Assembly: GCF_003336245.1 (NCBI RefSeq)
Contig: NZ_QPHM01000003.1
Location: 248,001 to 312,000, forward strand
Origin: Haloplanus salinus
GTDB lineage: Archaea > Halobacteriota > Halobacteria > Halobacteriales > Haloferacaceae
Length of the DNA: 64,000 nt
Reading direction: 5' to 3'
The notes beneath the pieces were generated by a model. That model did no database searches and had not been told where the DNA came from. It worked only from the letters and a program-made list of their open reading frames with translations. Made by a program: the position numbers and the translations under genes. This document shows positions 1 to 64,000 of the stretch, piece after piece; within the stretch, counting starts at the first letter, position 1; each line of letters opens with the position of its first letter.

Positions 1-372
1 CTCCTCTGGGTGGGGGTCCGCTCTGACAGTCCCGACCAGGACGAGCGGTGTGTCGTCGAATGCCGTCCCGAGTTCACGTCGGCTGGTCTGTTCGGCGTCC
101 TCGGTTGATCGTGCTGTGACGGTACACTCGAGCGTGAGCCCAACGAGCGCTGTCTCGGCCACGATGAGCACCGCCTCCATTGGCGTCCCACAGGTCGTAC
201 AGGAGAGCGTCTGGATGCTGATATCGCAGTGATCGACGTGTGTGGTATCCGCTTCGTTCACCCGTGTTCCGACCTCACTGACGGCGATGTTGATCGCGTC
301 CTGTACCGCGTGGGCTCCTCGGACGAGCCACGGGACCGACAGCGTTACCCAGTACTGTTCGGAGCGATTCAT
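1..372 (-). CDS. DUF555/UPF0212 family protein, 3' end cut by the window edge
   Basis: Reading leftward from the ATG at 372-370 there is an open frame to the window edge (124 codons, no stop reached). The protein starts MNRSEQYWVTLSVPWLVRGA and carries a CTTCG cysteine pair followed by an EAVLIVAETALVGL segment. It continues with an alternating acidic/hydrophobic pattern. This matches my recollection of the archaeal DUF555/UPF0212 family, small proteins with a CxxC pair before a conserved helix, whose function is not established. The two cysteines may bind zinc (inference). The last visible residues are RADPHPEE, about where the family normally ends, so little is probably missing. The upstream region to 540 is AT-richer. 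Confidence 0.7.
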   Translation of the reverse strand, partial: MNRSEQYWVTLSVPWLVRGAHAVQDAINIAVSEVGTRVNEADTTHVDHCDISIQTLSCTTCGTPMEAVLIVAETALVGLTLECTVTARSTEDAEQTSRRELGTAFDDTPLVLVGTVRADPHPEE

Positions 373-539
373 CGTCTGCCCCGTACTGCTGATTGCCGAT
401 CGATCGGCGTTGTCGTCCGCCTCATCGGGCCGGTCTGGCTCGGTATCGTATATAGGGCTCAGAAATCGGTGGTCGATTGAGCCCCAACGAGATCTCTTGA
501 CAGTGGTAGCTGCCCGTCAACGCTATCTGGTTACTTCCT

Positions 540-1049
540 TTGTCATCTTGTATGGTAGAGGGATACCGTGATGACCTGGCTTCTAACCAGACAAGAGGAT
601 ACCATTTCACAGAGCCTGTCGATGTTGAATCGACTACGTTCAACACGCAACGCTATATCCACCGTATTCCCGTTAACTGGCTCACCGCAACGGATCCCTC
701 GTACAATCTTGACACCTACGAGTTCTACTTGGATAACCGCGATCTCTTTCCGGACGCAGTCGAACGTCACCGAGTCAAATCGGTCGAGTTCGAGTATGAT
801 CAGGACCCGGTTCCTGATAACACAAGAAAACCGTTCAGAGTCAACCTCGTCGTAACCGCCGACGAAGACGGTGGAGCTGGGCGAAAAGCAGGTGAGGAAT
901 GGAAACGGCACTCTCGGACTCATTACCTACTCTGGCTGCTCAACTACGACGAGGATGTCTACGAGGTAGTCCGGATTACGCCAACAGACGAGCGAGACGG
1001 TCTACTCGTCTTCATTCAGGAAATCCTCCCTCACGTACCCTCCGAGTAA
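540..1049 (+). CDS. Hypothetical acidic protein
   Basis: The open frame encodes 169 residues from the first start; an ATG four codons downstream (552) begins MVEGYRDDLASNQTRGYHF and is the more natural start. The protein is acidic and soluble, with no signal peptide, membrane segment or cysteine motif. It has a central stretch rich in Tyr, Asp and Arg (DTYEFYLDNRDLFPDAVERH) and a C-terminal part with beta-rich character (YEVVRITPTDERDGLLVF). Base use is less GC-rich than the core genes further right, typical of accessory haloarchaeal DNA. I do not recognise the family. It stands alone, between the DUF555 gene and the convergent OB-fold gene. Confidence 0.5.
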   Translation: MSSCMVEGYRDDLASNQTRGYHFTEPVDVESTTFNTQRYIHRIPVNWLTATDPSYNLDTYEFYLDNRDLFPDAVERHRVKSVEFEYDQDPVPDNTRKPFRVNLVVTADEDGGAGRKAGEEWKRHSRTHYLLWLLNYDEDVYEVVRITPTDERDGLLVFIQEILPHVPSE

Positions 1050-1225
1050 CTGTCTCTGTTGCTCGCGAAGACTTCGTTACCAGAATCGTTACCCCACGAA
1101 CTCGTTGGTGGCACACTCTGTGGGGTAACTCTGCGATCTGTTGGCTCACTGGTGTCGGGTTGCGTCGGAAAGAGGGGGTTCTAGGGTTCTGAGTCTCGGA
1201 TGGAGACTCGCTGTGCTACAGGTCG

Positions 1226-3064
1226 CTACTGTTCGGGGGTCACCTTCCTACCAGTCGTCATTGACACTTCAGACCGATCCTGTTCGACAGTCTCGACGTT
1301 CTCCTGCGCCAGCCACCAGTCGGGGGTCCAGTCCGTGATCGGGAACACCCATCGTTCGCTCCCTCGCCAGTAGGCGATCGGGTTCTTCGGGATAGGTGTG
1401 CCAGTCGTCTTCGGATCAGTCCGCCGACGTTGTCTGGGTCGTCGTTCGTGGGTCGTCGCAGTCTCGGACGTGGCCGTGTCGTCCTTCGAGTCGTCGGCAG
1501 CTCGCTTCAGGATCGTGAGTTCGCTGTCCCGGCGGGTCTCGAAGGTTGCCTCGTCCCCGTACCAACCTTTCACGACATTTTTAGCGCGCACGAGATCCCC
1601 GACCGCCAGTTCTGGGAACCGGTGGGATCGGATGAGCGTGCGGCCGCTAACGTCGGTCGGGTCGGGCGTGGGGCGGGTCTCGTCCCATTCGGATTTCTTC
1701 CAGATCGCAAAGCGGATCGACCCGGTGTCGTCCTGGAGCACGCCGGCCTGCTTGATTCCGGGATGCGTGTTCTCGAAGAGGATCGCCACGCGACCCTGCG
1801 TCGAGAATCGGCCCTTCGTCTGGCGGGTCGACATGTATCGGACGTTACCGATCGTCTGGATGTTCCGGGGATCGTTCGCCTCGGCTTCAGCCTGTCTGAG
1901 GAGTGCACTCGCTGGCTCGACATCTCGGGAGATACGCTTTGCAAGCGCGATCGCGAGGGTGAGCGGTTGTTTGCGCACCTCGTGGACCTTTTCGAAGTCC
2001 TCACTCAGGAGCCGATTCGCCATCTCACAGATCTGGTCGTGCGTGTCTGAATCCAGCTCGAGGAGTGGACGCAGACGCTCATCGCGGGCCTGTGTGGCAG
2101 CCTCGGCACGAGTCGCAGCGATCTCCGTCGTCGTCGGGCGCTGCTCGGCGAGTTCGTCGAACCGGTTGTTCAGCCACTTCGCGTGTCCAACCAGTTCGAT
2201 CTCGTCGCTGAGTTCGCCCGGGCGGCAGATTCCGTCCGTGACGCGCTGCTTCTCGGCTTTCAGTGCGAGCGGACGCTCGATGGATGCCAGTGACGTTCCG
2301 GCGAACTGCTCGGGTTCGGCGAGCAGGTCACCGAGACGGACGTACTCACCACCGGGCCTCAGGACCTCCAGATTGGCGGTCTCGATGCCGGTCGTGGTGT
2401 CGTCGTCCTCGAATTCCTCCGGTCGGTCGTACGCCTGCAGGTCGTCGACAGCCGCGGGAGCGGTCGTCTCCGGTGCAGCCGTCCGGGTCGCGGATTCGTC
2501 GAGACCACTGGCGACGCCAACGATCTGTTCGCCGGTCGGATCGACGAAGTTCGAGCTGGCGTTGCCGGGGGTCCAGGTCGCGAGGTCGCCGGCCGCATCG
2601 GGCTCTAAGAGCGCGTCTGCGGGCTGGCCGTTCGCGTTGGTCCGGGCTCTCATGAGCTGGCCTCGCTCGGGAACGACAGGGTCACCGTCGGGGGTGTAGC
2701 CGTACAGTCCGTCGACGGGTTCCGCTCGCGTTCCGAAATCGGTCTTCGACGCCGTCCGTTCCGTGAAGCGCTCTTGATCTGCGTCAGTGTCCGTCGCGAC
2801 GTCGGCGTCACGGGTGGACCTGTCTGCAGCCGCTTGATCGACGATGGCCCAGAGCAACCCTGCCAGTCTGGTGACCAGCGTGGTCGTCCCGGCCGTGTCG
2901 GTCGAGCGGCGGCGCTCCTGTTCCTTCCGGTAGTCCCGAAAGTAGGGTGAGCGGCGGGCGTCGGTCCGCGAGTCTGCGGTCCCATTGGGGTCTTTGTGTG
3001 TCGTCGCCTCTACCGTCGCCGGTAGGTTCTTATCTGCGGTGTTGCTACTGTTCATTGCATTCAC
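1226..3064 (-). CDS. Large OB-fold (RPA-like) DNA-binding protein, plasmid type
   Basis: A 612-residue acidic protein starting MNAMNSSNTADKNLPATVEA. Residues 1 to about 250 are low-complexity and charged. A helical region follows at about 250-400, including KRISRDVEPASALLRQAEAE. An OB fold is visible at about 405-525: GRVAILFENTHPGIKQAGVL, DDTGSIRFAIWKKSEWD, then PELAVGDLVRAKNVVKGWYG. Strand-loop-strand patterns of this kind are typical of RPA/ssDNA-binding OB domains. A basic tract (HERRPRQRRRTDPK) and an aromatic C-terminus (YWRGSERWVFPITDWTPDWW) follow. Proteins of this build are common on haloarchaeal plasmids and integrated elements. A role in replication or ssDNA protection is inferred from the fold alone. 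Confidence 0.6.
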   Translation of the reverse strand: MNAMNSSNTADKNLPATVEATTHKDPNGTADSRTDARRSPYFRDYRKEQERRRSTDTAGTTTLVTRLAGLLWAIVDQAAADRSTRDADVATDTDADQERFTERTASKTDFGTRAEPVDGLYGYTPDGDPVVPERGQLMRARTNANGQPADALLEPDAAGDLATWTPGNASSNFVDPTGEQIVGVASGLDESATRTAAPETTAPAAVDDLQAYDRPEEFEDDDTTTGIETANLEVLRPGGEYVRLGDLLAEPEQFAGTSLASIERPLALKAEKQRVTDGICRPGELSDEIELVGHAKWLNNRFDELAEQRPTTTEIAATRAEAATQARDERLRPLLELDSDTHDQICEMANRLLSEDFEKVHEVRKQPLTLAIALAKRISRDVEPASALLRQAEAEANDPRNIQTIGNVRYMSTRQTKGRFSTQGRVAILFENTHPGIKQAGVLQDDTGSIRFAIWKKSEWDETRPTPDPTDVSGRTLIRSHRFPELAVGDLVRAKNVVKGWYGDEATFETRRDSELTILKRAADDSKDDTATSETATTHERRPRQRRRTDPKTTGTPIPKNPIAYWRGSERWVFPITDWTPDWWLAQENVETVEQDRSEVSMTTGRKVTPEQ

Positions 3065-3271
3065 TCAATGCATTGTGAGGCTCTGTCCAGCCTCACATTC
3101 TACACCGCGTAGCGGCGCATAGGTGTATCGCCGGGTAGGGGATCTAAGGACGTTGTTTTCGAAGGAACCCCCACACTCAATTTCTCGTTTCCCCAGCGGA
3201 TCTGCACCTTCGAACTGATACTGACGTTCCCTCACAAACGATACTGTGAAGAGCGATGGTCAAGCCCTATG

Positions 3272-3311
3272 TCATGAGATATTACATGCGAACATCTTAT
3301 ACTTCATGAGA
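3272..3311 (+). promoter_or_regulatory. Direct repeats flanking the promoter of the VapBC-like operon (candidate autoregulatory operator)
   Basis: TCATGAGA occurs at 3272-3279 and again at 3304-3311. Each is followed four bases later by ACAT, giving a 16-bp imperfect direct repeat spaced 32 bp (about three helical turns). Between and beside them lies the AT-rich element CATCTTATACTT, a plausible TATA box. A GGAGG ribosome-binding site at 3333-3337 sits six bases before the ATG at 3344. Toxin-antitoxin operons are usually repressed by the antitoxin binding such repeats; that use here is inferred. Confidence 0.5.
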
Positions 3312-3343
3312 CGCTACATCCACACAACGTTAGGAGGGTCAGG

Positions 3344-3655
3344 ATGAGTAGCAACGATACCAAACACGTCCAAACTGAATTGAACGAAGAGGAGTACGAG
3401 CGATTTCGAGAGTTCGCTGAGGAACACGGACTATCCCTCAAAGAAGCCAGTCACGAGGCGTTGATTGAGTGGGTCGAACGCCAGCAACAGGCCGATCCGA
3501 ACGATGCAGCCTTTACCGTTCTCGATGATCTCGATGATTCGTCGCTCCCACGGACGGCACAGACAGACGCCAGAGAAGAAGACGATCTCGTTGACGAATG
3601 GCACGGCAACGATGAATCGTTCGTTCTCGCTGAGGATCCCTCCTCGGACTCCTAA
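3344..3655 (+). CDS. Antitoxin-like protein (VapB type)
   Basis: A 103-residue acidic protein (MSSNDTKHVQTELNEEEYER...). The first 45 residues are one beta strand and two helices (VQTELNEEEYERFREFAEEH, then SLKEASHEALIEWVERQQ), the size and pattern of a ribbon-helix-helix or VapB-type DNA-binding domain. The C-terminal half is acidic and probably disordered, as in antitoxins that wrap their toxin. The PIN-domain gene starts five bases after its stop, so the two are almost certainly cotranscribed. A strong GGAGG site precedes the ATG. The pairing supports the antitoxin call; the protein family itself is recognised only loosely. Confidence 0.65.
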   Translation: MSSNDTKHVQTELNEEEYERFREFAEEHGLSLKEASHEALIEWVERQQQADPNDAAFTVLDDLDDSSLPRTAQTDAREEDDLVDEWHGNDESFVLAEDPSSDS

Positions 3656-3660
3656 CTCTG

Positions 3661-4158
3661 ATGGCAGACCCAGTTGAGACACCGATTGGGACGGTCACTG
3701 CTGAACACTTTCGACCGGGTTCGATTCGTCATCAGGCCGTCTGTGGCCCGAAGTTCCTCTATGCGCTGTTCAATCCGCAGGATCATATGCACCCCGTCTC
3801 ACGTGCATTCATGGCGTTCGTCCGCGACGGCGATCTCCCATATCGGCGACTGATCGTGAACGATCACATCGTCGATGAAGCTGCTACCCGACTCAAAAAA
3901 CAGGCGTCGATGCGAAACGCAGCGACGTTTCTGACGACGCTCGATAAGAGTGATCTCTATCAACTCGAATCAGTTACTCCAGAGGTATTCAGTGATGCGA
4001 CAGACACGTTCATCGAGTGGACCGACCTCGATGCATCCTTGACTGACTTCATCGTCGCGTCACACATGGCCGAGCTAGAGGTTGATCACATCCTCACGTA
4101 CGACCGGCATTATGACGCCTTCGACGTGACGACGCTCCCCTATCGGAGACACGAGTGA
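3661..4158 (+). CDS. PIN-domain protein (VapC-like toxin), first catalytic Asp apparently lost
   Basis: A 165-residue protein with PIN-domain layout. Three acidic positions are visible: the Glu of NDHIVDEAATRL, the Asp of LTDFIVASHM, and the Asp of HILTYDRHYDAF near the C-terminus. The first motif, normally a strand ending D-x-N/K followed by F/L-L, here reads AVCGPKFLYALFNPQDHMHP, with Gly where the first catalytic Asp is expected. GGC differs from GAC by one base. PIN proteins are RNases that need this metal-binding quartet, so this copy may be inactive or an immunity-like remnant. It is preceded by the antitoxin-like gene and followed, with overlapping GTGA, by a frameshifted regulator. 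Confidence 0.75.
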   Translation: MADPVETPIGTVTAEHFRPGSIRHQAVCGPKFLYALFNPQDHMHPVSRAFMAFVRDGDLPYRRLIVNDHIVDEAATRLKKQASMRNAATFLTTLDKSDLYQLESVTPEVFSDATDTFIEWTDLDASLTDFIVASHMAELEVDHILTYDRHYDAFDVTTLPYRRHE

Positions 4159-4163
4159 GAGCT

Positions 4164-4612
4164 ATGACTGAATCAACGCCATCCTCACATCCGATCGAAT
4201 GCGAACAGCTTCGGGCTGTGTCGACCCTCGTCGTGACGGTCAAATCGTCCGACGAGTTCCACGACGGCATTACTGACCACACCGAGTCACTGAAACACGG
4301 CGATGCGGTGGACGCTTCGCCGACGCTCTCGTTCACCAGCTACGACGATCCCGTGGAGACCCTGACGCCGCGTGTCCTCAACTCATCGAGGCCATTCGTC
4401 GGGACGAACCATCGAGCATCAACGAGGCTGCCCGGGTTGTTGACCGAGACGTAAAGAACGCCCACGAGGAACTCAGTCGGCTTGCACAACTGGGAATCAT
4501 CTTCTTCGAGGAAGATGGTCAGAGCAAGCGCCCGGTCGTCTGGTTCGACGAACTCGTCATCAACCTCCCGTTCGATCCCGACGCTGGAGATACAGCGGCT
4601 GCAGCACCGTAG
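4164..4612 (+). pseudogene. Frameshifted HTH regulator (HVO_A0114-like)
   Basis: The ATG at 4164 opens a frame with VSTLVVTVKSSDEFHDGI and DASPTLSFTSYDDPVETLTP. At about 4380-4384 the frame breaks. After it the family continues in another frame: LIEAIRRDEPSSINEAARVV, then DVKNAHEELSRLAQLGIIFF and EEDGQSKRPVVWFDEL, ending at the TAG at 4610. Inserting one C (AACTC to AACCTC) restores a single reading frame. The reconstruction matches the haloarchaeal winged-helix proteins called HVO_A0114 family, which commonly follow toxin genes. Either this is a genuine pseudogene or one base was lost in sequencing. Confidence 0.75.
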
Positions 4613-4856
4613 CAGTTGTTGGAAATCTGATTTTCTTCATTCGAGCCGGAACGCGTATTCTGGCGTTCCAGACTCGATCGATATGGATTTGTATATAAAC
4701 ATTGATCATATTGCCAACCAATGGTAGGGCCACTCATGCTATTCGATGACGTAGTTGAGGAAGGACTTGCGACGTACGATCTGTTCCGAAATGGAAGCTG
4801 AAGGCGCAGGCCGAATAGCTGCGATGTTGGAAAACTGAACAACTGATGGTTGAATC

Positions 4857-5441
4857 ATGCCTGACGACACACGCCATGTGAATGGAGCAACAGCCAGGGA
4901 CCTCCTCTCAGTTGCGACTCTCCTCGAGGATCCACAGCTGGCGGGTCTGTACGCGTACCTCTATCGTGAAGAGCCTGTGACTGTTCGCGAGGTCATGAAC
5001 GCGCTCGACTTCTCTCGGGAGACCACTCAGACGTTACTGTCTCGGCTCGAAGAGATGGGCACAGTTGAGACGCTTACTGATGACGAGCCACAGAAGTACC
5101 GAGCGGCCAGTATTGAGCTCTCATTGTCCGCGGATCAGGGCGATCGAACCTACACAGTGACGCCGGCGTTGATCGACGCTGTCGGCAGACGAACTGCAGA
5201 CGGTGATATCGATACGTACATCGACCGTCACGGACTCGCTGGGCTTGCGACGGCGCTCATCTATGCTGTCGATCGGGAGCAATCCAGAGTGACACATCGG
5301 CTGATGGCCCGTAATCTGGATATCGCCCCGCTGGAAGCCGAGATCATTCTGCAAGCACTTCGTCCAGTCGTCCACGACCACTTCGAGATCGAGGTCACAG
5401 ACAGTGGCGATGTATTTGAGTCCGAAAGCAACGCCCCGTGA
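4857..5441 (+). CDS. Winged-helix transcriptional regulator
   Basis: A 194-residue protein. Residues about 15-75 form a winged helix: LLSVATLLEDPQLAGLYAYL, the recognition-helix region VREVMNALDFSRETTQTLLS, and the wing MGTVETLTDDEPQKYRAAS. The C-terminal half (IDAVGRRTADGDIDTYIDRH, LATALIYAVDREQSRVTHRL) is helical and probably a dimer or sensor domain found in haloarchaeal regulators, with no recognised ligand motif. A hairpin (GAACGC...GCGTTC) and an AT-rich promoter lie in the 245-bp gap upstream, which otherwise holds nothing I can name. The target is unknown; the neighbour downstream is a broken regulator gene. Confidence 0.65.
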   Translation: MPDDTRHVNGATARDLLSVATLLEDPQLAGLYAYLYREEPVTVREVMNALDFSRETTQTLLSRLEEMGTVETLTDDEPQKYRAASIELSLSADQGDRTYTVTPALIDAVGRRTADGDIDTYIDRHGLAGLATALIYAVDREQSRVTHRLMARNLDIAPLEAEIILQALRPVVHDHFEIEVTDSGDVFESESNAP

Positions 5442-5526
5442 GGGAAGCTCACACCTTTCCTCGCTATCTGCATATCGATACTGTAGTAGCTATTTTGACT
5501 GTTACCGAATTACTGGTACCTATTAG

Positions 5527-5728
5527 GTGTCCGAATTGTTCGATGAGACTGCGGCTCGCGTGCTGCTCGCAATCGAGTCCGGAGATTCGATCGGACAGGT
5601 CGCCTAGCATCTCCACACCCCTTACGAGACGGTTCGGCAGGTGGTGAACCGACTCGAGGACACCGGGTATCTCACCTACGACGATGGCCTCTTCGCCACC
5701 GACGATCGCGTTCGCGAGGCAACTCTAA
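5527..5728 (+). pseudogene. N-terminal remnant of a second winged-helix regulator with an in-frame stop
   Basis: From a GTG at 5527 the frame reads SELFDETAARVLLAIESGDS, IGQVA, then a TAG at 5605-5607. In the same frame it continues HLHTPYETVRQVVNRLEDTG and YLTYDDGLFATDDRVREA. This is the start of a haloarchaeal helix-turn-helix family in which the codon at the stop is normally sense. Homology ends at about 5728, where unrelated sequence begins, so the gene is both interrupted and 3'-truncated. Because no stop intervenes, this piece is in frame with the downstream lipoprotein gene; that fusion frame is not a real protein. Confidence 0.6.
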
Positions 5729-6000
5729 CGGATGAGGCGCGTTTGACCGCGCCACAAGGCAGCCAAGCCGTTAACGAATCGCGAGGCGATTCGTTCCCAC
5801 ACCAGAAAGCAAAGATTTCCCGGGACGATGCTGAACCCAAGCAGGAGACGCTTGGAACGTATGCGTCTCGAAACCACAGGGCCGCGCTCGGCCTGAAATC
5901 CCTGCGTCTCGGGGTAACTGTTTTGTCCGTAGGGAACGGTTATGTTTATAATGAAACAACGACAGCCAACCCGGACACATCCCGCGAGAGGCTGACGGCC
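5729..6000. other. Gene-free stretch with two hairpins, possible IS200/IS605-type debris, and promoter of the importer operon
   Basis: Two perfect hairpins lie close together: GGCGCG/CGCGCC at 5736-5753, and AACGAATCGC/GCGATTCGTT with a 3-nt loop at 5773-5795. Paired short hairpins of this kind mark the right ends of the TnpB elements elsewhere in this window. The upstream regulator also loses homology at exactly this point, so an IS remnant is a reasonable guess. No transposase frame is recognisable. TTATGTTTATAATG at about 5939-5952 is the likely promoter of the gene starting at 6001. Confidence 0.3.
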
Positions 6001-7179
6001 ATGTCCGACCAGCGATCCACACGTCGAACAGTCCTTGAGTCACTCGTTGGGGTCGGCCTCGGCGCCGTGGCCGGGTGCGGCGGCCGGCAGGATGGCTCGA
6101 CATCAGTCACGGCTCGAACCGAGAGACCCGAAACGGCTACTGCGACTGAACGGACGCGGACACAGACGCCGACACCGTCGGCTGGCCCGAGGGAGGCGTG
6201 TATGGACCCGGTTGGGTGTTTGTCCTTCGATACGCCACCGGAGCGATGGGTCGCTAACGCAGGTATCTACTGCGACATGGGTGTCGCGCTGGATCTGACG
6301 GATCGCCTCACCGGGATCGGGTCGCCACGACGGTTCTACACCGGCTACTACGACCAACTTCCCGGCGTGACGCTCAACAAGGATGACTACCCGGCGCTGG
6401 CTCGGGGCACCCGAATGCCCAAGGAGTCGTTCTACGCAGCCGACGCCGACGTCCACCTCATCGACCCCGTCTGGCTGATAAATACGTTCAGTTGGACCCG
6501 GGCCGACGTCCGGGAGATCACGGAGAACGTCGGCCCGTTTTTCGGGAACTACATCCGCGAGCGACACGACGCTTGGCACGACTACCGCTATTACGGCCTC
6601 TGGGAGGCCTTCGCGAAGGTCGCGGCTCTCTTCGGCCGCGAGTCGCGGTACGAGAAACTGGACGCCATCCGCCGTGACCTGACCGAGGCAGTCCGGTCAC
6701 GCCTGCCCGACGAGCGCCGCGAAGTGTTGCTTCTCCGCCCGCTCGGCATCCCGCCACGGGCGTACTTCCCGCAGTATCTGGACGATTCCGTCTCCGACTA
6801 CCAGTGGGGCGTCGTCGAGGTCCGTGATGTCTTGGAGGGGAGTGGCGTCCCCCGATGGGGCACGCGAATCGATTACGAGGGCATCGCGGAACTCGACCCT
6901 GAAGTCATCGTCATGGAGACGCAGTTCGCCGACGACTTCGTTCTCGAGGACTCGTTCCGGGAGTACATTTTGGGGGTAATGCGCGACGATCCGGTGGCAC
7001 GTGAGGTCACCGCCGTCGAGAACGGGGATGTCTACGCGGGCGGCATCAACTATCAGGGGCCGCTCGCCTCCCTGTTCCAGGTCGAACACGCCGCGCAGGC
7101 CACCTATCCCGACGAGTTCGCCGGGGACCGCCTGTTCGACCGTGATCGGGTCGCATCCGCCGTCACGGGGGAGAACTGA
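6001..7179 (+). CDS. ABC transporter substrate-binding lipoprotein (siderophore/cobalamin type)
   Basis: A 392-residue protein. The ATG at 6001 gives a twin-arginine signal (STRRTVLESLVGVGLGAVAG) ending in a lipobox cysteine, then a Thr/Glu-rich spacer typical of haloarchaeal lipoproteins. The mature part has the two-lobe periplasmic-binding plan of the BtuF/FhuD class. An early lobe has ADVHLIDPVWLINTFSWTRA, a long connecting helix follows (YYGLWEAFAKVAALFG), and the late part has YEGIAELDPEVIVMETQFAD and VTAVENGDVYAGG. It captures an iron chelate or corrinoid outside the cell and hands it to the permease encoded 27 bp downstream. The ligand cannot be read from the sequence. An in-frame extension upstream of 6001 belongs to a broken regulator. 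Confidence 0.8.
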   Translation: MSDQRSTRRTVLESLVGVGLGAVAGCGGRQDGSTSVTARTERPETATATERTRTQTPTPSAGPREACMDPVGCLSFDTPPERWVANAGIYCDMGVALDLTDRLTGIGSPRRFYTGYYDQLPGVTLNKDDYPALARGTRMPKESFYAADADVHLIDPVWLINTFSWTRADVREITENVGPFFGNYIRERHDAWHDYRYYGLWEAFAKVAALFGRESRYEKLDAIRRDLTEAVRSRLPDERREVLLLRPLGIPPRAYFPQYLDDSVSDYQWGVVEVRDVLEGSGVPRWGTRIDYEGIAELDPEVIVMETQFADDFVLEDSFREYILGVMRDDPVAREVTAVENGDVYAGGINYQGPLASLFQVEHAAQATYPDEFAGDRLFDRDRVASAVTGEN

Positions 7180-7206
7180 TGGCCTCGACGGATGTGGGGA
7201 GGGCCG

Positions 7207-8319
7207 ATGGCCGAACCGGCCGGTGACAGTACTGGGGCGGTCGCAGCGCCTGGGCGGTTTGCTTGGATCACTGGGGGCCTACTCAGTGTGGTCGTCGGAA
7301 GCATCGCGGTCGTCCTCGGCGCGACGACGCTCCAGTTGAGTTTCGGCGCGTACGGCATCACCCCGGTCGACGCCTGGAGGGCGCTATTGAACCCCGACGT
7401 GGTCCTGAAGGGTGCCGCCTGGCGGGCGTTCCTGCTGGGCACTACAGTCCCGGAGTTCGACACGGGAACGCTCGTCGTCTGGACCATTCGTCTGCCCCGT
7501 GTGCTCGTTGGGGCACTGGTAGGCCTGAACCTCGCTGTTTCAGGGGCGATCCTCCAGGCTATCACCCGGAACGAACTCGCCAGCCCGTTCGTTCTCGGCG
7601 TGTCGTCGGGAGCGGGTCTGGCGGTCCTGCTGACCGTCGTCGTGTTTACTGGCCTCCTGCCATATCTGCCGCTTTTCGCCGCCGTTGGCGGCGGGCTGGC
7701 CTTCTTCATCGTCTACCTCATCGCGTGGCAGGGCGGGACTAGCCCCGTCCGCTTGGTACTGGCTGGCGTCATCGTCAGCAGCGTGTTCGGGTCGGTCCAG
7801 ACGGGCCTGTTCCTGCTCATTGAGGATGTTGGCGTCGTCCAGAGCGTCGTCGCGTGGACGACCGGTTCCCTCGTCGGGACCGACTGGGCGCAAGTCCGAA
7901 TGATCCTGCCGTGGACAGTTGTGGCGACGGCCGGCGCGCTTCTCGGTTCACGCCAGCTGAACGTCCTCTCGCTGGGCGAGCGCACCGCATCGTCGCTCGG
8001 GATGTCCGTCGAGCGAGTGCGGTTCGCACTCTCGGGCGTCGCCGTCCTCGCGGCCGCCGCCAGCGTCGCCGCAGCGGGTATCGTTGGCTTCGTCGGCCTC
8101 GTCGTCCCACACATCGTCCGTCGCATCGTCGGAACCGACCATCGGCGCCTTCTCGTGGGGTGTGCGTTCGCCGGGCCGGCGCTGCTGACGGCGGCCGACG
8201 CCGGCGCTCGCCTCGCCCTCAGTCCGGCGCAGGTGCCGGTCGGCATCGTGACCGGCCTCGTCGGCGGACCGTACTTCCTCTATCTCATGCGCAAGCACGG
8301 GGAGTTCGGAGGGTTCTGA
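7207..8319 (+). CDS. FecCD-family ABC transporter permease
   Basis: A 370-residue polytopic membrane protein with the FecCD/BtuC pattern. It has RLPRVLVGALVGLNLAVSGA in the early half and then LASPFVLGVSSGAGLAVLLT. A conserved cytoplasmic coupling segment, LSLGERTASSLGMSVERVRF, contacts the ATPase. Near the end is the signature FVGLVVPHIVRRIVGTDHRR. About ten membrane helices are expected. An in-frame ATG exists at 7192, but GGAGGG at 7196-7201 sits at proper distance before the ATG at 7207, so I prefer 7207. Its stop overlaps the start of the ATPase gene, so the two are translationally coupled. Confidence 0.88.
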   Translation: MAEPAGDSTGAVAAPGRFAWITGGLLSVVVGSIAVVLGATTLQLSFGAYGITPVDAWRALLNPDVVLKGAAWRAFLLGTTVPEFDTGTLVVWTIRLPRVLVGALVGLNLAVSGAILQAITRNELASPFVLGVSSGAGLAVLLTVVVFTGLLPYLPLFAAVGGGLAFFIVYLIAWQGGTSPVRLVLAGVIVSSVFGSVQTGLFLLIEDVGVVQSVVAWTTGSLVGTDWAQVRMILPWTVVATAGALLGSRQLNVLSLGERTASSLGMSVERVRFALSGVAVLAAAASVAAAGIVGFVGLVVPHIVRRIVGTDHRRLLVGCAFAGPALLTAADAGARLALSPAQVPVGIVTGLVGGPYFLYLMRKHGEFGGF

Positions 8320-9143
8320 TGGCAAGAGACACCGGACGTGCCGCGACGGACTGGGAAGACGGCACTCGACTCTCGGCCACCGACCTCGTCCTTCGCTATC
8401 CGGACGGGGAGAAACCGGTTATCAACGGAGCCTCTGTAACCGTCCCCGCAGGCGAGATAACGGCGCTGCTCGGACCGAACGGGTGCGGCAAAAGTACGCT
8501 GTTGCGCGGCCTGGCGGCTCACCTTCCCCTCGAGGCCGGCGACGTGGTTCTCGACGGGCGTGCGATCGCCGAGTACGAGGACAAGGCGCTCGCCCGACGA
8601 CTTGGCGTCCTCCAGCAGGAGACGGCCGGCCCCGACGCGCTGACAGTTGAGGAACTCGTCTACCGCGGGCGCTACCCCCACCGGAGCATCTTTGAGGGCC
8701 GGACTGAGGACGACGTCCAAGCCGTCGAGCGGGCGCTCGATCTCGCCGGGGTCGCGGGCCTCCGTGACCGACCGCTCGGCGATCTCAGCGGCGGTCAGCG
8801 CCAGTTGGCGTGGATCGCGATGGTTCTCGCGCAGGACACTGAGGTCCTTCTCCTCGACGAACCCACCACATTCCTCGACCTCAAGCACCAGCTGACGGTG
8901 ATGGACGTGGTGCGTCGGCTCCGCGAGGAGCGAGATTTGACCATCGTAGTCGTCCTCCACGATGTCGAACAGGCGGCGCGGTACGCCGATTCCGTGGTCG
9001 TGCTGTCGGATGGCCGCGTACGCGCTCACGGCTCCCCGGAGACTGTCGTCACCGCGGAGCTCCTAGCCGCGGTGTTCGACATTGAGGCGCACGTTGAAAC
9101 GACCGAACGCGGACTGAGCGTGACACCCATCAAACCCCTCTGA
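8319..9143 (+). CDS. ABC transporter ATP-binding protein (FecE/BtuD type)
   Basis: A 274-residue cytoplasmic ATPase. Walker A is GPNGCGKST, the Q-loop region is LGVLQQETAGPDALTVEELV, the signature is LSGGQRQ, Walker B is EVLLLDEPTTFLDLKHQ, and the switch histidine is in VVVLHDVEQAARYA. The segment VYRGRYPHRSIFEGRTEDD is characteristic of iron-siderophore/vitamin B12 importer ATPases. The ATG at 8319 overlaps the permease stop (TGATG). A longer in-frame extension upstream overlaps the permease gene and is low-complexity, so it is not real. It completes a three-gene importer. Confidence 0.9.
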   Translation: MARDTGRAATDWEDGTRLSATDLVLRYPDGEKPVINGASVTVPAGEITALLGPNGCGKSTLLRGLAAHLPLEAGDVVLDGRAIAEYEDKALARRLGVLQQETAGPDALTVEELVYRGRYPHRSIFEGRTEDDVQAVERALDLAGVAGLRDRPLGDLSGGQRQLAWIAMVLAQDTEVLLLDEPTTFLDLKHQLTVMDVVRRLREERDLTIVVVLHDVEQAARYADSVVVLSDGRVRAHGSPETVVTAELLAAVFDIEAHVETTERGLSVTPIKPL

Positions 9144-9147
9144 TAAA

Positions 9148-9729
9148 ATGAACCGACGCATCTCTGCAGTGGTACTCGTGCTAATGCTCGCCGGCTGTCC
9201 CGCCAGCGGAACAGGCCCCACCCCCGCCGGCGAGGAACCAACGGCGACGACCACGACTGTTCCCGCACCGACCACAGCAACACAGGTCACAACGACGGTC
9301 ACGCAGGGACCGACGACTACGGAACACGCCGCGGGTGAGTCGTTCGTCGTCGGCACTGGTGCGACCCGACTCAGATACACCGTCACCGGAGTCAACGCGT
9401 CCGACCGGATTGGCGGGGAGTTCGGGATCAGCGCCGACGCGCAATTCGTGAGCGTCGCTCTGATCGTGACGAACGTCGGGGAGAGCAGAACCCGACTCAC
9501 CTTCGATCGGTTCGCGCTCATCGACTCGCGAAATCAGACCTATCCGCCGGATCAAGAAGCCACGCTTTTTGTCGACGAGGCGATCACTGCGCGTGACCTC
9601 GCTCCGGGCGCGACGGTGCGTGGCGTCGTCGTGTTTGATGTGCCCCTGAACCAGCGAGACCACCGCCTCCGAGTTGCCCCCTCGAACGCAACCTCGACGG
9701 CAGAGGCACACTACGTGGAGTTAGGCTAA
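9148..9729 (+). CDS. Small secreted lipoprotein with a DUF4352-like domain
   Basis: A 193-residue protein with a short signal and lipobox (MNRRISAVVLVLMLAGC), then a Thr-rich linker of about 45 residues likely to be glycosylated. A C-terminal beta-sandwich follows: RLRYTVTGVNASDRIGGEFG, FVSVALIVTNVGESRTRLTF, and LAPGATVRGVVVFDVP. The 'sensitive to context, with added stability' pattern of DUF4352/telomere-type beta-sandwiches fits. The gene starts four bases after the ATPase stop, so it is the last gene of the importer operon. It may assist uptake at the membrane surface (inference); no metal-binding residues stand out. Confidence 0.7.
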   Translation: MNRRISAVVLVLMLAGCPASGTGPTPAGEEPTATTTTVPAPTTATQVTTTVTQGPTTTEHAAGESFVVGTGATRLRYTVTGVNASDRIGGEFGISADAQFVSVALIVTNVGESRTRLTFDRFALIDSRNQTYPPDQEATLFVDEAITARDLAPGATVRGVVVFDVPLNQRDHRLRVAPSNATSTAEAHYVELG

Positions 9730-9827
9730 AACCGAGCTATCGCCGTTACACTCTATCACGGGGCTACTCCAGGAGTCACAGGGAAGTCACGACGATGCTC
9801 GGTAGAAGTTAGGGCTGCCACAGTAAT

Positions 9828-10132
9828 CTGTAACGACTGTCTGTAACGGAATGCTGTAACAGTTCGTCAGGCCGAGAGCTAATGCAGGTGATTACTCACT
9901 CGTGTGACTCTATCGCAGGTAGCTGATACAGACATCCGGTACAGAAGACTGTTACGATCATCTGGGATAGCGGTGGAGGCCTCACGATATACTACAGATA
10001 TCTGTAACAGACATGTATAACAGGTACCCAAATCCGTCGTCGAAGTCGCCCCAAGCAGCCATAGCAGCAACAAATTACAGATATCCATTACAGACGTTCG
10101 GTACAGAAATCCGTTGCAGACGTCTGACATAG
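9828..10132 (+). repeat. Array of 13-bp repeats upstream of parA (candidate centromere/operator)
   Basis: A short motif recurs with an exact 13-bp step. CTGTAAC is at 9828, 9841 and 9854 (inverted orientation). TACAGA is at 9927 and 9940. ACAGA/ACAGG is at 9994, 10007 and 10020. ACAGA or GCAGA is at 10077, 10090, 10103 and 10116. The consensus of the forward unit is roughly TTACAGAYATCCG. The clusters fill the 436 bp between the lipoprotein gene and parA, and no gene is present. A phased array with this placement resembles partition sites or replication iterons. A matching array lies downstream of the operon. Confidence 0.75.
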
Positions 10133-10165
10133 GTTTATCATAGAAGAGAGAGAATCCCGAAGCGT

Positions 10166-11161
10166 ATGATCACGGCCGTAGTCTACTCAGAATCAGGTGG
10201 GACGTACAAGACCACGATGACGGCCAACATTGCTGTCGCGCTCGAACGAATGGGGCAGAATACCCTCGTACTGGATCTCGACCCACAGGAGGGCAATTTG
10301 ACCAGCCTGTTCGACGTTGGCGTGAATCGGAGTAACCCGGAGGCAGACAATCTGGTCAAACACATCCTCGATATGCCGGACGGGGACTTTCACGACCTGA
10401 TCGAAACGACCGACGAAGGCGTCGATATCATCCCGAGTCACGACATGCTCGGTGACTTCACTTCCAATCTGGAGCAGAAGATTTCCTACGAAACGGGGAT
10501 GAAGAACATGAATCGCGACGAATATCCTCGATTCGAACTCCTTTATGAACTGCTCTGGAATAAGCAGCAAGTACACGAGGAGTACGACGCCGTCCTCATC
10601 GATCCAAACGCCCGCGCGGAAGATCTCCTCTACAATGCGATTTTCGCACTTCGGACGCTCGTAGCGCCCGTGAAGCCCGCCGGTAAAGGAAATCTGAGCC
10701 TCGAAGGACTCGAGGAGCTCGTCGGGAACATGGGACGCCAACTTGACATCGAGATCGGACTGTCCTGTGTCGTCCCGTCGGGCGTAGGTCAAACCAACGC
10801 CCACCAACAGTACCAGCAACAGTTCGAGAGCACGGAGGCCTTCGACACACCAGTCACCATCGGCAACCGCGAAAGTCTGATGGATGCGATGTGGGAAGCC
10901 AGAGGCTCCGCGTTCAATGTCGTCGAAGAACGGTGGAAAACCTTCGAGAGAGACGGTGAAATGGTGAGCGAACCCGGTCAACGACGGGTCAGAGACCGGG
11001 AACTCGATACGCTACGAAAGCTGTACGAACTGGCCTGGTTCATCGCGACCGACACCTTCGATGCCGACATCGACCCAGTGTTGGAACTTGACATTCAGGA
11101 TTACGATTCCAAGACAATCGACCTCAGAGAGCGTGAGGCAACGGGGGCAACAACCGCATGA
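10166..11161 (+). CDS. parA: ParA-type partition ATPase
   Basis: A 331-residue P-loop ATPase of the ParA/Soj/MinD superfamily. The Walker A is ESGGTYKTTMTANIA: the catalytic Lys15 and GG are kept, but the usual first lysine of KGGxGKTT is absent (Ser/Glu there). Walker A' is NTLVLDLDPQEGNLTSLFD. The Walker B region is YDAVLIDPNARAEDLLYNAI, followed by LRTLVAPVKPAGKGNLSLEG. Such proteins move plasmids or chromosomes over the nucleoid together with a DNA-binding partner. The partner is presumably the next gene, whose ATG overlaps the parA stop. Arrays of 13-bp repeats on both sides are the likely binding site or operator. Confidence 0.85.
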   Translation: MITAVVYSESGGTYKTTMTANIAVALERMGQNTLVLDLDPQEGNLTSLFDVGVNRSNPEADNLVKHILDMPDGDFHDLIETTDEGVDIIPSHDMLGDFTSNLEQKISYETGMKNMNRDEYPRFELLYELLWNKQQVHEEYDAVLIDPNARAEDLLYNAIFALRTLVAPVKPAGKGNLSLEGLEELVGNMGRQLDIEIGLSCVVPSGVGQTNAHQQYQQQFESTEAFDTPVTIGNRESLMDAMWEARGSAFNVVEERWKTFERDGEMVSEPGQRRVRDRELDTLRKLYELAWFIATDTFDADIDPVLELDIQDYDSKTIDLREREATGATTA

Positions 11162-11640
11162 GTAACTTCAAATCCGGATCCGGGAACCTCGACTTCGGTG
11201 GAGAGGATGACGGCGAGGAGGACGCCGAAACCACGGAGCGTACACAGGCTGAAAAAAAAGCACGTACCGAACCGGAGGCATCGGAACAGCGCCGATCCCC
11301 TTCACCAGACGGAACGTCTAATACGGGGAGTACAACCGAGGAACCATCAGCGGATCAAGAACCGCCGAGGGAATCATCGGGTGCGCACCCGTCACCGAAA
11401 GAATATCCCTACTTCGTCCGACGGAGTAACGTCGGCGACGAACGCGACACACGCCTCGAGATCCATGTTCGGGATAAGGTCGCTGAGCGAGAAGCTACGT
11501 TCCGGAACGAACTCGCAGACCTGCTTGAAACGAACGAAGTGTCGAAGACGGATGCACGAGAGTTTGCCCTGCTCGCGGCCTATCGTCATCCAGAGCGTGT
11601 GGCAGAGCTGATGCGGGAAGAGGGATTCGACGCCCTCTAG
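11158..11640 (+). CDS. Small acidic partner of ParA (candidate centromere-binding protein)
   Basis: A 160-residue protein whose ATG overlaps the parA stop (ATGA). Residues 1 to about 80 are highly acidic, Ser/Pro-rich and probably disordered. The C-terminal 75 residues form a compact helical domain (VGDERDTRLEIHVRDKVAER, FRNELADLLETNEVSKTDAR, EFALLAAYRHPERVAELMRE). The strand-then-helices order (TRLEIHVRDKV, then two helices) could be ribbon-helix-helix-like. By position it should be the ParB-equivalent adaptor that binds the 13-bp repeats, with the disordered tail stimulating ParA. This is inferred from operon context, since I recognise no ParB motif. Confidence 0.6.
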   Translation: MSNFKSGSGNLDFGGEDDGEEDAETTERTQAEKKARTEPEASEQRRSPSPDGTSNTGSTTEEPSADQEPPRESSGAHPSPKEYPYFVRRSNVGDERDTRLEIHVRDKVAEREATFRNELADLLETNEVSKTDAREFALLAAYRHPERVAELMREEGFDAL

Positions 11641-11779
11641 TGACGCCGATGAAGTCACAGCCGTAGTTACCGCGCGTCGTCGATAGTCTCTATAGCCGAA
11701 TACGGTTTATTCCTCAGAAAGGCGGCCTCTTCGGTCGCCTTGGGAGGAGTGGATCCGCAACTCGCCAGAGAGTACTATT

Positions 11780-11836
11780 ACAGACATACATTACAGGCGG
11801 ACGTAACAGACTACAAATACAGATATCTATTACAGA
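11780..11836 (+). repeat. Downstream array of 13-bp repeats matching the parA upstream array
   Basis: ACAGA or ACAGG occurs at 11780, 11793, 11806, 11819 and 11832, an exact 13-bp period. Flanking bases agree with the upstream array (TTACAGACATACA, ATACAGATATCTA). It lies 140 bp after the stop of the ParA partner gene, so the two-gene operon is bracketed by the same iterated site. The DNA between 11641 and 11780 holds no gene I recognise. Confidence 0.75.
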
Positions 11837-11864
11837 GTTATTCGACGCCAGTGGACCCCACCGG

Positions 11865-11980
11865 AGTGGTCAACACAGCAATTGGGTTGCCGACAGCGCA
11901 CAGGGTCTGGCTGAAGATCAGGACATCAACGTCGAGCGCACAGCCGTCATCCACGTGAATCGCCTCGGGGTCAAGTGGTT
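11865..11980 (+). other. Probable truncated gene end beside a TnpB element
   Basis: One plus-strand frame reads SNWVADSAQGLAEDQDINVE and then RTAVIHVNRLGVKWFER, after which it runs into the hairpin end of the TnpB element at 11981. The residues look like real coding sequence cut by the insertion. I cannot name the family and see no start codon, because the repeat array lies directly upstream. Confidence 0.3.
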
Positions 11981-13227
11981 CGAGAGACGCCGTCTCTCGT
12001 CATCACGGAAGACGCTGTCTTCCGTACGACCCCGGAGCGTCCCGTTTCTACGACGTGACTTGCGGACACAGACTCAAAGTGAGTCGTATCCGTAGCGGTC
12101 ACAGTCTCCACGGGCGTATTTTCGGGCCATCCCAGCCCTAATGCAGCAAAGCCTCCCTTCAAGACGTTCATCGCCGTGTTCGCATCCCTGTCCGTCTCGA
12201 ACCTGCAACTCGGGCAGGAGTGTTCCCTGACGCAGATTGGTTTCGCTACCTCCACACCGCACGACGCGCATTCTTTGGTGATGCCTCGGGCTTCGGCTTG
12301 TACGACGTGAGTGCCGTACAACGCTGCTCTGTATTCGAGCAGTGTGATGAACTGTCGCCACGCCGCATCCTGCTTGTTTCGAGCGTTGTGCGGTTGTTCG
12401 AGCATTCCCTTCACGTGCAACTCCTCAACGAACACGGCGTCGTACTCGCGGACAAGCCACGTCGTGGTCTTGTGCTGGTAGTCCAGTACCTTCCGCTTGG
12501 TGTGACGCTTCACCTTCGCCACTTCCCGGCGTTGTTTCGCGTAGTTGTTCGACGGTTTCTCTTTCTGTGAGAGTTTGTGTTGCTCACGCTGAAGACACTC
12601 GTACCTGTCATCGAAGTCGAGCCAATCCACGGTCTTCCCATCGCTGGTGTGGCTGTAGTTGAGGATGCCGAGGTCGATACCGATGCTGTTGCTCGCGTCC
12701 AAAGAGTTCACATCGGGTTTCTCGGATAGGTTGGCGTCGTCGGTTTCCAATCCAAAGGAGACGAACTACTCGCCGGTCGTCTCCTTCTTGAACGTGACTT
12801 GTTTAATAGTGGCGCGGTCGGGAATCGGTCGATGGTAGCGGATTTTCACCCATCCGATTTTACTGAAGCGGAGGTAAGCGAACCTGTCACGGCCCCTCTT
12901 TTCATCGAGGTCGAAACCGCTCTGGTTGTACGTCACGCTCCGATAGTCAACGGGTGCTTGCCGTTTGAGCCGACCAACGTTGTATCCCTTCTCATTCTTC
13001 TTGTGAAGGTTGGAGAGATTTCGGTGGAAACGTGTGACGGTGGCTTGCGCGGCTTTCGAGTGTAGCTCCGCGAACACAGACCGTTTGCGCTTCCCCTCGT
13101 GTCGATCGCACTTCTCCTCGTCGTCTACGGTTCGGATCGCCTCGCGAATCGCGACCCACCAACTCCCCAAGACGCCGGCCTTCCGCCGAAGAACGGAACA
13201 GAAACGGTCAGTAACCGGTGAGGACAT
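11971..13227 (-). pseudogene. tnpB: TnpB (IS200/IS605-type RNA-guided nuclease), amber stop and replaced N-terminus
   Basis: Reading leftward, residues matching TnpB begin near SVFAELHSKAAQATVTRFHR and continue to TIKQVTFKKETTGE. A TAG at 12768-12766 interrupts, and the same frame resumes FVSFGLETDDANLSEKP. The family has Trp there, so TGG became TAG. Catalytic parts are present afterwards: RuvC-I Asp in SIGIDLGILNYSH, Glu in AVFVEELHVKGM, zinc ribbon ECASCG...CPSC, and the last Asp in DRDANTAMNVL. The first roughly 45 residues of the frame do not look like the normal TnpB N-terminus, so the wedge region is probably lost too. With no full nuclease, the element is not autonomous. Confidence 0.8.
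11981..12024 (-). repeat. Twin hairpins at the right end of the first TnpB element
   Basis: Two perfect 8-bp stems with 3-nt loops: CGAGAGAC/GTCTCTCG at 11981-11999 and CGGAAGAC/GTCTTCCG at 12006-12024. They overlap the last codons of the broken tnpB. In IS200/IS605-type elements this 3' part is both the transposon end and the scaffold of the guide (omega) RNA. The hairpins survive although the nuclease gene is dead. Confidence 0.6.
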
Positions 13228-13291
13228 CGGTTAGTACGGGCGGGTGACGGTCGCCAACGTATTTGTCGCGACCACGCGACTGTCCGCTCGT

Positions 13292-13948
13292 ATGGCAACA
13301 TCGACCCCGATCGAATTGATCGATCAGGTGTCGAAGCGAATCGGGCGATACGTCAACCACGACGACGTCCTCGTCCGGTTCGCCTCCCTGTGGCTCGTCG
13401 TCGCGAGCGCGTTCACCGCGGCGTGGCTCCTCAGCTACCTCTTCGTTCCCCAGGGGCTGTTACGCGGCGGGAATCCGGGCGCATCTACGGGGTACGCGGG
13501 GAGTATCACACGGGAGTTCCTGTGGCTGTTCGGGTGGAACGTCGGCGTCTCCCTGATCGCTATCGGCGCGAACACGCTCCGGTCGGTGAACACGCCGATG
13601 GGGTACGTCATCGAGGTCGTTCAGGCGCCCTGGTACGGGGCCGTCTGGGGGACCGGGTCGCTCGCCATCGGGACGGGAGCGCGCATCGTGCCGTCGCCGA
13701 CCGTACTCGTCGAGCGGAGCGGGCCGATGGAGATCACCGCCATCGTCGCTATTGTCGTCGCTACCAGAGGCGTCATGATCTGGCACCAGGAGTCAGGCCC
13801 CCGGTGGCGGGAAGAGTTCGATCGCGTGCAGTCGCCCAGCGACTGGTCGCTGACACGACGCGAGTGGGCACTTCTGGTCGGTGGGTATCTGCTGCTGGCA
13901 GTCGCGTGCTACCGCGAGGCGGTCGCGATAGCACAGGTCACCGGGTGA
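13292..13948 (+). CDS. Polytopic membrane protein
   Basis: A 218-residue protein from the ATG at 13292 (MATSTPIELIDQVSKRIGRY). An amphipathic N-terminal helix precedes about five membrane segments: FASLWLVVASAFTAAWLLSY, EFLWLFGWNVGVSLIAIGAN, GYVIEVVQAPWYGAVWG, PMEITAIVAIVVATRGVMIW, and WALLVGGYLLLAVACYREAV. The arrangement is reminiscent of SpoIIM/DUF95-type membrane proteins, but I cannot confirm this. It stands alone between a dead TnpB and a YbjQ-like gene. An in-frame start at 13244 would add 16 residues without helix or signal, so I reject it. Confidence 0.55.
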   Translation: MATSTPIELIDQVSKRIGRYVNHDDVLVRFASLWLVVASAFTAAWLLSYLFVPQGLLRGGNPGASTGYAGSITREFLWLFGWNVGVSLIAIGANTLRSVNTPMGYVIEVVQAPWYGAVWGTGSLAIGTGARIVPSPTVLVERSGPMEITAIVAIVVATRGVMIWHQESGPRWREEFDRVQSPSDWSLTRREWALLVGGYLLLAVACYREAVAIAQVTG

Positions 13949-14036
13949 CCAGTCCGCCCCGATGGCCGTAGCCACACCACGTGAACGCACGGGTCACTAC
14001 TGGTTTATCGTCTCTCCCACCGTCTTAGCGGTAGAT

Positions 14037-14393
14037 ATGTCCTCAACAGCCATTTCGACGGAGGTACAGCCGTCGCTCGTCGCCACCGTCACCACCGAGA
14101 CTATCCCTGGCCACGACATCGTGGAGGTGTTCGGTATCGCCCGCGGCAACACCGTCCGCGCACGGAACGTGGGACGCGACATCACCCAGGGACTCCGCAA
14201 TCTCGCTGGCGGAGAACTCAAGGCCTACTCGACGCTGCTCGCCGACGCTCGGGATCAGGCGATCGAGCGGATGGAAGCGAATGCACTCGAGATGGGAGCG
14301 AACGCCGTCGTGAACGTCCGGATGGAAACGTCCGAGGTTACCCAAGGCGCTTCGGAAGTGATCGCCTACGGGACGGCTGTCAAACTCGCCTGA
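14037..14393 (+). CDS. YbjQ/UPF0145 family protein
   Basis: A 118-residue cytoplasmic protein starting MSSTAISTEVQPSLVATVTT. Family hallmarks are GHDIVEVFGIARGNTVRARN near the start, DITQGLRNLAGGELKAYSTL in the middle, and the end segment ALEMGANAVVNVRMETSEVT. YbjQ/UPF0145 proteins form a pentameric or ring-like fold and are sometimes called heavy-metal-binding, but their function is not settled. Length and motifs match a complete family member. The ATG at 14037 is preceded by an AT-richer stretch, and it appears to be a single-gene transcript. Confidence 0.85.
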   Translation: MSSTAISTEVQPSLVATVTTETIPGHDIVEVFGIARGNTVRARNVGRDITQGLRNLAGGELKAYSTLLADARDQAIERMEANALEMGANAVVNVRMETSEVTQGASEVIAYGTAVKLA

Positions 14394-14450
14394 GGGGACT
14401 GTCGTGGCCGGCGTCGAGCAGTCGGAGGTCGAGCTTGCGACTGCTCGATA

Positions 14451-15362
14451 CTACTGGTCGGTACGACACGTCGAGAGAACTGAGAGGACGTGCTCGCGGA
14501 GCCGATCGGTCGCAAGCGATCCAGTGACATGGCCGTTCTCCAGTACGGACAGTGACAGTCCCGCGTAGGCCGGGCGTTGTCGGTCGTACTCGATGATACG
14601 GTCGTACCGGGCAAGCAACGGGGAACAATCATCCGTCCCGACGGCACTGAACTCCGCCTCGAAATCGAGTATCTCGCGGAGGTAGTCCGGCCGTCTCCGA
14701 GCCGATTCGGCAGTCAGCTTCCGATAGATGGACGAGACGAACATCTCGCCGAGCGCCGCCCCGGCGAAGATCGGGACGTATCGGTCGACGGTGTCGAAGC
14801 ACGCCCGGTGGAGGTTGACCGCCCAGCCACCGAGGCTGAGACCCGAGGCGAGGACCGGGCTGCTGGTGCGACTGCTCGCCTGTGTCGCGAGCGCGTCGAT
14901 GAGACCGACCGAAGCGGCGAGCATCCCCACGAAGTTCTCGAGGTCGCCCATCGCCCGGGCGTACTCCGTGTTCGACCCGTCGTGGAACGGGGCCCTGACG
15001 GCGATGACGTTGGCCGGGATCGCTTCGTCGGTCGCGACGAACAACCGCCGAAACGAGTTCGAACTGAACCGCCCGAAGTCGAACGGTCGCTCGCCACTCC
15101 CGTGGTGATAGATGAGCGTCGGATATGCCGGCCCGCGCCACTGCCAGGGCATATACGCCGTCTCGAACGTCCCGATCGGTGTGTCGACGGTCACGGACTG
15201 CTCGCCAGCACGACCGAGGTCGTCGACGGTGGCCTCCGATTCACTCGCCACCTCGACGAGCGGTCGTGAGTCGAGCGATCGAGCGAAGAACGTCGCATCA
15301 CGCAGGAGGAGGGCACTGACTTGTACGGTTCCGACATCGAGGAGTTCGTGGATGTTCGTCAT
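14451..15362 (-). CDS. Alpha/beta hydrolase
   Basis: A 303-residue protein. After an N-terminal helical part there is TLIYHHGSGERPFDFGRF (oxyanion HHG) and then a core strand NVIAVRAPFHDGSN. The nucleophile elbow is SPVLASGLSLGGWAVNLHRA (GLSLGG). A late His lies in VLENGHVTGSLATDRLREHV and an acidic residue in the preceding loop. This supplies the Ser-Asp-His layout of carboxylesterases and related hydrolases. There is no signal peptide, so it acts in the cytoplasm. Substrate is unknown. It shares the strand with the CPBP gene to its right, 54 bp away. Confidence 0.7.
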   Translation of the reverse strand: MTNIHELLDVGTVQVSALLLRDATFFARSLDSRPLVEVASESEATVDDLGRAGEQSVTVDTPIGTFETAYMPWQWRGPAYPTLIYHHGSGERPFDFGRFSSNSFRRLFVATDEAIPANVIAVRAPFHDGSNTEYARAMGDLENFVGMLAASVGLIDALATQASSRTSSPVLASGLSLGGWAVNLHRACFDTVDRYVPIFAGAALGEMFVSSIYRKLTAESARRRPDYLREILDFEAEFSAVGTDDCSPLLARYDRIIEYDRQRPAYAGLSLSVLENGHVTGSLATDRLREHVLSVLSTCRTDQ

Positions 15363-15416
15363 CTGATTTGGAAGCTTGGTTCGGATGCGCTGTGCGTTCC
15401 GGTCGGTTCCCCGGAG

Positions 15417-16301
15417 TCACACGCCGCGTGTGGTCGACGAATCACGACGCTCCCGCATCTCACGCCGAGCCAGCAACCCCGTCCCGGTGGCGCCGATGGC
15501 CACGAGGGCGAGCAGCCACATGAACACGGCGTGGGAGACGTTCATCGGCGCGAGAGCCACCCAGTCCGGAACGCCTTCGACGATCGCCCGCTCCAGATCC
15601 AGCGGGACCAGTCCGCCGGCAGCGTTCTCCGCCCCGTGCATGAGCATCGCAAGGAGGATACTTCCGCCGGAGCCGTTGTACACCCACGCGATCAGAATCG
15701 AAAACGCGACGATACCGACGAAGTAGGCGAGCTGTGATTGCAGCGGCCACTGCGAGTGGATTACCGTCGGGTCGAAAAAGAGCGGTAGGTGCCAGCTACC
15801 CCAGAGTACCCCGACGATTACGGCGGCCCGCAGTCCCCCGTACTGCTCCTGCAGTTCGGGTTGGGCGAAGCCACGCCAGCCGAGTTCCTCCTGACCGCCG
15901 CCGATGGTGGTTCCGAGGAGGATTCCGATACCCAGGGGAACCGGATCGAACGCGAACGACGCGAACTCGACCGGGCCGCCGACCAGTTGGAGGACGGCAC
16001 CGGACCCCAGCGCGACGATCACGGGGACCCCGATGGCCGCCGCGTACCACTTCGGATGCACACGCCAGCGGACGACGCGCCTAAGCCAGCCCCGAAGACT
16101 CTCACCGCTGATGGAGAGGACGATCCCCGCGGCGATTGCCGGTCCGAGGGCGCTGAGGAATCCACTGATGATCCATCGCGTCCAGGAGGGTTCCGTTCCG
16201 AGTACCAAGACCGCGGCGTCCAAACTCCAGGAGATGGCGTACGCGAGAAGGAAGAAGGACGCCACGCGGTGGCTTCGTATCCAATTCCCCATAGAGACCA
16301 T
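15417..16301 (-). CDS. CPBP-family intramembrane metalloprotease
   Basis: A 294-residue membrane protein with the CPBP (Rce1-like) catalytic set. The glutamate motif EExxxR appears as GGQEELGWRGFAQPELQEQY. The first histidine is in VLWGSWHLPLFFDPTV. The last histidine is in ILLAMLMHGAENAAGG. About eight membrane helices surround these. CPBP proteins include CAAX-type proteases and bacteriocin-immunity proteins. It starts MVSMGNWIRSHRVASFF, and a start three residues later is equally possible. It is the first of four CPBP relatives between 15 and 26 kb. Confidence 0.85.
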   Translation of the reverse strand: MVSMGNWIRSHRVASFFLLAYAISWSLDAAVLVLGTEPSWTRWIISGFLSALGPAIAAGIVLSISGESLRGWLRRVVRWRVHPKWYAAAIGVPVIVALGSGAVLQLVGGPVEFASFAFDPVPLGIGILLGTTIGGGQEELGWRGFAQPELQEQYGGLRAAVIVGVLWGSWHLPLFFDPTVIHSQWPLQSQLAYFVGIVAFSILIAWVYNGSGGSILLAMLMHGAENAAGGLVPLDLERAIVEGVPDWVALAPMNVSHAVFMWLLALVAIGATGTGLLARREMRERRDSSTTRGV

Positions 16302-16428
16302 ATCGACACAGCAGATATCGGGTGGGTATACTATAAATATGTTTTTCTAACGATAGGAATCGTCGGAACCGGTCGATAGACCGAGCCCACGTAACGGGAG
16401 ACTGCGGCGGGAACCCCGAGTGTCGCGG

Positions 16429-17056
16429 TTACCGCTCCCGGTTCGGGCCACTCCCCGTCGCGTCCGTTTCCGTCCCGACGAGTCGGTCGGCTCGGCGCTG
16501 GATTTCCCGCAACATCCCGTCGGTCATCAGCGACGACACCGGGTCGAGGACTGCGAGAGAGGTGGCTCTGATCACGGGGTTCTCAGGCAGACGGATCCGC
16601 GAGCGAACGAGCAGTCGTGTCGTCGTTTCGTCGATCGGCACGGCCGAGCCGGACCGCATCGCCGATCTTGAGGGTCTGCCAGTCCGGAATGATCCGCTCC
16701 GCGTTGTGGATATCGAGTCCGACGAGATTCTCTGCCCACTCGTAGCTGTAGAATCCGCCTTGCTCTTGGCCGAGCTGACGCAGCCACGGCCAGATAGCGT
16801 CGGGCGGGGCGTCGATGGTTATAGCCATGGTCGACTCGGCGTCTGCGTTCGGGAGCAGGTCGTCACCTGGGAGCGACCGGCTAACCTCCGCGGGCGTCGC
16901 GCCCCAGTTCAACATTCGCGGACGGACTAGCACCCAATAGACGGTACCGAGGAGTACGACCCCGAACATCCGTCCGATTCGTCGCCGCCATCGTCCTATC
17001 GTCGTCAAGGCCGTGTTGTCCGATTCGAACTGATCACGCTCCCCAGCTGTGGTCAT
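16429..17056 (-). pseudogene. SRPBCC-family protein with an internal deletion and frameshift
   Basis: From the ATG at 17056 the protein begins MTTAGERDQFESDNTALTTI, with one membrane helix (MFGVVLLGTVYWVLVRPRML) and then the SRPBCC start TIDAPPDAIWPWLRQLGQEQ. After IGDAVRLGRA the normal frame is lost and soon hits a stop. In another frame the C-terminal part resumes: DETTTRLLVRSR, then LAVLDPVSSLMTDGMLREIQ, ending at 16429. Compared with the related gene at 27038, about 40 residues (the central beta sheet) are missing at the junction. A deletion whose length is not a multiple of three therefore killed the gene. Confidence 0.7.
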
Positions 17057-17157
17057 ACGATTGCCTCCTGACGCAAGATAGTCGCGTTGACGACATAGTC
17101 GTGAACCCGTACTCGCTGAATCTATGCCTCTTGGCGACCAATGGGACGGCGTTAGAG

Positions 17158-18174
17158 ATGGACGCCGCCCGGATTGCAATCGTCGTGCTCGTGCTCACCT
17201 TCGTGGCGACACCAGCACTCGCACACGTGCCGGCGTTTCCCGGCGACAACACGGATCCCGACCGGGCACTTGCGGTTCCCGACGCGACCAAATCGTGGTC
17301 GTTCTACGACCGCCTAGAGCGTGGACAGGTCAAGTACTACAGATTGACCCTCAGAGATGGACAGCGGCTACGATTCGGGACCTTTACGCCATCGAGCGGT
17401 GAGTTTACCCCCTCGGTAGTCCTGATGAGCGAGTCGTTGAATCGGACCGATCGGGTTCCGAGCGGGATGACCGTACCGGAGGGAATGGGCGCGGTGGTGT
17501 TCGAGGGTGACCGTCCTGACACAGCGACCTACGAGCCGTTCACCCCATCCGCGAACTATCACACGATCAGCGTCGAGCGGACCGTCGAGGAGGGCGGGGT
17601 GTACCTGCTGGCCGTCTACGCGCCCCGAAACGCGAGCGGTCCGGTCGGCGTAACCATCGGTTACGAGGAGGAGTTCTCGCCGGCCGAGTACCTAACCGTC
17701 CCGTTCGACCTCGTTCGAGTCCACCTCTGGGAAGGCCAGCATCCACTCGTCGTCGCCGGTCCCTGGCTCGTCACCCTCCTCGGTGGCGCCGTACTGCTTC
17801 ACGTCCGACGACGTGACGACTGGACGGTTCCGATGATGTGCTACGGGTTGATCGGCGCGGGCACGCTCGTTCTCGGGACTGGCGTGAGTACGCTCGTCCA
17901 GATGGGGATTGCGTTGTCTTCGATCGGCCCCACGGCGGGAATGCTCGTCACGGCGGTATTCATCGCCGTCCCGGCGGTGTGTGGGGCCTGGGTGCTACGG
18001 TGCGTGCTCCGCGACGATTTCGTGTTGGGGTTCAGAACGCGGATCGGTCTTGCGGTTGCAGGCGCGGCGACTCTGGTGACGTGGGCCGGGTTCATCGTCG
18101 GCCCAGCAGTACTGCTTCTGGCTGCACTGGTACCGACGAGATGGATCGAACCATCGCGAGATCCGGAACGATAA
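17158..18174 (+). CDS. Exported membrane-anchored protein
   Basis: A 338-residue protein from the ATG at 17158, which gives a clean signal peptide (MDAARIAIVVLVLTFVATPA, cleavage after ALA). The extracellular half is beta-rich (WSFYDRLERGQVKYYRLTLR, GQRLRFGTFTPSSGEFTPSV, TVEEGGVYLLAVYAPRN), with bacterial pre-peptidase-like or lectin-like jelly-roll character. It is followed by four or so membrane helices (PLVVAGPWLVTLLGGAVLLH to AGFIVGPAVLLLAALVP). The N-terminal domain plausibly senses or binds an extracellular ligand. I do not recognise the family. It is divergent from the broken SRPBCC gene. An upstream in-frame start at 17101 would spoil the signal peptide. Confidence 0.6.
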   Translation: MDAARIAIVVLVLTFVATPALAHVPAFPGDNTDPDRALAVPDATKSWSFYDRLERGQVKYYRLTLRDGQRLRFGTFTPSSGEFTPSVVLMSESLNRTDRVPSGMTVPEGMGAVVFEGDRPDTATYEPFTPSANYHTISVERTVEEGGVYLLAVYAPRNASGPVGVTIGYEEEFSPAEYLTVPFDLVRVHLWEGQHPLVVAGPWLVTLLGGAVLLHVRRRDDWTVPMMCYGLIGAGTLVLGTGVSTLVQMGIALSSIGPTAGMLVTAVFIAVPAVCGAWVLRCVLRDDFVLGFRTRIGLAVAGAATLVTWAGFIVGPAVLLLAALVPTRWIEPSRDPER

Positions 18175-18427
18175 TCCGTCACTCGACCGCGATCGTCGTC
18201 CGTTCGAAGTCGGCTGTGACGGGGTCGGGCACCGTTCCCATCAGGTACCCAGCGAACGGGCCAATAGCGTCCAGTACAACCTGTGTCGCACTCACTGCGG
18301 CTATTGCATGTGTAGCAACTTGACTGATAGTAACGGAACGAACACAGAGACACGGACAACTTCGCGTCGTTCCTCTCGAAGAGAACTATACTGAATTGCT
18401 ATGGATGTTCCCGATAGTCTATGAACC

Positions 18428-19252
18428 ATGATCTCGATCGGCCGATTCGCGAGAAGCGCACCGAGACTCCCCCTTATCGCTGGCCTCTCTCCGTTCGGGA
18501 AAGCGCTCGTCGCTCTGGGAACGTACGCCACATGGACGGTGATCACGTGGCTGCTGGAAGGCCGGATTCAAACCTTCCTCCACCCCGAAGCCGTGACCGA
18601 CCGCCTCGTGTACACGGGGGTTGCCAACGTCTTCGTCGGAACAATTCTCGCCCTACTCCTCGTCCGAGAATTCGTCGACTCCGAGTTCAGTTCCCGGGCA
18701 GAACTCGGCTTCCGCTCGGTCCCTCGTACCCTCGTAGCTGTCCTCCTCGCAGGAATCATTGGATTCGCTCTCTACGCACTCCAGCAACCGCCAACGACCG
18801 ACCCCGTCGTCGTCATGAACGTGTTTGCGCAGGTGCTTCCGGTCTCCATCGCCGAAGTCGCCGTCTGCTGGGTCGTCGTTGGGGGAAGCGTTGCAGCGTT
18901 GTTGCGCTCTCGTGGTCTGAATCAGTACCTCGCACGCGGGAGTGCGCTCGTACTCTCGAGTGTTCTCTTCGGAGTGTACCACGTCGCACATAGCCCGCCG
19001 TTCAATTCGCTCGAGATGGTCGGCCTCCTCACGGTCGTTGGTGTCGGAACGGGCCTGATTTACTTCGTGGGCGGATCGTTCTACGGTGCGCTCCTCTTCC
19101 ACAATCTCATGGCGCTGTTCGGTATCGTCTCGTCGCTCGCGGAAGCAGGGCAACTCGGGACGTACCAACAACCACTCGTGCCGCTCTTGGTGACCGCTCT
19201 CGTCGCCTTCGTCATCCTCGTCGGTTCGGAACGCCTGCTCGTTCGTCCCTAG
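18428..19252 (+). CDS. CPBP-like membrane protein with a degenerate active site
   Basis: A 274-residue membrane protein with the same fold plan as CPBP proteases. Where EExxxR is expected it reads PVSIAEVAVCWVVVGG: one Glu remains and the Arg is gone. The histidines are present: VLFGVYHVAHSPPFNSLEMV and GALLFHNLMALFGIV. Family members lacking the EExxxR pair are thought not to be proteases. It could still bind partners or act in immunity (inference). It starts MISIGRFARSAPRLPLIAGL. It is preceded by a 250-bp spacer with an AT-rich patch but no other gene. Confidence 0.65.
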   Translation: MISIGRFARSAPRLPLIAGLSPFGKALVALGTYATWTVITWLLEGRIQTFLHPEAVTDRLVYTGVANVFVGTILALLLVREFVDSEFSSRAELGFRSVPRTLVAVLLAGIIGFALYALQQPPTTDPVVVMNVFAQVLPVSIAEVAVCWVVVGGSVAALLRSRGLNQYLARGSALVLSSVLFGVYHVAHSPPFNSLEMVGLLTVVGVGTGLIYFVGGSFYGALLFHNLMALFGIVSSLAEAGQLGTYQQPLVPLLVTALVAFVILVGSERLLVRP

Positions 19253-19376
19253 CGAAACAGGTGTGACTCCCAGACAGCGGTGCGGAGAGTGAGGTTACGA
19301 TTCGAACGAGCAACTGTTCAGTTGGTGGGTCTCATTACGGCTCAAATTTTTGTAATCGCGTAGTGTCATCTCAGAT

Positions 19377-20810
19377 ATGTCTCTGCTGACGCGCAAGACC
19401 ATCCAGAACGGAGTCATCGGTGGCGTGGTTGGGTCCGCGCTCGGCTTCGTCCCACTCGTCCTCCTCGTCGCGCCACTGTTGGGTGGGGGCGTCGCGGGGT
19501 ACCTCGAACGCGACGATGCCAAGGGAGGATTAGTCGCGGGTGCCGTCGCTGGCATCGTCATGGCAGCACTCAGCACCGTCGTGACAGGCGTGATTCTCTT
19601 CACACGCTTCGGCGAGTTACCGTTCGGCCCGGAAACGCCGCTCCCCGGCCTCGGTATCGCTGCACTGCTGTCGCTTGCAGCCACCATTGGGCAAGTCCTC
19701 GTTGCGAGCATCGGCGGTGCGCTCGGCAGTCTCCTCGCGGGCGCCCATCTGTCCAAAGACGCTGCGGGTGAAGGTCACGAGCGTAACTGGAGCGTCGTCG
19801 TCGGAAGCTTAGTCGCCGGGATTCTGACGTTCGCCGTCGTCACCGTCGTCGTCGCCGTCGTGCTCGAAGCGTTCATCTGGTTGTCGCTGCTCGTCGCCCT
19901 TCCGATCGGATTCATTGCTGGTGCCGGTGTCGCCGTTCTCGGGTACCGCTACGTCACGCGCGCCCCCGACAGCAGCGTCAACTGGCGTGGTGTCGGTATC
20001 GGCGTCGTCGCCGTCGTCGTCGTCTTCGCGTTACTGCTCGGTGGCGTCTACGCGCTGGGCCAGCAACGCGCCGAGCAATCAGAGCAGAGTACCTACGAGT
20101 ACCAGGTGACGATCGCGACAAACCAGACGCTGACCAACGCGACGGTTTACGTGCCGGTCCCGGAGACGAACGGCGAATCGGAGCTCGGCGAGCAGTTCGT
20201 CGAGGACGTCCAGTACAGCCGCGAGACTCCTGCCATTCGTGGGTACGATGACACCCCCGCGCGTGTGAACTTCACCTACGAACTCGTCGACACGGAGCAC
20301 GGTCGGATGCTTGCCATCAGTGCAGACCGTATCGAAGTTCAGCGCGCCTACTACCGTGAGGTGGAGAACGAAACCATGGGGTGGCGCGAACCGATCCCCG
20401 AGTCGCAGTACGACCCCTCCAACCCCTCGATGGGGGTGGTCGACGACGGCACTTTCACGTTCTCCGTGACCACCACGAGCGAGGAGCCTATCGATACGGC
20501 AGCGCCGTTCGGAACGGAGCCACTGCTCACGCCGCAGTTCAACCGCACGCGGGTCGAGTGCAGGTATGGTCAACAGGAACGCCACCGCTGTTTCGAGTAC
20601 GACACCCGCGTGTACGCCACCTACGGGGCCCCCGAGGACACGACGGTGTACGTCTCCGCGCAACTCGACGGTCGCAACGAGTGGGTCGCCGGCGAGTGGA
20701 CGGGCAACGAATACCGCGAGTGGGCCCACACGGAACTGCTGGGCCCGGGCCAAGGCTGGTACGTCGTGCAAGGCGAACTGGAGGTCGGAAGCGGTCGCTA
20801 TCGGGATTAG
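19377..20810 (+). CDS. DUF5518-like membrane protein fused to an extracellular beta domain
   Basis: A 477-residue protein. Residues 1 to about 120 resemble the DUF5518-type Gly-rich helical hairpins of haloarchaea (NGVIGGVVGSALGFVPLVLL, GGLVAGAVAGIVMAALSTVV, GGALGSLLAGAHLSKDAAG). Two or three further helices follow at about 140-235. The C-terminal 240 residues are outside the cell, with several NxT/S sequons (NQTLTNATVYVPVPETNGES) and YRV-type beta strands. The two-part build suggests a surface sensor or channel-associated protein; function is unknown. It sits among other membrane genes on the same strand, each apparently with its own promoter. Confidence 0.6.
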   Translation: MSLLTRKTIQNGVIGGVVGSALGFVPLVLLVAPLLGGGVAGYLERDDAKGGLVAGAVAGIVMAALSTVVTGVILFTRFGELPFGPETPLPGLGIAALLSLAATIGQVLVASIGGALGSLLAGAHLSKDAAGEGHERNWSVVVGSLVAGILTFAVVTVVVAVVLEAFIWLSLLVALPIGFIAGAGVAVLGYRYVTRAPDSSVNWRGVGIGVVAVVVVFALLLGGVYALGQQRAEQSEQSTYEYQVTIATNQTLTNATVYVPVPETNGESELGEQFVEDVQYSRETPAIRGYDDTPARVNFTYELVDTEHGRMLAISADRIEVQRAYYREVENETMGWREPIPESQYDPSNPSMGVVDDGTFTFSVTTTSEEPIDTAAPFGTEPLLTPQFNRTRVECRYGQQERHRCFEYDTRVYATYGAPEDTTVYVSAQLDGRNEWVAGEWTGNEYREWAHTELLGPGQGWYVVQGELEVGSGRYRD

Positions 20811-21016
20811 TCCCGCGACTTGCGATTTCTAATTGTCGTCAAGTGACCTCTTCCAGTACTGTTTTCGGCGGAAGAGCGCGCCGACCAGTTCGAAGACGGG
20901 GCCCTGGAACGTCGACACGGACTGAACGAGCCACGCGGAGACACACTCCGTCTTGGCATCGCAGTTGAGACTCGCCGTCCGACGCTATTTATCCCGCTTC
21001 CGCGTACTGTCGACGT

Positions 21017-21556
21017 ATGGACACCAGACTCGCTCTCGCCGTCGGACTCGTCGTCGGTCTGGTCGTCGGTGCGGCGGGGGGCGCAGCGGCCGGTGCCGCG
21101 CTCGTTCCGACTCAGAGCGTCTCGTCGCCGTCGTTCTCGACCTCGACTGGGACGGGGTGTGTGAGCACCCCCGCGACCGGCGGCTGGGTCGGACAGGTTC
21201 CTAACGGAGAGACGCGGACGGTGGCACTCAATTTCACGTTCACACACGACGTGACCGACGTGAACGTTCGGGCGAATCTCACGGAGCCGAGTCCGGGGCA
21301 CTACCGCTTCACCGTCGAAGTCGCGCCCGGCGACGGGGTGAAGGGCCAGCCCCCGGCGGATTGTACGCCGCGGACCACATTCGACGCACTCCTCTCACTT
21401 CCCGGCGACTTCCGGACGGTAACAGTCGTCCTCGACGGAGCCGTCGTGACGCAAGTCGAGCACCCAGAGGACTCGTTCGCCACGTTCCGCACGCTCTCGG
21501 GGAACTACAGCGTGACCGTCGACGAAGACGAGGGCAGCCGACTCGACTCGTCGTGA
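21017..21556 (+). CDS. Membrane-anchored secreted protein of unknown function
   Basis: A 179-residue protein with a Gly/Ala-rich N-terminal membrane anchor (LALAVGLVVGLVVGAAGGAA). A beta-rich exterior domain follows: GETRTVALNFTFTHDVTDVN, HYRFTVEVAPGDGVKGQPPA, and DFRTVTVVLDGAVVTQVEH. Two cysteines (GTGCVST and PADCTPR) could form a disulfide. The frame is well supported by third-position GC bias. No family is recognised. It is convergent with the broken CPBP gene on the opposite strand. Confidence 0.6.
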   Translation: MDTRLALAVGLVVGLVVGAAGGAAAGAALVPTQSVSSPSFSTSTGTGCVSTPATGGWVGQVPNGETRTVALNFTFTHDVTDVNVRANLTEPSPGHYRFTVEVAPGDGVKGQPPADCTPRTTFDALLSLPGDFRTVTVVLDGAVVTQVEHPEDSFATFRTLSGNYSVTVDEDEGSRLDSS

Positions 21557-21625
21557 CCGACGAACGCCGAGGCGTCGACACAGTCGTAGGCGACGCGCGC
21601 CCCGACGAGCGGCCGGCCCCGCCGC

Positions 21626-22135
21626 TCACCCGACGAACCCGTGAGCGATGCCCGCAGGGAGGAGCGTCCCGCGCCTGTCGACGAGCCATCCAGTGACGAT
21701 GCCGACGAGGAACACGACGAGGAGCAGTGGCCACGCTGAGACGGGGTAATACCCGAGATGAGCGAGCGCGAAGACACCCGCCTGTCCGACGATTGCGACG
21801 AGACGCCCGTATCGCTCCTGGAGGAGACTCTGGAGGAACCCACGGAACAGCGTCTCCTCCTAGAAGGCGGCGATGGCGAACCCGAAGAACCACCCGAGCA
21901 GCAGGTTCACTGCGAAGCCGCTCGCTGCGTCCGCCGCGACGGTCGGAGAGGGGTCGGCGCCGGCCTCCCCAACAGGAGCGAGTCCGGCGAAAAGCGCAGT
22001 GAGGGCGAGCGTGCCTCCGAGGGTGGCGGCGAGCACGAGGACGATACCGGCGACGCCCCAATTGAGGGCCGCGACGGAACTCCCCCATCGGTTCGACCGA
22101 TTTCGATGCGCCTCGGCCGAGGAATCGGCATCCAA
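21626..22135 (-). pseudogene. CPBP intramembrane protease gene interrupted by an amber stop
   Basis: From the ATG at 22135 the frame encodes membrane helices (NWGVAGIVLVLAATLGGTLA, NLLLGWFFGFAIAAF), then TAG at 21862-21860. The same frame continues EETLFRGFLQSLLQERYGRL, VFALAHLGYYPVSAWPLLLV, and TLLPAGIAHGFVG, then stops at 21626. EExxxR and the later histidines are thus all intact behind the stop, which falls directly before the catalytic glutamates. The C-terminus also looks short after AHGFVG. It is the third CPBP relative in this cluster and is presumably non-functional. Confidence 0.75.
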
Positions 22136-22223
22136 TTCGACAGTTGTACGCCAATCGTTTTACCCGACTGCCGCCTCGTACAGCACAATTCGACCGTGAC
22201 CGATCGCGGTCCGTTCGACTCGT

Positions 22224-22511
22224 ATGCCACTCGCACAACTCCTCGAACAGTACGTCAGCCTCGGCATCTTCCTCGTGGCCGCGGCGCTCAGTGCGCTCAG
22301 CTATCTGGCGTGGCGTCGCGAACGTGACCGCCGAATGGGTATCGTCACCGCCGGCTACGCGATGTTCGCCCTCTACGGCCTCATCGTATTTCTCGAATAT
22401 CCCCTGCTTCCGTACGTTCCGTACACGACGCTCGAGTTACTCGAACACGGGAGTGCAGTCCTCATCCTCGGGGGCCTCATCGCGTTCTTCCTCGCGCTCA
22501 CACGGGACTGA
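22224..22511 (+). CDS. Small three-helix membrane protein (DUF7521-like)
   Basis: A 95-residue protein with three membrane helices (SLGIFLVAAALSALSYLAWR, MGIVTAGYAMFALYGLIVFL, HGSAVLILGGLIAFFLALTR). The spacing to the regulator gene that follows is three bases, so they form one operon. A similar small membrane protein is paired with an HTH gene at 37.0-37.6 kb in the opposite gene order. Haloarchaea often carry such pairs, whose membrane partner is called DUF7521 as far as I remember. The protein may tether or modulate the regulator (inference). Confidence 0.65.
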   Translation: MPLAQLLEQYVSLGIFLVAAALSALSYLAWRRERDRRMGIVTAGYAMFALYGLIVFLEYPLLPYVPYTTLELLEHGSAVLILGGLIAFFLALTRD

Positions 22512-22514
22512 GCA

Positions 22515-23036
22515 ATGCCGGAGCCCGACCTCGAATTGGAATCTCGACGAGCGATCTATCAGGAGATTGCCGCCATCCCCGGGATTCATTTCCGTGCCCT
22601 ACTCGACGAACTCGACTACGCACAGGGAACCCTCCAGTACCAGCTCCGCTGGCTGGCCGACGAAGGGCTGATCGACGTCTCCGAGGACGGCAAGTACACA
22701 CGGTACTACCCTGCTGCGGAGTTCGACGACGCCGATCGGACCGTGATGAACGCTCTCCGGCGGGAGTACAGTCGTCGCATTCTCGCGCACCTCCTCGTCG
22801 ACGGCCCGCTCTCGACGACCGAGTTGAGCGACCGACTGGAGAAGGCCCAGTCGACCGTCTCGTGGCATCTCTCGAAACTCGCCGATGCCGGACTCGTCAC
22901 CAAAGAACGGGACGGCCAACGCGTGCTGTACCGTGTGTCGGATTCGGACCGCGTCAGGTATCTGTACACGGTCCATCGTCAATCGTTCACCGACCGAATC
23001 GTCGACCGCCTCCTCGGACTCTGGGACAGTTACTGA
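22515..23036 (+). CDS. Tandem winged-helix transcriptional regulator
   Basis: A 173-residue protein with two winged helices. The first is at about 10-65: AIYQEIAAIPGIHFRALLDE, YAQGTLQYQLRWLADEGLID, and wing DGKYTRYYPAAEF. The second is at about 75-140, of ArsR/MarR type: MNALRREYSRRILAHLLVDG, STTELSDRLEKAQSTVSWHL, and wing ERDGQRVLYRVSDSDR. No cysteine pair for metal sensing is seen. It is cotranscribed with the small membrane protein upstream. Its 3' end overlaps the 3' end of the convergent ferric-reductase-like gene by seven bases. Its target is unknown; the neighbouring redox operon is an obvious candidate. Confidence 0.75.
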   Translation: MPEPDLELESRRAIYQEIAAIPGIHFRALLDELDYAQGTLQYQLRWLADEGLIDVSEDGKYTRYYPAAEFDDADRTVMNALRREYSRRILAHLLVDGPLSTTELSDRLEKAQSTVSWHLSKLADAGLVTKERDGQRVLYRVSDSDRVRYLYTVHRQSFTDRIVDRLLGLWDSY

Positions 23037-23575
23037 CGCGACGGCGCACTGGAGAGCGTTCCCCGAAGCACGAGCACACGCAGCAGGAGGACGTACACGA
23101 CGAACACGAGCGAGGGGCCCAGTAACGGACGAATTAACCCCATGATGTCGGTGCCGATGGCCGCTGCGTGGATCGTGCCGAACGCGAACCCAGCGTACGC
23201 GAACGAATGTACGACGCGGGGACCCCACGGTCGCTCGAACCGCTTCGCGTCGGTAAATCCGAGGACGGCGACGACGAGCAACGCCAGCGCCCCGACACCG
23301 ACGGCGACGCCGCCTACGAAGTACGGCATCGAGTACGCCGGCTCCGGGACCTGTCCGGTGAGGACGAACCACGCATCGACGACACCGAGACCCGCGTGGA
23401 GAAGGGTCACCAGCATCGCGAAGACCGACAGTTCGACGTGGACACGACGGGCCGCCTCGTGCAAGGCGCCGAACGACGCCGTGTTGTACAGGATTCCCGT
23501 GAGGACGGCGAGATACAGGGCTGGATACGTGAGGAGGGCCGCCCCACGGTCCAGATACCAGACGATCGCCGACAT
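23030..23575 (-). CDS. Ferric reductase-like transmembrane (b-heme) protein
   Basis: A 181-residue polytopic protein from the ATG at 23575 (MSAIVWYLDRGAALLTYPAL). It has about five helices and paired histidines in adjacent helices: ASFGALHEAARRVHVELSVF and MLVTLLHAGLGVVDAW, then VVHSFAYAGFAFGTIHAAAI. This arrangement fits the ferric-reductase/YedZ-like transmembrane domain that carries two b hemes across the membrane. There is no FAD or NAD domain, so electrons must come from a partner. It is the last gene of a four-gene operon with a TSP3-like protein, ApbE and an acidic His-rich protein. Confidence 0.7.
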   Translation of the reverse strand: MSAIVWYLDRGAALLTYPALYLAVLTGILYNTASFGALHEAARRVHVELSVFAMLVTLLHAGLGVVDAWFVLTGQVPEPAYSMPYFVGGVAVGVGALALLVVAVLGFTDAKRFERPWGPRVVHSFAYAGFAFGTIHAAAIGTDIMGLIRPLLGPSLVFVVYVLLLRVLVLRGTLSSAPSRQ

Positions 23576-23862
23576 CAGGACGCCCCCGTCGTCGCGACGA
23601 CGTCCGGACAGCCGTCCGAATCCTGGAATCCGTTCGTCGTCTCCGGACGCGTCGGGCACTGGTCAGTACTGTCGTCGAGCCCATCACCGTCGTAATCGGT
23701 CGGCGCGTGACGCGTCGTGACCGTCCGATTCACGAGGTCGTGTCGTTTCTCTTCGGTCGCCTGGGCGGCACGGACGTCTCCGATCCCCCAGAGCAACGGT
23801 ACCGCGACGACGAGGACGGCTATCGCGACGACGGTGATGCGTTGTTTCTCAGTCCAGGACAT
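23575..23862 (-). CDS. Small membrane-anchored protein with calcium-binding (thrombospondin type-3-like) repeat
   Basis: A 95-residue protein: an N-terminal anchor (ITVVAIAVLVVAVPLLWGIG), then an extracellular part. The latter contains TDYDGDGLDDSTDQCPTRPE and NGFQDSDGCPDVVATTG. The DxDxDGxxDxxDxCP pattern is the calcium-binding TSP type-3 repeat, with two cysteines likely bridged. Its ATG lies inside the end of apbE (14-bp overlap) and its stop touches the next gene's start, so it is tightly coupled. It may be a calcium-stabilised surface partner of the redox proteins (inference). Confidence 0.65.
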   Translation of the reverse strand: MSWTEKQRITVVAIAVLVVAVPLLWGIGDVRAAQATEEKRHDLVNRTVTTRHAPTDYDGDGLDDSTDQCPTRPETTNGFQDSDGCPDVVATTGAS

Positions 23863-24712
23863 GTGTCTCGAACCCCTCGGTGGTGTGGAATACGCCGCCG
23901 TGCACGACGAGCGCTTCCGCATTCGCCCACGATTCGCCCAGCGAGAGCGCGTCGTCGAGCGGCAGGGCTGCCAGCGTCGTCGCGAGGGCATCCGCTTCCA
24001 TGCAGTCACGCTCGGCGACGACGGTGACCGACTCGTGACGCGAGCCGATCCGCTCGCTCGTCGGGTCGTAGATGTGATCCGTCCCGTTCCGGGTGCGACG
24101 ATAGCCACCTGAGGATGCGACGAACCAATCTGTCTCCAGTATCTTCAGCGGTGTCTCGTCGCCGTAGGGACTCTCCACGGCGACCGGACCGGGCGGCGGA
24201 GACATATCGCCACCGCCGCTCACGAACCCACGTCGACCGACGCCCGAGAGCGTAGCTGCCGCCCGATCGACGATGTAGCCTTTTGCCAGCCCGTTGAGGT
24301 CGAGCGGCTGGTCGGTTCTAACCTGCGCCCCATCGAGTTCGATATCGCCCACCTCGAACGTCTCCGGGAGCGACTGGCGGTCTCCCCGGAGAAACGCCTT
24401 GAGATCGTGCTCGACACGGCCCTGACGGATGTCGAACACGCCGGTCGTCCGTTCGTAGTACTCCAGTCCACGGCGCACGATGCGGGCCACGTGTTCGTTC
24501 TCGACGGATCCCGTCCGATTGAGCCGACTGACGGCACTCTTCCCGTCGAATGCGTTTAATCCCCCTTCGAGCCGCCGTACCGTCCGCTGTGCAGCATCGA
24601 CGCCAGTCGTCGACCGAACGCCGGTCGCCCGAATCACGAACTGCGTGTCACAACACTCGAATTCACGGTGTGTCTCACCCGCTCGTTCGTACACCGACGA
24701 CAACACGCTCAT
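23849..24712 (-). CDS. apbE: FAD:protein FMN transferase (ApbE)
   Basis: A 287-residue protein. ApbE hallmarks are AFDGKSAVSRLNRTGSVENE and YYERTTGVFDIRQGRVEHDL. The central LDLNGLAKGYIVDRAAATLS is followed by FVSGGGDMS. The late HIYDPTSERIGSRHESVTVV and the metal-site segment CMEADALATTLAALPLDDAL complete the set. The enzyme attaches FMN covalently through a phosphoester to Thr/Ser of exported redox proteins, using Mg and FAD. No lipoprotein signal is evident, so it may act inside or at the membrane. It is cotranscribed with the ferric-reductase-like protein, suggesting a flavin/heme electron path. No clear flavinylation target is visible in the operon. Confidence 0.85.
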   Translation of the reverse strand: MSVLSSVYERAGETHREFECCDTQFVIRATGVRSTTGVDAAQRTVRRLEGGLNAFDGKSAVSRLNRTGSVENEHVARIVRRGLEYYERTTGVFDIRQGRVEHDLKAFLRGDRQSLPETFEVGDIELDGAQVRTDQPLDLNGLAKGYIVDRAAATLSGVGRRGFVSGGGDMSPPPGPVAVESPYGDETPLKILETDWFVASSGGYRRTRNGTDHIYDPTSERIGSRHESVTVVAERDCMEADALATTLAALPLDDALSLGESWANAEALVVHGGVFHTTEGFETHVLD

Positions 24713-24721
24713 CCGACCATC

Positions 24722-25102
24722 TCACTCCGCTTCATCTTCGTCCTCGTCCTCGTCGTCGTGTTCCTCCTCTCGCTCTTCGTGTTCGCCCTCGTCCTCGTCG
24801 TCTTCGTGCTCTTCGTCGTCGTCTTCGTGCTCTTCGTCGTCGTCTTCGTACTCTTCGTGTTCGCCTTCGTCCTCGTAACCGGTCTGCGTCTGCACCGCCG
24901 GCGTGAAGTCCTGATTCGGCGTCGGCACGTCGGCAGCGGACTGTGGTGCGTCCGTCGATTGCGTCCCGGAGTCACCCGCAGTATCCCCCGGTGCCGTCAC
25001 ACCCGGAATCGGGAACGCGAGGCCACCGGCGATAACCGCGGTCAGGAGGGCTCCGGCAAGTGTGAACGCCACGATCTCGTTCTTCGGAATCGGGAGTCGC
25101 AT
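24722..25102 (-). CDS. Membrane-anchored protein with a long Asp/Glu/His-rich tail
   Basis: A 126-residue protein. A short N-terminal part and a membrane helix (VAFTLAGALLTAVIAGGLAF) come first, then a Ser/Thr/Asp linker. About 55 residues of near-repeats follow: units like DDDEEHE recur (EYEDDDEEHEDDDEEHEDDE), with at least six His spaced among acidic residues. The C-terminus is pure Asp/Glu. Such a tail would lie outside the cell and could bind cations or metal ions through clustered His and carboxylates. It is the first gene of the ApbE operon (nine bases to apbE). The opposite strand reads as a spurious Ser- or Leu/Val-rich frame. Confidence 0.7.
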   Translation of the reverse strand: MRLPIPKNEIVAFTLAGALLTAVIAGGLAFPIPGVTAPGDTAGDSGTQSTDAPQSAADVPTPNQDFTPAVQTQTGYEDEGEHEEYEDDDEEHEDDDEEHEDDEDEGEHEEREEEHDDEDEDEDEAE

Positions 25103-25356
25103 ACTACCACGCCTCCTCGATACCGTCCGTTCTGGGCACCAATCGACTGTGTGTGCGAGCCATCACGACAGCGAGTAGCCAATGGGTCACGTAAGCCGTT
25201 CGCGTCCAACAGTCGAATGTTCGTACAGTCGTCGAAACGTCTCCTCGGACGGTCACTGCCGCTTGTGAGCGACTGGCGGTCGAGAACGCGTCCGGTGTTC
25301 AGCACGGTCTCTCGAACGTTCTCGTTGAGTCACGTCGAGAGCCGTCCGTCGACGAC

Positions 25357-26241
25357 CTATCGCCGTGCCGGTAGTGGCGGCTTCGGTACCTCGTCGGCGC
25401 GGGTGAGGGTTTTCCCACCCCAGATCGCCACGATGGCGACGGCGAACAGCACCCAGAGCCAGACGTTGTAGACGTCCGCTCTCGGGGTTACGGCGACGAT
25501 TTCACCCGAAAAATTGGCCGAAGAGTGCAGGAGGATCGCAGCGAGAATGCTCCGCGACGTGTTGTTGTAGACCCACGATAGCGCCATCGAGAGCGGGACG
25601 ACGCTGACGAAAAAGAGCCAGAATTCGGGCGTCCCGACCCCGAGTCCGGACTGGTACGTGTCGGCGACGAAAAACAGCGGGAGGTGCCAGAGCGACCAGG
25701 CCACGCCGAGGATCACGCCCGAGACGAGAGCCGACCAGCGCAACTGGAGTCGGTCGAGCACGTAGCCGCGCCAGCCGAGTTCCTCCAGAACCGGCGGGAG
25801 CGTCACGAAAAAGAGGGCCGGCAGGATCGTGAGCGGGTTGGCGGCGAAGCCGACGACGCCCTCGGCCCACGTCGCCCCGACGCCCCCGAACAGTCGGTCG
25901 ACGCCCGCGGCGAGGAGGCTCAACGCGAGTGGCACGGCGGCGATGACGAGCACCCACCGCAGACCGATCCGACGAACGCTCCGGAGACGCTGCCAAAAGT
26001 CCGCGCGCCCCCGTTCGTCGTAGACGAGGTACGTGAACCCGATCCCACCGAGACCGGGGCCGGCGAGTCCCGCAACGAGCAACGCGACGCCTTCGGCGGT
26101 GCCGAACGACACGTCGAAGACGATGGCCGGAAGCCAGAACGCCCACGTGACGGCGTAGGTAACCGCGAAGAACGTCCACGGACTCCCGACGGGGAGGCCG
26201 GTCGCGCCGGCGAGGTCGGGCCGTGTCCCGTCTATCGACAT
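25357..26241 (-). CDS. CPBP-family intramembrane metalloprotease
   Basis: A 294-residue membrane protein from the ATG at 26241 (MSIDGTRPDLAGATGLPVGS). The catalytic set is complete: LPPVLEELGWRGYVLDRLQL (EExxxR), GVAWSLWHLPLFFVADTYQS, and AILLHSSANFSGEIVAV. The later half matches the gene at 15417 (SWVYNNTSRSILAAILLHSS against AWVYNGSGGSILLAMLMHGA), so the two are paralogues. Four bases separate it from the flavodoxin gene upstream, which indicates one transcript. The substrate is unknown. Confidence 0.85.
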   Translation of the reverse strand: MSIDGTRPDLAGATGLPVGSPWTFFAVTYAVTWAFWLPAIVFDVSFGTAEGVALLVAGLAGPGLGGIGFTYLVYDERGRADFWQRLRSVRRIGLRWVLVIAAVPLALSLLAAGVDRLFGGVGATWAEGVVGFAANPLTILPALFFVTLPPVLEELGWRGYVLDRLQLRWSALVSGVILGVAWSLWHLPLFFVADTYQSGLGVGTPEFWLFFVSVVPLSMALSWVYNNTSRSILAAILLHSSANFSGEIVAVTPRADVYNVWLWVLFAVAIVAIWGGKTLTRADEVPKPPLPARR

Positions 26242-26245
26242 CGAG

Positions 26246-26809
26246 TCACTCCGTACTCCCCGCGTCGCCGGTCCGTTCCTCGACGAACGTGGCGAACGCG
26301 TCGGCGAACGCGTCGACCGACTCCCAGTCGGTGAACTCCACGTCACCGGACGCGTCCACGTCCGGGAATCCGCTCTCGACGACGCGTTTCATCAGCGCAC
26401 CCAGCAGGAAGCCGTACTCCGAGAAGCGTATCGCCCCGCCGAAGAGACCGATGCGGTCGGGCCGCCAGTTCGTCGCTTCGACGAACTTCTCGACGTACGT
26501 CGTCGCTTCGGCCGCGCCGTCCTCGTTCGCGGACGCTCCGGACACTTGGAAGAAGCCGGTCGGCTTCGTCACCAGTACGTCGCGGTTGGCGCCGACGAAT
26601 TTGCGGACGGCCTTCTGGTGTCGGCCGAAGTGGATCGACGCGCCAACGAGTACGGCGTCGAAGTCGGCGACATTGAGGTCGCTTCCGACCGCCTTTACAT
26701 TCACCGTCGTCGGGTCGTGCCCCCGCGCGGTGAGTTCGTCGGCGAGGCGGTCGGCTACTTTCTCGGTCTGTCCCTCACCGGTGCCGTAGCAGACGAGGAT
26801 GGATGCCAT
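26246..26809 (-). CDS. Flavodoxin-domain protein (HemG-like)
   Basis: A 187-residue protein with a flavodoxin fold. The FMN phosphate loop is ILVCYGTGEGQTEKVADRLA (GTGEGQT). A mid-strand is FDAVLVGASIHFGRHQKAVR. The third loop region is RPDRIGLFGGAIRFSEYGFL. The length and the ASIHFGRHQ segment fit the menaquinone-dependent protoporphyrinogen oxidase (HemG)/flavodoxin_5 group. HemG makes protoporphyrin IX during heme synthesis, but haloarchaeal members are usually only described as flavodoxin-domain proteins. It is the first gene of a two-gene operon with a CPBP protease and starts MASILVCYG. Confidence 0.75.
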   Translation of the reverse strand: MASILVCYGTGEGQTEKVADRLADELTARGHDPTTVNVKAVGSDLNVADFDAVLVGASIHFGRHQKAVRKFVGANRDVLVTKPTGFFQVSGASANEDGAAEATTYVEKFVEATNWRPDRIGLFGGAIRFSEYGFLLGALMKRVVESGFPDVDASGDVEFTDWESVDAFADAFATFVEERTGDAGSTE

Positions 26810-27037
26810 CGTTGGTCACGAAACAATAGCGTGGCTGTCATGATAACCGTAGGTGCTGCCGAGGGGGATACTGGCTCGACCGACTGAATGGCGTTGCTCG
26901 GCACCGTGTGTGGTCTCGCTTCGCGTAGAAGCGAGACGAGAGGTAAATAAGTGAACGACCGAGTCGACGAACACGGGCACCTCGACTGAGGCGCCACCGA
27001 CGACGAAATCGACCGAGAACTACCCGGTGACGAACTG

Positions 27038-27556
27038 GTGCCAGCCCCGGGCAGCGAGACGACGCGGACGGTCACCGTCGAGGCACCGAGCGACGAGGTG
27101 TGGCCGTGGATCGTGCAACTCGGTCAGGGCCGTGGCGGGTTCTACAGTTACAGCTGGCTCGAAAAGCCGGTCGGTGCGGACATCCACAACGCCGACCGGA
27201 TCGCTCCGGAGTTCCAACGACTGGCGGAGGGGGATTCGATACGGATGGTGAAAGAGGACTACTGGCTCCGGAGTCCGATGACCTCGATGACGGTCGAAAA
27301 AGTCGACCCCGGTCGGACGCTCGTTCTTCGGGGTCACGACGGCGGGACGTGGACGTTTCACCTCGAACCGATCGACGACGGGACGACCCGGTTCGTCGTG
27401 CGCGGGCGGGCGCCACAGCAGTCGCTTCTCGGTCGTATCGTTCGATATCTGGCCTACGAACTCCCCCACTTCGTGATGGAACGGGGAATGATGCGCGGAA
27501 TCAAGACGCGTGCCGAACGGACCGGACGAACTGGAGACGACCCGTCACCGGCGTAG
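27038..27556 (+). CDS. SRPBCC-family protein, probably 5'-truncated
   Basis: A 172-residue SRPBCC (START-like) domain from a GTG at 27038: TVEAPSDEVWPWIVQLGQGR, HNADRIAPEFQRLAEGDSIR, VEKVDPGRTLVLRGHDGGTW, and C-terminal helix LPHFVMERGMMRGIKTRAER. Conserved sequence continues upstream in frame (GATDDEIDRELPGDELV), but a TGA at 26987-26989 replaces the Trp of the family's ...WGAT motif. The usual N-terminal membrane helix is not found. Either translation starts at the internal GTG, giving a shortened protein, or the gene is decaying. It is the undeleted relative of the pseudogene at 16429-17056. Confidence 0.65.
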   Translation: MPAPGSETTRTVTVEAPSDEVWPWIVQLGQGRGGFYSYSWLEKPVGADIHNADRIAPEFQRLAEGDSIRMVKEDYWLRSPMTSMTVEKVDPGRTLVLRGHDGGTWTFHLEPIDDGTTRFVVRGRAPQQSLLGRIVRYLAYELPHFVMERGMMRGIKTRAERTGRTGDDPSPA

Positions 27557-27561
27557 TCCCG

Positions 27562-28242
27562 TCACGCGACGCTTGCGGACTCTTCGATGGGCACGGAAAC
27601 CTCGTTCCGTCGCATGAACGGCGGCGTCCAGGGGTCGTTGTACTGGAGCAATGACCCCTGACCGCGTCCCTCGATACCTCGTTCGTCGAGGGCGGCGAAG
27701 AGTCGCTGGCGTTCCCGTTCGACGCGGTCAGTCGTCGCGTACCACGAAAACCGCCGCACTGCGACCGTCCGCGACGGTTCGACGACGAGTCGAACGTCCG
27801 GATCGGTGGGGACGGGAGCCGTCTCTGCCGTGTACTCCGGTGGGAGGTAAAACGCCATGGTGACCGCCTCCGCTCCCCGATCCGTGCGTACGGGAGCCGT
27901 CATGGGGACGGTCGCACCTCCACGACGAAGCGTCCGGACGGGCGCAGTCATTGCTATCGTCTCGCTTCGGGTGGTGACGGGTGCCGTCATCGCGACCGTT
28001 TCGCTCACTTCGTTCGCGCCCGTGATATACCCGAAAAGTCGCCGGAAGGCAGTTCCCGAGTCGGCCGCTGTCGTCTCGACGAGTACCGTCCGTGGGTATC
28101 GGCGAAGTTCGACGCCGTCGAACTGTTCGAGGGGTTCGTACGGGACACGTTCGGTCGTCCGACTGACGTACATCCCCCACCCAACCCACAGCGTGAACAG
28201 TCCGCCGAGAATCCCGAGGACAGTTTTCGTTAGCGAGCGCAT
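27562..28242 (-). CDS. SOUL-family heme-binding protein
   Basis: A 226-residue protein from the ATG at 28242. It has one N-terminal membrane helix (TVLGILGGLFTLWVGWGMYV), then the SOUL/HBP barrel: YEPLEQFDGVELRRYPRTVL, FRRLFGYITGANEVSETVAM, a repeated VAMTAPV / IAMTAPV / VPMTAPV set, and FSWYATTDRVERERQRLFAA. The MTAPV repeats are diagnostic. SOUL proteins bind heme through hydrophobic contacts; several His/Met positions are candidates. The membrane anchor would hold it at the cell surface. Its role here is unknown, though heme-handling genes lie elsewhere in the window. Confidence 0.85.
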   Translation of the reverse strand: MRSLTKTVLGILGGLFTLWVGWGMYVSRTTERVPYEPLEQFDGVELRRYPRTVLVETTAADSGTAFRRLFGYITGANEVSETVAMTAPVTTRSETIAMTAPVRTLRRGGATVPMTAPVRTDRGAEAVTMAFYLPPEYTAETAPVPTDPDVRLVVEPSRTVAVRRFSWYATTDRVERERQRLFAALDERGIEGRGQGSLLQYNDPWTPPFMRRNEVSVPIEESASVA

Positions 28243-28362
28243 ACATGAAATACGTCGTCGTCGGTCAAAAGACCAGTTGCCGGACACCTCTTCGGAGGCC
28301 GAAGTGACGCAGTACGGGAGTGGACGTCAGAGCGACACGAGGCGACCGAACGGGATGAACGT

Positions 28363-29223
28363 TCAGCGACCGCTCGAATCCCACAGGCGAACGACGACGA
28401 TCAGGAGGGCAACGACGCCGAGAACGGGACCGAATCCGGGTCCGTCACCCGTCGTCGGTGTCGGGGTCGACGTAGGGGATGCTGTCGGCGTTCGAGTCTC
28501 TATCGACGTGGGAGTCGTCGTCGGAGATGCCGTTGGTTCTCGAGTTGCCGTCGTGGTCGGGGTGGCCGTCGCTTCGGCCGTCGGGGCGACGGCGAAAACC
28601 GAGAGCCCGGGTGATTCCGCGCGGAAGGTCACGTGTGTGGCGTTCCGGTCGACGACACGAGTCCCGAGACGCTTCCACGTCCCATTCCCGGCGTCGTACC
28701 GGTGAAGCGCAATCCGTTCGGCGGCGACGTTCCGCTGTTGCAACCGGGTCCGATCGAGAGCGAACACCATCGAGGCATTGGAGATGTTCTGGCGTGGGAA
28801 TGCGTGTGTGACGTTGAAGTAGCCGAACGGCGCTGGTCCGGAGAATCGGTGGATTCCGGGACTCACATTAGTCATCGCCCGTACCGTGAACTGGTAGTCC
28901 CCACCTCGATTGGTGGTTATGGTCATCTCGTGCATACGGACACCCGTGTCGAACGCCCCCGAACCGTACTGGAAGCGGACGTGAATTTGCTCGTGTGCGC
29001 CGACGTTCTGGACGTGAACTGAGTGATGGCCGCTCGAACCCGGACCAACGGAGACGTTGTGGCCGCCCCTGTGGCCGTCGTCTCCGCCGTGCGGGCCACC
29101 CCCATCCGGCCCTCCACCCCCGTGCCGTGCTGTGACTCCCGTCGTCAGCATCGCGGGAGCGATTCCGGCGAAAGCGACAGCACACACTACCAGAACTATT
29201 ACTGCCGGTCGTCGATGCCACAT
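28363..29223 (-). CDS. Secreted PGF-pre-PGF domain protein with a PGF-CTERM-type sorting end
   Basis: A 286-residue surface protein. An N-terminal signal (VIVLVVCAVAFAGIAPAMLT) precedes a Gly/His-rich stretch (HGGGGPDGGGPHGGDDGHRG). A beta domain follows with MVFALDRTRLQQRNVAAERI, ALHRYDAGNGTWKRLGT, and FRAESPGLSVFAVAP, which is the PGF-pre-PGF pattern. A long Thr/Pro spacer leads to GDGPGFGPVLGVVALLIVVV and a short basic tail. The PGF motif before a terminal helix is the signal for archaeosortase A processing and lipid attachment. Its exterior role is unknown. The AT-rich promoter lies at about 29235-29290. Confidence 0.75.
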   Translation of the reverse strand: MWHRRPAVIVLVVCAVAFAGIAPAMLTTGVTARHGGGGPDGGGPHGGDDGHRGGHNVSVGPGSSGHHSVHVQNVGAHEQIHVRFQYGSGAFDTGVRMHEMTITTNRGGDYQFTVRAMTNVSPGIHRFSGPAPFGYFNVTHAFPRQNISNASMVFALDRTRLQQRNVAAERIALHRYDAGNGTWKRLGTRVVDRNATHVTFRAESPGLSVFAVAPTAEATATPTTTATREPTASPTTTPTSIETRTPTASPTSTPTPTTGDGPGFGPVLGVVALLIVVVRLWDSSGR

Positions 29224-29288
29224 AGTCGTTCGACGTTCCGTTGGTTAGATAATAAACACTACGCCGATCGCGATTGTGCTGATCAAGA

Positions 29289-29318
29289 ATAGAGTACTAT
29301 TCTAAAATAGTACTCTAT
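29289..29318. repeat. Near-perfect AT-rich palindrome next to the integrase gene
   Basis: ATAGAGTACTATT at 29289-29301 is followed by a 4-nt loop and its exact complement AATAGTACTCTAT at 29306-29318: a 13-bp stem. It lies between the 3' end of the integrase gene and the promoter of the PGF-CTERM gene. It could end integrase transcription, be a recombination core, or be an operator for the surface protein. No T-run follows on either strand, which argues against a simple terminator. Confidence 0.6.
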
Positions 29319-29430
29319 GCATTCGATTCAAAAGGAGTGAAATGGCGCACTTGCTGGAATCCCCTTCCCGCTTGAACGGGAGCCACTTCGGCGACGATTC
29401 GAGCAGTTTCGCTTCAATCTGAAAGCGCTC

Positions 29431-30684
29431 CTACCCACGAACTGCACCGTCGATCTCATCGAGCGCCTCAGTTGCCACGTCACCGAGTTCCCCAGCCTCG
29501 ATGTGCGAGTACCGTTCCCGAACCATCTCCTCGGAGTTGTCGAGATATCGAGCTGCGACTGTATACCCGAACGCTCGGACGAGTACCTCACCCATTCCGC
29601 GGCGACCGCCGTGGGGCGCCAGATAGTCGTGTTTCGGATGGTCGATGTCGATTTCGGCGGCCTCCGAGAGCCGCTGAAGAATCGACCGTGCGCCGTCCGT
29701 CGTGATCGACGGCGGCCGAATGTCCTCATCGAGCGTCAGCAGGAGGTCACGGGCGTATTCGTCACGGCACTCAGTAATCGCTTCTGGGCGTTCCCCTCGG
29801 TCGGCTAGCTCTTCCTCGACGAGGTCTGCGAGCGTCCGTTGATCGAACGTCGGAAACACCGGCCAGCGCTCCGTCGGTGGGTCCATCAGCCGGCGGTAGC
29901 TCCGCAGCGGCGAGATCACCGGGTCGGGGAGGCTGGCGGCGTCCCACTGCTGTTTCTTCCGGTAGACGTCCATACTCCCGTCGTCCAAGGAGAGGTCCTC
30001 CCAGCGGACCCCGCGCCGGCGCGGGTCGTTCGGATCCCGAAGGAGTTCCCCGACGCGGACGGCTGTGTACGCGAGGACGAACACCAGACCCCGGTCACGA
30101 GCCGCCTTCAGCGCCGCGTAGCGCGCTCGTTGCTTGTCGAGGGAGTCAGTATCCTCCGGGAGGGTCGTGTACGCCTCGACGGCGTCGCGGGCTCGTTCGT
30201 CGACGTGGCGGGTGAGGGCGTGGCGCTGTTCGGATGTCCAAGCCTGCTGATCGCCGGGCTTGCGGCCGTCGTCTTCAGGCAGCGGCGCCATCGCACTCGC
30301 CCGCTGGGCGTGATGCGCCTCGAGATAGCCCTCGTTGACACACCAGCCACACCACGCAGAGATATAGCGGTAATAGGTTTGGACGGTGTTCTGTTTGAGG
30401 CCACGGTCGCCAGCGAGGTGACGGGCGTATTCGCGGAAGACGCGTTCGTCGAGGTCCTCGAAGGTGGGGTCGCGATCGGCGTTGTCGGGGGCAATTCCGG
30501 TCCAGTCATTGGCGCCGCGGTCGCCAGCGGCCCACTCGGCGAACCGCTCGAGTTCGCGAGCGGCGTTTCGTCGGTAGTTCCCACCGTCACCACCGCGCCC
30601 TTTCCCTTTGTCTTGGAGGTAGCGCTCGAACGACTCGGAAAGTGAGGTCCCTGGGGCCCGTTCTGTCGGTGTATTCCGGTCCAT
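29431..30684 (-). CDS. Tyrosine-type site-specific recombinase (XerC/D-like integrase)
   Basis: A 417-residue protein from the ATG at 30684; a GTG at 30717 overlapping the HEPN gene would add 11 residues. An N-terminal SAM-like core-binding domain (ESFERYLQDKGKGRGGDGGN; FREYARHLAGDRGLKQNTVQ) precedes the catalytic domain. The first Arg is in VLAYTAVRVGELLRDPNDPR, the HxxR box is YLAPHGGRRGMGEVLVRAF, and the nucleophile Tyr is in MVRERYSHIEAGELG. It would cut and join DNA at attachment sites for a mobile element. Its strand and tight spacing tie it to the MNT-HEPN genes. No tRNA is seen beside it. Confidence 0.85.
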   Translation of the reverse strand: MDRNTPTERAPGTSLSESFERYLQDKGKGRGGDGGNYRRNAARELERFAEWAAGDRGANDWTGIAPDNADRDPTFEDLDERVFREYARHLAGDRGLKQNTVQTYYRYISAWCGWCVNEGYLEAHHAQRASAMAPLPEDDGRKPGDQQAWTSEQRHALTRHVDERARDAVEAYTTLPEDTDSLDKQRARYAALKAARDRGLVFVLAYTAVRVGELLRDPNDPRRRGVRWEDLSLDDGSMDVYRKKQQWDAASLPDPVISPLRSYRRLMDPPTERWPVFPTFDQRTLADLVEEELADRGERPEAITECRDEYARDLLLTLDEDIRPPSITTDGARSILQRLSEAAEIDIDHPKHDYLAPHGGRRGMGEVLVRAFGYTVAARYLDNSEEMVRERYSHIEAGELGDVATEALDEIDGAVRG

Positions 30685-30709
30685 GCTCTCTTGAAATGTT
30701 GAAACGTAG

Positions 30710-31219
30710 TCAGTCACACAGACAGACGCCGCCTTCCCGAATTTGGCTTACTGCAAACTGATGGACAGCGCTGGCGAGATCAGTCATTGCTTCCGCCTGT
30801 TCTTGGGTTGGACGCCCGCCGCCGTAATAACTCTCTGTCCGGTTCTCGCTGTAGAGGTCCTTCATCGCCTCTGCAGTCTCCCGCTCAAACAGCCCGATTT
30901 GGTGGGCACGCTCGTAGCTGAATTGGTGGTCCTGAAAGTCCTGAAGCGTATCGTTCGTCATCGCAAGCGCGTACGCCTCGATCGACCGTTCAATTGCGCC
31001 GAAACAGACCTCGATGACGGCCGTGTAGTACCCATCCTGTGACTGAAGCGTGTCAACGACCTCGAGGAGGCGACACGCTTTCGTCAGCTGTGTTTTCCAG
31101 TCTTCGTCGGCACTAATTCCGTCCTCGAACGCTGTCCGACCGCGTCCGACCATCTCGAAGGCATCCTGTGTGCGGTCGAGTGCTGTGAGCACAGCAGTCG
31201 GATCCGAGCCGTTACTCAT
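30710..31219 (-). CDS. HEPN-domain protein, toxin-like member of an MNT-HEPN pair
   Basis: A 169-residue helical protein from the ATG at 31219 (MSNGSDPTAVLTALDRTQDA). The core has GYYTAVIEVCFGAIERSIEA, then QFSYERAHQIGLFERETAEA and DLYSENRTESYYGGGRPTQE. HEPN toxins use an RxxxxH motif; here the region reads RTESYYGG, with Tyr where His would be, a form I have seen in haloarchaeal relatives. Its start overlaps the 3' end of the nucleotidyltransferase gene by 8 bp. In type VII systems the MNT partner AMPylates and silences the HEPN RNase. Activity of this variant is uncertain. Confidence 0.7.
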   Translation of the reverse strand: MSNGSDPTAVLTALDRTQDAFEMVGRGRTAFEDGISADEDWKTQLTKACRLLEVVDTLQSQDGYYTAVIEVCFGAIERSIEAYALAMTNDTLQDFQDHQFSYERAHQIGLFERETAEAMKDLYSENRTESYYGGGRPTQEQAEAMTDLASAVHQFAVSQIREGGVCLCD

Positions 31220-31907
31220 CAGTGACCCCTTCCTCCAAGAGGAGGTTCTCGACGGTTTCGAAGTCACTCGTCTTGTAGACTGGAATCCCTGAAACGACGA
31301 TCTCTCGGATGTCCTCGGTGTACGCCGGGATCGCCTGGACGGCCTCGACATCGATATCGTAGGCGTATCGGTCACCATCGAACTCCCTGTCTTCGAGATC
31401 GCGGGCAATGGCGTTCGCTTCTCGTTGGCCTTCGGCCCGCTCAGAACGGGTTAGCACCCAGAAATCGATGTCGCTCCGTCGGTCAGCCTCGCCTCGAACG
31501 ACACTCCCATAGAGGATGATGCCCACGACGTCGTTGATGTTTTCACGGAGCTCTGTAACCGCAGCTTTGACGGGGTGGTGATACTCTGGTTGGGGAATCC
31601 GGAGGATCGGATCGTCTGGAATCGACAGACGCTGTCTGTTGATCTGGACGAGTCGCTGGTTGCTCTCGGGCGATTCGACGACCAGGTCGTTCGCGCTGAG
31701 AACGTTCACTGCCCGCCGAACGGACTGGTGTGAGTGCCCGATCTGTGTCGCGAGTTCTCGCAGTGAGAAGTCACTGAATCGGTGATTTGTTAAAAAGAGA
31801 AGAACGTCGCTCGTCGCCTTGTGTTTGAATAAAGTCGGATCTGAAGGGGGTATTGAAAGAGAAATAGCCGCCCCAGACGAATTCGTACTATCCGTCTCGC
31901 GGTTCAT
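31212..31907 (-). CDS. HTH-nucleotidyltransferase (MNT) protein, antitoxin-like member of an MNT-HEPN pair
   Basis: A 231-residue protein with two domains. A winged helix is at about 30-90 (SDVLLFLTNHRFSDFSLREL, ATQIGHSHQSVRRAVNVLSA). A minimal nucleotidyltransferase follows at about 125-225: VVGIILYGSVVRGEADRRSD followed by IDFWVL (GS-x10-DxD). A third acidic site is in YAYDIDVEAVQAIPAYTED. MNT proteins transfer AMP to Tyr of HEPN partners. The fused DNA-binding domain suggests it also represses its own promoter, which lies in the AT-rich stretch after 31907. The next gene encodes the HEPN protein. Confidence 0.8.
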   Translation of the reverse strand: MNRETDSTNSSGAAISLSIPPSDPTLFKHKATSDVLLFLTNHRFSDFSLRELATQIGHSHQSVRRAVNVLSANDLVVESPESNQRLVQINRQRLSIPDDPILRIPQPEYHHPVKAAVTELRENINDVVGIILYGSVVRGEADRRSDIDFWVLTRSERAEGQREANAIARDLEDREFDGDRYAYDIDVEAVQAIPAYTEDIREIVVSGIPVYKTSDFETVENLLLEEGVTDE

Positions 31908-32007
31908 ATGCCGTATTACGGACCACTACTATAAAAACATTATACGTGAGTCGGAAGTGACCTAAATATTCATCTGACAGCAACGAACGTGCGGAGAACG
32001 AGGTCCG

Positions 32008-32301
32008 TCACCTCCGGGCCTCATCACGTTCGGTCGCTGGGGCTAGATAGTCCCACTCTCGGATGGCAAACCCCACAATTTCGATTCGCCGCTGGAGCTG
32101 TTCCCACTCACGCGCAATCTCTCGGCGACGGTCCTCTTCGGTGACGTCGAGTACCTGATCAGCGATCGTCCCGCGAAGTTGGCTCGGTGACTCGACATCG
32201 AACTCGTTCCTCCATCCTCGGATCTGATCGTTCATCTCGGTCAGCCGTTGGGTGAGATCTTCGATGGCGTGGTCGCTGTCCCGAAGGCGTATGGCCTCCT
32301 T
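32008..32301 (-). pseudogene. C-terminal half of a DUF7342-like regulator split by a TnpB element
   Basis: From the element border at 32301 the minus strand encodes 97 residues (KEAIRLRDSDHAIEDLTQRL, QIRGWRNEFDVESPSQLRGT, ending LAPATERDEARR). The WxxEFDVESPxxLRxxIA pattern is the C-terminal half of haloarchaeal winged-helix regulators of the DUF7342 type. The matching N-terminal half lies at 33766-34020, beyond the TnpB element, and the two join in frame. A longer open frame beginning at 32391 borrows a start codon and 30 residues from the element's own right end and may be translated by accident. Confidence 0.8.
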
Positions 32302-32357
32302 GACATCCTCCCCGCCCTGAAGGGCGAGGATTCCCGACCGCGTTGGGATATTGTGAT
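32302..32357 (-). ncRNA. Right-end omega (guide) RNA scaffold of the TnpB element
   Basis: Directly after the tnpB stop (32358) the strand continues through a GCCCT/AGGGC hairpin (32309-32330, one mismatch) to GGAGGATGTC at the border. In this class the RNA runs from the 3' part of tnpB through this scaffold into flanking DNA, whose first bases become the guide. Here the guide would begin at 32301 with AAGGAGGCCATACGCCTTCG, which is the interrupted regulator gene. RNA production is inferred from the family. Confidence 0.55.
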
Positions 32358-33632
32358 TTACGACGTGGCTTGTTCTCGCGGTGCGAAGCATCCGCTCTCT
32401 GAATCGAACAGGTACGTCGATGGCTGTGCCAACCAGCCGTTACTCCTATCCTCGGAATGAGGACTCAGAGATACTTTCTGCCGAATGTTCTCAGCACCGT
32501 TCACGTCCGCATTCGCCACTGTACCGCACTCATCGCACACGTACAACCCACGCTCAACACGATTTGAGTCGCGCTTTCGACCACAGCACGAACACGACTT
32601 CGACGTATCTCGCTCAGACACTCGCTCGACTGTGATGCCTTCTATCTCGGCTTTGTACTCAAGCATCTCGGTGAAGCGGTCGAACGCCCACGAGTGTAGG
32701 TCGAGGTTGCCGTGTTTGCCCCATCTCTTTGACTCACCGTTCTCCTCATTCTCACGGATACCGGAGAGGTCACCAATCACAATCGTTCCAACTTCCGCGT
32801 CAACACACCGCTGAACGATGTGTTTCGAGAGGGAGTGGAAGTAGTGGGTGCGACGAGCCGACTTCTTCTGGTTCAACCGCGTGGCCTGCTCGGAATCTGA
32901 GTCGTCACAGCGAGCGATTCGCTTGCTGAAGTAGTAGTCGTCCTGCTTCAAGCAGTTCAACGGGTACAGTTCGCTGTGACCGTCTTCGTAGGCGAGTGCG
33001 GCGAAGTTGTTGATGCCGAGGTCGACACCCACGGTCTTCTCACCGGGCGCTTCAGCAACCTCGATTTCGACCTTGCAGACGAAGTGTAGTTCCCACTCGT
33101 CACCAGTCCAGACGGCTCGAACCTGTTGGACGCTCTCTACGGTAGAGAGGTCAACGTCGGGGCGGGTCTGGTACTCGCAGAGGATAAAATCCGACCAGTA
33201 CTCCTTGAGATTGGAACCTTTGGAGAGTCGGACTCGTTCGTACTCGGTGTCGAGTTTGAAGCCAGCGGCTTTGAATGTGACCGTGCTTCGTGGGTGGTTG
33301 TCGCCGTGTTTGCGGTACTTCGGCAGGTTCGCTCTCGTGTCTCCGTTGCGTCGTTTGCCGTACCAGCCGTTGAACGCTTCAGCGAGTTCTTGAAGGACTC
33401 GCTGACTTGACTGAGAATGCAGGTCATCGTAGCGTTCGTGCGACTTGAGGTACGCGGTGAGTTCGTTGTGTCCGGGGATGTGGCCGATCTCAGACCACAC
33501 TCGGTCGCAAACCCATCGCCCGACGTTCCAGAGTTTCGAGGCTGAGAATCCGAGGGTGTCGAGGTCGTCTGACACCTGTTGCTGGTTCCGTATGGAAGCC
33601 GTGTAGGTGTGGGTGACGACCTGTTTCACCAT
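32358..33632 (-). CDS. tnpB: RNA-guided DNA endonuclease TnpB
   Basis: A full-length 424-residue TnpB. The N-terminal wedge/REC part (MVKQVVTHTYTASIRNQQQV to LPKYRKHGDNHPRSTVTFKA) is followed by RuvC-I Asp in KTVGVDLGINNFAALAYED. The RuvC-II region is VGTIVIGDLSGIRENEENGE; Gly-Asp stands where many TnpBs have Glu-Asp. A target-nucleic-acid zinc ribbon, SCSCCGRKRDSNRVERGLYV then CDECG, and the RuvC-III Asp in TVANADVNGAENIRQKV complete it. TnpB uses RNA from the element's right end to cut the empty target site and so keeps the element in the population. It looks intact and expressible. Confidence 0.9.
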   Translation of the reverse strand: MVKQVVTHTYTASIRNQQQVSDDLDTLGFSASKLWNVGRWVCDRVWSEIGHIPGHNELTAYLKSHERYDDLHSQSSQRVLQELAEAFNGWYGKRRNGDTRANLPKYRKHGDNHPRSTVTFKAAGFKLDTEYERVRLSKGSNLKEYWSDFILCEYQTRPDVDLSTVESVQQVRAVWTGDEWELHFVCKVEIEVAEAPGEKTVGVDLGINNFAALAYEDGHSELYPLNCLKQDDYYFSKRIARCDDSDSEQATRLNQKKSARRTHYFHSLSKHIVQRCVDAEVGTIVIGDLSGIRENEENGESKRWGKHGNLDLHSWAFDRFTEMLEYKAEIEGITVERVSERDTSKSCSCCGRKRDSNRVERGLYVCDECGTVANADVNGAENIRQKVSLSPHSEDRSNGWLAQPSTYLFDSESGCFAPREQATS

Positions 33633-33734
33633 ACGTAACCTATGTAATAAAACTTACTTGAAAGTATGGATTCGAGCGTGGAATATCCGGCGGTTCCATC
33701 GAACGTGGTTAGTGAAAGGTAGTGTCGGATTCAT

Positions 33735-33754
33735 CCCCGCCCTAAAGGGCGGGG
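33735..33754. repeat. GC-rich hairpin at the left end of the TnpB element
   Basis: CCCCGCCC (33735-33742) pairs with GGGCGGGG (33747-33754) across TAAA; on the plus strand CTTTCTTCTT follows. It sits inside the deduced left border of the element, 19 bp from the truncated regulator's stop codon. It is the expected structured left end, and it may also terminate the truncated regulator transcript. Confidence 0.6.
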
Positions 33755-33762
33755 CTTTCTTC

Positions 33763-34020
33763 TTAAACTTCCGTAATCGCTTGACGACGATAATCGGGGA
33801 AGTATGTCGTGTGGGCCCCGGTGTCGTCACGGTGGAGGATGCCGTCGTCGACGAGCCGTTCGAGGGCGCGCTTAGTCGGCCCGTGTGACCAGTCCGCTTC
33901 GGAGGCGATCCAGTTTGCTGTCCGCGGCTCTGAAACCTGCCGGGCGACCATCCGCACCCGGTCTTCACCCGTTGGTTGGCGTTTCATCGGGTCCTCGGAA
34001 CTCGATTCACCTCCAGTCAT
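33763..34020 (-). pseudogene. N-terminal half of the DUF7342-like regulator split by the TnpB element
   Basis: From the ATG at 34020 the frame encodes 85 residues before a stop supplied by the element (TAA at 33765-33763). It reads MTGGESSSEDPMKRQPTGED and then a winged helix: RVRMVARQVSEPRTANWIAS, EADWSHGPTKRALERLVDDG, and wing LHRDDTGAHTTYFPDYRRQ. The DNA-binding half therefore survives intact and could still be made, without the C-terminal helical part now at 32008-32301. An upstream in-frame start at 34098 is possible but adds an unrelated hydrophobic leader. Confidence 0.8.
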
Positions 34021-34544
34021 AGAACACCATTCGTACTTTGTGGTAATATAGGTCACAGGCATCTGGTCTATCAGGAAAACGGCCCCCGCTATCTCCACGG
34101 ACTCGGCTGAATAGAATCAAAGAAATCTCGAACCCTGTTCTTGACGGCTCTACCCTAGGAAGCGTCTTTCTGAGCCGATTGCAGCATTCGTGCTTCACCG
34201 ACGGCGGCGGGGTACTTGAAAGTGGTCGTGATTATTGGCATAATCACGTCCAAACGCGTATTTGCCTGAAGTACCGAATTCCGGTAGTAGCAGTGTTAAT
34301 AGCCAAGAAACCAGATTTATAAATTATATATCGCTATATCAAAACTGAGCCCTGGGAAGTTGAGACTACAACGGGTTTAGAGGGACTGTGATGCTTGGTT
34401 TCGGACGAATAAATGAGCAGAAACTGATTCAGATCGCTTTCTGACCGGGCGTTATTGTTGGATAGTCAACTAAGCCAGCGTATTTCCGAGACCGTGGGTA
34501 GTGTAGCCACTCAGACGCCATGCTACAACGGGTAGAGGGCCTTG
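34021..34544. other. AT-rich intergenic stretch without a gene
   Basis: About 520 bp with no coding frame I can support. It contains the promoter of the split regulator just above 34020 and a markedly AT-rich run at about 34312-34345 (TTTATAAATTATATATCG). The latter could be a promoter or an origin-like unwinding patch. Terminal inverted repeats for the transposase to the right were looked for by eye and not found. Confidence 0.4.
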
Positions 34545-36221
34545 CTATCCGATTCCAGTTTCCTTCTTCAGCAGCGTCAGTGTATTGTCGGCTGTTACGA
34601 TCGGCGAATGTTCGTACTCACCAGTCAACTCAACCTGCACGAGCAGATCGACGGCTCGCCAGATCGAGTACAGCAGACACGAGAACGCGAAGTAGAAGAA
34701 TCGAAGCCCGAAATTCTTCGACGTGGTAGCAGCCATGAAGCGTTTGATCGACTTGTATCCGCTCTCGATTTCCCACCGGTAACCGTACTCCGTGAGATGC
34801 CCGCTCCCGCAATTCGTCATAAACACCGAATACTGCCGATGGTCGTCGTACTCGGAGTCTTCTTTCCGGCGGTAGATCAGCGTGGTCTCGTGCCATTCGT
34901 TCTTCCCGAGGTGGAGCTTTCGGCCGGTCTCGTATCGGTCTTGGTCGCGCTGAAGCAGCCGCTTCGCCTGAGCCTTCTCGCTGGTCTGCATCCGCTTGGG
35001 AACGACATACGACAGGCCACGCTGGCTGAGCATCTCCAGGACGTGCTGACTGTCGAACTCCCGATCCATCAGCACGTTATCAACGTGTACCATTTCTTCA
35101 GCAGAATCCAAGAGGTCCTTGACGATTTCCAAGCGTGACTCCCCCTTTTGAACTGGCCGTGCGTCCAGTACAACCGGAACGGCGTTCCCGACTAACTGGA
35201 CGGTGGCCCACTGGTAGGCGTACTCGTCGGTGTTTTCTTTCGTTCCGATGATTTCGTCCTCGTGACCCGTGCGGTCACCGGTAAAGGGGTCGTCCTCGGT
35301 GATGTCGATCGCGACGATTCCGGCTCGAAAGAACTGCTCTGCCTCCGAAACTTCGTTTAGGAGCCGAGTGATGGCCTGCTGGTACATCGCTCGCACCTGT
35401 TCAATCGAGAAATCGCGAATCTGCTCGCGATGGGCGTGACCCAACGGTGTCCGCTCTCGAGTTGACTCGTAGGTGAAGCTACGAGCGCCCTCGTTAGCAG
35501 CCAGCCGCTCGCGAAGCCCCAGATACGTCTGTAAGTCCCAGTAGGCGTTCTCGTGGATCTCGCAGCCGTCCCCACGATCCAGCGAAAATGCCGGGAAGAC
35601 GACGCGGCTGACGTGGTCGGTAATCTTCTCTGCCTGCTCCAACGTAGTCTGATCGTCCGGGTCTGACTCACCAGACTCGCTCCCGGGGTATCGGAGCGTT
35701 CGTGCCGGTTCACGCGGAGTCTCGACACCCGCATTCTGGGCGTTGACGAGGATCGTTCGAGCCGCCGTCACGACTGTCTCCCTGAGGTCAGCGGTAAACC
35801 GCTCGTGCCAGCTTCGCCACAGTGTCGACTGGTCCGGGATCGTCCCGAAACCCAGTTGCTCGCAGAGGTCAGGACGATTCCCGAGATAGTCGACGAGTGC
35901 GGTTTCGTGCACCCATCCGTGGAGTTCTTTCAGTACGAACACCCGAAAGAGGATGTCCATCCGGTAGCGTGTTGACCCCGCATACCGGTCGTGGATGCTG
36001 AACCGGAAGTAGGCCAAGGGGAGTGCACAGACGAACTCCTCAACTGAATCATGCATCCCGTGGGCGAACCACGTTTCTGAGACTGTCCGGATATCTGATT
36101 CCAGTCCCGCCAGCGACGTTCGATCGTACAGCGGTGTCGAATCGTACACTGGCCAATCAGCGTGTGGTTGGTCGGCGATCCGTCGAAAGACGGTTGTGCG
36201 AGACTCACGAGTTGGGATCAC
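34545..36221 (-). CDS. IS4-like DDE transposase (intact copy)
   Basis: A 558-residue transposase. The N-terminal part has DSTPLYDRTSLAGLESDIRT and PDQSTLWRSWHERFTADLRE. The DDE catalytic core comprises Asp in AGIVAIDITEDDPFTGDRTG, Asp in VDNVLMDREFDSQHVLEML, and the Y-(2)-R-(3)-E-(6)-K signature in TEYGYRWEIESGYKSIKRFM. A long insertion of about 170 residues between domains is typical of the haloarchaeal group. It starts MIPTRESRTTVFRRIADQPH. A close relative at 49964-51290 shares most of the sequence but lacks the third catalytic residue. Only this copy could move both. Confidence 0.85.
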   Translation of the reverse strand: MIPTRESRTTVFRRIADQPHADWPVYDSTPLYDRTSLAGLESDIRTVSETWFAHGMHDSVEEFVCALPLAYFRFSIHDRYAGSTRYRMDILFRVFVLKELHGWVHETALVDYLGNRPDLCEQLGFGTIPDQSTLWRSWHERFTADLRETVVTAARTILVNAQNAGVETPREPARTLRYPGSESGESDPDDQTTLEQAEKITDHVSRVVFPAFSLDRGDGCEIHENAYWDLQTYLGLRERLAANEGARSFTYESTRERTPLGHAHREQIRDFSIEQVRAMYQQAITRLLNEVSEAEQFFRAGIVAIDITEDDPFTGDRTGHEDEIIGTKENTDEYAYQWATVQLVGNAVPVVLDARPVQKGESRLEIVKDLLDSAEEMVHVDNVLMDREFDSQHVLEMLSQRGLSYVVPKRMQTSEKAQAKRLLQRDQDRYETGRKLHLGKNEWHETTLIYRRKEDSEYDDHRQYSVFMTNCGSGHLTEYGYRWEIESGYKSIKRFMAATTSKNFGLRFFYFAFSCLLYSIWRAVDLLVQVELTGEYEHSPIVTADNTLTLLKKETGIG

Positions 36222-36299
36222 TACGAGACGCTGAACACGACTCGCTCAAAAGCGCCGCTCTCTTGAGGAGCCATACTGATCGATCGATTCTCTCTCGAT

Positions 36300-36370
36300 G
36301 TTCACAATCGTTGATTCTGTATCACGTAGTTCGTCGTTGAGGATTTCTTTCAGGATAGCGTAGAAGTGCC
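36300..36370 (-). pseudogene. C-terminal scrap of a pRiA4b ORF-3-like gene
   Basis: The minus strand encodes FWHFYAILKEILNDELRDTE just upstream of the transposase gene. This corresponds to the end of the pRiA4b ORF-3 family (HDYGDEW-type plasmid proteins), seen better at 51372-51600 beside the second transposon copy. Nothing of the rest of the gene remains here. Confidence 0.5.
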
Positions 36371-36377
36371 AGAAATG

Positions 36378-36890
36378 ATCGTCCGCGAGGCTCATATCGT
36401 CACGTCAGACACTTTCAGCAGGCTCGCGATGATCGATGCGACGTACCGCTTGGGGTTGTCGGCCAGCCCGTACCGTGAAGACGGTCGTGAGGAGTATATT
36501 TTTTCACTCACTGGCGTTCCGGTTGGGGTTGACTGGCAGGACCTTGCTGCTCACGGTGTCGTTGACTACCCGGAGGTGTGGGTCTATCTGTATACGACGA
36601 ACCGACAGCGAAAGGAGGACATCAAGGAAATCGCCGCGAACAAGCAGGGTCAGGGGCTCATCTACTGTGATTCCCTCGAAGATGGCGAGAAGTAGCCGAT
36701 GACTTGAGTGTTCCGTTTGTGAACGGGGAGACGCCACCGGAAGAGCGTCTCGAGACGATTCGCAAGAACAAGGTGGTCATCATCTCTCGCGTCGGGGGTG
36801 AAGGGCTGTCGCTGTCGAATATTGACTGGACGATTGAGTATGACTACCTCGGCCAGTCTCGACGCCAAGGGATCCAGCGCGCGGACACCG
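36378..36890 (+). pseudogene. Fragments of an XPB/Rad25-type helicase
   Basis: Two pieces in different frames belong to one SF2 helicase. The first (to about 36695) has REAHIVTSDTFSRLAMIDAT and YRLGLSASPYREDGREEYIF, the Walker B/motif III region. The second (36704-36880) has VNGETPPEERLETIRKNKVV, then VGGEGLSLSNIDWTIEYDYL and GQSRRQGIQRA, the C-terminal motifs V and VI. The DEAH box reads REAH, the N-terminal ATP-binding part is missing and at least one frameshift separates the pieces, so this is dead. The next 130 bp, to 37020, hold a further unidentified coding-like scrap. Confidence 0.7.
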
Positions 36891-37021
36891 AGTTCCCCCT
36901 CGGCGATCCGGTGGACTGCGGTATCGAGCCGTTCGTCCGTCCGGACCCGACCGCCGGAGACGAATCACTCGCACTCCAGGCGGTTCGTCCGTTCCCCGAG
37001 GACGTGGCGACTGGGAAACGC

Positions 37022-37300
37022 CTATCGGGTGGGACGGCGGGTCAAGGACGCTAGAATGAACAGCAGGCCGCTCGAAACGATGAGCGCCTGCATGATCGCG
37101 GCCGACTGGAGGGAGGTTCCGAGCAGGCGGTAGATGAGCCCCTCACAGATCGTCCCTACGCCGATGAACACGAAGCCCACCGCGACGTAGAGCATCGGCG
37201 CACTTTCGTTTCGCCGATAGCCGTGATACGCGAGATAGGCGACGACCAGACTCAAAACGAGGGTTATCAGCTTGACGATCAGCACCGGGGGAGCGATCAT
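37022..37300 (-). CDS. Small three-helix membrane protein (DUF7521-like)
   Basis: A 92-residue protein from the ATG at 37300, which overlaps the stop of the regulator gene (ATGA). Three helices: VLIVKLITLVLSLVVAYLAY, MLYVAVGFVFIGVGTICEGL, and AAIMQALIVSSGLLFILASL. It has the same helix pattern as the protein at 22224, and likewise is coupled to a winged-helix gene. It presumably partners with that regulator at the membrane. Confidence 0.65.
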   Translation of the reverse strand: MIAPPVLIVKLITLVLSLVVAYLAYHGYRRNESAPMLYVAVGFVFIGVGTICEGLIYRLLGTSLQSAAIMQALIVSSGLLFILASLTRRPTR

Positions 37301-37650
37301 CGATCCTCTCGCATGTTCGTCCACAGCGAGGTGAACTTGTCCGCCAGTTCGTCCCGTGTCTCCACCGACAGCGAGAGTTCGCCGTCGGACACCGCGACGT
37401 GGAGTTCTTCGAGCGTCGTTTCGAACTGGCTTCGGTGCTTGCCGTCGGCACCGACGGTCGAGTGCTCTCGGATGAGGTCGTACTCCTGCAGCGTCGACAC
37501 CCGACGATAGATAGTCGTGAGCGAGGCATCACAGATGTCACTGAGATCTTTCGCCGTCCGTGGCTCCTGGTCGGCCGCGAGGAGGATCCGTCGCGAGTAC
37601 TCGTCCGCGAGGACTTGAAACACTGTCACGTCGATCTCGCCACGTCCCAT
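37297..37650 (-). CDS. Winged-helix transcriptional regulator
   Basis: A 117-residue protein from the ATG at 37650 (MGRGEIDVTVFQVLADEYSR). A single ArsR-like winged helix: RRILLAADQEPRTAKDLSDI, CDASLTTIYRRVSTLQEYDL, IREHSTVGADGKHRSQFETT. A C-terminal strand and helix (LEELHVAVSDGELSLSVETR) follow. The in-frame extension upstream of 37650 is not conserved-looking. Downstream it is coupled to the small membrane protein. It lies divergent from the CxxC membrane protein at 37772, so it might control that gene (inference). Confidence 0.7.
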   Translation of the reverse strand: MGRGEIDVTVFQVLADEYSRRILLAADQEPRTAKDLSDICDASLTTIYRRVSTLQEYDLIREHSTVGADGKHRSQFETTLEELHVAVSDGELSLSVETRDELADKFTSLWTNMREDR

Positions 37651-37771
37651 ACATCTATTCACGAGTGCGACTGTCAAAGTAGCGGCGGTTCGACCTGTCG
37701 TGCCGGGAGCCTCCCGGCGTAGATAGCTGTGCGTCGTTTGCACAATCGTGTAAACTGTCACCGTCATTTTG

Positions 37772-38236
37772 ATGATCGAAGACAGATCGATCGGCGTGTT
37801 CTCCGCACGACGCTGTCTCGCGACCGCCTCGCTCGTCGGCGCCGGGTCGTTCGTCCTCTTCGGCGCCGTGACGGGGCTACTCCCGAATCCGATCTACATC
37901 CGGCAGGTCCCACGGACGCCACTCGACTACCTCTTTCTCGTCCTCACCGCCGGATTTCTCGGCGGCTACACGCTACAGCGGACTCCCGACGGGGTGAACG
38001 ACGATGGAGCGGCGACGGCGAGCGCTGCCGTCGGATTCCTCGCGTTCGGCTGTCCGATCTGTAACGCCGCGTTGCTCGCACTGTTCAGTAGCTCCACGCT
38101 GATGACGTATTTCGACCCACTTCGGCCGCTGCTGGGCGCCGTGAGCGTCGTCCTCTTTTGCTGGTTGCTCTACGCCCGTTCTCGCCGCGGGTGTGACGAC
38201 TGTGCCGGGAGCCGGCCGGGGTCGCGATTCGGGTGA
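37772..38236 (+). CDS. Membrane protein with a CPIC motif
   Basis: A 154-residue protein from the ATG at 37772. Four helices, with the motif GFLAFGCPICNAALLALFSS, then LMTYFDPLRPLLGAVSVVLF and a C-terminal CDDC. The cysteine pair at the membrane face is followed by a small-residue helix and a YF-x-PLRP turn. The same order (GCASCGAG, AMPFDGNLLRLGG, final C) is seen in the protein at 38445, so the two are related. Position beside a DsbA-like gene and the cytochrome c maturation set suggests thiol-disulfide relay or metal handling; direct evidence is lacking. Confidence 0.6.
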   Translation: MIEDRSIGVFSARRCLATASLVGAGSFVLFGAVTGLLPNPIYIRQVPRTPLDYLFLVLTAGFLGGYTLQRTPDGVNDDGAATASAAVGFLAFGCPICNAALLALFSSSTLMTYFDPLRPLLGAVSVVLFCWLLYARSRRGCDDCAGSRPGSRFG

Positions 38237-38444
38237 CCCGCGCACGGCCGGCACGTCTCATACGTGTCGACGGACTCGGATGCCAGCCGGGGCGGGGGCG
38301 AGCCCCCACCGGCTACTCCTCGGCATCGGCGGCGCCCGGCGCCGGTCCCGTTCGGACCCACGTCTCGGCCGACGCCCGGTGTGATGTGGCTGTCGACCCG
38401 GTATCGGACCGGGTCGCGTCCCCGTGAGGATCGAGGCGGATCGG

Positions 38445-38990
38445 TTACGCCTCCTCGCCCGTCGGCGCGAGCTCGCATCGACGGGGATGCCCGGTCCGCG
38501 AGAGATAGCCGACGAGGAGGACGAGACCGCCGAGACGGAGCAGATTCCCGTCGAACGGCATCGCGGCGAGTGCGCCGACGAGGCCGAGTAGCCCGAGGAC
38601 GCCCGCCCCACAGCTCGCACAGCCGGACGCGACGAGTCCGGGGAGAACGCTCCACAGATCCCAAGCGCCGGTCGAGCCGGCGTCGCGAACCCGTGCGACG
38701 GTGGTCGTGAGCGCGACGCCGGTCGCCACCGCGTAGACGACGATCAGGCCGAGACCGACCCCGCCGACCGTCCGGTACGTGTTCGCGGTGAGGGCGAGAA
38801 GTGCGTCGGCGGCGTAGCCGGGCCCGGCCCCGAGCATCTGCATCGAGTACGTCGGGAACGTACTCAACACCAGGACGCAGTACGTCGCGACGGCAAAGCC
38901 CGTCGTTGCGAGCGTTCGGCGAGCGGTCGTGAACGGGTAGCCGACCGCGGCGAGCAACCGAGAGACGTGCGTGGCGAGCCACGTCGTCAT
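38445..38990 (-). CDS. Membrane protein with a CASC motif, paralogue of the 37772 protein
   Basis: A 181-residue protein from the ATG at 38990. About five helices: LATTGFAVATYCVLVLSTFP, VGGVGLGLIVVYAVATGVAL, then PGLVASGCASCGAGVLGLLG, ALAAMPFDGNLLRLGGLVLL and a tail ending HPRRCELAP. The CxxC pair at the end of a helix mirrors the protein at 37772. Its ATG overlaps the stop of the DsbA-like gene, so the two are translated together, which supports a shared redox function outside the cell. The 208 bp between this gene and 38236 hold no gene. Confidence 0.65.
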   Translation of the reverse strand: MTTWLATHVSRLLAAVGYPFTTARRTLATTGFAVATYCVLVLSTFPTYSMQMLGAGPGYAADALLALTANTYRTVGGVGLGLIVVYAVATGVALTTTVARVRDAGSTGAWDLWSVLPGLVASGCASCGAGVLGLLGLVGALAAMPFDGNLLRLGGLVLLVGYLSRTGHPRRCELAPTGEEA

Positions 38991-39724
38991 GCGTTCCGCA
39001 CCCTCGAGATAGCGGTGTCGAAGCGGTCGGACGGCTGGGCGCCGACGAGTTTCCCCGCCGCTTCGCTCGTGGGATCGTAGATGATGAAGGCCGGCGAGCC
39101 ACGGATTCCGAACGCGGTCGCCCGCTCGATGTCGGTGCGAATCGACGACTCGATTTCGCGTCCCCGTTGCCGCATACAGGTGTCGACGGCGGCGGCGTCG
39201 ACGTCGTCGACTCGACTCGTTATCTCCAGGAGGTTCGACCGGGATGCCCATCCCGATCCTTTCTCACCCTGTGCTTCGAACACCGCCGAGTGCCACGGCC
39301 AGTACCGAGACGGGTCCGCCTCGCGCACCTGTCGCCAGACACACCGATCCATCACGGCCGCCGTCATCGACGCCTCGCCGAGATACGGATACTCGATGAA
39401 CGCGATGCGAACGGCCCCCGTTCGGACGTGTGCTTCGATGAGCTCAGGGAGGGTGTTCCGCTCGAACCGCCGGCAGAAGGGACACTGGTAATCGCTCCAG
39501 TAGTAGATATCGAGCGGCGCGTCCGGCGCCCCCATGATCGGGTGGCCCGCCAGGTCGATTCCGAAGCCCGTCGATCGCGAACTCCCGTGAAACGGCACGG
39601 TCGTCAACGTCGTCGACCCGGCATCGAGGCGAGAGGCTCCGTAGACCACGCCCCCACCGGCAAGCGTCGTCCCGATACCGCCCAGTACCGCACGGCGTGT
39701 CACGAGCGAGTCCGGTCGGTCCAT
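38987..39724 (-). CDS. DsbA-family thioredoxin-fold protein, Tat-exported
   Basis: A 245-residue protein from the ATG at 39724. A twin-arginine signal (LVTRRAVLGGIGTTLAGGGV) is followed by a DsbA-like domain. The active site is IYYWSDYQCPFCRRFERNTL (Cys81, Cys84). A helical insert carries MDRCVWRQVREADPSRYWPW, and the cis-proline strand is FGIRGSPAFIIYDPTSEAAG. Such proteins oxidise or isomerise cysteines of exported proteins. Because cytochrome c maturation needs reduced CxxCH motifs, an oxidase of this type usually works with a CcdA/thioredoxin pathway, also encoded nearby. It is coupled to the CASC membrane protein. Confidence 0.8.
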   Translation of the reverse strand: MDRPDSLVTRRAVLGGIGTTLAGGGVVYGASRLDAGSTTLTTVPFHGSSRSTGFGIDLAGHPIMGAPDAPLDIYYWSDYQCPFCRRFERNTLPELIEAHVRTGAVRIAFIEYPYLGEASMTAAVMDRCVWRQVREADPSRYWPWHSAVFEAQGEKGSGWASRSNLLEITSRVDDVDAAAVDTCMRQRGREIESSIRTDIERATAFGIRGSPAFIIYDPTSEAAGKLVGAQPSDRFDTAISRVRNA

Positions 39725-39784
39725 ACGGTATACGCGGCGGACGGACAGTAAATGACGTTCGGCGATATGCCGAGTCTGAAAACG

Positions 39785-40056
39785 CGGCGTCCGAACGCTG
39801 TCCGAGCGACGGCTCGACCGTCTCCAGTGCCACCTCGAAGTGGGCGGGCGAGAGCGACACCTCGTCGGTGTGCTCGTTCGCCTCGGGACCGGGGTAGGCG
39901 TCGGCCACTGCCCGCACCGCGAACATGGCAACCTCCCGGCAGACGGCCGTGAGGTCGGCGCCGGAGTAGCCTGCCGTCCGCGCTGCGAGGTCGTCGAGGT
40001 CGGCGTCGGCGGCGAGGGGATTCTCGCGGGTGTGGACGCCGAGGATGACGGCGCCG
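39785..40056 (-). pseudogene. C-terminal fragment of a Cdc48/VAT-type AAA ATPase
   Basis: The minus strand encodes VILGVHTRENPLAADADLDD, LAARTAGYSGADLTAVCREV, and SLSPAHFEVALETVEPSL. This is the small helical lid and end of an AAA ATPase D2 domain (the xVHTREMPLxxDVDLxxLA...GYxGADLxxxCREA signature). No start, Walker A or Walker B is present. It is a stray fragment abutting, at about 40057, a piece of a replication gene on the other strand. Confidence 0.75.
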
Positions 40057-40496
40057 GGGACGACACCGATCCAGCAGGCACGGCCGCTCCCGACCCGACC
40101 GAGGCAGTCGGTCCCGAATCGAGCGACGCCCCGGCACCCGACCCGTCCGAGCACGCGGCCCCCGACCCGACCCCGTCGTCGCCGGGCCGGCGCCCGACTC
40201 CGAAGACTTACTCGCGGAGGCGATGGGTGGATCCGAAGGCGGCGAGCAGCCGCCAGCCCCCAGCCGACGAGTCGCCGACGCCCGACTGGGACACCGCCGC
40301 GGCGTCCGAGCCGGCGCCAGACCGCAGTTCTGAGGCCGATACCGAGCGGACCACCCTTCGGATCACCCGCGATGTCGGCGAGATATTTAGTGTCGACGAA
40401 CGGGAGTACGACCTCGCCAGCGAGGACGTGGTGACGCTCCCGACGCCGAACGCCGAGCAGCTACTCGATCGGGACGCCGCCGAACGGCTGGACTAG
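40057..40496 (+). pseudogene. C-terminal fragment of a GINS replication-complex subunit
   Basis: The plus strand carries a Pro/Asp-rich linker (PDPTEAVGPESSDAPAPDPS) and then TERTTLRITRDVGEIFSVDE, REYDLASEDVVTLPTPNAEQ and LLDRDAAERLD at the stop. This is the conserved B-domain end of haloarchaeal GINS proteins, which bind the CMG helicase. The N-terminal A domain is missing, and upstream in frame the sequence is the complement of the AAA fragment. A truncated open frame could be translated from an internal start but would not be a functional GINS. Confidence 0.65.
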
Positions 40497-40538
40497 CCGA
40501 GGCGTCCGATCGACGCTCGAAACTCGTAAGCGACGCGT

Positions 40539-41786
40539 CTAGTCGTCGCGGGAGAGCAGGCGCGGGCCGAGGAGTCCGACAACCACCATCCCGGCGACGG
40601 CACCGAGGATCGACAGCCCTGGGAACGGCGGGATGGAGGCACCGGCGGAGGGCTCCGTCTCCGCCACGGCGTCGCCCGTGCCCGCGACCGACTCGCTCCC
40701 GCTGGACGCACTCGCGCCCGTCGCGTTCTGCGTGCGTGCGCCGTCGAGGTCGAACCGAACCGTCTCACCCGCCTCGATAGCCCCGTCGGAGGTGAGCAGT
40801 GGGATCGGCGCCTCCCCGAGGCGGAGGTTCTCGGAGCGGTCGACCGCGTTCGGGTCGTACCCCTGCATAACGATGGCGAGCGACCGCGTGTCCCGAAGCG
40901 GCGCCGTCTCGATCTGCGTGCCGTCGAGGTCGGCGGCGACCCCGACCCGTGTGGTGCCGTTCGCGGGAACGGAGACGTTGACCCTGACGCCGGCGTCGGT
41001 CCGCCGGTACTCGGCCGTTTGTCCCCCTGCCATCGCCGCGTACGGCGTGGCGTTTGCCGGCACGGGGAGTTCGACCAGCCCCATGAACGGCCGGTCGGTC
41101 GGGTTCCGGAGGGTGATCGTCTTGATCACGCTCGGCACGGTCGTCTCGTTCGCCGGCGGCACGACCTGCAACACGTACGGCGTCTGGCTGTCGTTGGCGA
41201 CCCGAAGAACCGATTCGTCCGTGGTCGGCGGGCGTGCCACGAGGGCGGCGGTCCCGTTTCCGGACGCTTCCACCGTCGTCCGGTAGCCGACGCCGCCGAC
41301 GGTCGCCCGGACGCGATAGGTCTCCGTCGATTCGACCGGGGCGACCGTGAACCGGCCGTTGCCGCCGGTTTCGGTTTCCGTCACGACGAACCCTCGATCG
41401 TCGATCACTTGGACGGGGACGCCGGACAGCGGCGTTCCCGACGCGTTCGTGACGCGCCCGTTGATCGCTCCCGAGAGGCTGATCGACGCGCTCGTGGTGT
41501 TCCGAAGCACCTCGTAGTGGGTCGTGTTGCCGTACGCAACCCGGACAGCGTACGCCGACGCCTCGTCGACGTCGACCGAGAACGACGAGCCCCGCACCGT
41601 CGTCCGTGCGGGTGTGCCGGCGCGTTGCTGGTTCGCGGTGACGGGGACGACGGTCACTTGCGCCCCGTCGGCGCTGCCGCCGTCGACGGTGACGGTTCCG
41701 GAGACAGATACCGTCGACTGTGCCGTGGCGGTCGGGACGGCGGCGATACAGGCCACCACGACGACGAGCGCGAGGAGCCGGTTCAT
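40539..41786 (-). CDS. Secreted Ig-like/carboxypeptidase-regulatory domain protein with C-terminal membrane anchor
   Basis: A 415-residue protein. A signal peptide (LLALVVVVACIAAVPTATAQ) precedes a beta domain (VSVSGTVTVDGGSADGAQVT). A CarboxypepD_reg-type repeat follows (GAINGRVTNASGTPLSGVPV, GGNGRFTVAPVESTETYRVR), then a third beta domain. A Ser/Thr linker and helix (FPGLSILGAVAGMVVVGLLG) end it. Its ATG overlaps the end of ccmF, so it belongs to the cytochrome c maturation operon. It lacks a CxxC motif, so it is not a conventional CcmH, but by position it could take a chaperone role for apocytochrome. Function is inferred only from context. Confidence 0.7.
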   Translation of the reverse strand: MNRLLALVVVVACIAAVPTATAQSTVSVSGTVTVDGGSADGAQVTVVPVTANQQRAGTPARTTVRGSSFSVDVDEASAYAVRVAYGNTTHYEVLRNTTSASISLSGAINGRVTNASGTPLSGVPVQVIDDRGFVVTETETGGNGRFTVAPVESTETYRVRATVGGVGYRTTVEASGNGTAALVARPPTTDESVLRVANDSQTPYVLQVVPPANETTVPSVIKTITLRNPTDRPFMGLVELPVPANATPYAAMAGGQTAEYRRTDAGVRVNVSVPANGTTRVGVAADLDGTQIETAPLRDTRSLAIVMQGYDPNAVDRSENLRLGEAPIPLLTSDGAIEAGETVRFDLDGARTQNATGASASSGSESVAGTGDAVAETEPSAGASIPPFPGLSILGAVAGMVVVGLLGPRLLSRDD

Positions 41787-44185
41787 CAGTCCGCCACCTC
41801 CGGACTCGTATCGCGGGCCGCCGCCCGGATCGCCGTGTCGGTCACCGCGCCGTGGCGCGGGTCGAAGAGGGCGACGAGGCTCATCCCGAGAAGCAGCGCG
41901 ACGATGGCGACCCGCATCAGCGTGACGAACGGCACCTGCTTGACCGTGATCGAGGCTGTGCCGTCGCTGACGCCCGCGATGACGTACGTATCGGTGACGA
42001 GGCCGCGGTCGATGACGACATCCCTGACCTGCATCCCGCCCTGTTCGGGGTAGCGCCGTTGTCCGGCGATTCCGGACGCACGGAGTCGATCACCTTCGTA
42101 CACCGCGAGCGAGACGCCCTCCGCGACGACACGAGTCGGGACGACATTCTCCGGTGGGTCGGCCGTCGGCCCGACCGTCTCCGCCCTCGCGAGGACGACG
42201 GCGTCCGCGCTCGGCACGAAGTTCCACATCAGGCGTCCTCGAGCGACGATTCGCTCGCCGGTCGTCGCCGGAGTCGCCGTCCCGTTGCCGGCGAGACCGA
42301 CCCAAACGCTCGATCCGTCGAGTTGGACGACCGTCGCCCGCGGGCCTTCGCGGATGTCTGTCACCGTCCCGTGGACCGTCTGAACGGAGCCGTTCAACGA
42401 GGAGCCGCGCCGCACCACCTGATCGGTCGAGAGCGCGTACGTCCCGACCGCCGGATCCTGCGGGAACTCGGTTCGGGAGTGACCGAGGACCCGCACCGAG
42501 TAGTCGGAGCCGGGAACCGCCTGCCGGGTGGTGTCCATCGATCCGTCCCCGACGCCGGTCGCCATCACGGACGCCTGACCGGCCAGCACGTACATGAACG
42601 GCAAGGAGAGGACGAGAAGCGCCGCACCGACGTGGATGAGAGTGATCCCCGTCTCCTTCAGTTTCGCGTCGCGGGACGCCGCCGCCCGGATACGGCCGCC
42701 GGTCCGTTTCACCGTCCCGAGGATGGCGTAGGCGACCGGTGGCAACACCGACGCGGCGCTCGCCGATCCGACGAGCTCGTAGACGAGGGCGTCGTTCGGT
42801 CGCGTCGACGCCAGTTGCCACGTCTCGGACGGGAAGACGAACGCGCCGACGATAGTCGCAGCGGTGAAGACGCCGAGTCCAGCGAGCGCCCGCGTGCGTC
42901 CGTCGGCATCGTAATCCATGTAGAACCCGAGGAGCAGGAGGAGTCCGAGGACGAGCGGGTAGCTCCAGAGGTTGTAGTAGCGCGCCTCAACCGAGACTTC
43001 GAGTCCGGTGATCGCGTTTCGCAAGAGCGGGAAGGAGAGCCCCCAGAGCGAGACGAACGTCAAGAGGCCGAAGCCGAGGACGGCGAGGTGAACGAGATTC
43101 GCGCGGCGGAGCCACCGGTCGTCGCCACCATCTCCGTCCCCGTCGTCCGTTTCGAGGAGCCAGTAGGTGACCGGGAGGACGACGCCGAGCGCGGCGGTCA
43201 GACCCATGAGAACGAGGAAGGCTGCACCGATGCCGCCGTCGGCGAACGAGTGGACGCTTCGGAAGACGCCGCTTCGGACGACCGACGTGGTGTACACCAC
43301 GAGCGCGAACGCCGTCGCGGTCATCGCCGGAGCGAGGACGCGATAGCGACCGGTCGGTTCGTAGGCAGTGACGGCGTGGAGCGTCGCGGTCAGGAAGAGC
43401 CACGGGATGAGAATCGCCGTCTCCACGGGGTCCCACGCCCAGATGCCGCCCCACCCGAGGACCGTGTACGACCAGAGACCACCGAGCGCGACGGCGGCGG
43501 TCAGGAACAGCCAGCTCAGGCGGAGCCAGCGCGTGACGCTCCCGTGCCACGTCGGAAAGACGCCGCCGTTCCCGCGGAACAGCGAGACGAAATGCGCCGT
43601 CCCGATGGCGAACGGCATCGCCAGTAGCGCGTAGGATATGAACATCACCGGCGGATGGATGGCCATGTAGGGATCGACCAGGAGAGCGTTCAACCCCTGC
43701 CCCGATGTCGGCACGAAGCCCGGCGGGGCGCCGGGGAATGCCGTCCGAATCGACGCGAACGGGCTCTGCGCCAGCAGCATGCCAGTGAAATACGCGACGA
43801 GACCAAGGGTAAGACCGTGGACCAGTTTCGCGTGTTGGTCGGAGATGCCGCGAACCGCCCCTGCGATCATCGCCACGATCGAGACGATAGCCGCCCACAG
43901 CAACACCGACCCCTCGTTGGCGGCGTAGACGCCCGTTATCCGGTAGAGCAGCGGCAGGTAGGATGCGGTGTTCTCCCAGACGTAGGCGTTCGAGTAGTCC
44001 GTCGTGACGAACTGGTACGTGAGATGAAGCAGCGCCGAGACGAGCAACACGGCAGCCGCCGCGGTGAGTTTCGGGACGTACTCGACGCCCGCGTCGTCCT
44101 CGGCAGCGTAGGCACGACCCAGAATACCGACTCCCGACAGCGCCGCACCGAAGGCCAGTCCGAGCAGGACCGTTCCGACGTTCAT
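41786..44185 (-). CDS. ccmF: Cytochrome c heme lyase subunit CcmF
   Basis: A 799-residue polytopic protein. The diagnostic WWD-type heme-handling segment is VLGWGGIWAWDPVETAILIP at about residues 240-260. Conserved histidines lie in the flanking helices (VDPYMAIHPPVMFISYALLA; LTATLHAVTAYE). About fourteen helices are expected, plus a long extracytoplasmic C-terminal domain with strands. CcmF takes heme from CcmE and, with CcmH in bacteria, attaches it to CxxCH motifs. It sits between the anchored thioredoxin (ATGA overlap upstream) and the 415-residue secreted protein (overlap downstream). The strand opposite carries a long spurious open frame. Confidence 0.92.
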   Translation of the reverse strand: MNVGTVLLGLAFGAALSGVGILGRAYAAEDDAGVEYVPKLTAAAAVLLVSALLHLTYQFVTTDYSNAYVWENTASYLPLLYRITGVYAANEGSVLLWAAIVSIVAMIAGAVRGISDQHAKLVHGLTLGLVAYFTGMLLAQSPFASIRTAFPGAPPGFVPTSGQGLNALLVDPYMAIHPPVMFISYALLAMPFAIGTAHFVSLFRGNGGVFPTWHGSVTRWLRLSWLFLTAAVALGGLWSYTVLGWGGIWAWDPVETAILIPWLFLTATLHAVTAYEPTGRYRVLAPAMTATAFALVVYTTSVVRSGVFRSVHSFADGGIGAAFLVLMGLTAALGVVLPVTYWLLETDDGDGDGGDDRWLRRANLVHLAVLGFGLLTFVSLWGLSFPLLRNAITGLEVSVEARYYNLWSYPLVLGLLLLLGFYMDYDADGRTRALAGLGVFTAATIVGAFVFPSETWQLASTRPNDALVYELVGSASAASVLPPVAYAILGTVKRTGGRIRAAASRDAKLKETGITLIHVGAALLVLSLPFMYVLAGQASVMATGVGDGSMDTTRQAVPGSDYSVRVLGHSRTEFPQDPAVGTYALSTDQVVRRGSSLNGSVQTVHGTVTDIREGPRATVVQLDGSSVWVGLAGNGTATPATTGERIVARGRLMWNFVPSADAVVLARAETVGPTADPPENVVPTRVVAEGVSLAVYEGDRLRASGIAGQRRYPEQGGMQVRDVVIDRGLVTDTYVIAGVSDGTASITVKQVPFVTLMRVAIVALLLGMSLVALFDPRHGAVTDTAIRAAARDTSPEVAD

Positions 44186-44664
44186 ATCGACCCACCCGAG
44201 GCGTAGCGTTGCTCGGCCGCGTCGAGGTAGGAGAGGAAGTCCTCGGTCCCGGCGTAGCCGTTGACCCGAACGAGCACTTCGCCGTCAGGCGTGATGATGA
44301 CGTGCTGGGGAGGGTAGTTGATGTTGTACTCCCGTTGCATCCGGCCCGACTCGCTCCCATCGTCGTCCAAATTCACCGCCACCTTGACGAAGTCACCGAG
44401 TTCCGACTGCACCGCCGGGTCGGCGTACACCTCCCGGTTGTAGTCCTCACAGTAGGTACACCACGTCGTCCAGAAGTAGACGACGATGGGTTTCCCCTCG
44501 GCTGCCGCAGTCTCCTCGGCGGCCGTCACGTTCGTCTGCCAGCGCGTGTCCCCGTGATACGAGTAGTTCTCGTCGCTCAGTGTAGGTGCTGCATGCATCG
44601 AAAAATACCCAATACTGAGCAAGACCACGAAGAAGGCGAGCGTCATCGCCTTTCGAGGCTTCAT
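44182..44664 (-). CDS. Membrane-anchored thioredoxin-like protein (CcmG/TlpA role)
   Basis: A 160-residue protein from the ATG at 44664. An N-terminal anchor (AMTLAFFVVLLSIGYFSMHA) is followed by a thioredoxin fold: KPIVVYFWTTWCTYCEDYNR (Cys69, Cys72), then FVKVAVNLDDDGSESGRMQR, and the cis-Pro region NINYPPQHVIITPDGEVLVR. Such proteins keep apocytochrome CxxCH cysteines reduced, taking electrons from CcdA. It is the first gene of the ccmF operon, and its stop overlaps the ccmF start. Upstream in-frame sequence before 44664 is the divergent promoter, not coding. Confidence 0.85.
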   Translation of the reverse strand: MKPRKAMTLAFFVVLLSIGYFSMHAAPTLSDENYSYHGDTRWQTNVTAAEETAAAEGKPIVVYFWTTWCTYCEDYNREVYADPAVQSELGDFVKVAVNLDDDGSESGRMQREYNINYPPQHVIITPDGEVLVRVNGYAGTEDFLSYLDAAEQRYASGGSI

Positions 44665-44987
44665 TGGTGACCGGCAGTAACGGCTTCCCCTAGTAAAACC
44701 TACTGTCTCGTCCCTCGATCTGAAAAACTCGAACTGTGCCGAGGGACGTATAGATGCCCGATAAACCCGGAATTCGTCGATCTCCAGTTTCGACTGCCCG
44801 CCGATCGTCCGCGACCAAATCGACTCCGTTTTTCGCAGCGAGAAAAGACACCAAGAGTATTTATAGGATCGAATCTCGCCGAGACAAACGGAGAAAGTTT
44901 TATAATGTGTGTGTAGACATAGCGAATTACTGCGCACAAGCGGAATACAGATATGATAGGTACATTGGATCGGTCGACGGAACACGC
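44665..44987. promoter_or_regulatory. Divergent promoter region between the ccmF operon and the diheme cytochrome gene
   Basis: The 323 bp are AT-rich. CTATAAATACTC, read on the minus strand at about 44850-44862, is a good TATA box for the thioredoxin-ccmF operon. AGTTTTATAATG at about 44896-44907 is a good one for the cytochrome gene at 44988. No gene is supported here. Shared control of the cytochrome and its assembly genes from this region is likely. No clear operator repeat was found. Confidence 0.6.
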
Positions 44988-46454
44988 ATGAGTCGGGGAG
45001 ACTCGACTCGCCCGAGTGGGGGGGATTCGACGCTCCTGCTCAAGCCCGCGCTTCTCGTCGTCGGGACGGTGGTTGCCGCCGTCGTCCTGGTGTTCGCCCT
45101 CAACGGCGTTCTCGCGTACCTCGGTGTCGGTGCGGTCGGTCCCGGGGCGCCGGCAGCCCAAACCGGCGGTCAGCCGGCGGCTGCGAGCAACGCCAGCGGC
45201 GGCAGTAGCGACAGCGGCGGTGCCGCCGATACTGGCGGCGTTCGAGCGCTTCCGGCGACGTTCAGCGGGCAGAAGTGGTACAGTGAGGACCTGCGCGACC
45301 AGGAGTTCGACTACAAGGATCCGAACGCGGGCGATGAAGTCAAATTCCAGCCCAAGAAAATGAACAACTCGACGTTGCCCGACAACGAGAAGCGGGCCGA
45401 ACTCGTCCGAGAGGGGCGCAGCCTGTTCGCCAACACCTCGGAGGAGATGCCCGAACACGTCGGCAACGACCTGTCGTGTGCGAACTGCCACGGCGGTGGT
45501 GACCTGCCGACGACTACCGGGATGGTCGGGCAGGATATCGACATGATCCCGCTGGTCGGCACCGCCGCGGGCTACCCCGAGTGGACGGGCCGCACCGAGC
45601 GCATGCGCGACATGCGCCAGCGGATCATGGGTTGCTTCCTCCGGAGCATGAACTCGCCCGGCTCCGCGGAGGGTATGCCCGCCTACGACAGTCGCGAGAT
45701 TCAGGCCATGGAGTCGTACATGGTCTGGCTGAACAAGGGTACCCCGAGCCAGCGAACGCCGTACTGGCGCCACATCGAGAAGCCGGAAGGTGACGAGAAG
45801 GTGCCGGTACCCGAGGTCAACCCCGTCCGCGGGGCCGAACTCTACCTCGAAAACTGTGCGTCCTGTCACGGCGCGGACGGACAGGGTATCGAGGGGCAGT
45901 ACCCGCCGCTGTGGGGTGAAGGTTCCTACAACGACGGCGCCGGTATGGGGCGGATGTACACCTCCGCCGGCTTCATCCGCGAAGCCATGCCCTACGGCGC
46001 GGGACACACGTTCTCGAACTGGGAGGACGTCCACGACGTCGCCGGGTTCATGAACGCCCACAAGCGGCCGCACCTGCCGCGCCAGCCCAAAGACTGGGCC
46101 GTGTCGGGTGCCCCCGACGAGGGCATCTACTACGACCGCGTCCAGCAGCGGCACGGATACGACATGAATCCGATGACGAAGAAGCTGATGCTGGCGGGCA
46201 TCCCCATCGACGACTCGGAGCTCACCGCGGAGATGATCCCGGAAGACACGAGTCGGTACGACCAGCCGCTCCGTAACGAGTCGGTCGACGGCTCGTGGCA
46301 GACCACTTGGATCCGGACGTACGAGAACGTCGGGAACGAGACGGCGACGAACGCGACGGCGACGAATACGACGGCCTCGAACCAGTCGGCGATCACGCCG
46401 CAGGCTGCGGTCACGTCGGCGATAGCGGAGGAGGAGTCGTACGCGGCCAGCTGA
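44988..46454 (+). CDS. tsdA: Membrane-anchored diheme cytochrome c, thiosulfate dehydrogenase (TsdA)-like
   Basis: A 488-residue protein. One N-terminal helix (PALLVVGTVVAAVVLVFALN) and a Gly/Ser/Ala linker to about residue 85 hold two c-type heme domains outside the cell. Heme 1 is LSCANCHGGGDLPTTTGM (Cys164, Cys167, His168), with PLVGTAAGYPEWTGRTERMR and then RQRIMGCFLRSMNSPG. Cys216 falls 48 residues after the heme His, where TsdA enzymes place the unusual Cys axial ligand. Heme 2 is LYLENCASCHGADGQGIEGQ (Cys290, Cys293, His294), then YPPLWGEGSYNDGAGMGRMY. TsdA joins two thiosulfates into tetrathionate or does the reverse. The C-terminal tail is rich in NxT sequons. Direction and substrate remain to be shown. 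Confidence 0.8.
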   Translation: MSRGDSTRPSGGDSTLLLKPALLVVGTVVAAVVLVFALNGVLAYLGVGAVGPGAPAAQTGGQPAAASNASGGSSDSGGAADTGGVRALPATFSGQKWYSEDLRDQEFDYKDPNAGDEVKFQPKKMNNSTLPDNEKRAELVREGRSLFANTSEEMPEHVGNDLSCANCHGGGDLPTTTGMVGQDIDMIPLVGTAAGYPEWTGRTERMRDMRQRIMGCFLRSMNSPGSAEGMPAYDSREIQAMESYMVWLNKGTPSQRTPYWRHIEKPEGDEKVPVPEVNPVRGAELYLENCASCHGADGQGIEGQYPPLWGEGSYNDGAGMGRMYTSAGFIREAMPYGAGHTFSNWEDVHDVAGFMNAHKRPHLPRQPKDWAVSGAPDEGIYYDRVQQRHGYDMNPMTKKLMLAGIPIDDSELTAEMIPEDTSRYDQPLRNESVDGSWQTTWIRTYENVGNETATNATATNTTASNQSAITPQAAVTSAIAEEESYAAS

Positions 46455-46479
46455 CTTGCCGCACCGAACTACGGACTAA

Positions 46480-47160
46480 ATGCTCGAGACACCCTCCACG
46501 GTCGCGGTCTTTTTCGCCGGCGTCCTGACGATACTGACACCGTGCTGTCTACCGATGATCCCCGTCCTCGTCGTCGGCGCGAACGGGCACCGTCTCCGCC
46601 CGGTCCTCATCGTCGCAGGCAGTACGATGACCTTCACCGCGCTGGGCGTGGTGACGGGGTCGGTCGGGTCGATAACGCCGGAGACGATCCGCGCCCCGTT
46701 CGCCGTCCTCATGCTCGCGTTCGGAGTCGTGCTCGCGGACGACGACGTGAACGCGGTGTACAGCCGGTACGCCTCGCGGCTCGCCGGGCGGGCGACAGCC
46801 CTGACTGGGCGGGTCGACGAGGACCGCCACCCGCTCGCGAACGCCTTCGTGGTCGGCCTGTTGCTCGGCGTCATCTGGCTGCCCTGTGTCGGTCCTGTTC
46901 TCGGCGGCGTCCTCGCGTACGTCGGCTCGACCGCGGGCATCGTCGGCGGCGCCGGCCTCCTGTTCACTTACGGCGTCGGCTTCTCGCTACCGCTACTCGG
47001 GGTCGCCTACGCCGGCCGGTCGGGCGGACGGCGACTGCTCGACTGGGAGCCCGGGGAGGGCTTCCGAACCGCCACCGGGTACGCGTTCGTCCTGCTCGGA
47101 CTGGCCGTTCTCTTCGATATCGACAAACTCGCGCTCGCGTCGCTCACGGACATGCTCTAA
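46480..47160 (+). CDS. ccdA: Thiol-disulfide transporter CcdA
   Basis: A 226-residue protein with six helices and the two cysteine sites of the CcdA/DsbD beta domain: VLTILTPCCLPMIPVLVVGA (Cys22/23) and LLLGVIWLPCVGPVLGGVLA (Cys136). It moves electrons from cytoplasmic thioredoxin to the extracytoplasmic thioredoxin-like protein, which in turn reduces apocytochrome cysteines. It follows the TsdA-like gene by 25 bp and precedes ccmC by five bases, so the plus-strand operon is tsdA-ccdA-ccmC-ccmD. Confidence 0.9.
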   Translation: MLETPSTVAVFFAGVLTILTPCCLPMIPVLVVGANGHRLRPVLIVAGSTMTFTALGVVTGSVGSITPETIRAPFAVLMLAFGVVLADDDVNAVYSRYASRLAGRATALTGRVDEDRHPLANAFVVGLLLGVIWLPCVGPVLGGVLAYVGSTAGIVGGAGLLFTYGVGFSLPLLGVAYAGRSGGRRLLDWEPGEGFRTATGYAFVLLGLAVLFDIDKLALASLTDML

Positions 47161-47165
47161 TAGCC

Positions 47166-47933
47166 ATGCCTACAGATCAACGAAACGAACGGAACCGATC
47201 ACGGTCGAATCGCTTCAGTGCCGCGCGGATCGTCGGCCGAATCACTGGGATACTCCACCGTGTCACGCGGAGCCGAGCCGTGAAGTGGGGGACGTTGCTG
47301 TTCGGCACGCTCTCGTTTGTCCTAGTGTTTGGCTACGCATCGAAGACGATGTACGGCATCGAACACGGTGGTAACCTGATCGCCTACTGGCACATCGCTC
47401 TCGCGTGGGTCGCCTCGGCGGCGCTCGGCACGACGTTCGTTGGGAGTGTACTCTTCCTGCGCTATCGGGGGCACTTCTGGAGCCGCCTCGCCCACAGCGC
47501 CGGGGAGCTCGGCTTCCTCTTCGCGACGCTGACGCTCCTGCTAGGGAGCGCGTGGGGGAAAGTCATCTGGAACTCGTGGTGGGAGTGGACGGACGTTCGC
47601 CTCGTCACCTTCCTGATCGTGTGGTTCATCTACGCGGGCTATCTCGTGGTGTCGTCGGCGACGGACCCGAACACGGGTGACCGCTACACCGCTGTGTACG
47701 GCGTCGTCGGCTTCGTCACGGTGCCTATCTCCTACGCCTCGACGCGGCTGTGGACGCCCACTTTCCACGAGACGACCATCGGGAATCCGGAGGTCAGTGC
47801 GAACATCGACCCGACGACGCTGCTCGTGACCGTCGTCGCGGCAACGTTCCTGTACGTCTACCTTCTCGGCGTCCGGATCCAGGTGCACGAAGTCGAAGAC
47901 CGTCTCCGCGGACGCACCGGTGGGAGGAGGTGA
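47166..47933 (+). CDS. ccmC: Heme exporter/handling protein CcmC
   Basis: A 255-residue protein. After a basic N-terminal tail there are six helices with the CcmC tryptophan-rich heme motif KVIWNSWWEWTDVRLVTFLI. Flanking histidines lie in LIAYWHIALAWVASAALGTT and RLWTPTFHETTIGN. CcmC loads heme onto CcmE outside the membrane. It is shorter in the motif than CcmF, and the two are distinct here. It starts five bases after ccdA. Its stop TGA is embedded in the ribosome-binding site of ccmD. Confidence 0.88.
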   Translation: MPTDQRNERNRSRSNRFSAARIVGRITGILHRVTRSRAVKWGTLLFGTLSFVLVFGYASKTMYGIEHGGNLIAYWHIALAWVASAALGTTFVGSVLFLRYRGHFWSRLAHSAGELGFLFATLTLLLGSAWGKVIWNSWWEWTDVRLVTFLIVWFIYAGYLVVSSATDPNTGDRYTAVYGVVGFVTVPISYASTRLWTPTFHETTIGNPEVSANIDPTTLLVTVVAATFLYVYLLGVRIQVHEVEDRLRGRTGGRR

Positions 47934-47935
47934 TC
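47926..47935 (+). promoter_or_regulatory. Full-length Shine-Dalgarno for ccmD overlapping the ccmC stop
   Basis: GGAGGTGATC is an exact ten-base complement of the anti-Shine-Dalgarno 3' end of archaeal 16S rRNA. It lies with the GGAGG core seven bases before the ATG at 47938 and contains the ccmC stop codon. It decides the start of a gene too small to be called confidently from length alone. Confidence 0.75.
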
Positions 47936-47937
47936 GT

Positions 47938-48054
47938 ATGGAACCACTGCTTCTGTTCGGCTACACGGCGTTGTTCGTCGCGTTCTTCGGGTACGCGGCG
48001 TATCTCCAGCACAAGCTGAGCCGCGTCGAGCGACGACTGAACGACCTTCGCTAG
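47938..48054 (+). CDS. ccmD: CcmD-like micro-membrane protein
   Basis: A 38-residue protein: MEPLLLFGYTALFVAFFGYA, then AYLQHKLSRVERRLNDLR. One helix followed by a basic amphipathic tail is the CcmD plan (short N-terminus outside, helix, charged cytoplasmic tail with an LxxVExRLxxL-like coil). CcmD joins CcmA, CcmB and CcmC and is needed to release heme-loaded CcmE. The gene is preceded by a perfect ribosome-binding site. Its stop lies five bases from the 3' end of the convergent ccmB gene. Confidence 0.8.
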   Translation: MEPLLLFGYTALFVAFFGYAAYLQHKLSRVERRLNDLR

Positions 48055-48059
48055 GCCGG

Positions 48060-48734
48060 CTACTCCTCGACGACGAAATCGAACGTGGCGAGGCCCGCAA
48101 GTAACAGGACCGCGGTGTATATGACGAGCAGACGGAGCCACGACCCGGTCGGAGCGCCCGCCGTGAGCGCCGCCGTCAGTTCGACGCCCGCGAGCAGCAC
48201 GGGGACGACGAGCGGAACGAGCAACAGCGGCAAGGCGAGCTCGTCGAGGCCGGCGCGGAAGGTGAGCGTCGCGACGACGACGCCGACGGCAGCGAATCCG
48301 ACTGCCGCGACGGCGAGGACGCCGAGCAGGGCGAGCGCCGTTCGGAGCGTCGGGGCGTAGCCGAGCAACACTGCCGTCGCCCCGAGTGTCAACACGTTCA
48401 CGGTGAAGACGAACAGCGACGTGCTCGTCACTTTGCCCAGATAGATGGCGGATCGGTCCACTGGTGCAAGCAGGATGCCGTCGAGGGCGGCGTCGTCGTC
48501 CTCGACGGTAGCCGTCTTCGTCACGCCGAGTGTCCCGCCGAAGACGAACGCGATCCAGAGGGCGCCCCGGCCGAGTACCGCCGGATTCCGGAAGGTTTTG
48601 ACGAAGCTGAACGCGAAGGCGAGGACGATCAGTAGGGCGAACATCGCCATCGTCGTCGTGACGCGTCGGGAGCGGCTCTCGATGCGGAGATCCTTCCGGA
48701 CGATTCGGAAGACGGCGGCGAGAAACGACCTCAC
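48060..48734 (-). CDS. ccmB: Heme ABC transporter permease CcmB
   Basis: A 224-residue protein with six helices. It begins MRSFLAAVFRIVRKDLRIES and contains the CcmB signature stretch KTATVEDDDAALDGILLAPV followed by DRSAIYLGKVTSTSLFVFTV. The second half has ALPLLLVPLVVPVLLAGVEL. With CcmA it forms the ABC module that powers release of holo-CcmE. Its ATG overlaps the ccmA stop by four bases, so the order of translation is ccmE-ccmA-ccmB. Confidence 0.88.
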   Translation of the reverse strand: MRSFLAAVFRIVRKDLRIESRSRRVTTTMAMFALLIVLAFAFSFVKTFRNPAVLGRGALWIAFVFGGTLGVTKTATVEDDDAALDGILLAPVDRSAIYLGKVTSTSLFVFTVNVLTLGATAVLLGYAPTLRTALALLGVLAVAAVGFAAVGVVVATLTFRAGLDELALPLLLVPLVVPVLLAGVELTAALTAGAPTGSWLRLLVIYTAVLLLAGLATFDFVVEE

Positions 48735-49492
48735 CGGTCGAGGCCCTCGTTCGATCCGTTGTCGACGCCGATCGTCCGGCGGTACGTCGTTTCGAACGCC
48801 GCTGCCGACGTTTCGCCGAGGTCGACATCCGCCCGTAGCCGGCCGCGGTCGACGACGAGTGCCCGATCACACCGACCGACTCCCCGGTCGAGGTCGTGAG
48901 TCGTCAGGAGGACGGTCCGGTCGTCGAACCCGTCCAGGATCGTCGCGAGGTCGGCCACGGACCGCTGGTCGAGGCCGGCGTACGGTTCGTCGAGCAAGAG
49001 TACGTCGGGACGGTGAAGGAGCGCGCGGGCAAGCGACAGCCGTTTGCGGAGACCGTGTGAGAACGCCCCGGGGTACTGACTCGTCCGTCCGCCCAGGTTC
49101 ACGGCGTCGAGTACCGCCTCGCAGCGCGCCGCGGGGTCATCGACTCCGTGGAGATCGGCGTGAAATCGGAGGTTCTCGCGCGCGCTGAGGTCGTCGTACA
49201 GCATCGACTCGTGAGTCACGACGCCGACCGTCCGGTGGACGCCGTGGTCACCGGGCACGAGTTCCGCGCCGCCGAGGGTGATGGTTCCGCTCGACGGGCG
49301 GGCGAGCCCAGCGAGCATACGCAGGAGGGTCGACTTGCCGGCCCCGTTCGGGCCGAACAGGCCGACCGTCTCGCCCGGTTCGACGGCGAACGAGACGCCA
49401 TCAACGGCCGTGACCCGACCGTACACCTTCGTCACGTCGTCGGTTCGTACCGCCGACGGCGCCGTGGGATCCGATCGGGCGTCTGCCGTCAT
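48731..49492 (-). CDS. ccmA: Heme ABC transporter ATP-binding protein CcmA
   Basis: A 253-residue ATPase. Walker A is GLFGPNGAGKSTLLRMLAGL. The signature is FSHGLRKRLSLARALLHRPD, with FSHGL in place of LSGGQ. Walker B is VLLLDEPYAGLDQRSVADLA, and the switch His is in VLLTTHDLDRGVGRCD. Short length and position between ccmE and ccmB identify it as CcmA rather than another ABC ATPase. It overlaps both neighbours by four bases. Confidence 0.88.
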   Translation of the reverse strand: MTADARSDPTAPSAVRTDDVTKVYGRVTAVDGVSFAVEPGETVGLFGPNGAGKSTLLRMLAGLARPSSGTITLGGAELVPGDHGVHRTVGVVTHESMLYDDLSARENLRFHADLHGVDDPAARCEAVLDAVNLGGRTSQYPGAFSHGLRKRLSLARALLHRPDVLLLDEPYAGLDQRSVADLATILDGFDDRTVLLTTHDLDRGVGRCDRALVVDRGRLRADVDLGETSAAAFETTYRRTIGVDNGSNEGLDR

Positions 49493-49863
49493 CGAGTGTC
49501 GTCCGGACGCTCGGAGCCCTCGTGGGCACGGACCGAGAGCTGTTTGGCGACGAGTCTGTCACCCTCGACCTGCCCTTTCGCGACGACGATCCGGCCCTCG
49601 GCCATCGTGTCCGGGAGCGTCCCCTCGTAGACGACGGTCATCGAGTGGTTGCCGTCGGTCACCTCGAATGTCGCCGTCCGGCCCCCCGTCTCGAGGTTCT
49701 GCACCGATCCTTCGAGGTTCACCCACTCACCCTCGTACTCGTCCTCGGAGAGTTGTGTCGGACTCACGAACGCGGCGGAGGCGTTCATGCTCGTCGCGCC
49801 CAGCACACCCAGGAGCGCGAGGATTGCCACCGTCGTGACGAGAAGTTTGTTCTTCCGTCGCAC
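49489..49863 (-). CDS. ccmE: Heme chaperone CcmE
   Basis: A 124-residue protein from a GTG at 49863 (RRKNKLLVTTVAILALLGVL anchor). It is followed by a small OB-like beta barrel: WVNLEGSVQNLETGGRTATF, EVTDGNHSMTVVYEGTLPDT, AEGRIVVAKGQVEGDRLVAK. CcmE binds heme covalently through the His of an HxxxY motif near the C-terminus. The equivalent region here is LSVRAHEGSERP: the His is present, but the Tyr position is Glu. Neither a Cys variant nor another His nearby is seen. It is the first gene of the ccmE-ccmA-ccmB operon. About 100 bp upstream lies the broken end of a transposon, so its promoter was nearly lost. Confidence 0.8.
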   Translation of the reverse strand: MRRKNKLLVTTVAILALLGVLGATSMNASAAFVSPTQLSEDEYEGEWVNLEGSVQNLETGGRTATFEVTDGNHSMTVVYEGTLPDTMAEGRIVVAKGQVEGDRLVAKQLSVRAHEGSERPDDTR

Positions 49864-49963
49864 TACGCTCGTATCGTATGCCGGCGCTCTTGATTGTGTC
49901 GGATGGTTTCCGACCGCTGCCGGTGAGAGCCGTGCGTGCCCCGTCCACGACCGTCCGCCAGCC

Positions 49964-51290
49964 ACTCATTGTCGTCGAGATGCAGTTTTCGATCAGTCTC
50001 GTAGCGGTCCGTTCCCTTCTTGAGGGGCCGTTTCGCTTGCGCTTTCTCACTCGTCTGCATCCGCTTCGGGACGACGTAGTACAGCCCGCGCTGGCTGATC
50101 ATCTCAAGGATATGCTGGCTATCGAACTCCCGATCCATCAGCACGTTATCGACATGAACGAGGTTCTCAGCCGAATCAAGCAAGTCCTCAACGATTTCCA
50201 GTCGTGTCTCCCCCTTCTGGACGGGGCGCGCATCAAGCACGAGTGGAACGGCGTTCCCGACCAACTGGACTGTCGCCCACTGATAGGCATACTCGTCGGT
50301 GTTCTCTTTCGTCCCGATAATTTCGCCCTTGTGGCCCGTCCTATCGCCCGTGAAGGGGTCGGCTTCGGTGATATCGATCGCGACGATCCCTGCGCCGAAG
50401 AACTCCTCCGTCCCCGCGACCTCGTCGATGAGTTGCCGAACCGCCTGGCGGTACATCTCGCGAATTTGCTCGATAGAGAGATCACGAATCTGGTCGCAAT
50501 GGCCGTGCCCGAGTGGTGTTCGATCACACGTCGACTCGTGAATGAAGCTCCGAGCGCCCTCGTTGGCGGCCAAGTTCTCACGGAGCCCTAAGTAGGTCTG
50601 TAAGCCCCAGTAAGCGTTCTCGTGAATCTCACAGCCCTCACCTCGATCCAGTGAGAACGCCGGGAAGACTACGTGACTGACGTGGTCCGTAACTGTTGCC
50701 GCTTCGTCAAGGACAGCTTGCTCGTCCAGATCTGATTCGTCCTCTTCGTCACCGTGAGATGGGAGGTGCCGTTCTGGTTCGCGCGGAACGGCGACATCTG
50801 CGTTCTGGACTTTAATGAGTATCGTCCGCGCGGCTGTCTCGACTGTATCGCGAAGCTCGGCAGTGAACCGTTCGTGCCAACTGCGCCACAGCGTCGACTG
50901 GTCCGGGACACTTTCTAATCCCAACTGCTTGCAGAGTGCTGGACGACACTCGAGATACTCGATCAGCGCGGTTTCGTGGGCCCATCTCTGGAGTTCTTTC
51001 AGCAAGAACACGCGAAAGAGCGTGTCTATCTCGTAGCGAGTCGACCCCACGTAGCGGTCGTGGGTGGCGAATCCGAAATACACCAACGGGAGTGCACAGA
51101 CGAAGTTCTCCACCGACTCGTGGCGATTATGCTTGAACCAAGTTTTCGAGACTACCCTAATATCAGACTCCAACCCGTCAAGCGAGCTTCGCTCGTACAA
51201 CGGCGTCGAATCGTACACTGGCCAATCAGCGTGTGGTCGGTCGGCGATCCATCGAAAGACCGTTATGCGAGACTCACGAGCTGCAGCCAC
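49964..51290 (-). pseudogene. IS4-like transposase, 3'-truncated copy
   Basis: The frame matches the transposase at 34545-36221 over its first about 440 residues (DSTPLYERSSLDGLESDIRV; PDQSTLWRSWHERFTAELRD; AGIVAIDITEADPFTGDRTG; VDNVLMDREFDSQHILEMIS). Similarity ends after LHLDDNEW at about 49964. The remaining open frame to 49863 is the leader of ccmE. The third catalytic residue (the YxxRWxIE block) is lost, so the copy is dead. The two copies differ at many positions and are diverged relatives, not a recent duplication. Confidence 0.85.
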
Positions 51291-51371
51291 TACGAGACAC
51301 TGAATGCGACGCGCTCAAAAAACGCCGCTCTGTCGAGGGGTCGTACTGATCGATTGGCTCGCTCTCCTCGC

Positions 51372-51600
51372 TTACGACATCCGTTCTGTATCACTTGGTT
51401 TGTCGTCGGGGACTTCTTTCAGGATGGCGTAGAAGCGCCACTCGTCACCGTAGTCGTGAAAATAACAGATGCGGTCGCACTGTTCGAGAATCCAGCTGTC
51501 GAGCCATTTCACCGATCGTTACCTCACTCGCATTCTCCAATCGCCCGGGGAGAAGTGCTGGACCACCGCCACGCACTTGTTTGTATTCCTGTGGGCACTG
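51372..51600 (-). pseudogene. Frameshifted C-terminal part of a pRiA4b ORF-3-like plasmid protein
   Basis: The minus strand reads YKQVRGGGPALLPGRLENAS and EVTIGEM in one frame, then WLDSWILEQCDRICYFHDYG, DEWRFYAILKEVPDDKPSDT in another, ending at 51372. FHDYGDxWxxxI is the mark of the pRiA4b ORF-3 family of plasmid and IS-passenger proteins. A one-base shift at about 51505-51515 joins the two frames. The 5' part is missing. The same gene end, more decayed, lies next to the other transposase copy. Confidence 0.6.
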
Positions 51601-52209
51601 ATACTTCGAGGAGATCGAGCCGCTTCTCAGATTGATGCACGACCATCAGGATGAATTGCCCGACGACTGGCCCTAACCCCTTCTATAGGAGGCTTATTGA
51701 GCGCTGTCTCCAATAGGAACGGAGTCGTGTCTCGATAGGACGGACTGAGCTGTCATGAGCTGAGAGGTTCAACAAGGCCGTTTTGATGTACGCTTTGTGT
51801 GGAATAGTACCTGAGACGAGCGTAGTCGACAAACCTCGTTCGCAACCTGAGTCCCGGTGATGAGCTGTATTTGTGTGAACTCCCGCTCTGTCGAGCAGGT
51901 CGCCTCGACATCCCACAACAAAACCTGACGGTTCGTCCGTGACTGACTGCCGCCCCGGAACCGCGCTGCAAAAGCGGACGTAATTCATTATATTGTCTTA
52001 TTTTTATGAAAAGATGCGGATAAGACACAATATATATGAACGAATCGGTGCATATATTACGCAATATTAGAAATGTCAAACTGATGGCGGCTGGCACACG
52101 GTGTGGCGTTCCGGTCCCCCGTTTGGCCCGTGGCGGGAGTCGACCCCGCTCGCAGTCGGTCGGGGACCGCTTCGCTGGACGACCGCCCGGCCGTCCTTGA
52201 CGATCAACG
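51601..52209. other. Gene-free stretch upstream of the catabolic cluster
   Basis: About 600 bp without a supportable gene. At 51608-51676 a plus-strand scrap reads YFEEIEPLLRLMHDHQDELP and stops, perhaps the end of a lost zinc-finger gene. The stretch 51985-52075 is strongly AT-rich and includes an inverted repeat (listed separately). It probably carries the promoter for the M20 genes. Confidence 0.4.
51990..52033. promoter_or_regulatory. Inverted repeat in the AT-rich leader of the catabolic cluster
   Basis: ATATTGTCTTAT (51990-52001) and ATAAGACACAATAT (52020-52033) form an inverted repeat with a 2-nt insertion in the right arm and an 18-nt spacer. They lie about 180 bp before the ATG at 52210 in otherwise AT-rich DNA. 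Candidate operator or promoter element for the cluster; no regulator gene is adjacent. Confidence 0.35.
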
Positions 52210-53376
52210 ATGTCACGCCAACACTCGCGGACCGACGACGAACTGACCGCCCTCATCGGCGAACTAGTCTCGCTGGAGACGGAGAACCCCCCCGGTAACG
52301 AGAAGCGGGCCGCGGAGTTCGTTCACGAGTGGCTGACCGACCGCGGTATCGACGCCACACTCGTCGACGAACCGTACGCGGACCGGCCGCAGGTCGCTGC
52401 CCGGGTGGGCGAGGGTAGGCCAACCGTCGTTCTCAACGGTCACATCGACGTCGTCCCGGCCGGTGACCGAGACGAGTGGTCTCATCCGCCCTACGCGGCC
52501 GACGTCGACGACGGACGGCTCTACGGACGCGGCAGTACTGATATGAAAACCGGCGTCGCGGTCGGGATGCGGGCACTCGCCGACCTCGCGGCGGACATCG
52601 ACGACAGTGACCTCCCCGGCTCCGTCGTCTTCCACGCGGCCATCGGGGAGGAGACGGGCGAACCCGGCACGAAGACACTTCTCGAACGGGGGTACGGTGG
52701 CGACTACGGCGTCGTTCTCGAACCGACGGGAATGCGGACCGCGACCAGCGAGAAGGGACTCGCGTGGTACGAGATCACGGTCGCGGGCGATCCCTCCCAC
52801 GCCAGTCGACCCGACCAGGGCGACAACGCGATCACGAACGCTCGGCCGGTACTCGACGCGCTGGAGGCCTACGACGAGGAGATCGCCGACCGCGAGGACG
52901 ACCTCGTCGGGCAGGCCCACGCCACAATCACGAAGCTCGAGGCGGGGACGAAGGAGAACGTCGTGCCGGAGGACGCCGTCATCACGGTCGACCGCCGGTT
53001 CCTCCCCTCGGAGTCGGTCGACGCCATCGACGACGAGATCGACGCCCTGCTCGCAGACGTCGAGGCCGACCACGGGATCGAGACGTCGTGGGAACGCACC
53101 CGGACCTACGAGTCGGCGGCCATCGACGCCGACAGCGACCTCGCGGACGTGTTCCGGACGCAGTCGGCCGAACACGCCGACGTCCCCACGGACCCCTGGG
53201 GCGTGAAGGGTTCGACCGACGTCCGGAACTTCGTCAACGACGCCGACATCGAGGCGATCACGTGGGGGCCGGGTGAACTCGGGCAGGCTCACACCTACGA
53301 CGAGCACGTCGACCTGGCCGCGGCCGCGGTCGGTCTCCGGACGCTGAAGGCGTCGGTTCGGGAGCTTCTGGAGTGA
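52210..53376 (+). CDS. M20-family metallopeptidase/deacylase (ArgE/DapE-like)
   Basis: A 388-residue cytoplasmic enzyme with complete di-zinc M20 motifs. These are VVLNGHIDVVPAGDRDEWSH (His, catalytic Asp), GRGSTDMKTGVAVGMRALAD (bridging Asp), HAAIGEETGEPGTKTLLERG (catalytic and metal Glu), VVLEPTGMRTATSEKGLAWY (metal Glu), and C-terminal GQAHTYDEHVDLAAAA (metal His). The lid domain contains DPSHASRPDQGDNAITNARP. The family cleaves N-acyl amino acids or small peptides; the exact substrate cannot be deduced. It is followed 58 bp later by another M20 gene, with a transporter and amidase after that. Confidence 0.88.
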   Translation: MSRQHSRTDDELTALIGELVSLETENPPGNEKRAAEFVHEWLTDRGIDATLVDEPYADRPQVAARVGEGRPTVVLNGHIDVVPAGDRDEWSHPPYAADVDDGRLYGRGSTDMKTGVAVGMRALADLAADIDDSDLPGSVVFHAAIGEETGEPGTKTLLERGYGGDYGVVLEPTGMRTATSEKGLAWYEITVAGDPSHASRPDQGDNAITNARPVLDALEAYDEEIADREDDLVGQAHATITKLEAGTKENVVPEDAVITVDRRFLPSESVDAIDDEIDALLADVEADHGIETSWERTRTYESAAIDADSDLADVFRTQSAEHADVPTDPWGVKGSTDVRNFVNDADIEAITWGPGELGQAHTYDEHVDLAAAAVGLRTLKASVRELLE

Positions 53377-53434
53377 CGCCGCCCGCGCAGTCACCCGTCG
53401 AGCGGGGACGACCGAGCCACCCCGGAGGTCCGAC

Positions 53435-54727
53435 GTGACCGGGGCGACCGACAGACGGGCGATCTACGACGCGGTCGACGGGCGCGTCGACGAGATGGTC
53501 GCGTTCCTGTGTGATTTCCTCGCTATCGAGACGGAGAACCCTCCGGGCCGGGGGTACCGGGAGGGGGCCGCCTTCCTCGCCGCGGCGATGGACGACCGTG
53601 GGTACGACGTCGAGACGGTGACGGTCCCGGAGAGGGTCGTCGCCGATCACTATCCGGAGCGGAGCGACCACGAGCGGGTAAACGTCCTCGGGCGGAAGGC
53701 AGCCAAGCGGCCGGGTCCCGACGTCCACTTCACCGGCCACTTCGACGTGGTGCCCGCGGGCGAGGACTGGGACCGCGACCCCTACGACCCCGTCGTCGAG
53801 GACGGCCGTGTCTATGGCCGAGGGGCGAGCGACATGAAATCGGGCATCGTCGCGAGCCTCTTCGCCGTCGACGCCCTCGAAGCGGCCGGCGTCGTCCCCC
53901 GTGGGTCGATCACTCAGAGCATGACTGTCGACGAGGAGACGGGCGGGTTCACCGGCCTCGGATACCTCGTCAACGAGGGCTACGTCGACGAGTCAAACAC
54001 CGACTACTGTGTCTACACGGAGTGTTTCGACGCCTCGCGCGTCTGTCTCGGCCACCGCGGCGTCCTGAAGTTCCACGTCACCGCACATGGCGAGACGGCC
54101 CACGGGTGTATGGCCCAGGACGGGACGAACGCGATCACGGCGATGCAGGCTCTCCTCGCCCGCGTCGACGAGTACGAGGACGAACTCCATGACCGGACCT
54201 CGGAGCTTCCGGTCACGCCGCCGGAGTCGCGGCGGGCGGACATCTCGGTGACGATGATCGACGCCGGCTACTCCGAGAACGTCGTCCCCGACCGGTGCCG
54301 GGCGACCTTCTACCGCGTGCTCGTCCCCGACGAAACCGTCGAGGGGGCGCGGGCGGAGGTCGAGACACTGCTCGCGGAGGCCGAGGCGGCGACCGGCGTC
54401 ACGTTCGAGTCCGACGAGATCATGATCGCCGAACCGACCAGCGCGTCCCGGGACTGTACGGTCGCCCGAACGTACGCCAGGGAGGCCGGCGCGTTCTACG
54501 ACGACCCCGAGTTCGTCGTCTCCCCCGGCTCCGACGACCAACGGTTCGTGATCAACGACGCGGGGATCGAGGAATGTATCGTCTACGGCCCGGGCCGCTT
54601 GGAGCAAGCCCACGTCGAGGACGAGTACGTCCCGGTTGACGCCCTCGTGACCGCCACGAAGGTGATGGCGGCCTCGACCGCCGACCTGCTGACCGGGGGC
54701 GGCCTCGGAGAGCCCGTCCCCGACTGA
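53435..54727 (+). CDS. Second M20-family metallopeptidase/deacylase
   Basis: A 430-residue enzyme starting from a GTG at 53435. M20 motifs: DVHFTGHFDVVPAGEDWDRD, YGRGASDMKSGIVASLFAVD, SMTVDEETGGFTGLGYLVNE, CVYTECFDASRVCLGHRGVL, and RLEQAHVEDEYVPVDA. The metal-ligand Glu site reads TECFD, where Glu is kept. It is longer than the first M20 protein by about 40 residues around the N-terminal cap, so the two probably have different substrates. They share an operon; the symporter starts about 160 bp downstream. Confidence 0.88.
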   Translation: MTGATDRRAIYDAVDGRVDEMVAFLCDFLAIETENPPGRGYREGAAFLAAAMDDRGYDVETVTVPERVVADHYPERSDHERVNVLGRKAAKRPGPDVHFTGHFDVVPAGEDWDRDPYDPVVEDGRVYGRGASDMKSGIVASLFAVDALEAAGVVPRGSITQSMTVDEETGGFTGLGYLVNEGYVDESNTDYCVYTECFDASRVCLGHRGVLKFHVTAHGETAHGCMAQDGTNAITAMQALLARVDEYEDELHDRTSELPVTPPESRRADISVTMIDAGYSENVVPDRCRATFYRVLVPDETVEGARAEVETLLAEAEAATGVTFESDEIMIAEPTSASRDCTVARTYAREAGAFYDDPEFVVSPGSDDQRFVINDAGIEECIVYGPGRLEQAHVEDEYVPVDALVTATKVMAASTADLLTGGGLGEPVPD

Positions 54728-54886
54728 CGCTCCGGCGTATTCAATCTCGATAATCAAATACGCGAATAAGTGATTATATTTTGTGAGATACCCTCATTCA
54801 AACAGCATATATGAAAATTTTGACGCAGATTTTGGAATATTGGGCAAAGAACTTATTGTCAGTGATCTATATTGTTCCACTGTACC

Positions 54887-55054
54887 ATGTCAGTGCTCGG
54901 CATGCCGACCGGGATGTTCCTCGTGTTCGTGGCGACGCTCGTCGCCGGGAGCCTCGGAACGGCCCATTACGTAATCGTCCACGTCATCATGGGACAGCCA
55001 GTTGAGGAGAATATCCGCGAGGAGCCGCCCTCGGAGGTCGGTGGCGATGTCTAG
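54887..55054 (+). CDS. Small membrane subunit preceding a sodium:solute symporter
   Basis: A 55-residue protein from the ATG at 54887 (MSVLGMPTGMFLVFVATLVA). One helix with a tail ending NIREEPPSEVGGDV. The stop overlaps the symporter start by 8 bp, so the two are coupled. Small one-helix partners of SSS carriers (for example the DUF4212/DUF3311-type proteins) occur in many prokaryotes, and this is the most likely role. Translation from a TTG or ATG further upstream (54872) is possible. Confidence 0.6.
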   Translation: MSVLGMPTGMFLVFVATLVAGSLGTAHYVIVHVIMGQPVEENIREEPPSEVGGDV

Positions 55055-56531
55055 CCTCGGCCTCGGCGTCCTCCAGACGGGTACCGGCGACGTCAACCCG
55101 GCGTATCTCGGCGTCTTCGTCGTCTACCTGGTTGGCGTCCTCGCCATCGGCGCGTGGGCGTACCTCAAGACGGACGACGTGAGCGACTACTGGGTGTACG
55201 GCAAGGAACTCGGGCCGACGCTGGCGACGTGGTCGTACGTCGCCAACTTCGTGAGCGCGGTGAGCGTGATCGGGTTTGTCGGCTCGGTCTACGGCGGCGG
55301 CTACTCCATCGTCACGGGCATCGTCTTCGGCCTGATGCTCGGCATCAGCGGCCTCTACTTCGTCGTCCACAAGGTCCGTGAACTCAACCACATCACGTTC
55401 CCGGACATCATCGCCGAACTCACCGGGCGGGAGGTCGCGCGGCCGATCACGGGGGGTGTCCTCCTCGCCAACGCGTGGGTCTACCTCATCATGCAACTGG
55501 TCGGGGCGGGACTGCTCGTGACGACCATCACCGGCGTCCCGTACCAGTACATGATCTGGGTGATCGGTGGCGTGTTCATCCTCTACACCGTGATGGGTGG
55601 GCTCGTCAGCGTGGCGTGGACCGATCTCGCCCAGGGGACGCTGATGGTGGCGACGGTCGCCCTCGCGCTCGGGTACATGGTGTTCGACCTCGGCAGCCTC
55701 ACCAGCCTGAACCAGCAGTTCATGGCGCTCGACCCCGCCAACGTCGCGCCGCTCGGCGACGGTGCCTACACCCTCATCGGCGTCGCCGCCTCCATCGTGG
55801 CCTTCTTCGGCACCATCTTCACCTCGCAGGCCACCGTCGTCCGGATCAACGCGACCGACAGCATCAGGACCGCGAAGTTCCACCTCGCGGCCGCCGGGTT
55901 CATCCTCTCGGTGTTCTACGTCATGCTGGTCATGCTCGGTGCCGGCACTACTGTCGGGCTCAACGGCGCGGGGCTGGCCGTCGAGAACGTCGACCGCGCG
56001 TTCCCGGTGCTCATCATGGAGTACGTCCCGACGACTGTCGGGACGATCATTATCGTCGCAATCATGAGCGGCATCCTCTCGACGACCGACACACGGCTCC
56101 ACGCCTGCGGGGTCACCGCCGCCCACGACCTCTACGACTACTTCGTCGACGGCGGCGCTGACGACGAGAAACTCCTGCTCGTCTCCCGCGTCTCGACCGT
56201 CGGCTTCGGGATCGTCGCCACCGCCGCCGCGGTCAACCCCCCGGGCACCATCATCAGCCTCTACAACTGGCGGGCGATCCTGCTGACGAGCGCACTCCTC
56301 GTCCCCGTGTACGTGGCGCTCTACTACCGGGATACGTCCGGCAAGGCGGTTCTGGCCTCCATCGTCCTCGGGGCGCTTAGCGGTCCCGGCTGGAACGCGC
56401 TCGGCGAACCGCTCGGCGCCCCCGCGGCATTCGTGGGCGTCGGGATGGCCATCTTCGGTCTGCTCGTCGGGCGGTACGCCTGGGAGGACACCCCCGCCGC
56501 CTCGCCCGGCGCGGCGCCGAGCGACGACTGA
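55047..56531 (+). CDS. Sodium:solute symporter (SSS family)
   Basis: A 494-residue carrier from the ATG at 55047 with thirteen or so helices. SSS-family marks: AIGAWAYLKTDDVSDYWVYG in the first loop, LATWSYVANFVSAVSVIGFV, and the signature region GGVFILYTVMGGLVSVAWTD, LAQGTLMVATVALALGYMVF. Later it has AIMSGILSTTDTRLHACGVT, with the Na+-binding Ser/Thr pair (SGILSTTD). It imports a small organic solute with sodium. Neighbouring deacylases and an amidase suggest an acylated amino acid, amide or ureide substrate (inference). The opposite strand carries a long spurious open frame. Confidence 0.88.
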   Translation: MSSLGLGVLQTGTGDVNPAYLGVFVVYLVGVLAIGAWAYLKTDDVSDYWVYGKELGPTLATWSYVANFVSAVSVIGFVGSVYGGGYSIVTGIVFGLMLGISGLYFVVHKVRELNHITFPDIIAELTGREVARPITGGVLLANAWVYLIMQLVGAGLLVTTITGVPYQYMIWVIGGVFILYTVMGGLVSVAWTDLAQGTLMVATVALALGYMVFDLGSLTSLNQQFMALDPANVAPLGDGAYTLIGVAASIVAFFGTIFTSQATVVRINATDSIRTAKFHLAAAGFILSVFYVMLVMLGAGTTVGLNGAGLAVENVDRAFPVLIMEYVPTTVGTIIIVAIMSGILSTTDTRLHACGVTAAHDLYDYFVDGGADDEKLLLVSRVSTVGFGIVATAAAVNPPGTIISLYNWRAILLTSALLVPVYVALYYRDTSGKAVLASIVLGALSGPGWNALGEPLGAPAAFVGVGMAIFGLLVGRYAWEDTPAASPGAAPSDD

Positions 56532-56532
56532 C

Positions 56533-58017
56533 TCACAGCGCCGGTGCCGTCGACGGCGGCGTTCGCGTCCCCAAGACCGACTCGCACGCCGCCGCGATGG
56601 CGAGCAACCGTCGCTCCCGGTACGGCGGCGCCACGAGTTCGACGCCGACCGGTAGCCCGCCATCGGTGAACCCGCCCGGCATCGACACGGCCGGACAGGA
56701 CGACTGCGAGGCGACGTAGGTGTTCGTCATGTACGTCTCCGCCGACGCCCGCGCTCCCGCCCCGATCCGTTCGGCGGGCCGGGGGACGATCTTCACGTCC
56801 GGAAACACCAGCGCGTCAAGATCGTGTTCCGCGTGGACCGCCAGAATGTCCCGCCGGAGGTCGGTCTGTGCCGCGACCGCCCGCCAGTAGTCGAGCCGCG
56901 CCGTCGGCTCCGCCGGTCCCTCGGCGATCACGTCCAGCAACTCTTGATCCCCGTTGTACAGTCCCCGCTCGTACAGGTCGCCGTAGCCGTCGACCGGCGA
57001 CCCCTCCAGTCCGTCGAGGAAGTCATCGAGCGCGGCCCGCGAGCGGACGCCGTAGAGCCACGTTTCGTCGAGTTTGGCGTCTAGCTCCGGGATCGACACC
57101 GGATCGACGAGTTCGGCCCCCGCCGCCGACAGCGTCGCCAGCGCGTCCTCGACGACCACGGTGACCGGCGCGCTCCGCTCGTCGCCGCCCCGGAAGGCCT
57201 GTCGCAACACGCCGAGGCGGACGCCGTCGAGAGCCGCGCCCTCGACCGCGTTGAGATACGGACTCCCGCCGGCGATCCGAGTCACGCCCGTCGTCCGATC
57301 CCGGGAGTCGTAGCCGACGAGGACGTCGAGGACCCGCGCCAGGTCCTCGACCGTCCGGGCCATCGGTCCCGGCGTGTCCTGGCGGGGCACGAGCGGCGAG
57401 AACCCCGCTCGGCTTATGAGGCCCGTCGTCACCCGGATTCCGAAGAGGTTACAGCACGACGCCGGGACGCGGATCGACCCGCCCGTGTCCTCGCCGATCC
57501 CGACCGTACAGAGGTTCGCCGCCACCGCGGCGCCCGTCCCCGCGCTCGACCCGCCCGGATCGCGGTCGAGCGCGTACGGGTTCTTTGTCCGTCCCAGCAC
57601 CGACGAGACGCCGGCGTCGCCCGCTGCCCAGTCCGGGAGGTTGGTCTTCCCGAGGATGATCGCCCCCGCGTCCCGGAGCTTCGAGACGACCGTCGCGTCC
57701 TTCCCGGGCACGTAGCCCTCGAACGCCACCGAGCCGAAGGTCGTCCTGAGGCCGGCTGTCAGCGCCTGGTCCTTGACTAGGACGGGAATCCCGTGGAGCG
57801 GGCCGACGGGACCCTTCCGTGCCAACCGCTCGTCCAGTTCCGCCGCCCGATCCGTCGCCGTCGGGTTCACGGTGACGACGCCGTTCAGCTCGGGGCCGTT
57901 CCGGTCGTAGCGGTCGATCCGCTCGGTGTACCGCTCGACCAGTTCCCGACTCGTCAGGTCGCCGGCCCGCATCGCTTCGTGAATTGCTCCCACCGTCGTT
58001 TCGGGTATCCGGTTCAT
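56533..58017 (-). CDS. Amidase-signature family hydrolase
   Basis: A 494-residue enzyme from the ATG at 58017 (MNRIPETTVGAIHEAMRAGD). It has the Ser-cisSer-Lys triad: Lys in LHGIPVLVKDQALTAGLRTT, and the Gly/Ser box RDPGGSSAGTGAAVAANLCT with EDTGGSIRVPASCCNLFGIR. The C-terminal part is AVSMPGGFTDGGLPVGVELV. The family hydrolyses amides to acid and ammonia or amine. It is convergent with the symporter gene (stops two bases apart) and on the same strand as the CocE-like gene. No signal is seen, so it acts on imported substrate. Confidence 0.88.
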   Translation of the reverse strand: MNRIPETTVGAIHEAMRAGDLTSRELVERYTERIDRYDRNGPELNGVVTVNPTATDRAAELDERLARKGPVGPLHGIPVLVKDQALTAGLRTTFGSVAFEGYVPGKDATVVSKLRDAGAIILGKTNLPDWAAGDAGVSSVLGRTKNPYALDRDPGGSSAGTGAAVAANLCTVGIGEDTGGSIRVPASCCNLFGIRVTTGLISRAGFSPLVPRQDTPGPMARTVEDLARVLDVLVGYDSRDRTTGVTRIAGGSPYLNAVEGAALDGVRLGVLRQAFRGGDERSAPVTVVVEDALATLSAAGAELVDPVSIPELDAKLDETWLYGVRSRAALDDFLDGLEGSPVDGYGDLYERGLYNGDQELLDVIAEGPAEPTARLDYWRAVAAQTDLRRDILAVHAEHDLDALVFPDVKIVPRPAERIGAGARASAETYMTNTYVASQSSCPAVSMPGGFTDGGLPVGVELVAPPYRERRLLAIAAACESVLGTRTPPSTAPAL

Positions 58018-58201
58018 GGGTGTACGGGCGCCGGCCGCCCGCGACAGCTGTCGGACTCCCGACGCTCGCCTGTTTCTTGTCGCGTGTCCGGAAATGCGTT
58101 GTGTAAGGATATACGCGTCCGGTGATCGGCCGTCCTTTCGGATGAAACCCCGTTTGATCGGCCGTCGTTGGCGGTCCCCGACGTCCGGCGTCGTGTTCGG
58201 C

Positions 58202-60079
58202 TTACGACGGTCGGATCGGCAACTCGACGTGGGTCGGGTGGTCGGCCTCGTGGTAGACCGTGTTGGTCGCCTGGCGGTACTCGCGGCCGCCGTAGAGTTC
58301 GTCGCCCGTGTTGTGGTTGACGTCGTAGCGCGGGTAGTTCGACGACGAGACGTCGAGTCGAATGCGGCGGCCGGTTTTGAAGACGTTCGCCGTCGGATAG
58401 AGTTCCAGGTCGAACGCGTAGATCTCGCCGGGGTCGACGAAGTCGGGGTCCCGTCGGTAGCCGCGGTAGCGGGCCCGACAGATCGAATCGGTGAGATTGA
58501 GCGCAAACCCGGACGGGAAGTCCCCGCTCGGCGGATACTCGTCGACGAGTTTCGCGGTGAAGTCCGTGTCGGGCACGTCCGTCGCGGCGTAGAGCCGGAC
58601 ACGAACCGGTCCCGCGATTTCGATGGGGTCGGTCAGCGGCGGCGTCCGGAACACGACGACGTCGGTGCGCTCCTCCAGGGGACCGTACGGCTGCTCCGCC
58701 CCGAACGTCTCCGGCCGGGTCCGCTGGTCGTAGCCGCCGCGACCGGTGATGCTCTTCGTGGGCCGATCCGCGACCGGTAACTCTTCGATCGACTCCGGCC
58801 GTGGTTCGAACGTATAGTACGAGGAGCAGTTCCCCCCGATGGTCGGGACGGGATTCCGTGGGTCGAACTCGTAGGTGGTGGCCGAGTCCGTCTCTGCCGG
58901 CCGTTCGGCGACTAGGCGGCCATCGCCGTGTGCATAGTAGCTGGTGAACTCGGTGTCCGGGAGCGGCCAGTCCGTCCCAGTCACCCATTCTCCACCGTGA
59001 CGGAGGCGTCCCGCCGTCGTCGACGTGCCTTCGCCAGTCCCCATCCGGAAGTACTGCACCCGCGGTTCGTCCCACGTTTCACGCCCCTTGAGGTAGTGGT
59101 CGAAAAACCGAAGTTTCGTCTCCAGATAGTTGCGGGTCATATCCGCCCCGAACGCCGCCTCGCCGGCGTAGGGTTTCGTCCACGTCGACTGGCCTCCGTG
59201 GGTCCAAGCTCCCATAAGCAGGAAGTGATCGCTCTCCTTGCGGTCGGCGAGTGCGGTGAAGTTGTCGCAGGTCGCCTTCGCGTAGGAGTCGTACCATGAC
59301 CCGGCATACACCGTCGGAACGTCGGCGCTCTTGTCGTAGTGGACCTCGAAGTTAATGCTCGGGTCCGTCCAGAAGTCGTCGGAGCCGGGCGTGGTCATGT
59401 AATCAAAGACGTACGACTCGTAGTTCGGAATCCACCGGAGCGGCGACTGGCCGCGCGTCACCGGCTCGCCCGCGAGGACGTCCCGCGTGTCGACCGCGGC
59501 GAGTCGGCGCTGGACGTCGGCGTCGTCGAGTCCCCGCTTCGCGAAGCCGCCGCCGATGGTGAGTGCCCACGTGAGCCACCGGAGTTCGAACGCGCCGTGG
59601 TGACGAAGTGTCGCCTTCCAGGCGTTCGCGGCGCCCTGGTTGACGAACATCGCCGAGAGTGGTTCCGGGTCCCGAGTCGCCAGTGCGTTCTGCACCCACG
59701 CCATGTAAGAGGTTCCCATTGTCCCTATCTGTCCGTCACAGTACGGCCGTCCGGCCAGCCATTCGACCGTATCGGCGCCGTCCTCGGCTTCGTTCTTCAG
59801 AAGGTAGAACTCGCCCTCGCTCGCGAACCGACCGCGAACGTCTTGGATGGCGACCACGTACCCCCGTTCGGCGTACCAATTACCCTGTCGTTCGGCGCGC
59901 TTGCGCTCACGCTTGTCGTACGGGGTCCGGACGAGCAGCGCCGGCTTCGGCTCGGCTAACGGCTCCTCGCTTCCCGGTTCGGCCGGCCGATAGATGTCGG
60001 TCGCGAGTCCCGTCCCGTCGCGTGTCTCTACCGTCGCGTCGTGACGGACCACGACGTCGTAGTTGGGGTCGGAGACCAT
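58202..60079 (-). CDS. CocE/NonD-family hydrolase (X-Pro dipeptidyl-peptidase-like)
   Basis: A 625-residue enzyme. The N-terminal alpha/beta-hydrolase domain has PALLVRTPYDKRERKRAERQ, VVAIQDVRGRFASEGEFYLL and the nucleophile elbow DGQIGTMGTSYMAWVQNALA (GTSY). The cap domain is helical. The acid is in the region DVPTVYAGSWYDSYAKATCD, and the His in LLMGAWTHGGQSTWTKPY. A C-terminal jelly-roll (RVRLYAATDVPDTDFTAKLV) is the usual third domain. It cleaves esters or peptides; cocaine esterase and glutaryl acylases are relatives. Upstream of it, after 60080, is a gene-free region. It likely belongs to the same catabolic set as the amidase. Confidence 0.85.
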   Translation of the reverse strand: MVSDPNYDVVVRHDATVETRDGTGLATDIYRPAEPGSEEPLAEPKPALLVRTPYDKRERKRAERQGNWYAERGYVVAIQDVRGRFASEGEFYLLKNEAEDGADTVEWLAGRPYCDGQIGTMGTSYMAWVQNALATRDPEPLSAMFVNQGAANAWKATLRHHGAFELRWLTWALTIGGGFAKRGLDDADVQRRLAAVDTRDVLAGEPVTRGQSPLRWIPNYESYVFDYMTTPGSDDFWTDPSINFEVHYDKSADVPTVYAGSWYDSYAKATCDNFTALADRKESDHFLLMGAWTHGGQSTWTKPYAGEAAFGADMTRNYLETKLRFFDHYLKGRETWDEPRVQYFRMGTGEGTSTTAGRLRHGGEWVTGTDWPLPDTEFTSYYAHGDGRLVAERPAETDSATTYEFDPRNPVPTIGGNCSSYYTFEPRPESIEELPVADRPTKSITGRGGYDQRTRPETFGAEQPYGPLEERTDVVVFRTPPLTDPIEIAGPVRVRLYAATDVPDTDFTAKLVDEYPPSGDFPSGFALNLTDSICRARYRGYRRDPDFVDPGEIYAFDLELYPTANVFKTGRRIRLDVSSSNYPRYDVNHNTGDELYGGREYRQATNTVYHEADHPTHVELPIRPS

Positions 60080-60414
60080 CTGTCAGGACACGCAAGAAAC
60101 TCCGCGCTGTCGTTGCCGGCATCGACTTGGTGTTCTCCGGGCGTTCCGCCACGATTCGACGTGGCTCCACGGCCGTAATCGTTCCATACTACCCGAACGA
60201 CTGTCGTAACAGAATATTCCTTCGGAAATGACAACGTTTGCTCGGTGAAAGTGAATATACGCGGTGAATAACTGGTGAAGAAGGGCGGTCCCCTGATATC
60301 TGAGATACGCCTGTGATCACTCGGCGTGCCGAACGATATGGACGTCGTACCGCGCGTCCGAAGAGAGGAGTGGGCACCGACGCTCGTCAGCGGCTTCCCC
60401 CACCCTTCGGGGGG
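60080..60414. other. Gene-free stretch ending in a GC hairpin
   Basis: About 330 bp containing the promoter of the CocE-like gene and, at 60401-60418, the hairpin CCACCC/GGGTGG within CCCCCACCCTTCGGGGGGTGG. Such GC hairpins mark ends of IS1341-type elements in haloarchaea, and the IS remnant to the right loses homology exactly here. I see no coding frame to support. Confidence 0.4.
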
Positions 60415-60757
60415 TGGAGTTTCAGTCCGGCCTGATCGTCACCGGTTGCTGCGTAGGCATCAGCGGCGTCTTCGTACAGCGAGATGATGGTGGTGTCGGT
60501 GATGAAGACGTCTCGAATCCGTTCGAGACATCCGTTGAGGTCTGCACGTCCTGTATCGAGATTCTCGACGGCGTCAGCGAGAATCTCTCGAAGGAGCGCA
60601 GCGAAGCCCGGTTCGAACTATTCGTAGAACGCCGCGTGCGAAAGGTTGTCACAGTCAGCCATCTCGACGTAGCGTTCAAGAAACGCCCGGAGAGATCAGT
60701 CTGATCCAGCGACGAACTCAAACGAGAGCGTGTAGAACAACCGGTTTCCAGACATCA
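60415..60757 (-). pseudogene. Remnant of an ISH8/IS4-like transposase
   Basis: Reading leftward from 60757: MSGNRLFYTLSFEFVAGSD, a stop, SLRAFLERYVEMADCDNLSH, AAFYE, a stop, FEPGFAALLREILADAVENL, then RIRDVFITDTTIISLYEDAA and ATGDDQAGLKLHPP. This is the N-terminal part of an IS4-group transposase up to the first catalytic Asp (ITDTTIISLYE). Two in-frame stops and loss of all sequence after LKLH show that it is an old fragment. Confidence 0.7.
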
Positions 60758-60841
60758 ATAGTCCTAACAGTGTCTAATCAACAAATAGCGGTCGGTCGTC
60801 GCGTTAAAATAGAACGCGTGACTATTGGGGTAAGTGGGTTC

Positions 60842-62179
60842 CTACTCCATCGCAGCATCGGATATCTCGAGTGCTTCGTCCAGCACATCGACGGCCTCGT
60901 CCACCGCTTGTTCGGTGATCGTCAGGGGCGGTGTGACAACGATCGTGTTGACCGACGTATAGAAATACACCCCGTTAGCAAGTGCGTCCGCACCCACCTC
61001 GTCGAGGACAGTCGTACTGCTCGACACCTTATCCGCCCGCGCTTCAAACGGAACGCGCTCTTTTTCGCTTCGTGTGAGTTCGAGCCCTTGGTGGAGCCCA
61101 ATCCCGCGGCGCTCACCGACGCTCGGGTGCCGTTCCACTAGGGATTCGAGTTTGGATGTCAGGTACTGGCCGATTTCACGCGCGTTCTCGATGAGCCCCT
61201 CCCGCTCGTAAGTCTCGATGGCCGCGACGCCTGCGGCGCAAGCCGTTGGGTGACCGGCAAACGTGTGGCCCTGATTGAGGAGGGTGTCCTCGAAGTACTC
61301 TGCAATCTCCTCGGTGACGGTCGTCGCTGCCAGCGGCTGGTACGATCCCGTTAGACCCTTTGCCATCGTGATGATGTCCGGTTCGGCGTCGTACAACGTT
61401 GAGGCGAACCACTCGCCGGTCCGTCCGAACCCGGTCATCACCTCGTCACAGATTAGTACCGCGCCGTGGTCATGTGCGATCTGTTGGAGCTGAGGAAGAT
61501 AATCGTCCGGTGGTGTTAATACGCCGTTGGAGCCAACGAGCGGTTCGACGAGCACTCCAGCGACGGTCCCCCCCTCAAGTTTCAACATCTCGTCGATGTA
61601 CGCCAGACTCTCGGCCGGATCGAGACTCGATCCGTAGGCGTACGGATCCGGACCCTTTATCATACCGGGAACTTCCGGTTGAATTTCGGGTCCCTGTGCG
61701 ACCCGCCGAGGATCACCGGAGGCAGATAGCGAGGCGGCAGTCGCACCGTGATACGATCGGTACCGTGACAGAATCTTATGCTTACCAGTGTATGCCCGCG
61801 CGATTTTGAACGCAACCTCGTTGGCCTCCGTCCCACTCGTCGAGTAGAACGTCTTCTGTAGCGATCCGGGCGTGATTTCGGCGAGTTTCTCGGAAAGGCG
61901 TGCCCGCGGCTCCGTGGACCACCCCGGGCTGACATATGGGACGCTGCGAACCTGTTCTGCAACCGCATCTGCGACTCGATCTGCATCATAACCGAGGCTT
62001 GTACAGACGTACTGGCTGCTGAAATCCAGAATGGATGTCCCATCGGCAGTCACGAGCCGCGGGCCGTCGGTGTCGACGATCTGAGTCGGATCGAAATCTT
62101 GCTGACGCGTCCACGTGCCGAGCGTGTACTTTCGGTCGAGTTGCTCAATCTCGTTTCGCTCGGGCGACTGGCTTGCCAT
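60842..62179 (-). CDS. Class III PLP-dependent aminotransferase
   Basis: A 445-residue enzyme from the ATG at 62179 (MASQSPERNEIEQLDRKYTL). PLP motifs: YSTSGTEANEVAFKIARAYT (phosphate loop), YRSYHGATAASLSASGDPRR, the Asp in AVLICDEVMTGFGRTGEWFA, and the Schiff-base Lys in PDIITMAKGLTGSYQPLAAT. A late HTFAGHPTACAAGVAAIETY completes the fold. The family moves amino groups from omega-amino acids such as beta-alanine, GABA or taurine. With the amidase and deacylases nearby it may process the amine released from an imported amide (inference). Its promoter lies in the AT-rich stretch above 62179. Confidence 0.88.
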   Translation of the reverse strand: MASQSPERNEIEQLDRKYTLGTWTRQQDFDPTQIVDTDGPRLVTADGTSILDFSSQYVCTSLGYDADRVADAVAEQVRSVPYVSPGWSTEPRARLSEKLAEITPGSLQKTFYSTSGTEANEVAFKIARAYTGKHKILSRYRSYHGATAASLSASGDPRRVAQGPEIQPEVPGMIKGPDPYAYGSSLDPAESLAYIDEMLKLEGGTVAGVLVEPLVGSNGVLTPPDDYLPQLQQIAHDHGAVLICDEVMTGFGRTGEWFASTLYDAEPDIITMAKGLTGSYQPLAATTVTEEIAEYFEDTLLNQGHTFAGHPTACAAGVAAIETYEREGLIENAREIGQYLTSKLESLVERHPSVGERRGIGLHQGLELTRSEKERVPFEARADKVSSSTTVLDEVGADALANGVYFYTSVNTIVVTPPLTITEQAVDEAVDVLDEALEISDAAME

Positions 62180-62868
62180 ACGGATATTTTGTAAGTCATT
62201 CGTATCAAGGTTTTGTATTGTAGACTGAGCCAACACCACTTCTTACAATTCATGTTTATTTTTATTCTTTAGCTAAATAATACACTAATCAGCCGCCTTA
62301 TTGTGACTATGCCGAACGTACGGAGTCGGTATTCCCGTATTATACGTGTAAGATCGCAGTACTACCGGACATATGACCATTTATATTCGGTAGTTCCCAT
62401 CGGATCAGGATTTAGTCAGGATTGATGAGGTTAGATTCTCAGGAAGCATCCGGATGGGTGTATGAAATTCCCCTCCTATCCAGACACGGTTCTTACGGCC
62501 TCTGATCTCGAAACCTTCGCGCTTGGTCTCACCTCGGAGATGCCGATCCCTGGAGTCGAAGGCTGTGGCTTCGGCTCCCGGATCGTCCAGCAGACACTCC
62601 TGCAAGCTGCTGTCGATCAGAAGTCCAGCAGGGCCGTCACCGTACCACTCGTGGAACGTACTCTGGCGACTGCAAGCTCACTCAACTTCACACCGTCCCA
62701 CCTTACGACCTCGAACCCGTCGTTAACTAACTTCTCGTCCGGGGCCGCGAAGTAGTCCGAGAATTGTATGCATTGAGATGGCCAGTCTCAACTACTGCAG
62801 GGCAGCAAGAGAATAGTTTTCGAGTTGGCATGAATACTCAACTGTGATGCCATCCTACGAGACAGTTG
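62180..62868. other. Intergenic region with unidentified coding-like scraps
   Basis: About 690 bp. The first 220 bp are AT-rich and contain the aminotransferase promoter (ATTTTTATTCTTTAGCTAAA). From 62405 to 62755 short open frames exist on both strands, but none shows a family I can name, and the frame breaks repeatedly. A degraded gene is possible. The promoter of the gene at 62869 is expected in 62760-62860. Confidence 0.35.
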
Positions 62869-63723
62869 ATGGATTCGTTCCGTCGGGCAGGGGACGAACG
62901 AGTCAACGTCTTCGAGGTCGATGAGGTGTATCTGTTCAAGCACTACTTCGACGGTGAAGATGTGTGCAACCGTTTGAAATCCTACTACAACAACCAGCAA
63001 TACCGATTCGAAGTCCCGCGAGATGACTTCGGGACGCTCCGATCCGTTCTATCCAATCAAGGCTACGAGCTCACCGAGTCGATGACAACTGTCCGAAATC
63101 GCTCGGGAAGCGATATCGACGAGAGCAAGCTCGTCGACCAGGGTTACCTAGAGAATCCCTACGTCGGGACGCGGAAGTACTACTACGTCACTGAGAAGGG
63201 CCAGCATGCGGTCGACCGGAAGCTGTACACCGGTCGTGACTACGGTGACCTCCACGAGAAGGTCCACCACAAGGTGTTCACCGAGTGTTTCGCCCGGTAT
63301 CTCGCGCAAACAGAGAACCAACATGTCGAGAAATATTATGAGCCGATGGGCGGCGGAATGGTGTTCGATGTGGCCGGGTTCATCGACCTTCCGGGCGGCC
63401 AGCGAAACCTCACAGCGATCGGGGAGATCATCACGACAGTCAAACCCGAACGGGTGGTCAAACACTACGACGACTTCGCGCAGTACGACGGCGTCACCAA
63501 GCATTGGGTGGTGAAGGACATCGACATCACCCACGATCTCGTCCGGGCACTCCATGATGCCGGACGGGTGGAGACGGTACCGCCGAAATCGCTCCAGAAT
63601 CATACACGTATCGCCGAGACGGTCTTCGGGGAGCACGGCGAGTGGCAGATTCACAGCGGAAGCGACATCGTCGAAGCTGTGCGGGCGTTCACCACCGAAT
63701 CGGAGGATGGAGCGATTGACTAG
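62869..63723 (+). CDS. DNA-binding, possibly nuclease-fold protein of unknown function
   Basis: A 284-residue protein from the ATG at 62869. The first half has VEVPR-type strands and a winged-helix-like segment (GTRKYYYVTEKGQHAVDRKL). The second half has HEKVHHKVFTECFARYLAQT, GGGMVFDVAGFIDLPGGQRN, LTAIGEIITTVKPERVVKHY, and YDGVTKHWVVKDIDITHDLV. The order hydrophobic-D, then E-hydrophobic-T-T, then a helix with conserved basic residues looks like a PD-(D/E)xK restriction-type fold with Asp and Glu in place. I cannot assign a family. Comparable haloarchaeal proteins sit on plasmids and integrated elements. It may recognise and cut or only bind DNA. Confidence 0.55.
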   Translation: MDSFRRAGDERVNVFEVDEVYLFKHYFDGEDVCNRLKSYYNNQQYRFEVPRDDFGTLRSVLSNQGYELTESMTTVRNRSGSDIDESKLVDQGYLENPYVGTRKYYYVTEKGQHAVDRKLYTGRDYGDLHEKVHHKVFTECFARYLAQTENQHVEKYYEPMGGGMVFDVAGFIDLPGGQRNLTAIGEIITTVKPERVVKHYDDFAQYDGVTKHWVVKDIDITHDLVRALHDAGRVETVPPKSLQNHTRIAETVFGEHGEWQIHSGSDIVEAVRAFTTESEDGAID

Positions 63724-64000
63724 TTGCGGCGCCCTGAGCGCGCTCGAGAGGGCCGGTCGGACGATCTGGTGCGCTAGTGGACTAGTTCGCCGAAAGACTG
63801 GCTTAGGGAGGGTATGGGATGCGCGCACGAGTCCAGTCCATCCCGGCGCCATCGCACGCTTTAGACTAGTCCATCCCGCGGGTCGGCGCACCGGAGGTGG
63901 GGATCGGAGAACCGGCCGTTTCGCGAGCGGGTCAACGGGGTGGAGACGCGGTCGATGATACCCCATTAGAGCCATGCCATTGAACACCATCACCGACGGT
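63724..64000. other. Window end, no gene supported
   Basis: 277 bp after the last gene. CTAGT-containing motifs recur (near 63722, 63775 and 63781, and again near 63867), but with no clear repeat unit. The frames that stay open on the minus strand lack a start or a recognisable family. Confidence 0.3.

Follow-up and report, generated by a model that had tools for sequence, protein, structure and literature searches.

A haloarchaeal TsdA-type diheme cytochrome c encoded as a unit with its own System I maturation genes

The DNA analysed here (the window) is a stretch of 64,000 nucleotides from Haloplanus salinus (assembly GCF_003336245.1, contig NZ_QPHM01000003.1, positions 248,001–312,000), and all coordinates below are window positions. 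Between 40539 and 49863 lies a gene unit in which a diheme cytochrome c of 488 amino acids (44988–46454, plus strand) is followed on the same strand by ccdA, encoding a thiol-electron transporter (46480–47160; PF02683), ccmC (47166–47933; PF01578, TIGR01191) and ccmD (47938–48054). The last of these is the frame MEPLLLFGYTALFVAFFGYAAYLQHKLSRVERRLNDLR right behind ccmC, assigned by its position and its form, a single-helix protein of 38 residues; its equivalent in Halobacterium noricense carries a CcmD annotation. Beyond them, on the minus strand, are ccmB (48060–48734; PF03379), ccmA (48731–49492), which scores 133.9 bits against TIGR01189, above the cut-off of 131.6, and ccmE for the heme chaperone (49489–49863; PF03100), with a conserved VRAHEG motif. 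On the other side of the cytochrome the minus strand encodes a CcmG/ResA-like membrane-anchored thioredoxin with a CTYC motif (44182–44664; Thioredoxin_2/7/8, with weaker DsbE and ResA matches), the heme lyase CcmF (41786–44185; PF01578, PF16327 and NrfE/CcmF models, with a WGGIWAWDP motif in the translation) and, overlapping ccmF by one base, a protein that we term CcmX (40539–41786; PF13620), a name coined for this analysis only. CcmX consists of a leader, three beta-sandwich regions, the middle one CarboxypepD_reg-like, and a C-terminal membrane helix. Further features of the window are the 3' fragment of a GINS-like gene (40139–40496, plus strand; Gins51 C-terminal domain, PF22090, below the curated cut-off and with an approximate start of homology) and two DDE transposase genes (34545–36221 and 49863–51290), the second of which is truncated. 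The genes of the island and their strands are as a first-pass annotation of the window had them, but the interval that it gave (44182–49863) omits both ccmF, which its text nevertheless named, and CcmX, and the full unit is correspondingly larger.

The cytochrome had been proposed to be TsdA-like, and this assignment is upheld by similarity, by active-site residues and by phylogeny. In phmmer comparisons with proteins of solved structure it matched Allochromatium vinosum TsdA (AvTsdA; E 3.6e-39) and TsdBA (5lo9; E 1.1e-37), followed by ordinary cytochrome c domains with E values of 1e-5 or worse. The protein comprises an N-terminal membrane helix, a Gly/Ser linker, a SoxA/TsdA catalytic domain (PF21342, residues 162–253) and a class I cytochrome c domain (PF00034, residues 281–354). 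Alignment with homologues agrees with a start at 44988, and a longer frame from 44754 is not needed. No match to the MauG/CCP diheme peroxidase domain (PF03150) was found by profile search in the cytochrome or in the genome. In trees of 45 and 47 rows (midpoint root; the bacterial rows being plasmid records and two structures), the haloarchaeal cytochromes form a single group (99/98) among bacterial TsdA proteins and away from SoxA; their exact sister is unsure because the bacterial rows are few and the branches long.

Both CxxCH motifs are kept, the first (C164–H168) accompanied by Cys216, 48 residues past His168 as the first-pass annotation had it, and the second (C290–H294) by Met334. Arg109, Arg119, Cys123 and Ser127 of AvTsdA (precursor numbering) align without gaps to R202, R212, C216 and S220. 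In AvTsdA the two arginines and the serine hold thiosulfate and Cys123 is a heme ligand (PMC4423706). All four aligned residues, together with M334 and the heme cysteines checked, are invariant in 34 of 34 distinct haloarchaeal proteins. Within the TsdA family Ser127 is invariant and Arg109 is often Lys, and the serine is missing from SoxA (PMC4423706). The heme-2 Met is strictly conserved in TsdA, and the adjacent Lys position varies and influences reaction bias (PMC5146829). At that position, Lys208 of AvTsdA, the haloarchaeal cytochromes have Ala or Ser. The AlphaFold model of the cytochrome, built on 14 sequences, all haloarchaeal, has a pLDDT of 36.7, too low for use; going by the alignment with AvTsdA, Cys216 would lie near the heme-1 iron.

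It is very improbable on these data that the protein is a SoxA-like enzyme charging a carrier protein with thiosulfate. PF21342 spans both families, the cytochrome matches the SoxA model TIGR04484 (E 1.1e-10), and Kletzin et al. saw a structural similarity of haloarchaeal homologues to SoxA, according to the main text of their survey (PMC4429474). However, the TIGR04484 score is 41.2 bits against a cut-off of 110, the cytochrome has the Ser specific to TsdA and an electron-transfer domain of the TsdA type, the unit has no SoxX or SoxYZ gene, and SoxA of P. versutus branches far outside the haloarchaeal group. Another reading keeps the TsdA fold but gives it a changed substrate, such as another thiol, sulfite or a polythionate, or makes the protein mainly an electron-transfer protein. 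The branch leading to the haloarchaeal group is indeed long (1.88 changes per site), and its proteins have a conserved C-terminal extension, with invariant positions from D369 to P427, past the region that matches AvTsdA. We nevertheless consider this reading unlikely, since every thiosulfate-contacting side chain of AvTsdA is kept across the set of 34 and the retention of Cys216, Arg202, Arg212 and Ser220 would be unexpected in a pure electron carrier. The preferred assignment is thus a TsdA-type thiosulfate dehydrogenase/tetrathionate reductase. The Ala or Ser at the heme-2 Lys position makes a bidirectional enzyme like that of Campylobacter plausible, although this position is not decisive on direction.

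The unit contains a System I set of CcmA, CcmB, CcmC, CcmD, CcmE and CcmF. In an alignment of the islands the His of VRAHEG in CcmE is conserved, and the Tyr at +4 of the HxxxY motif is missing throughout the haloarchaeal set. Variants of the CcmE heme-binding motif are known in System I. By profile search the genome has a single CcmF and a single CcmC, and it has one cytochrome c match across PF00034, PF13442 and PF03150, so that the description of this protein as the only c-type cytochrome of the island extends, by these three Pfam families, to the whole genome. No CcmH (PF03918) match was found in the genome up to an E value of 1. The attachment of heme therefore cannot follow the full scheme of E. 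coli; yet CcmH, the partner of CcmF in bacteria, is missing from most archaea according to the main text of Kletzin et al. 2015 (PMC4429474), and its lack is compatible with System I.

Among 392 genomes of the order, a strong homologue of the cytochrome was found in 25 and CcmE in 39, and all 25 fall within the 39. CcmE thus accompanies the cytochrome in 25 of 25 genomes and occurs in 14 of the 367 without it (Fisher p 7.5e-30, a value that overstates independence because the genomes are related). The two genomes with two cytochromes also have two CcmE proteins. A sample of 393 genomes taken across the phylum gave no strong homologue outside the order. The same gene set recurs near almost all homologues among the loci examined (27 found by the genome search, plus 13 that were named), the exceptions being G011, with a fragmented assembly, G051, and G203, at a contig end. 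It is organized in conserved blocks (cytochrome-ccdA-ccmC, thioredoxin-ccmF-CcmX and ccmE-ccmA-ccmB) whose relative order differs among loci. The self-contained maturation island that was noticed in the window is hence a conserved feature of nearly every homologue.

The 14 genomes with CcmE and no TsdA-type cytochrome have other cargo. In twelve of them the ccm genes have a MauG-type diheme cytochrome and a molybdopterin oxidoreductase in their neighbourhood. G148 has the latter gene but no MauG gene in the region retrieved, and G155 encodes multiheme cytochromes. These MauG-type islands, which correspond to cluster 29 of Kletzin et al., resemble the present unit in that a diheme cytochrome adjoins its own ccm genes, but they differ in the cytochrome (PF03150), the molybdopterin oxidoreductase (PF00174), the lack of CcmX, and a separate lineage of CcmF and CcmC. 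The trees of CcmF and of CcmC each divide into a TsdA-type and a MauG-type group (SH-aLRT 86–100; midpoint root), and this split follows the cargo, not the host family, with three families (f1, f4 and f7) containing both types. G051 has both. Its TsdA unit keeps ccmF, thioredoxin, CcmX and ccdA, ccmA, B, C and E were not found there, and a MauG-type island with ccmA, B, C and E sits about 164 kb away. This arrangement suggests a cargo-specific lyase part and a heme-delivery part that may be shared.

CcmX follows the same division. It is present at 27 of 27 cytochrome loci and at none of 13 MauG-type loci, and it adjoins ccmF on the same strand in 26 of 26 cytochrome loci. The copy in the window has no CxxC motif. 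The AlphaFold model (pLDDT 80.9) consists of beta-sandwich domains followed by a C-terminal membrane helix; in structure comparisons its middle domain resembles CnaB/transthyretin-type domains and the domain after it resembles the N-terminal domain of M1 aminopeptidases and ribophorin. These are common beta-sandwich domains that name no function. Our favoured guess is that CcmX would hold the apocytochrome at CcmF. Its being a new, cargo-specific part of the haloarchaeal heme lyase, one that replaces CcmH/CcmI and holds the unfolded diheme apocytochrome by CcmF, is a tentative possibility.

Comparison with other Haloplanus genomes provides evidence on how the unit has spread. In three congeners (G370, G394 and G293) it lies directly past the stop codon of a GINS-like gene, with an inserted length of about 9.4 kb in G370, and in five others (G367, G393, G392, G395 and G398) these flanks adjoin each other and the site is empty. 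In H. salinus the unit is on a 409-kb contig with the 3' fragment of the GINS-like gene attached, in G396 it is at a different chromosomal place, likewise with a GINS-like 3' piece, and in both a fuller GINS-like copy is found elsewhere on the chromosome. The last 156 bases of the fragment in the window are 89.1% identical to the organism's own chromosomal copy and equally so to that of G370, which makes the two indistinguishable as donors. Within 60 bases after the chromosomal GINS-like site of H. salinus, a stretch of about 23 bases matches the left end of the island at 21 positions and is absent from the other GINS regions fetched; although short, it suggests a former copy of the island that has since been deleted. 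Two genomes have duplicate islands, one copy being on a separate 115-kb contig in one of them, and Halobacterium noricense carries two islands on a single plasmid.

These data support the gain, loss and movement between replicons of the unit. The alternative, that it is immobile and that an old shared island, lost independently many times, accounts for its scattered presence, draws on the cytochrome tree, which mostly holds host families together (the f7 and f4 groups), and on the lack of a recombinase gene in the island. We consider it improbable: three genomes of a single genus carry the unit at a chromosomal site that is empty in five others, the unit occurs elsewhere in two genomes with the GINS-like fragment attached, indicating relocation, and duplicates are present, one of them on a contig of its own. 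The proposal of the first-pass annotation that the trait, lying next to mobile DNA, can move as one piece is thus supported, but not with the adjacent transposase as its vehicle. Over the part that they have in common the two DDE transposase genes reach only 76.6% identity, and the second is truncated, which argues against a composite transposon; neither adjoins the island in congeners other than G396, and the adjacent one is a truncated copy common only to the closest relative. Since the unit has no recombinase gene of its own, homologous recombination or larger replicons are likelier means of transfer than self-mobility.

The genes around the unit offer a candidate electron partner. A gene for a halocyanin-like copper protein is near nine of 27 cytochrome units, in several of them close behind ccmC or ccmD. 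Only three genomes have genes for TusA, DsrE and rhodanese-MBL proteins in the neighbourhood of the unit, and because haloarchaea commonly carry such genes this is weak support for sulfur chemistry. No further thiosulfate or tetrathionate genes were found inside the conserved unit.

Taken together, the unit probably encodes a TsdA-type thiosulfate dehydrogenase/tetrathionate reductase that is anchored in the membrane and extracytoplasmic, along with a System I set of its own. Cytochrome and Ccm lineage are inherited and transferred together as a piece of about 9.4 kb. We propose that CcdA would hand cytoplasmic electrons to the thioredoxin, which would keep the CxxCH cysteines of the cytochrome reduced, while CcmABCD would place heme on CcmE and CcmF, probably with CcmX, would attach the two hemes. 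The mature cytochrome would bind thiosulfate at heme 1 through Cys216, Arg202, Arg212 and Ser220 and interconvert two thiosulfate and one tetrathionate through a cysteine S-thiosulfonate, with electrons running via heme 2 (His294/Met334) to an external carrier, possibly halocyanin.

That haloarchaeal TsdA homologues pair with ccm genes has been known since 2015. According to the main text of Kletzin et al. (PMC4429474), homologues of thiosulfate dehydrogenase are in operon-like arrangements with ccm genes in five haloarchaeal species, MauG-type cytochromes occur in others, a horizontal gain from bacteria was proposed, and Haloferax volcanii has no Ccm genes. Their cluster 28, of proteins of 368–485 amino acids beside ccm genes, is like the family described here on the evidence of that text, which does not cover active-site conservation, the fixed gene set, CcmX, cargo-specific Ccm lineages or insertion sites. 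No later study of the haloarchaeal family was found in the open literature, to which our search was confined. With A. vinosum TsdA (4v2k, 4wq7) and TsdBA (5lo9) the haloarchaeal cytochrome shares the two-domain diheme build, the catalytic Cys, the Arg and Ser residues and the heme-2 Met; it differs in being membrane-anchored, in its linker and C-terminal extension and in the Ala/Ser for Lys208, and its unit has its own Ccm set and no TsdB was seen there. Campylobacter jejuni TsdA, compared through PMC5146829 alone, likewise conserves the heme-2 Met with no Lys directly before it, but has Asn where the haloarchaeal proteins have Ala or Ser.

In E. coli the NrfEFG/CcmF system provides a heme lyase dedicated to one cytochrome. 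The separate grouping of TsdA-type and MauG-type CcmF indicates a similar dedication to cargo in haloarchaea, except that here the entire Ccm set, not the lyase alone, travels with the cargo and no CcmH was found.

This analysis adds the examination of the active-site residues, the division of Ccm lineages by cargo, CcmX and the evidence from insertion sites. The unit is a candidate through which tetrathionate/thiosulfate chemistry could be tested in haloarchaea, and a clean example of an enzyme that moves together with the machinery that assembles its cofactor. Where a genome has one cytochrome c and one Ccm set, it also offers a simple natural system for studying the roles of the Ccm parts, including the missing CcmH and the unexplained CcmX. 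If the proposed role of CcmX were true, the Ccm sets of haloarchaea would be private assembly lines, each evolved for, and transferred with, one cytochrome.

A CxxxY motif is known in CcmE of other archaea. In the haloarchaeal CcmE proteins compared, from this island (49489-49863, minus strand) and from the others, the histidine is kept within a conserved VRAHEG but the tyrosine at +4 is missing, and on sequence grounds these proteins therefore match neither the HxxxY nor the CxxxY motif.

Genes for a DsbA-like protein, a small membrane protein and an HTH regulator (37297-39760) adjoin the island. Their relatives also adjoin it in loci L089 and L094, and in part in L088, which suggests a recurrent thiol-redox accessory module. 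The island has a DDE transposase gene on each side (34545-36221 and, truncated, 49863-51290), and the two have diverged from one another (76.6% DNA identity). At the chromosomal GINS-like site of H. salinus, where three congeners hold the island, a candidate scar (L135, 9562-9618) was possibly left by its deletion. A ParA-like ATPase, recognized by eye, and the gene after it (10166-11640) fit the idea that this contig is a replicon of its own.

A second type of haloarchaeal cytochrome island (L107-L113, L116-L120 and L096) carries a MauG-type diheme cytochrome. In these loci a molybdopterin oxidoreductase gene (PF00174) adjoins ccmE, and their CcmF and CcmC form a lineage of their own. A locus of genome G155 (L115, 6328-13839) encodes one protein with eight CxxCH motifs and another with four, together with an Fe–S protein, an NrfD-like protein and ccm genes. 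In 2015 no haloarchaeal multiheme cytochrome was known to Kletzin et al. (PMC4429474).

Genome G051 (L095 and L096) has two CcmF genes, for two different cytochromes, with only one set of ccmA, ccmB, ccmC and ccmE, and is a natural test case for cargo-specific lyases.
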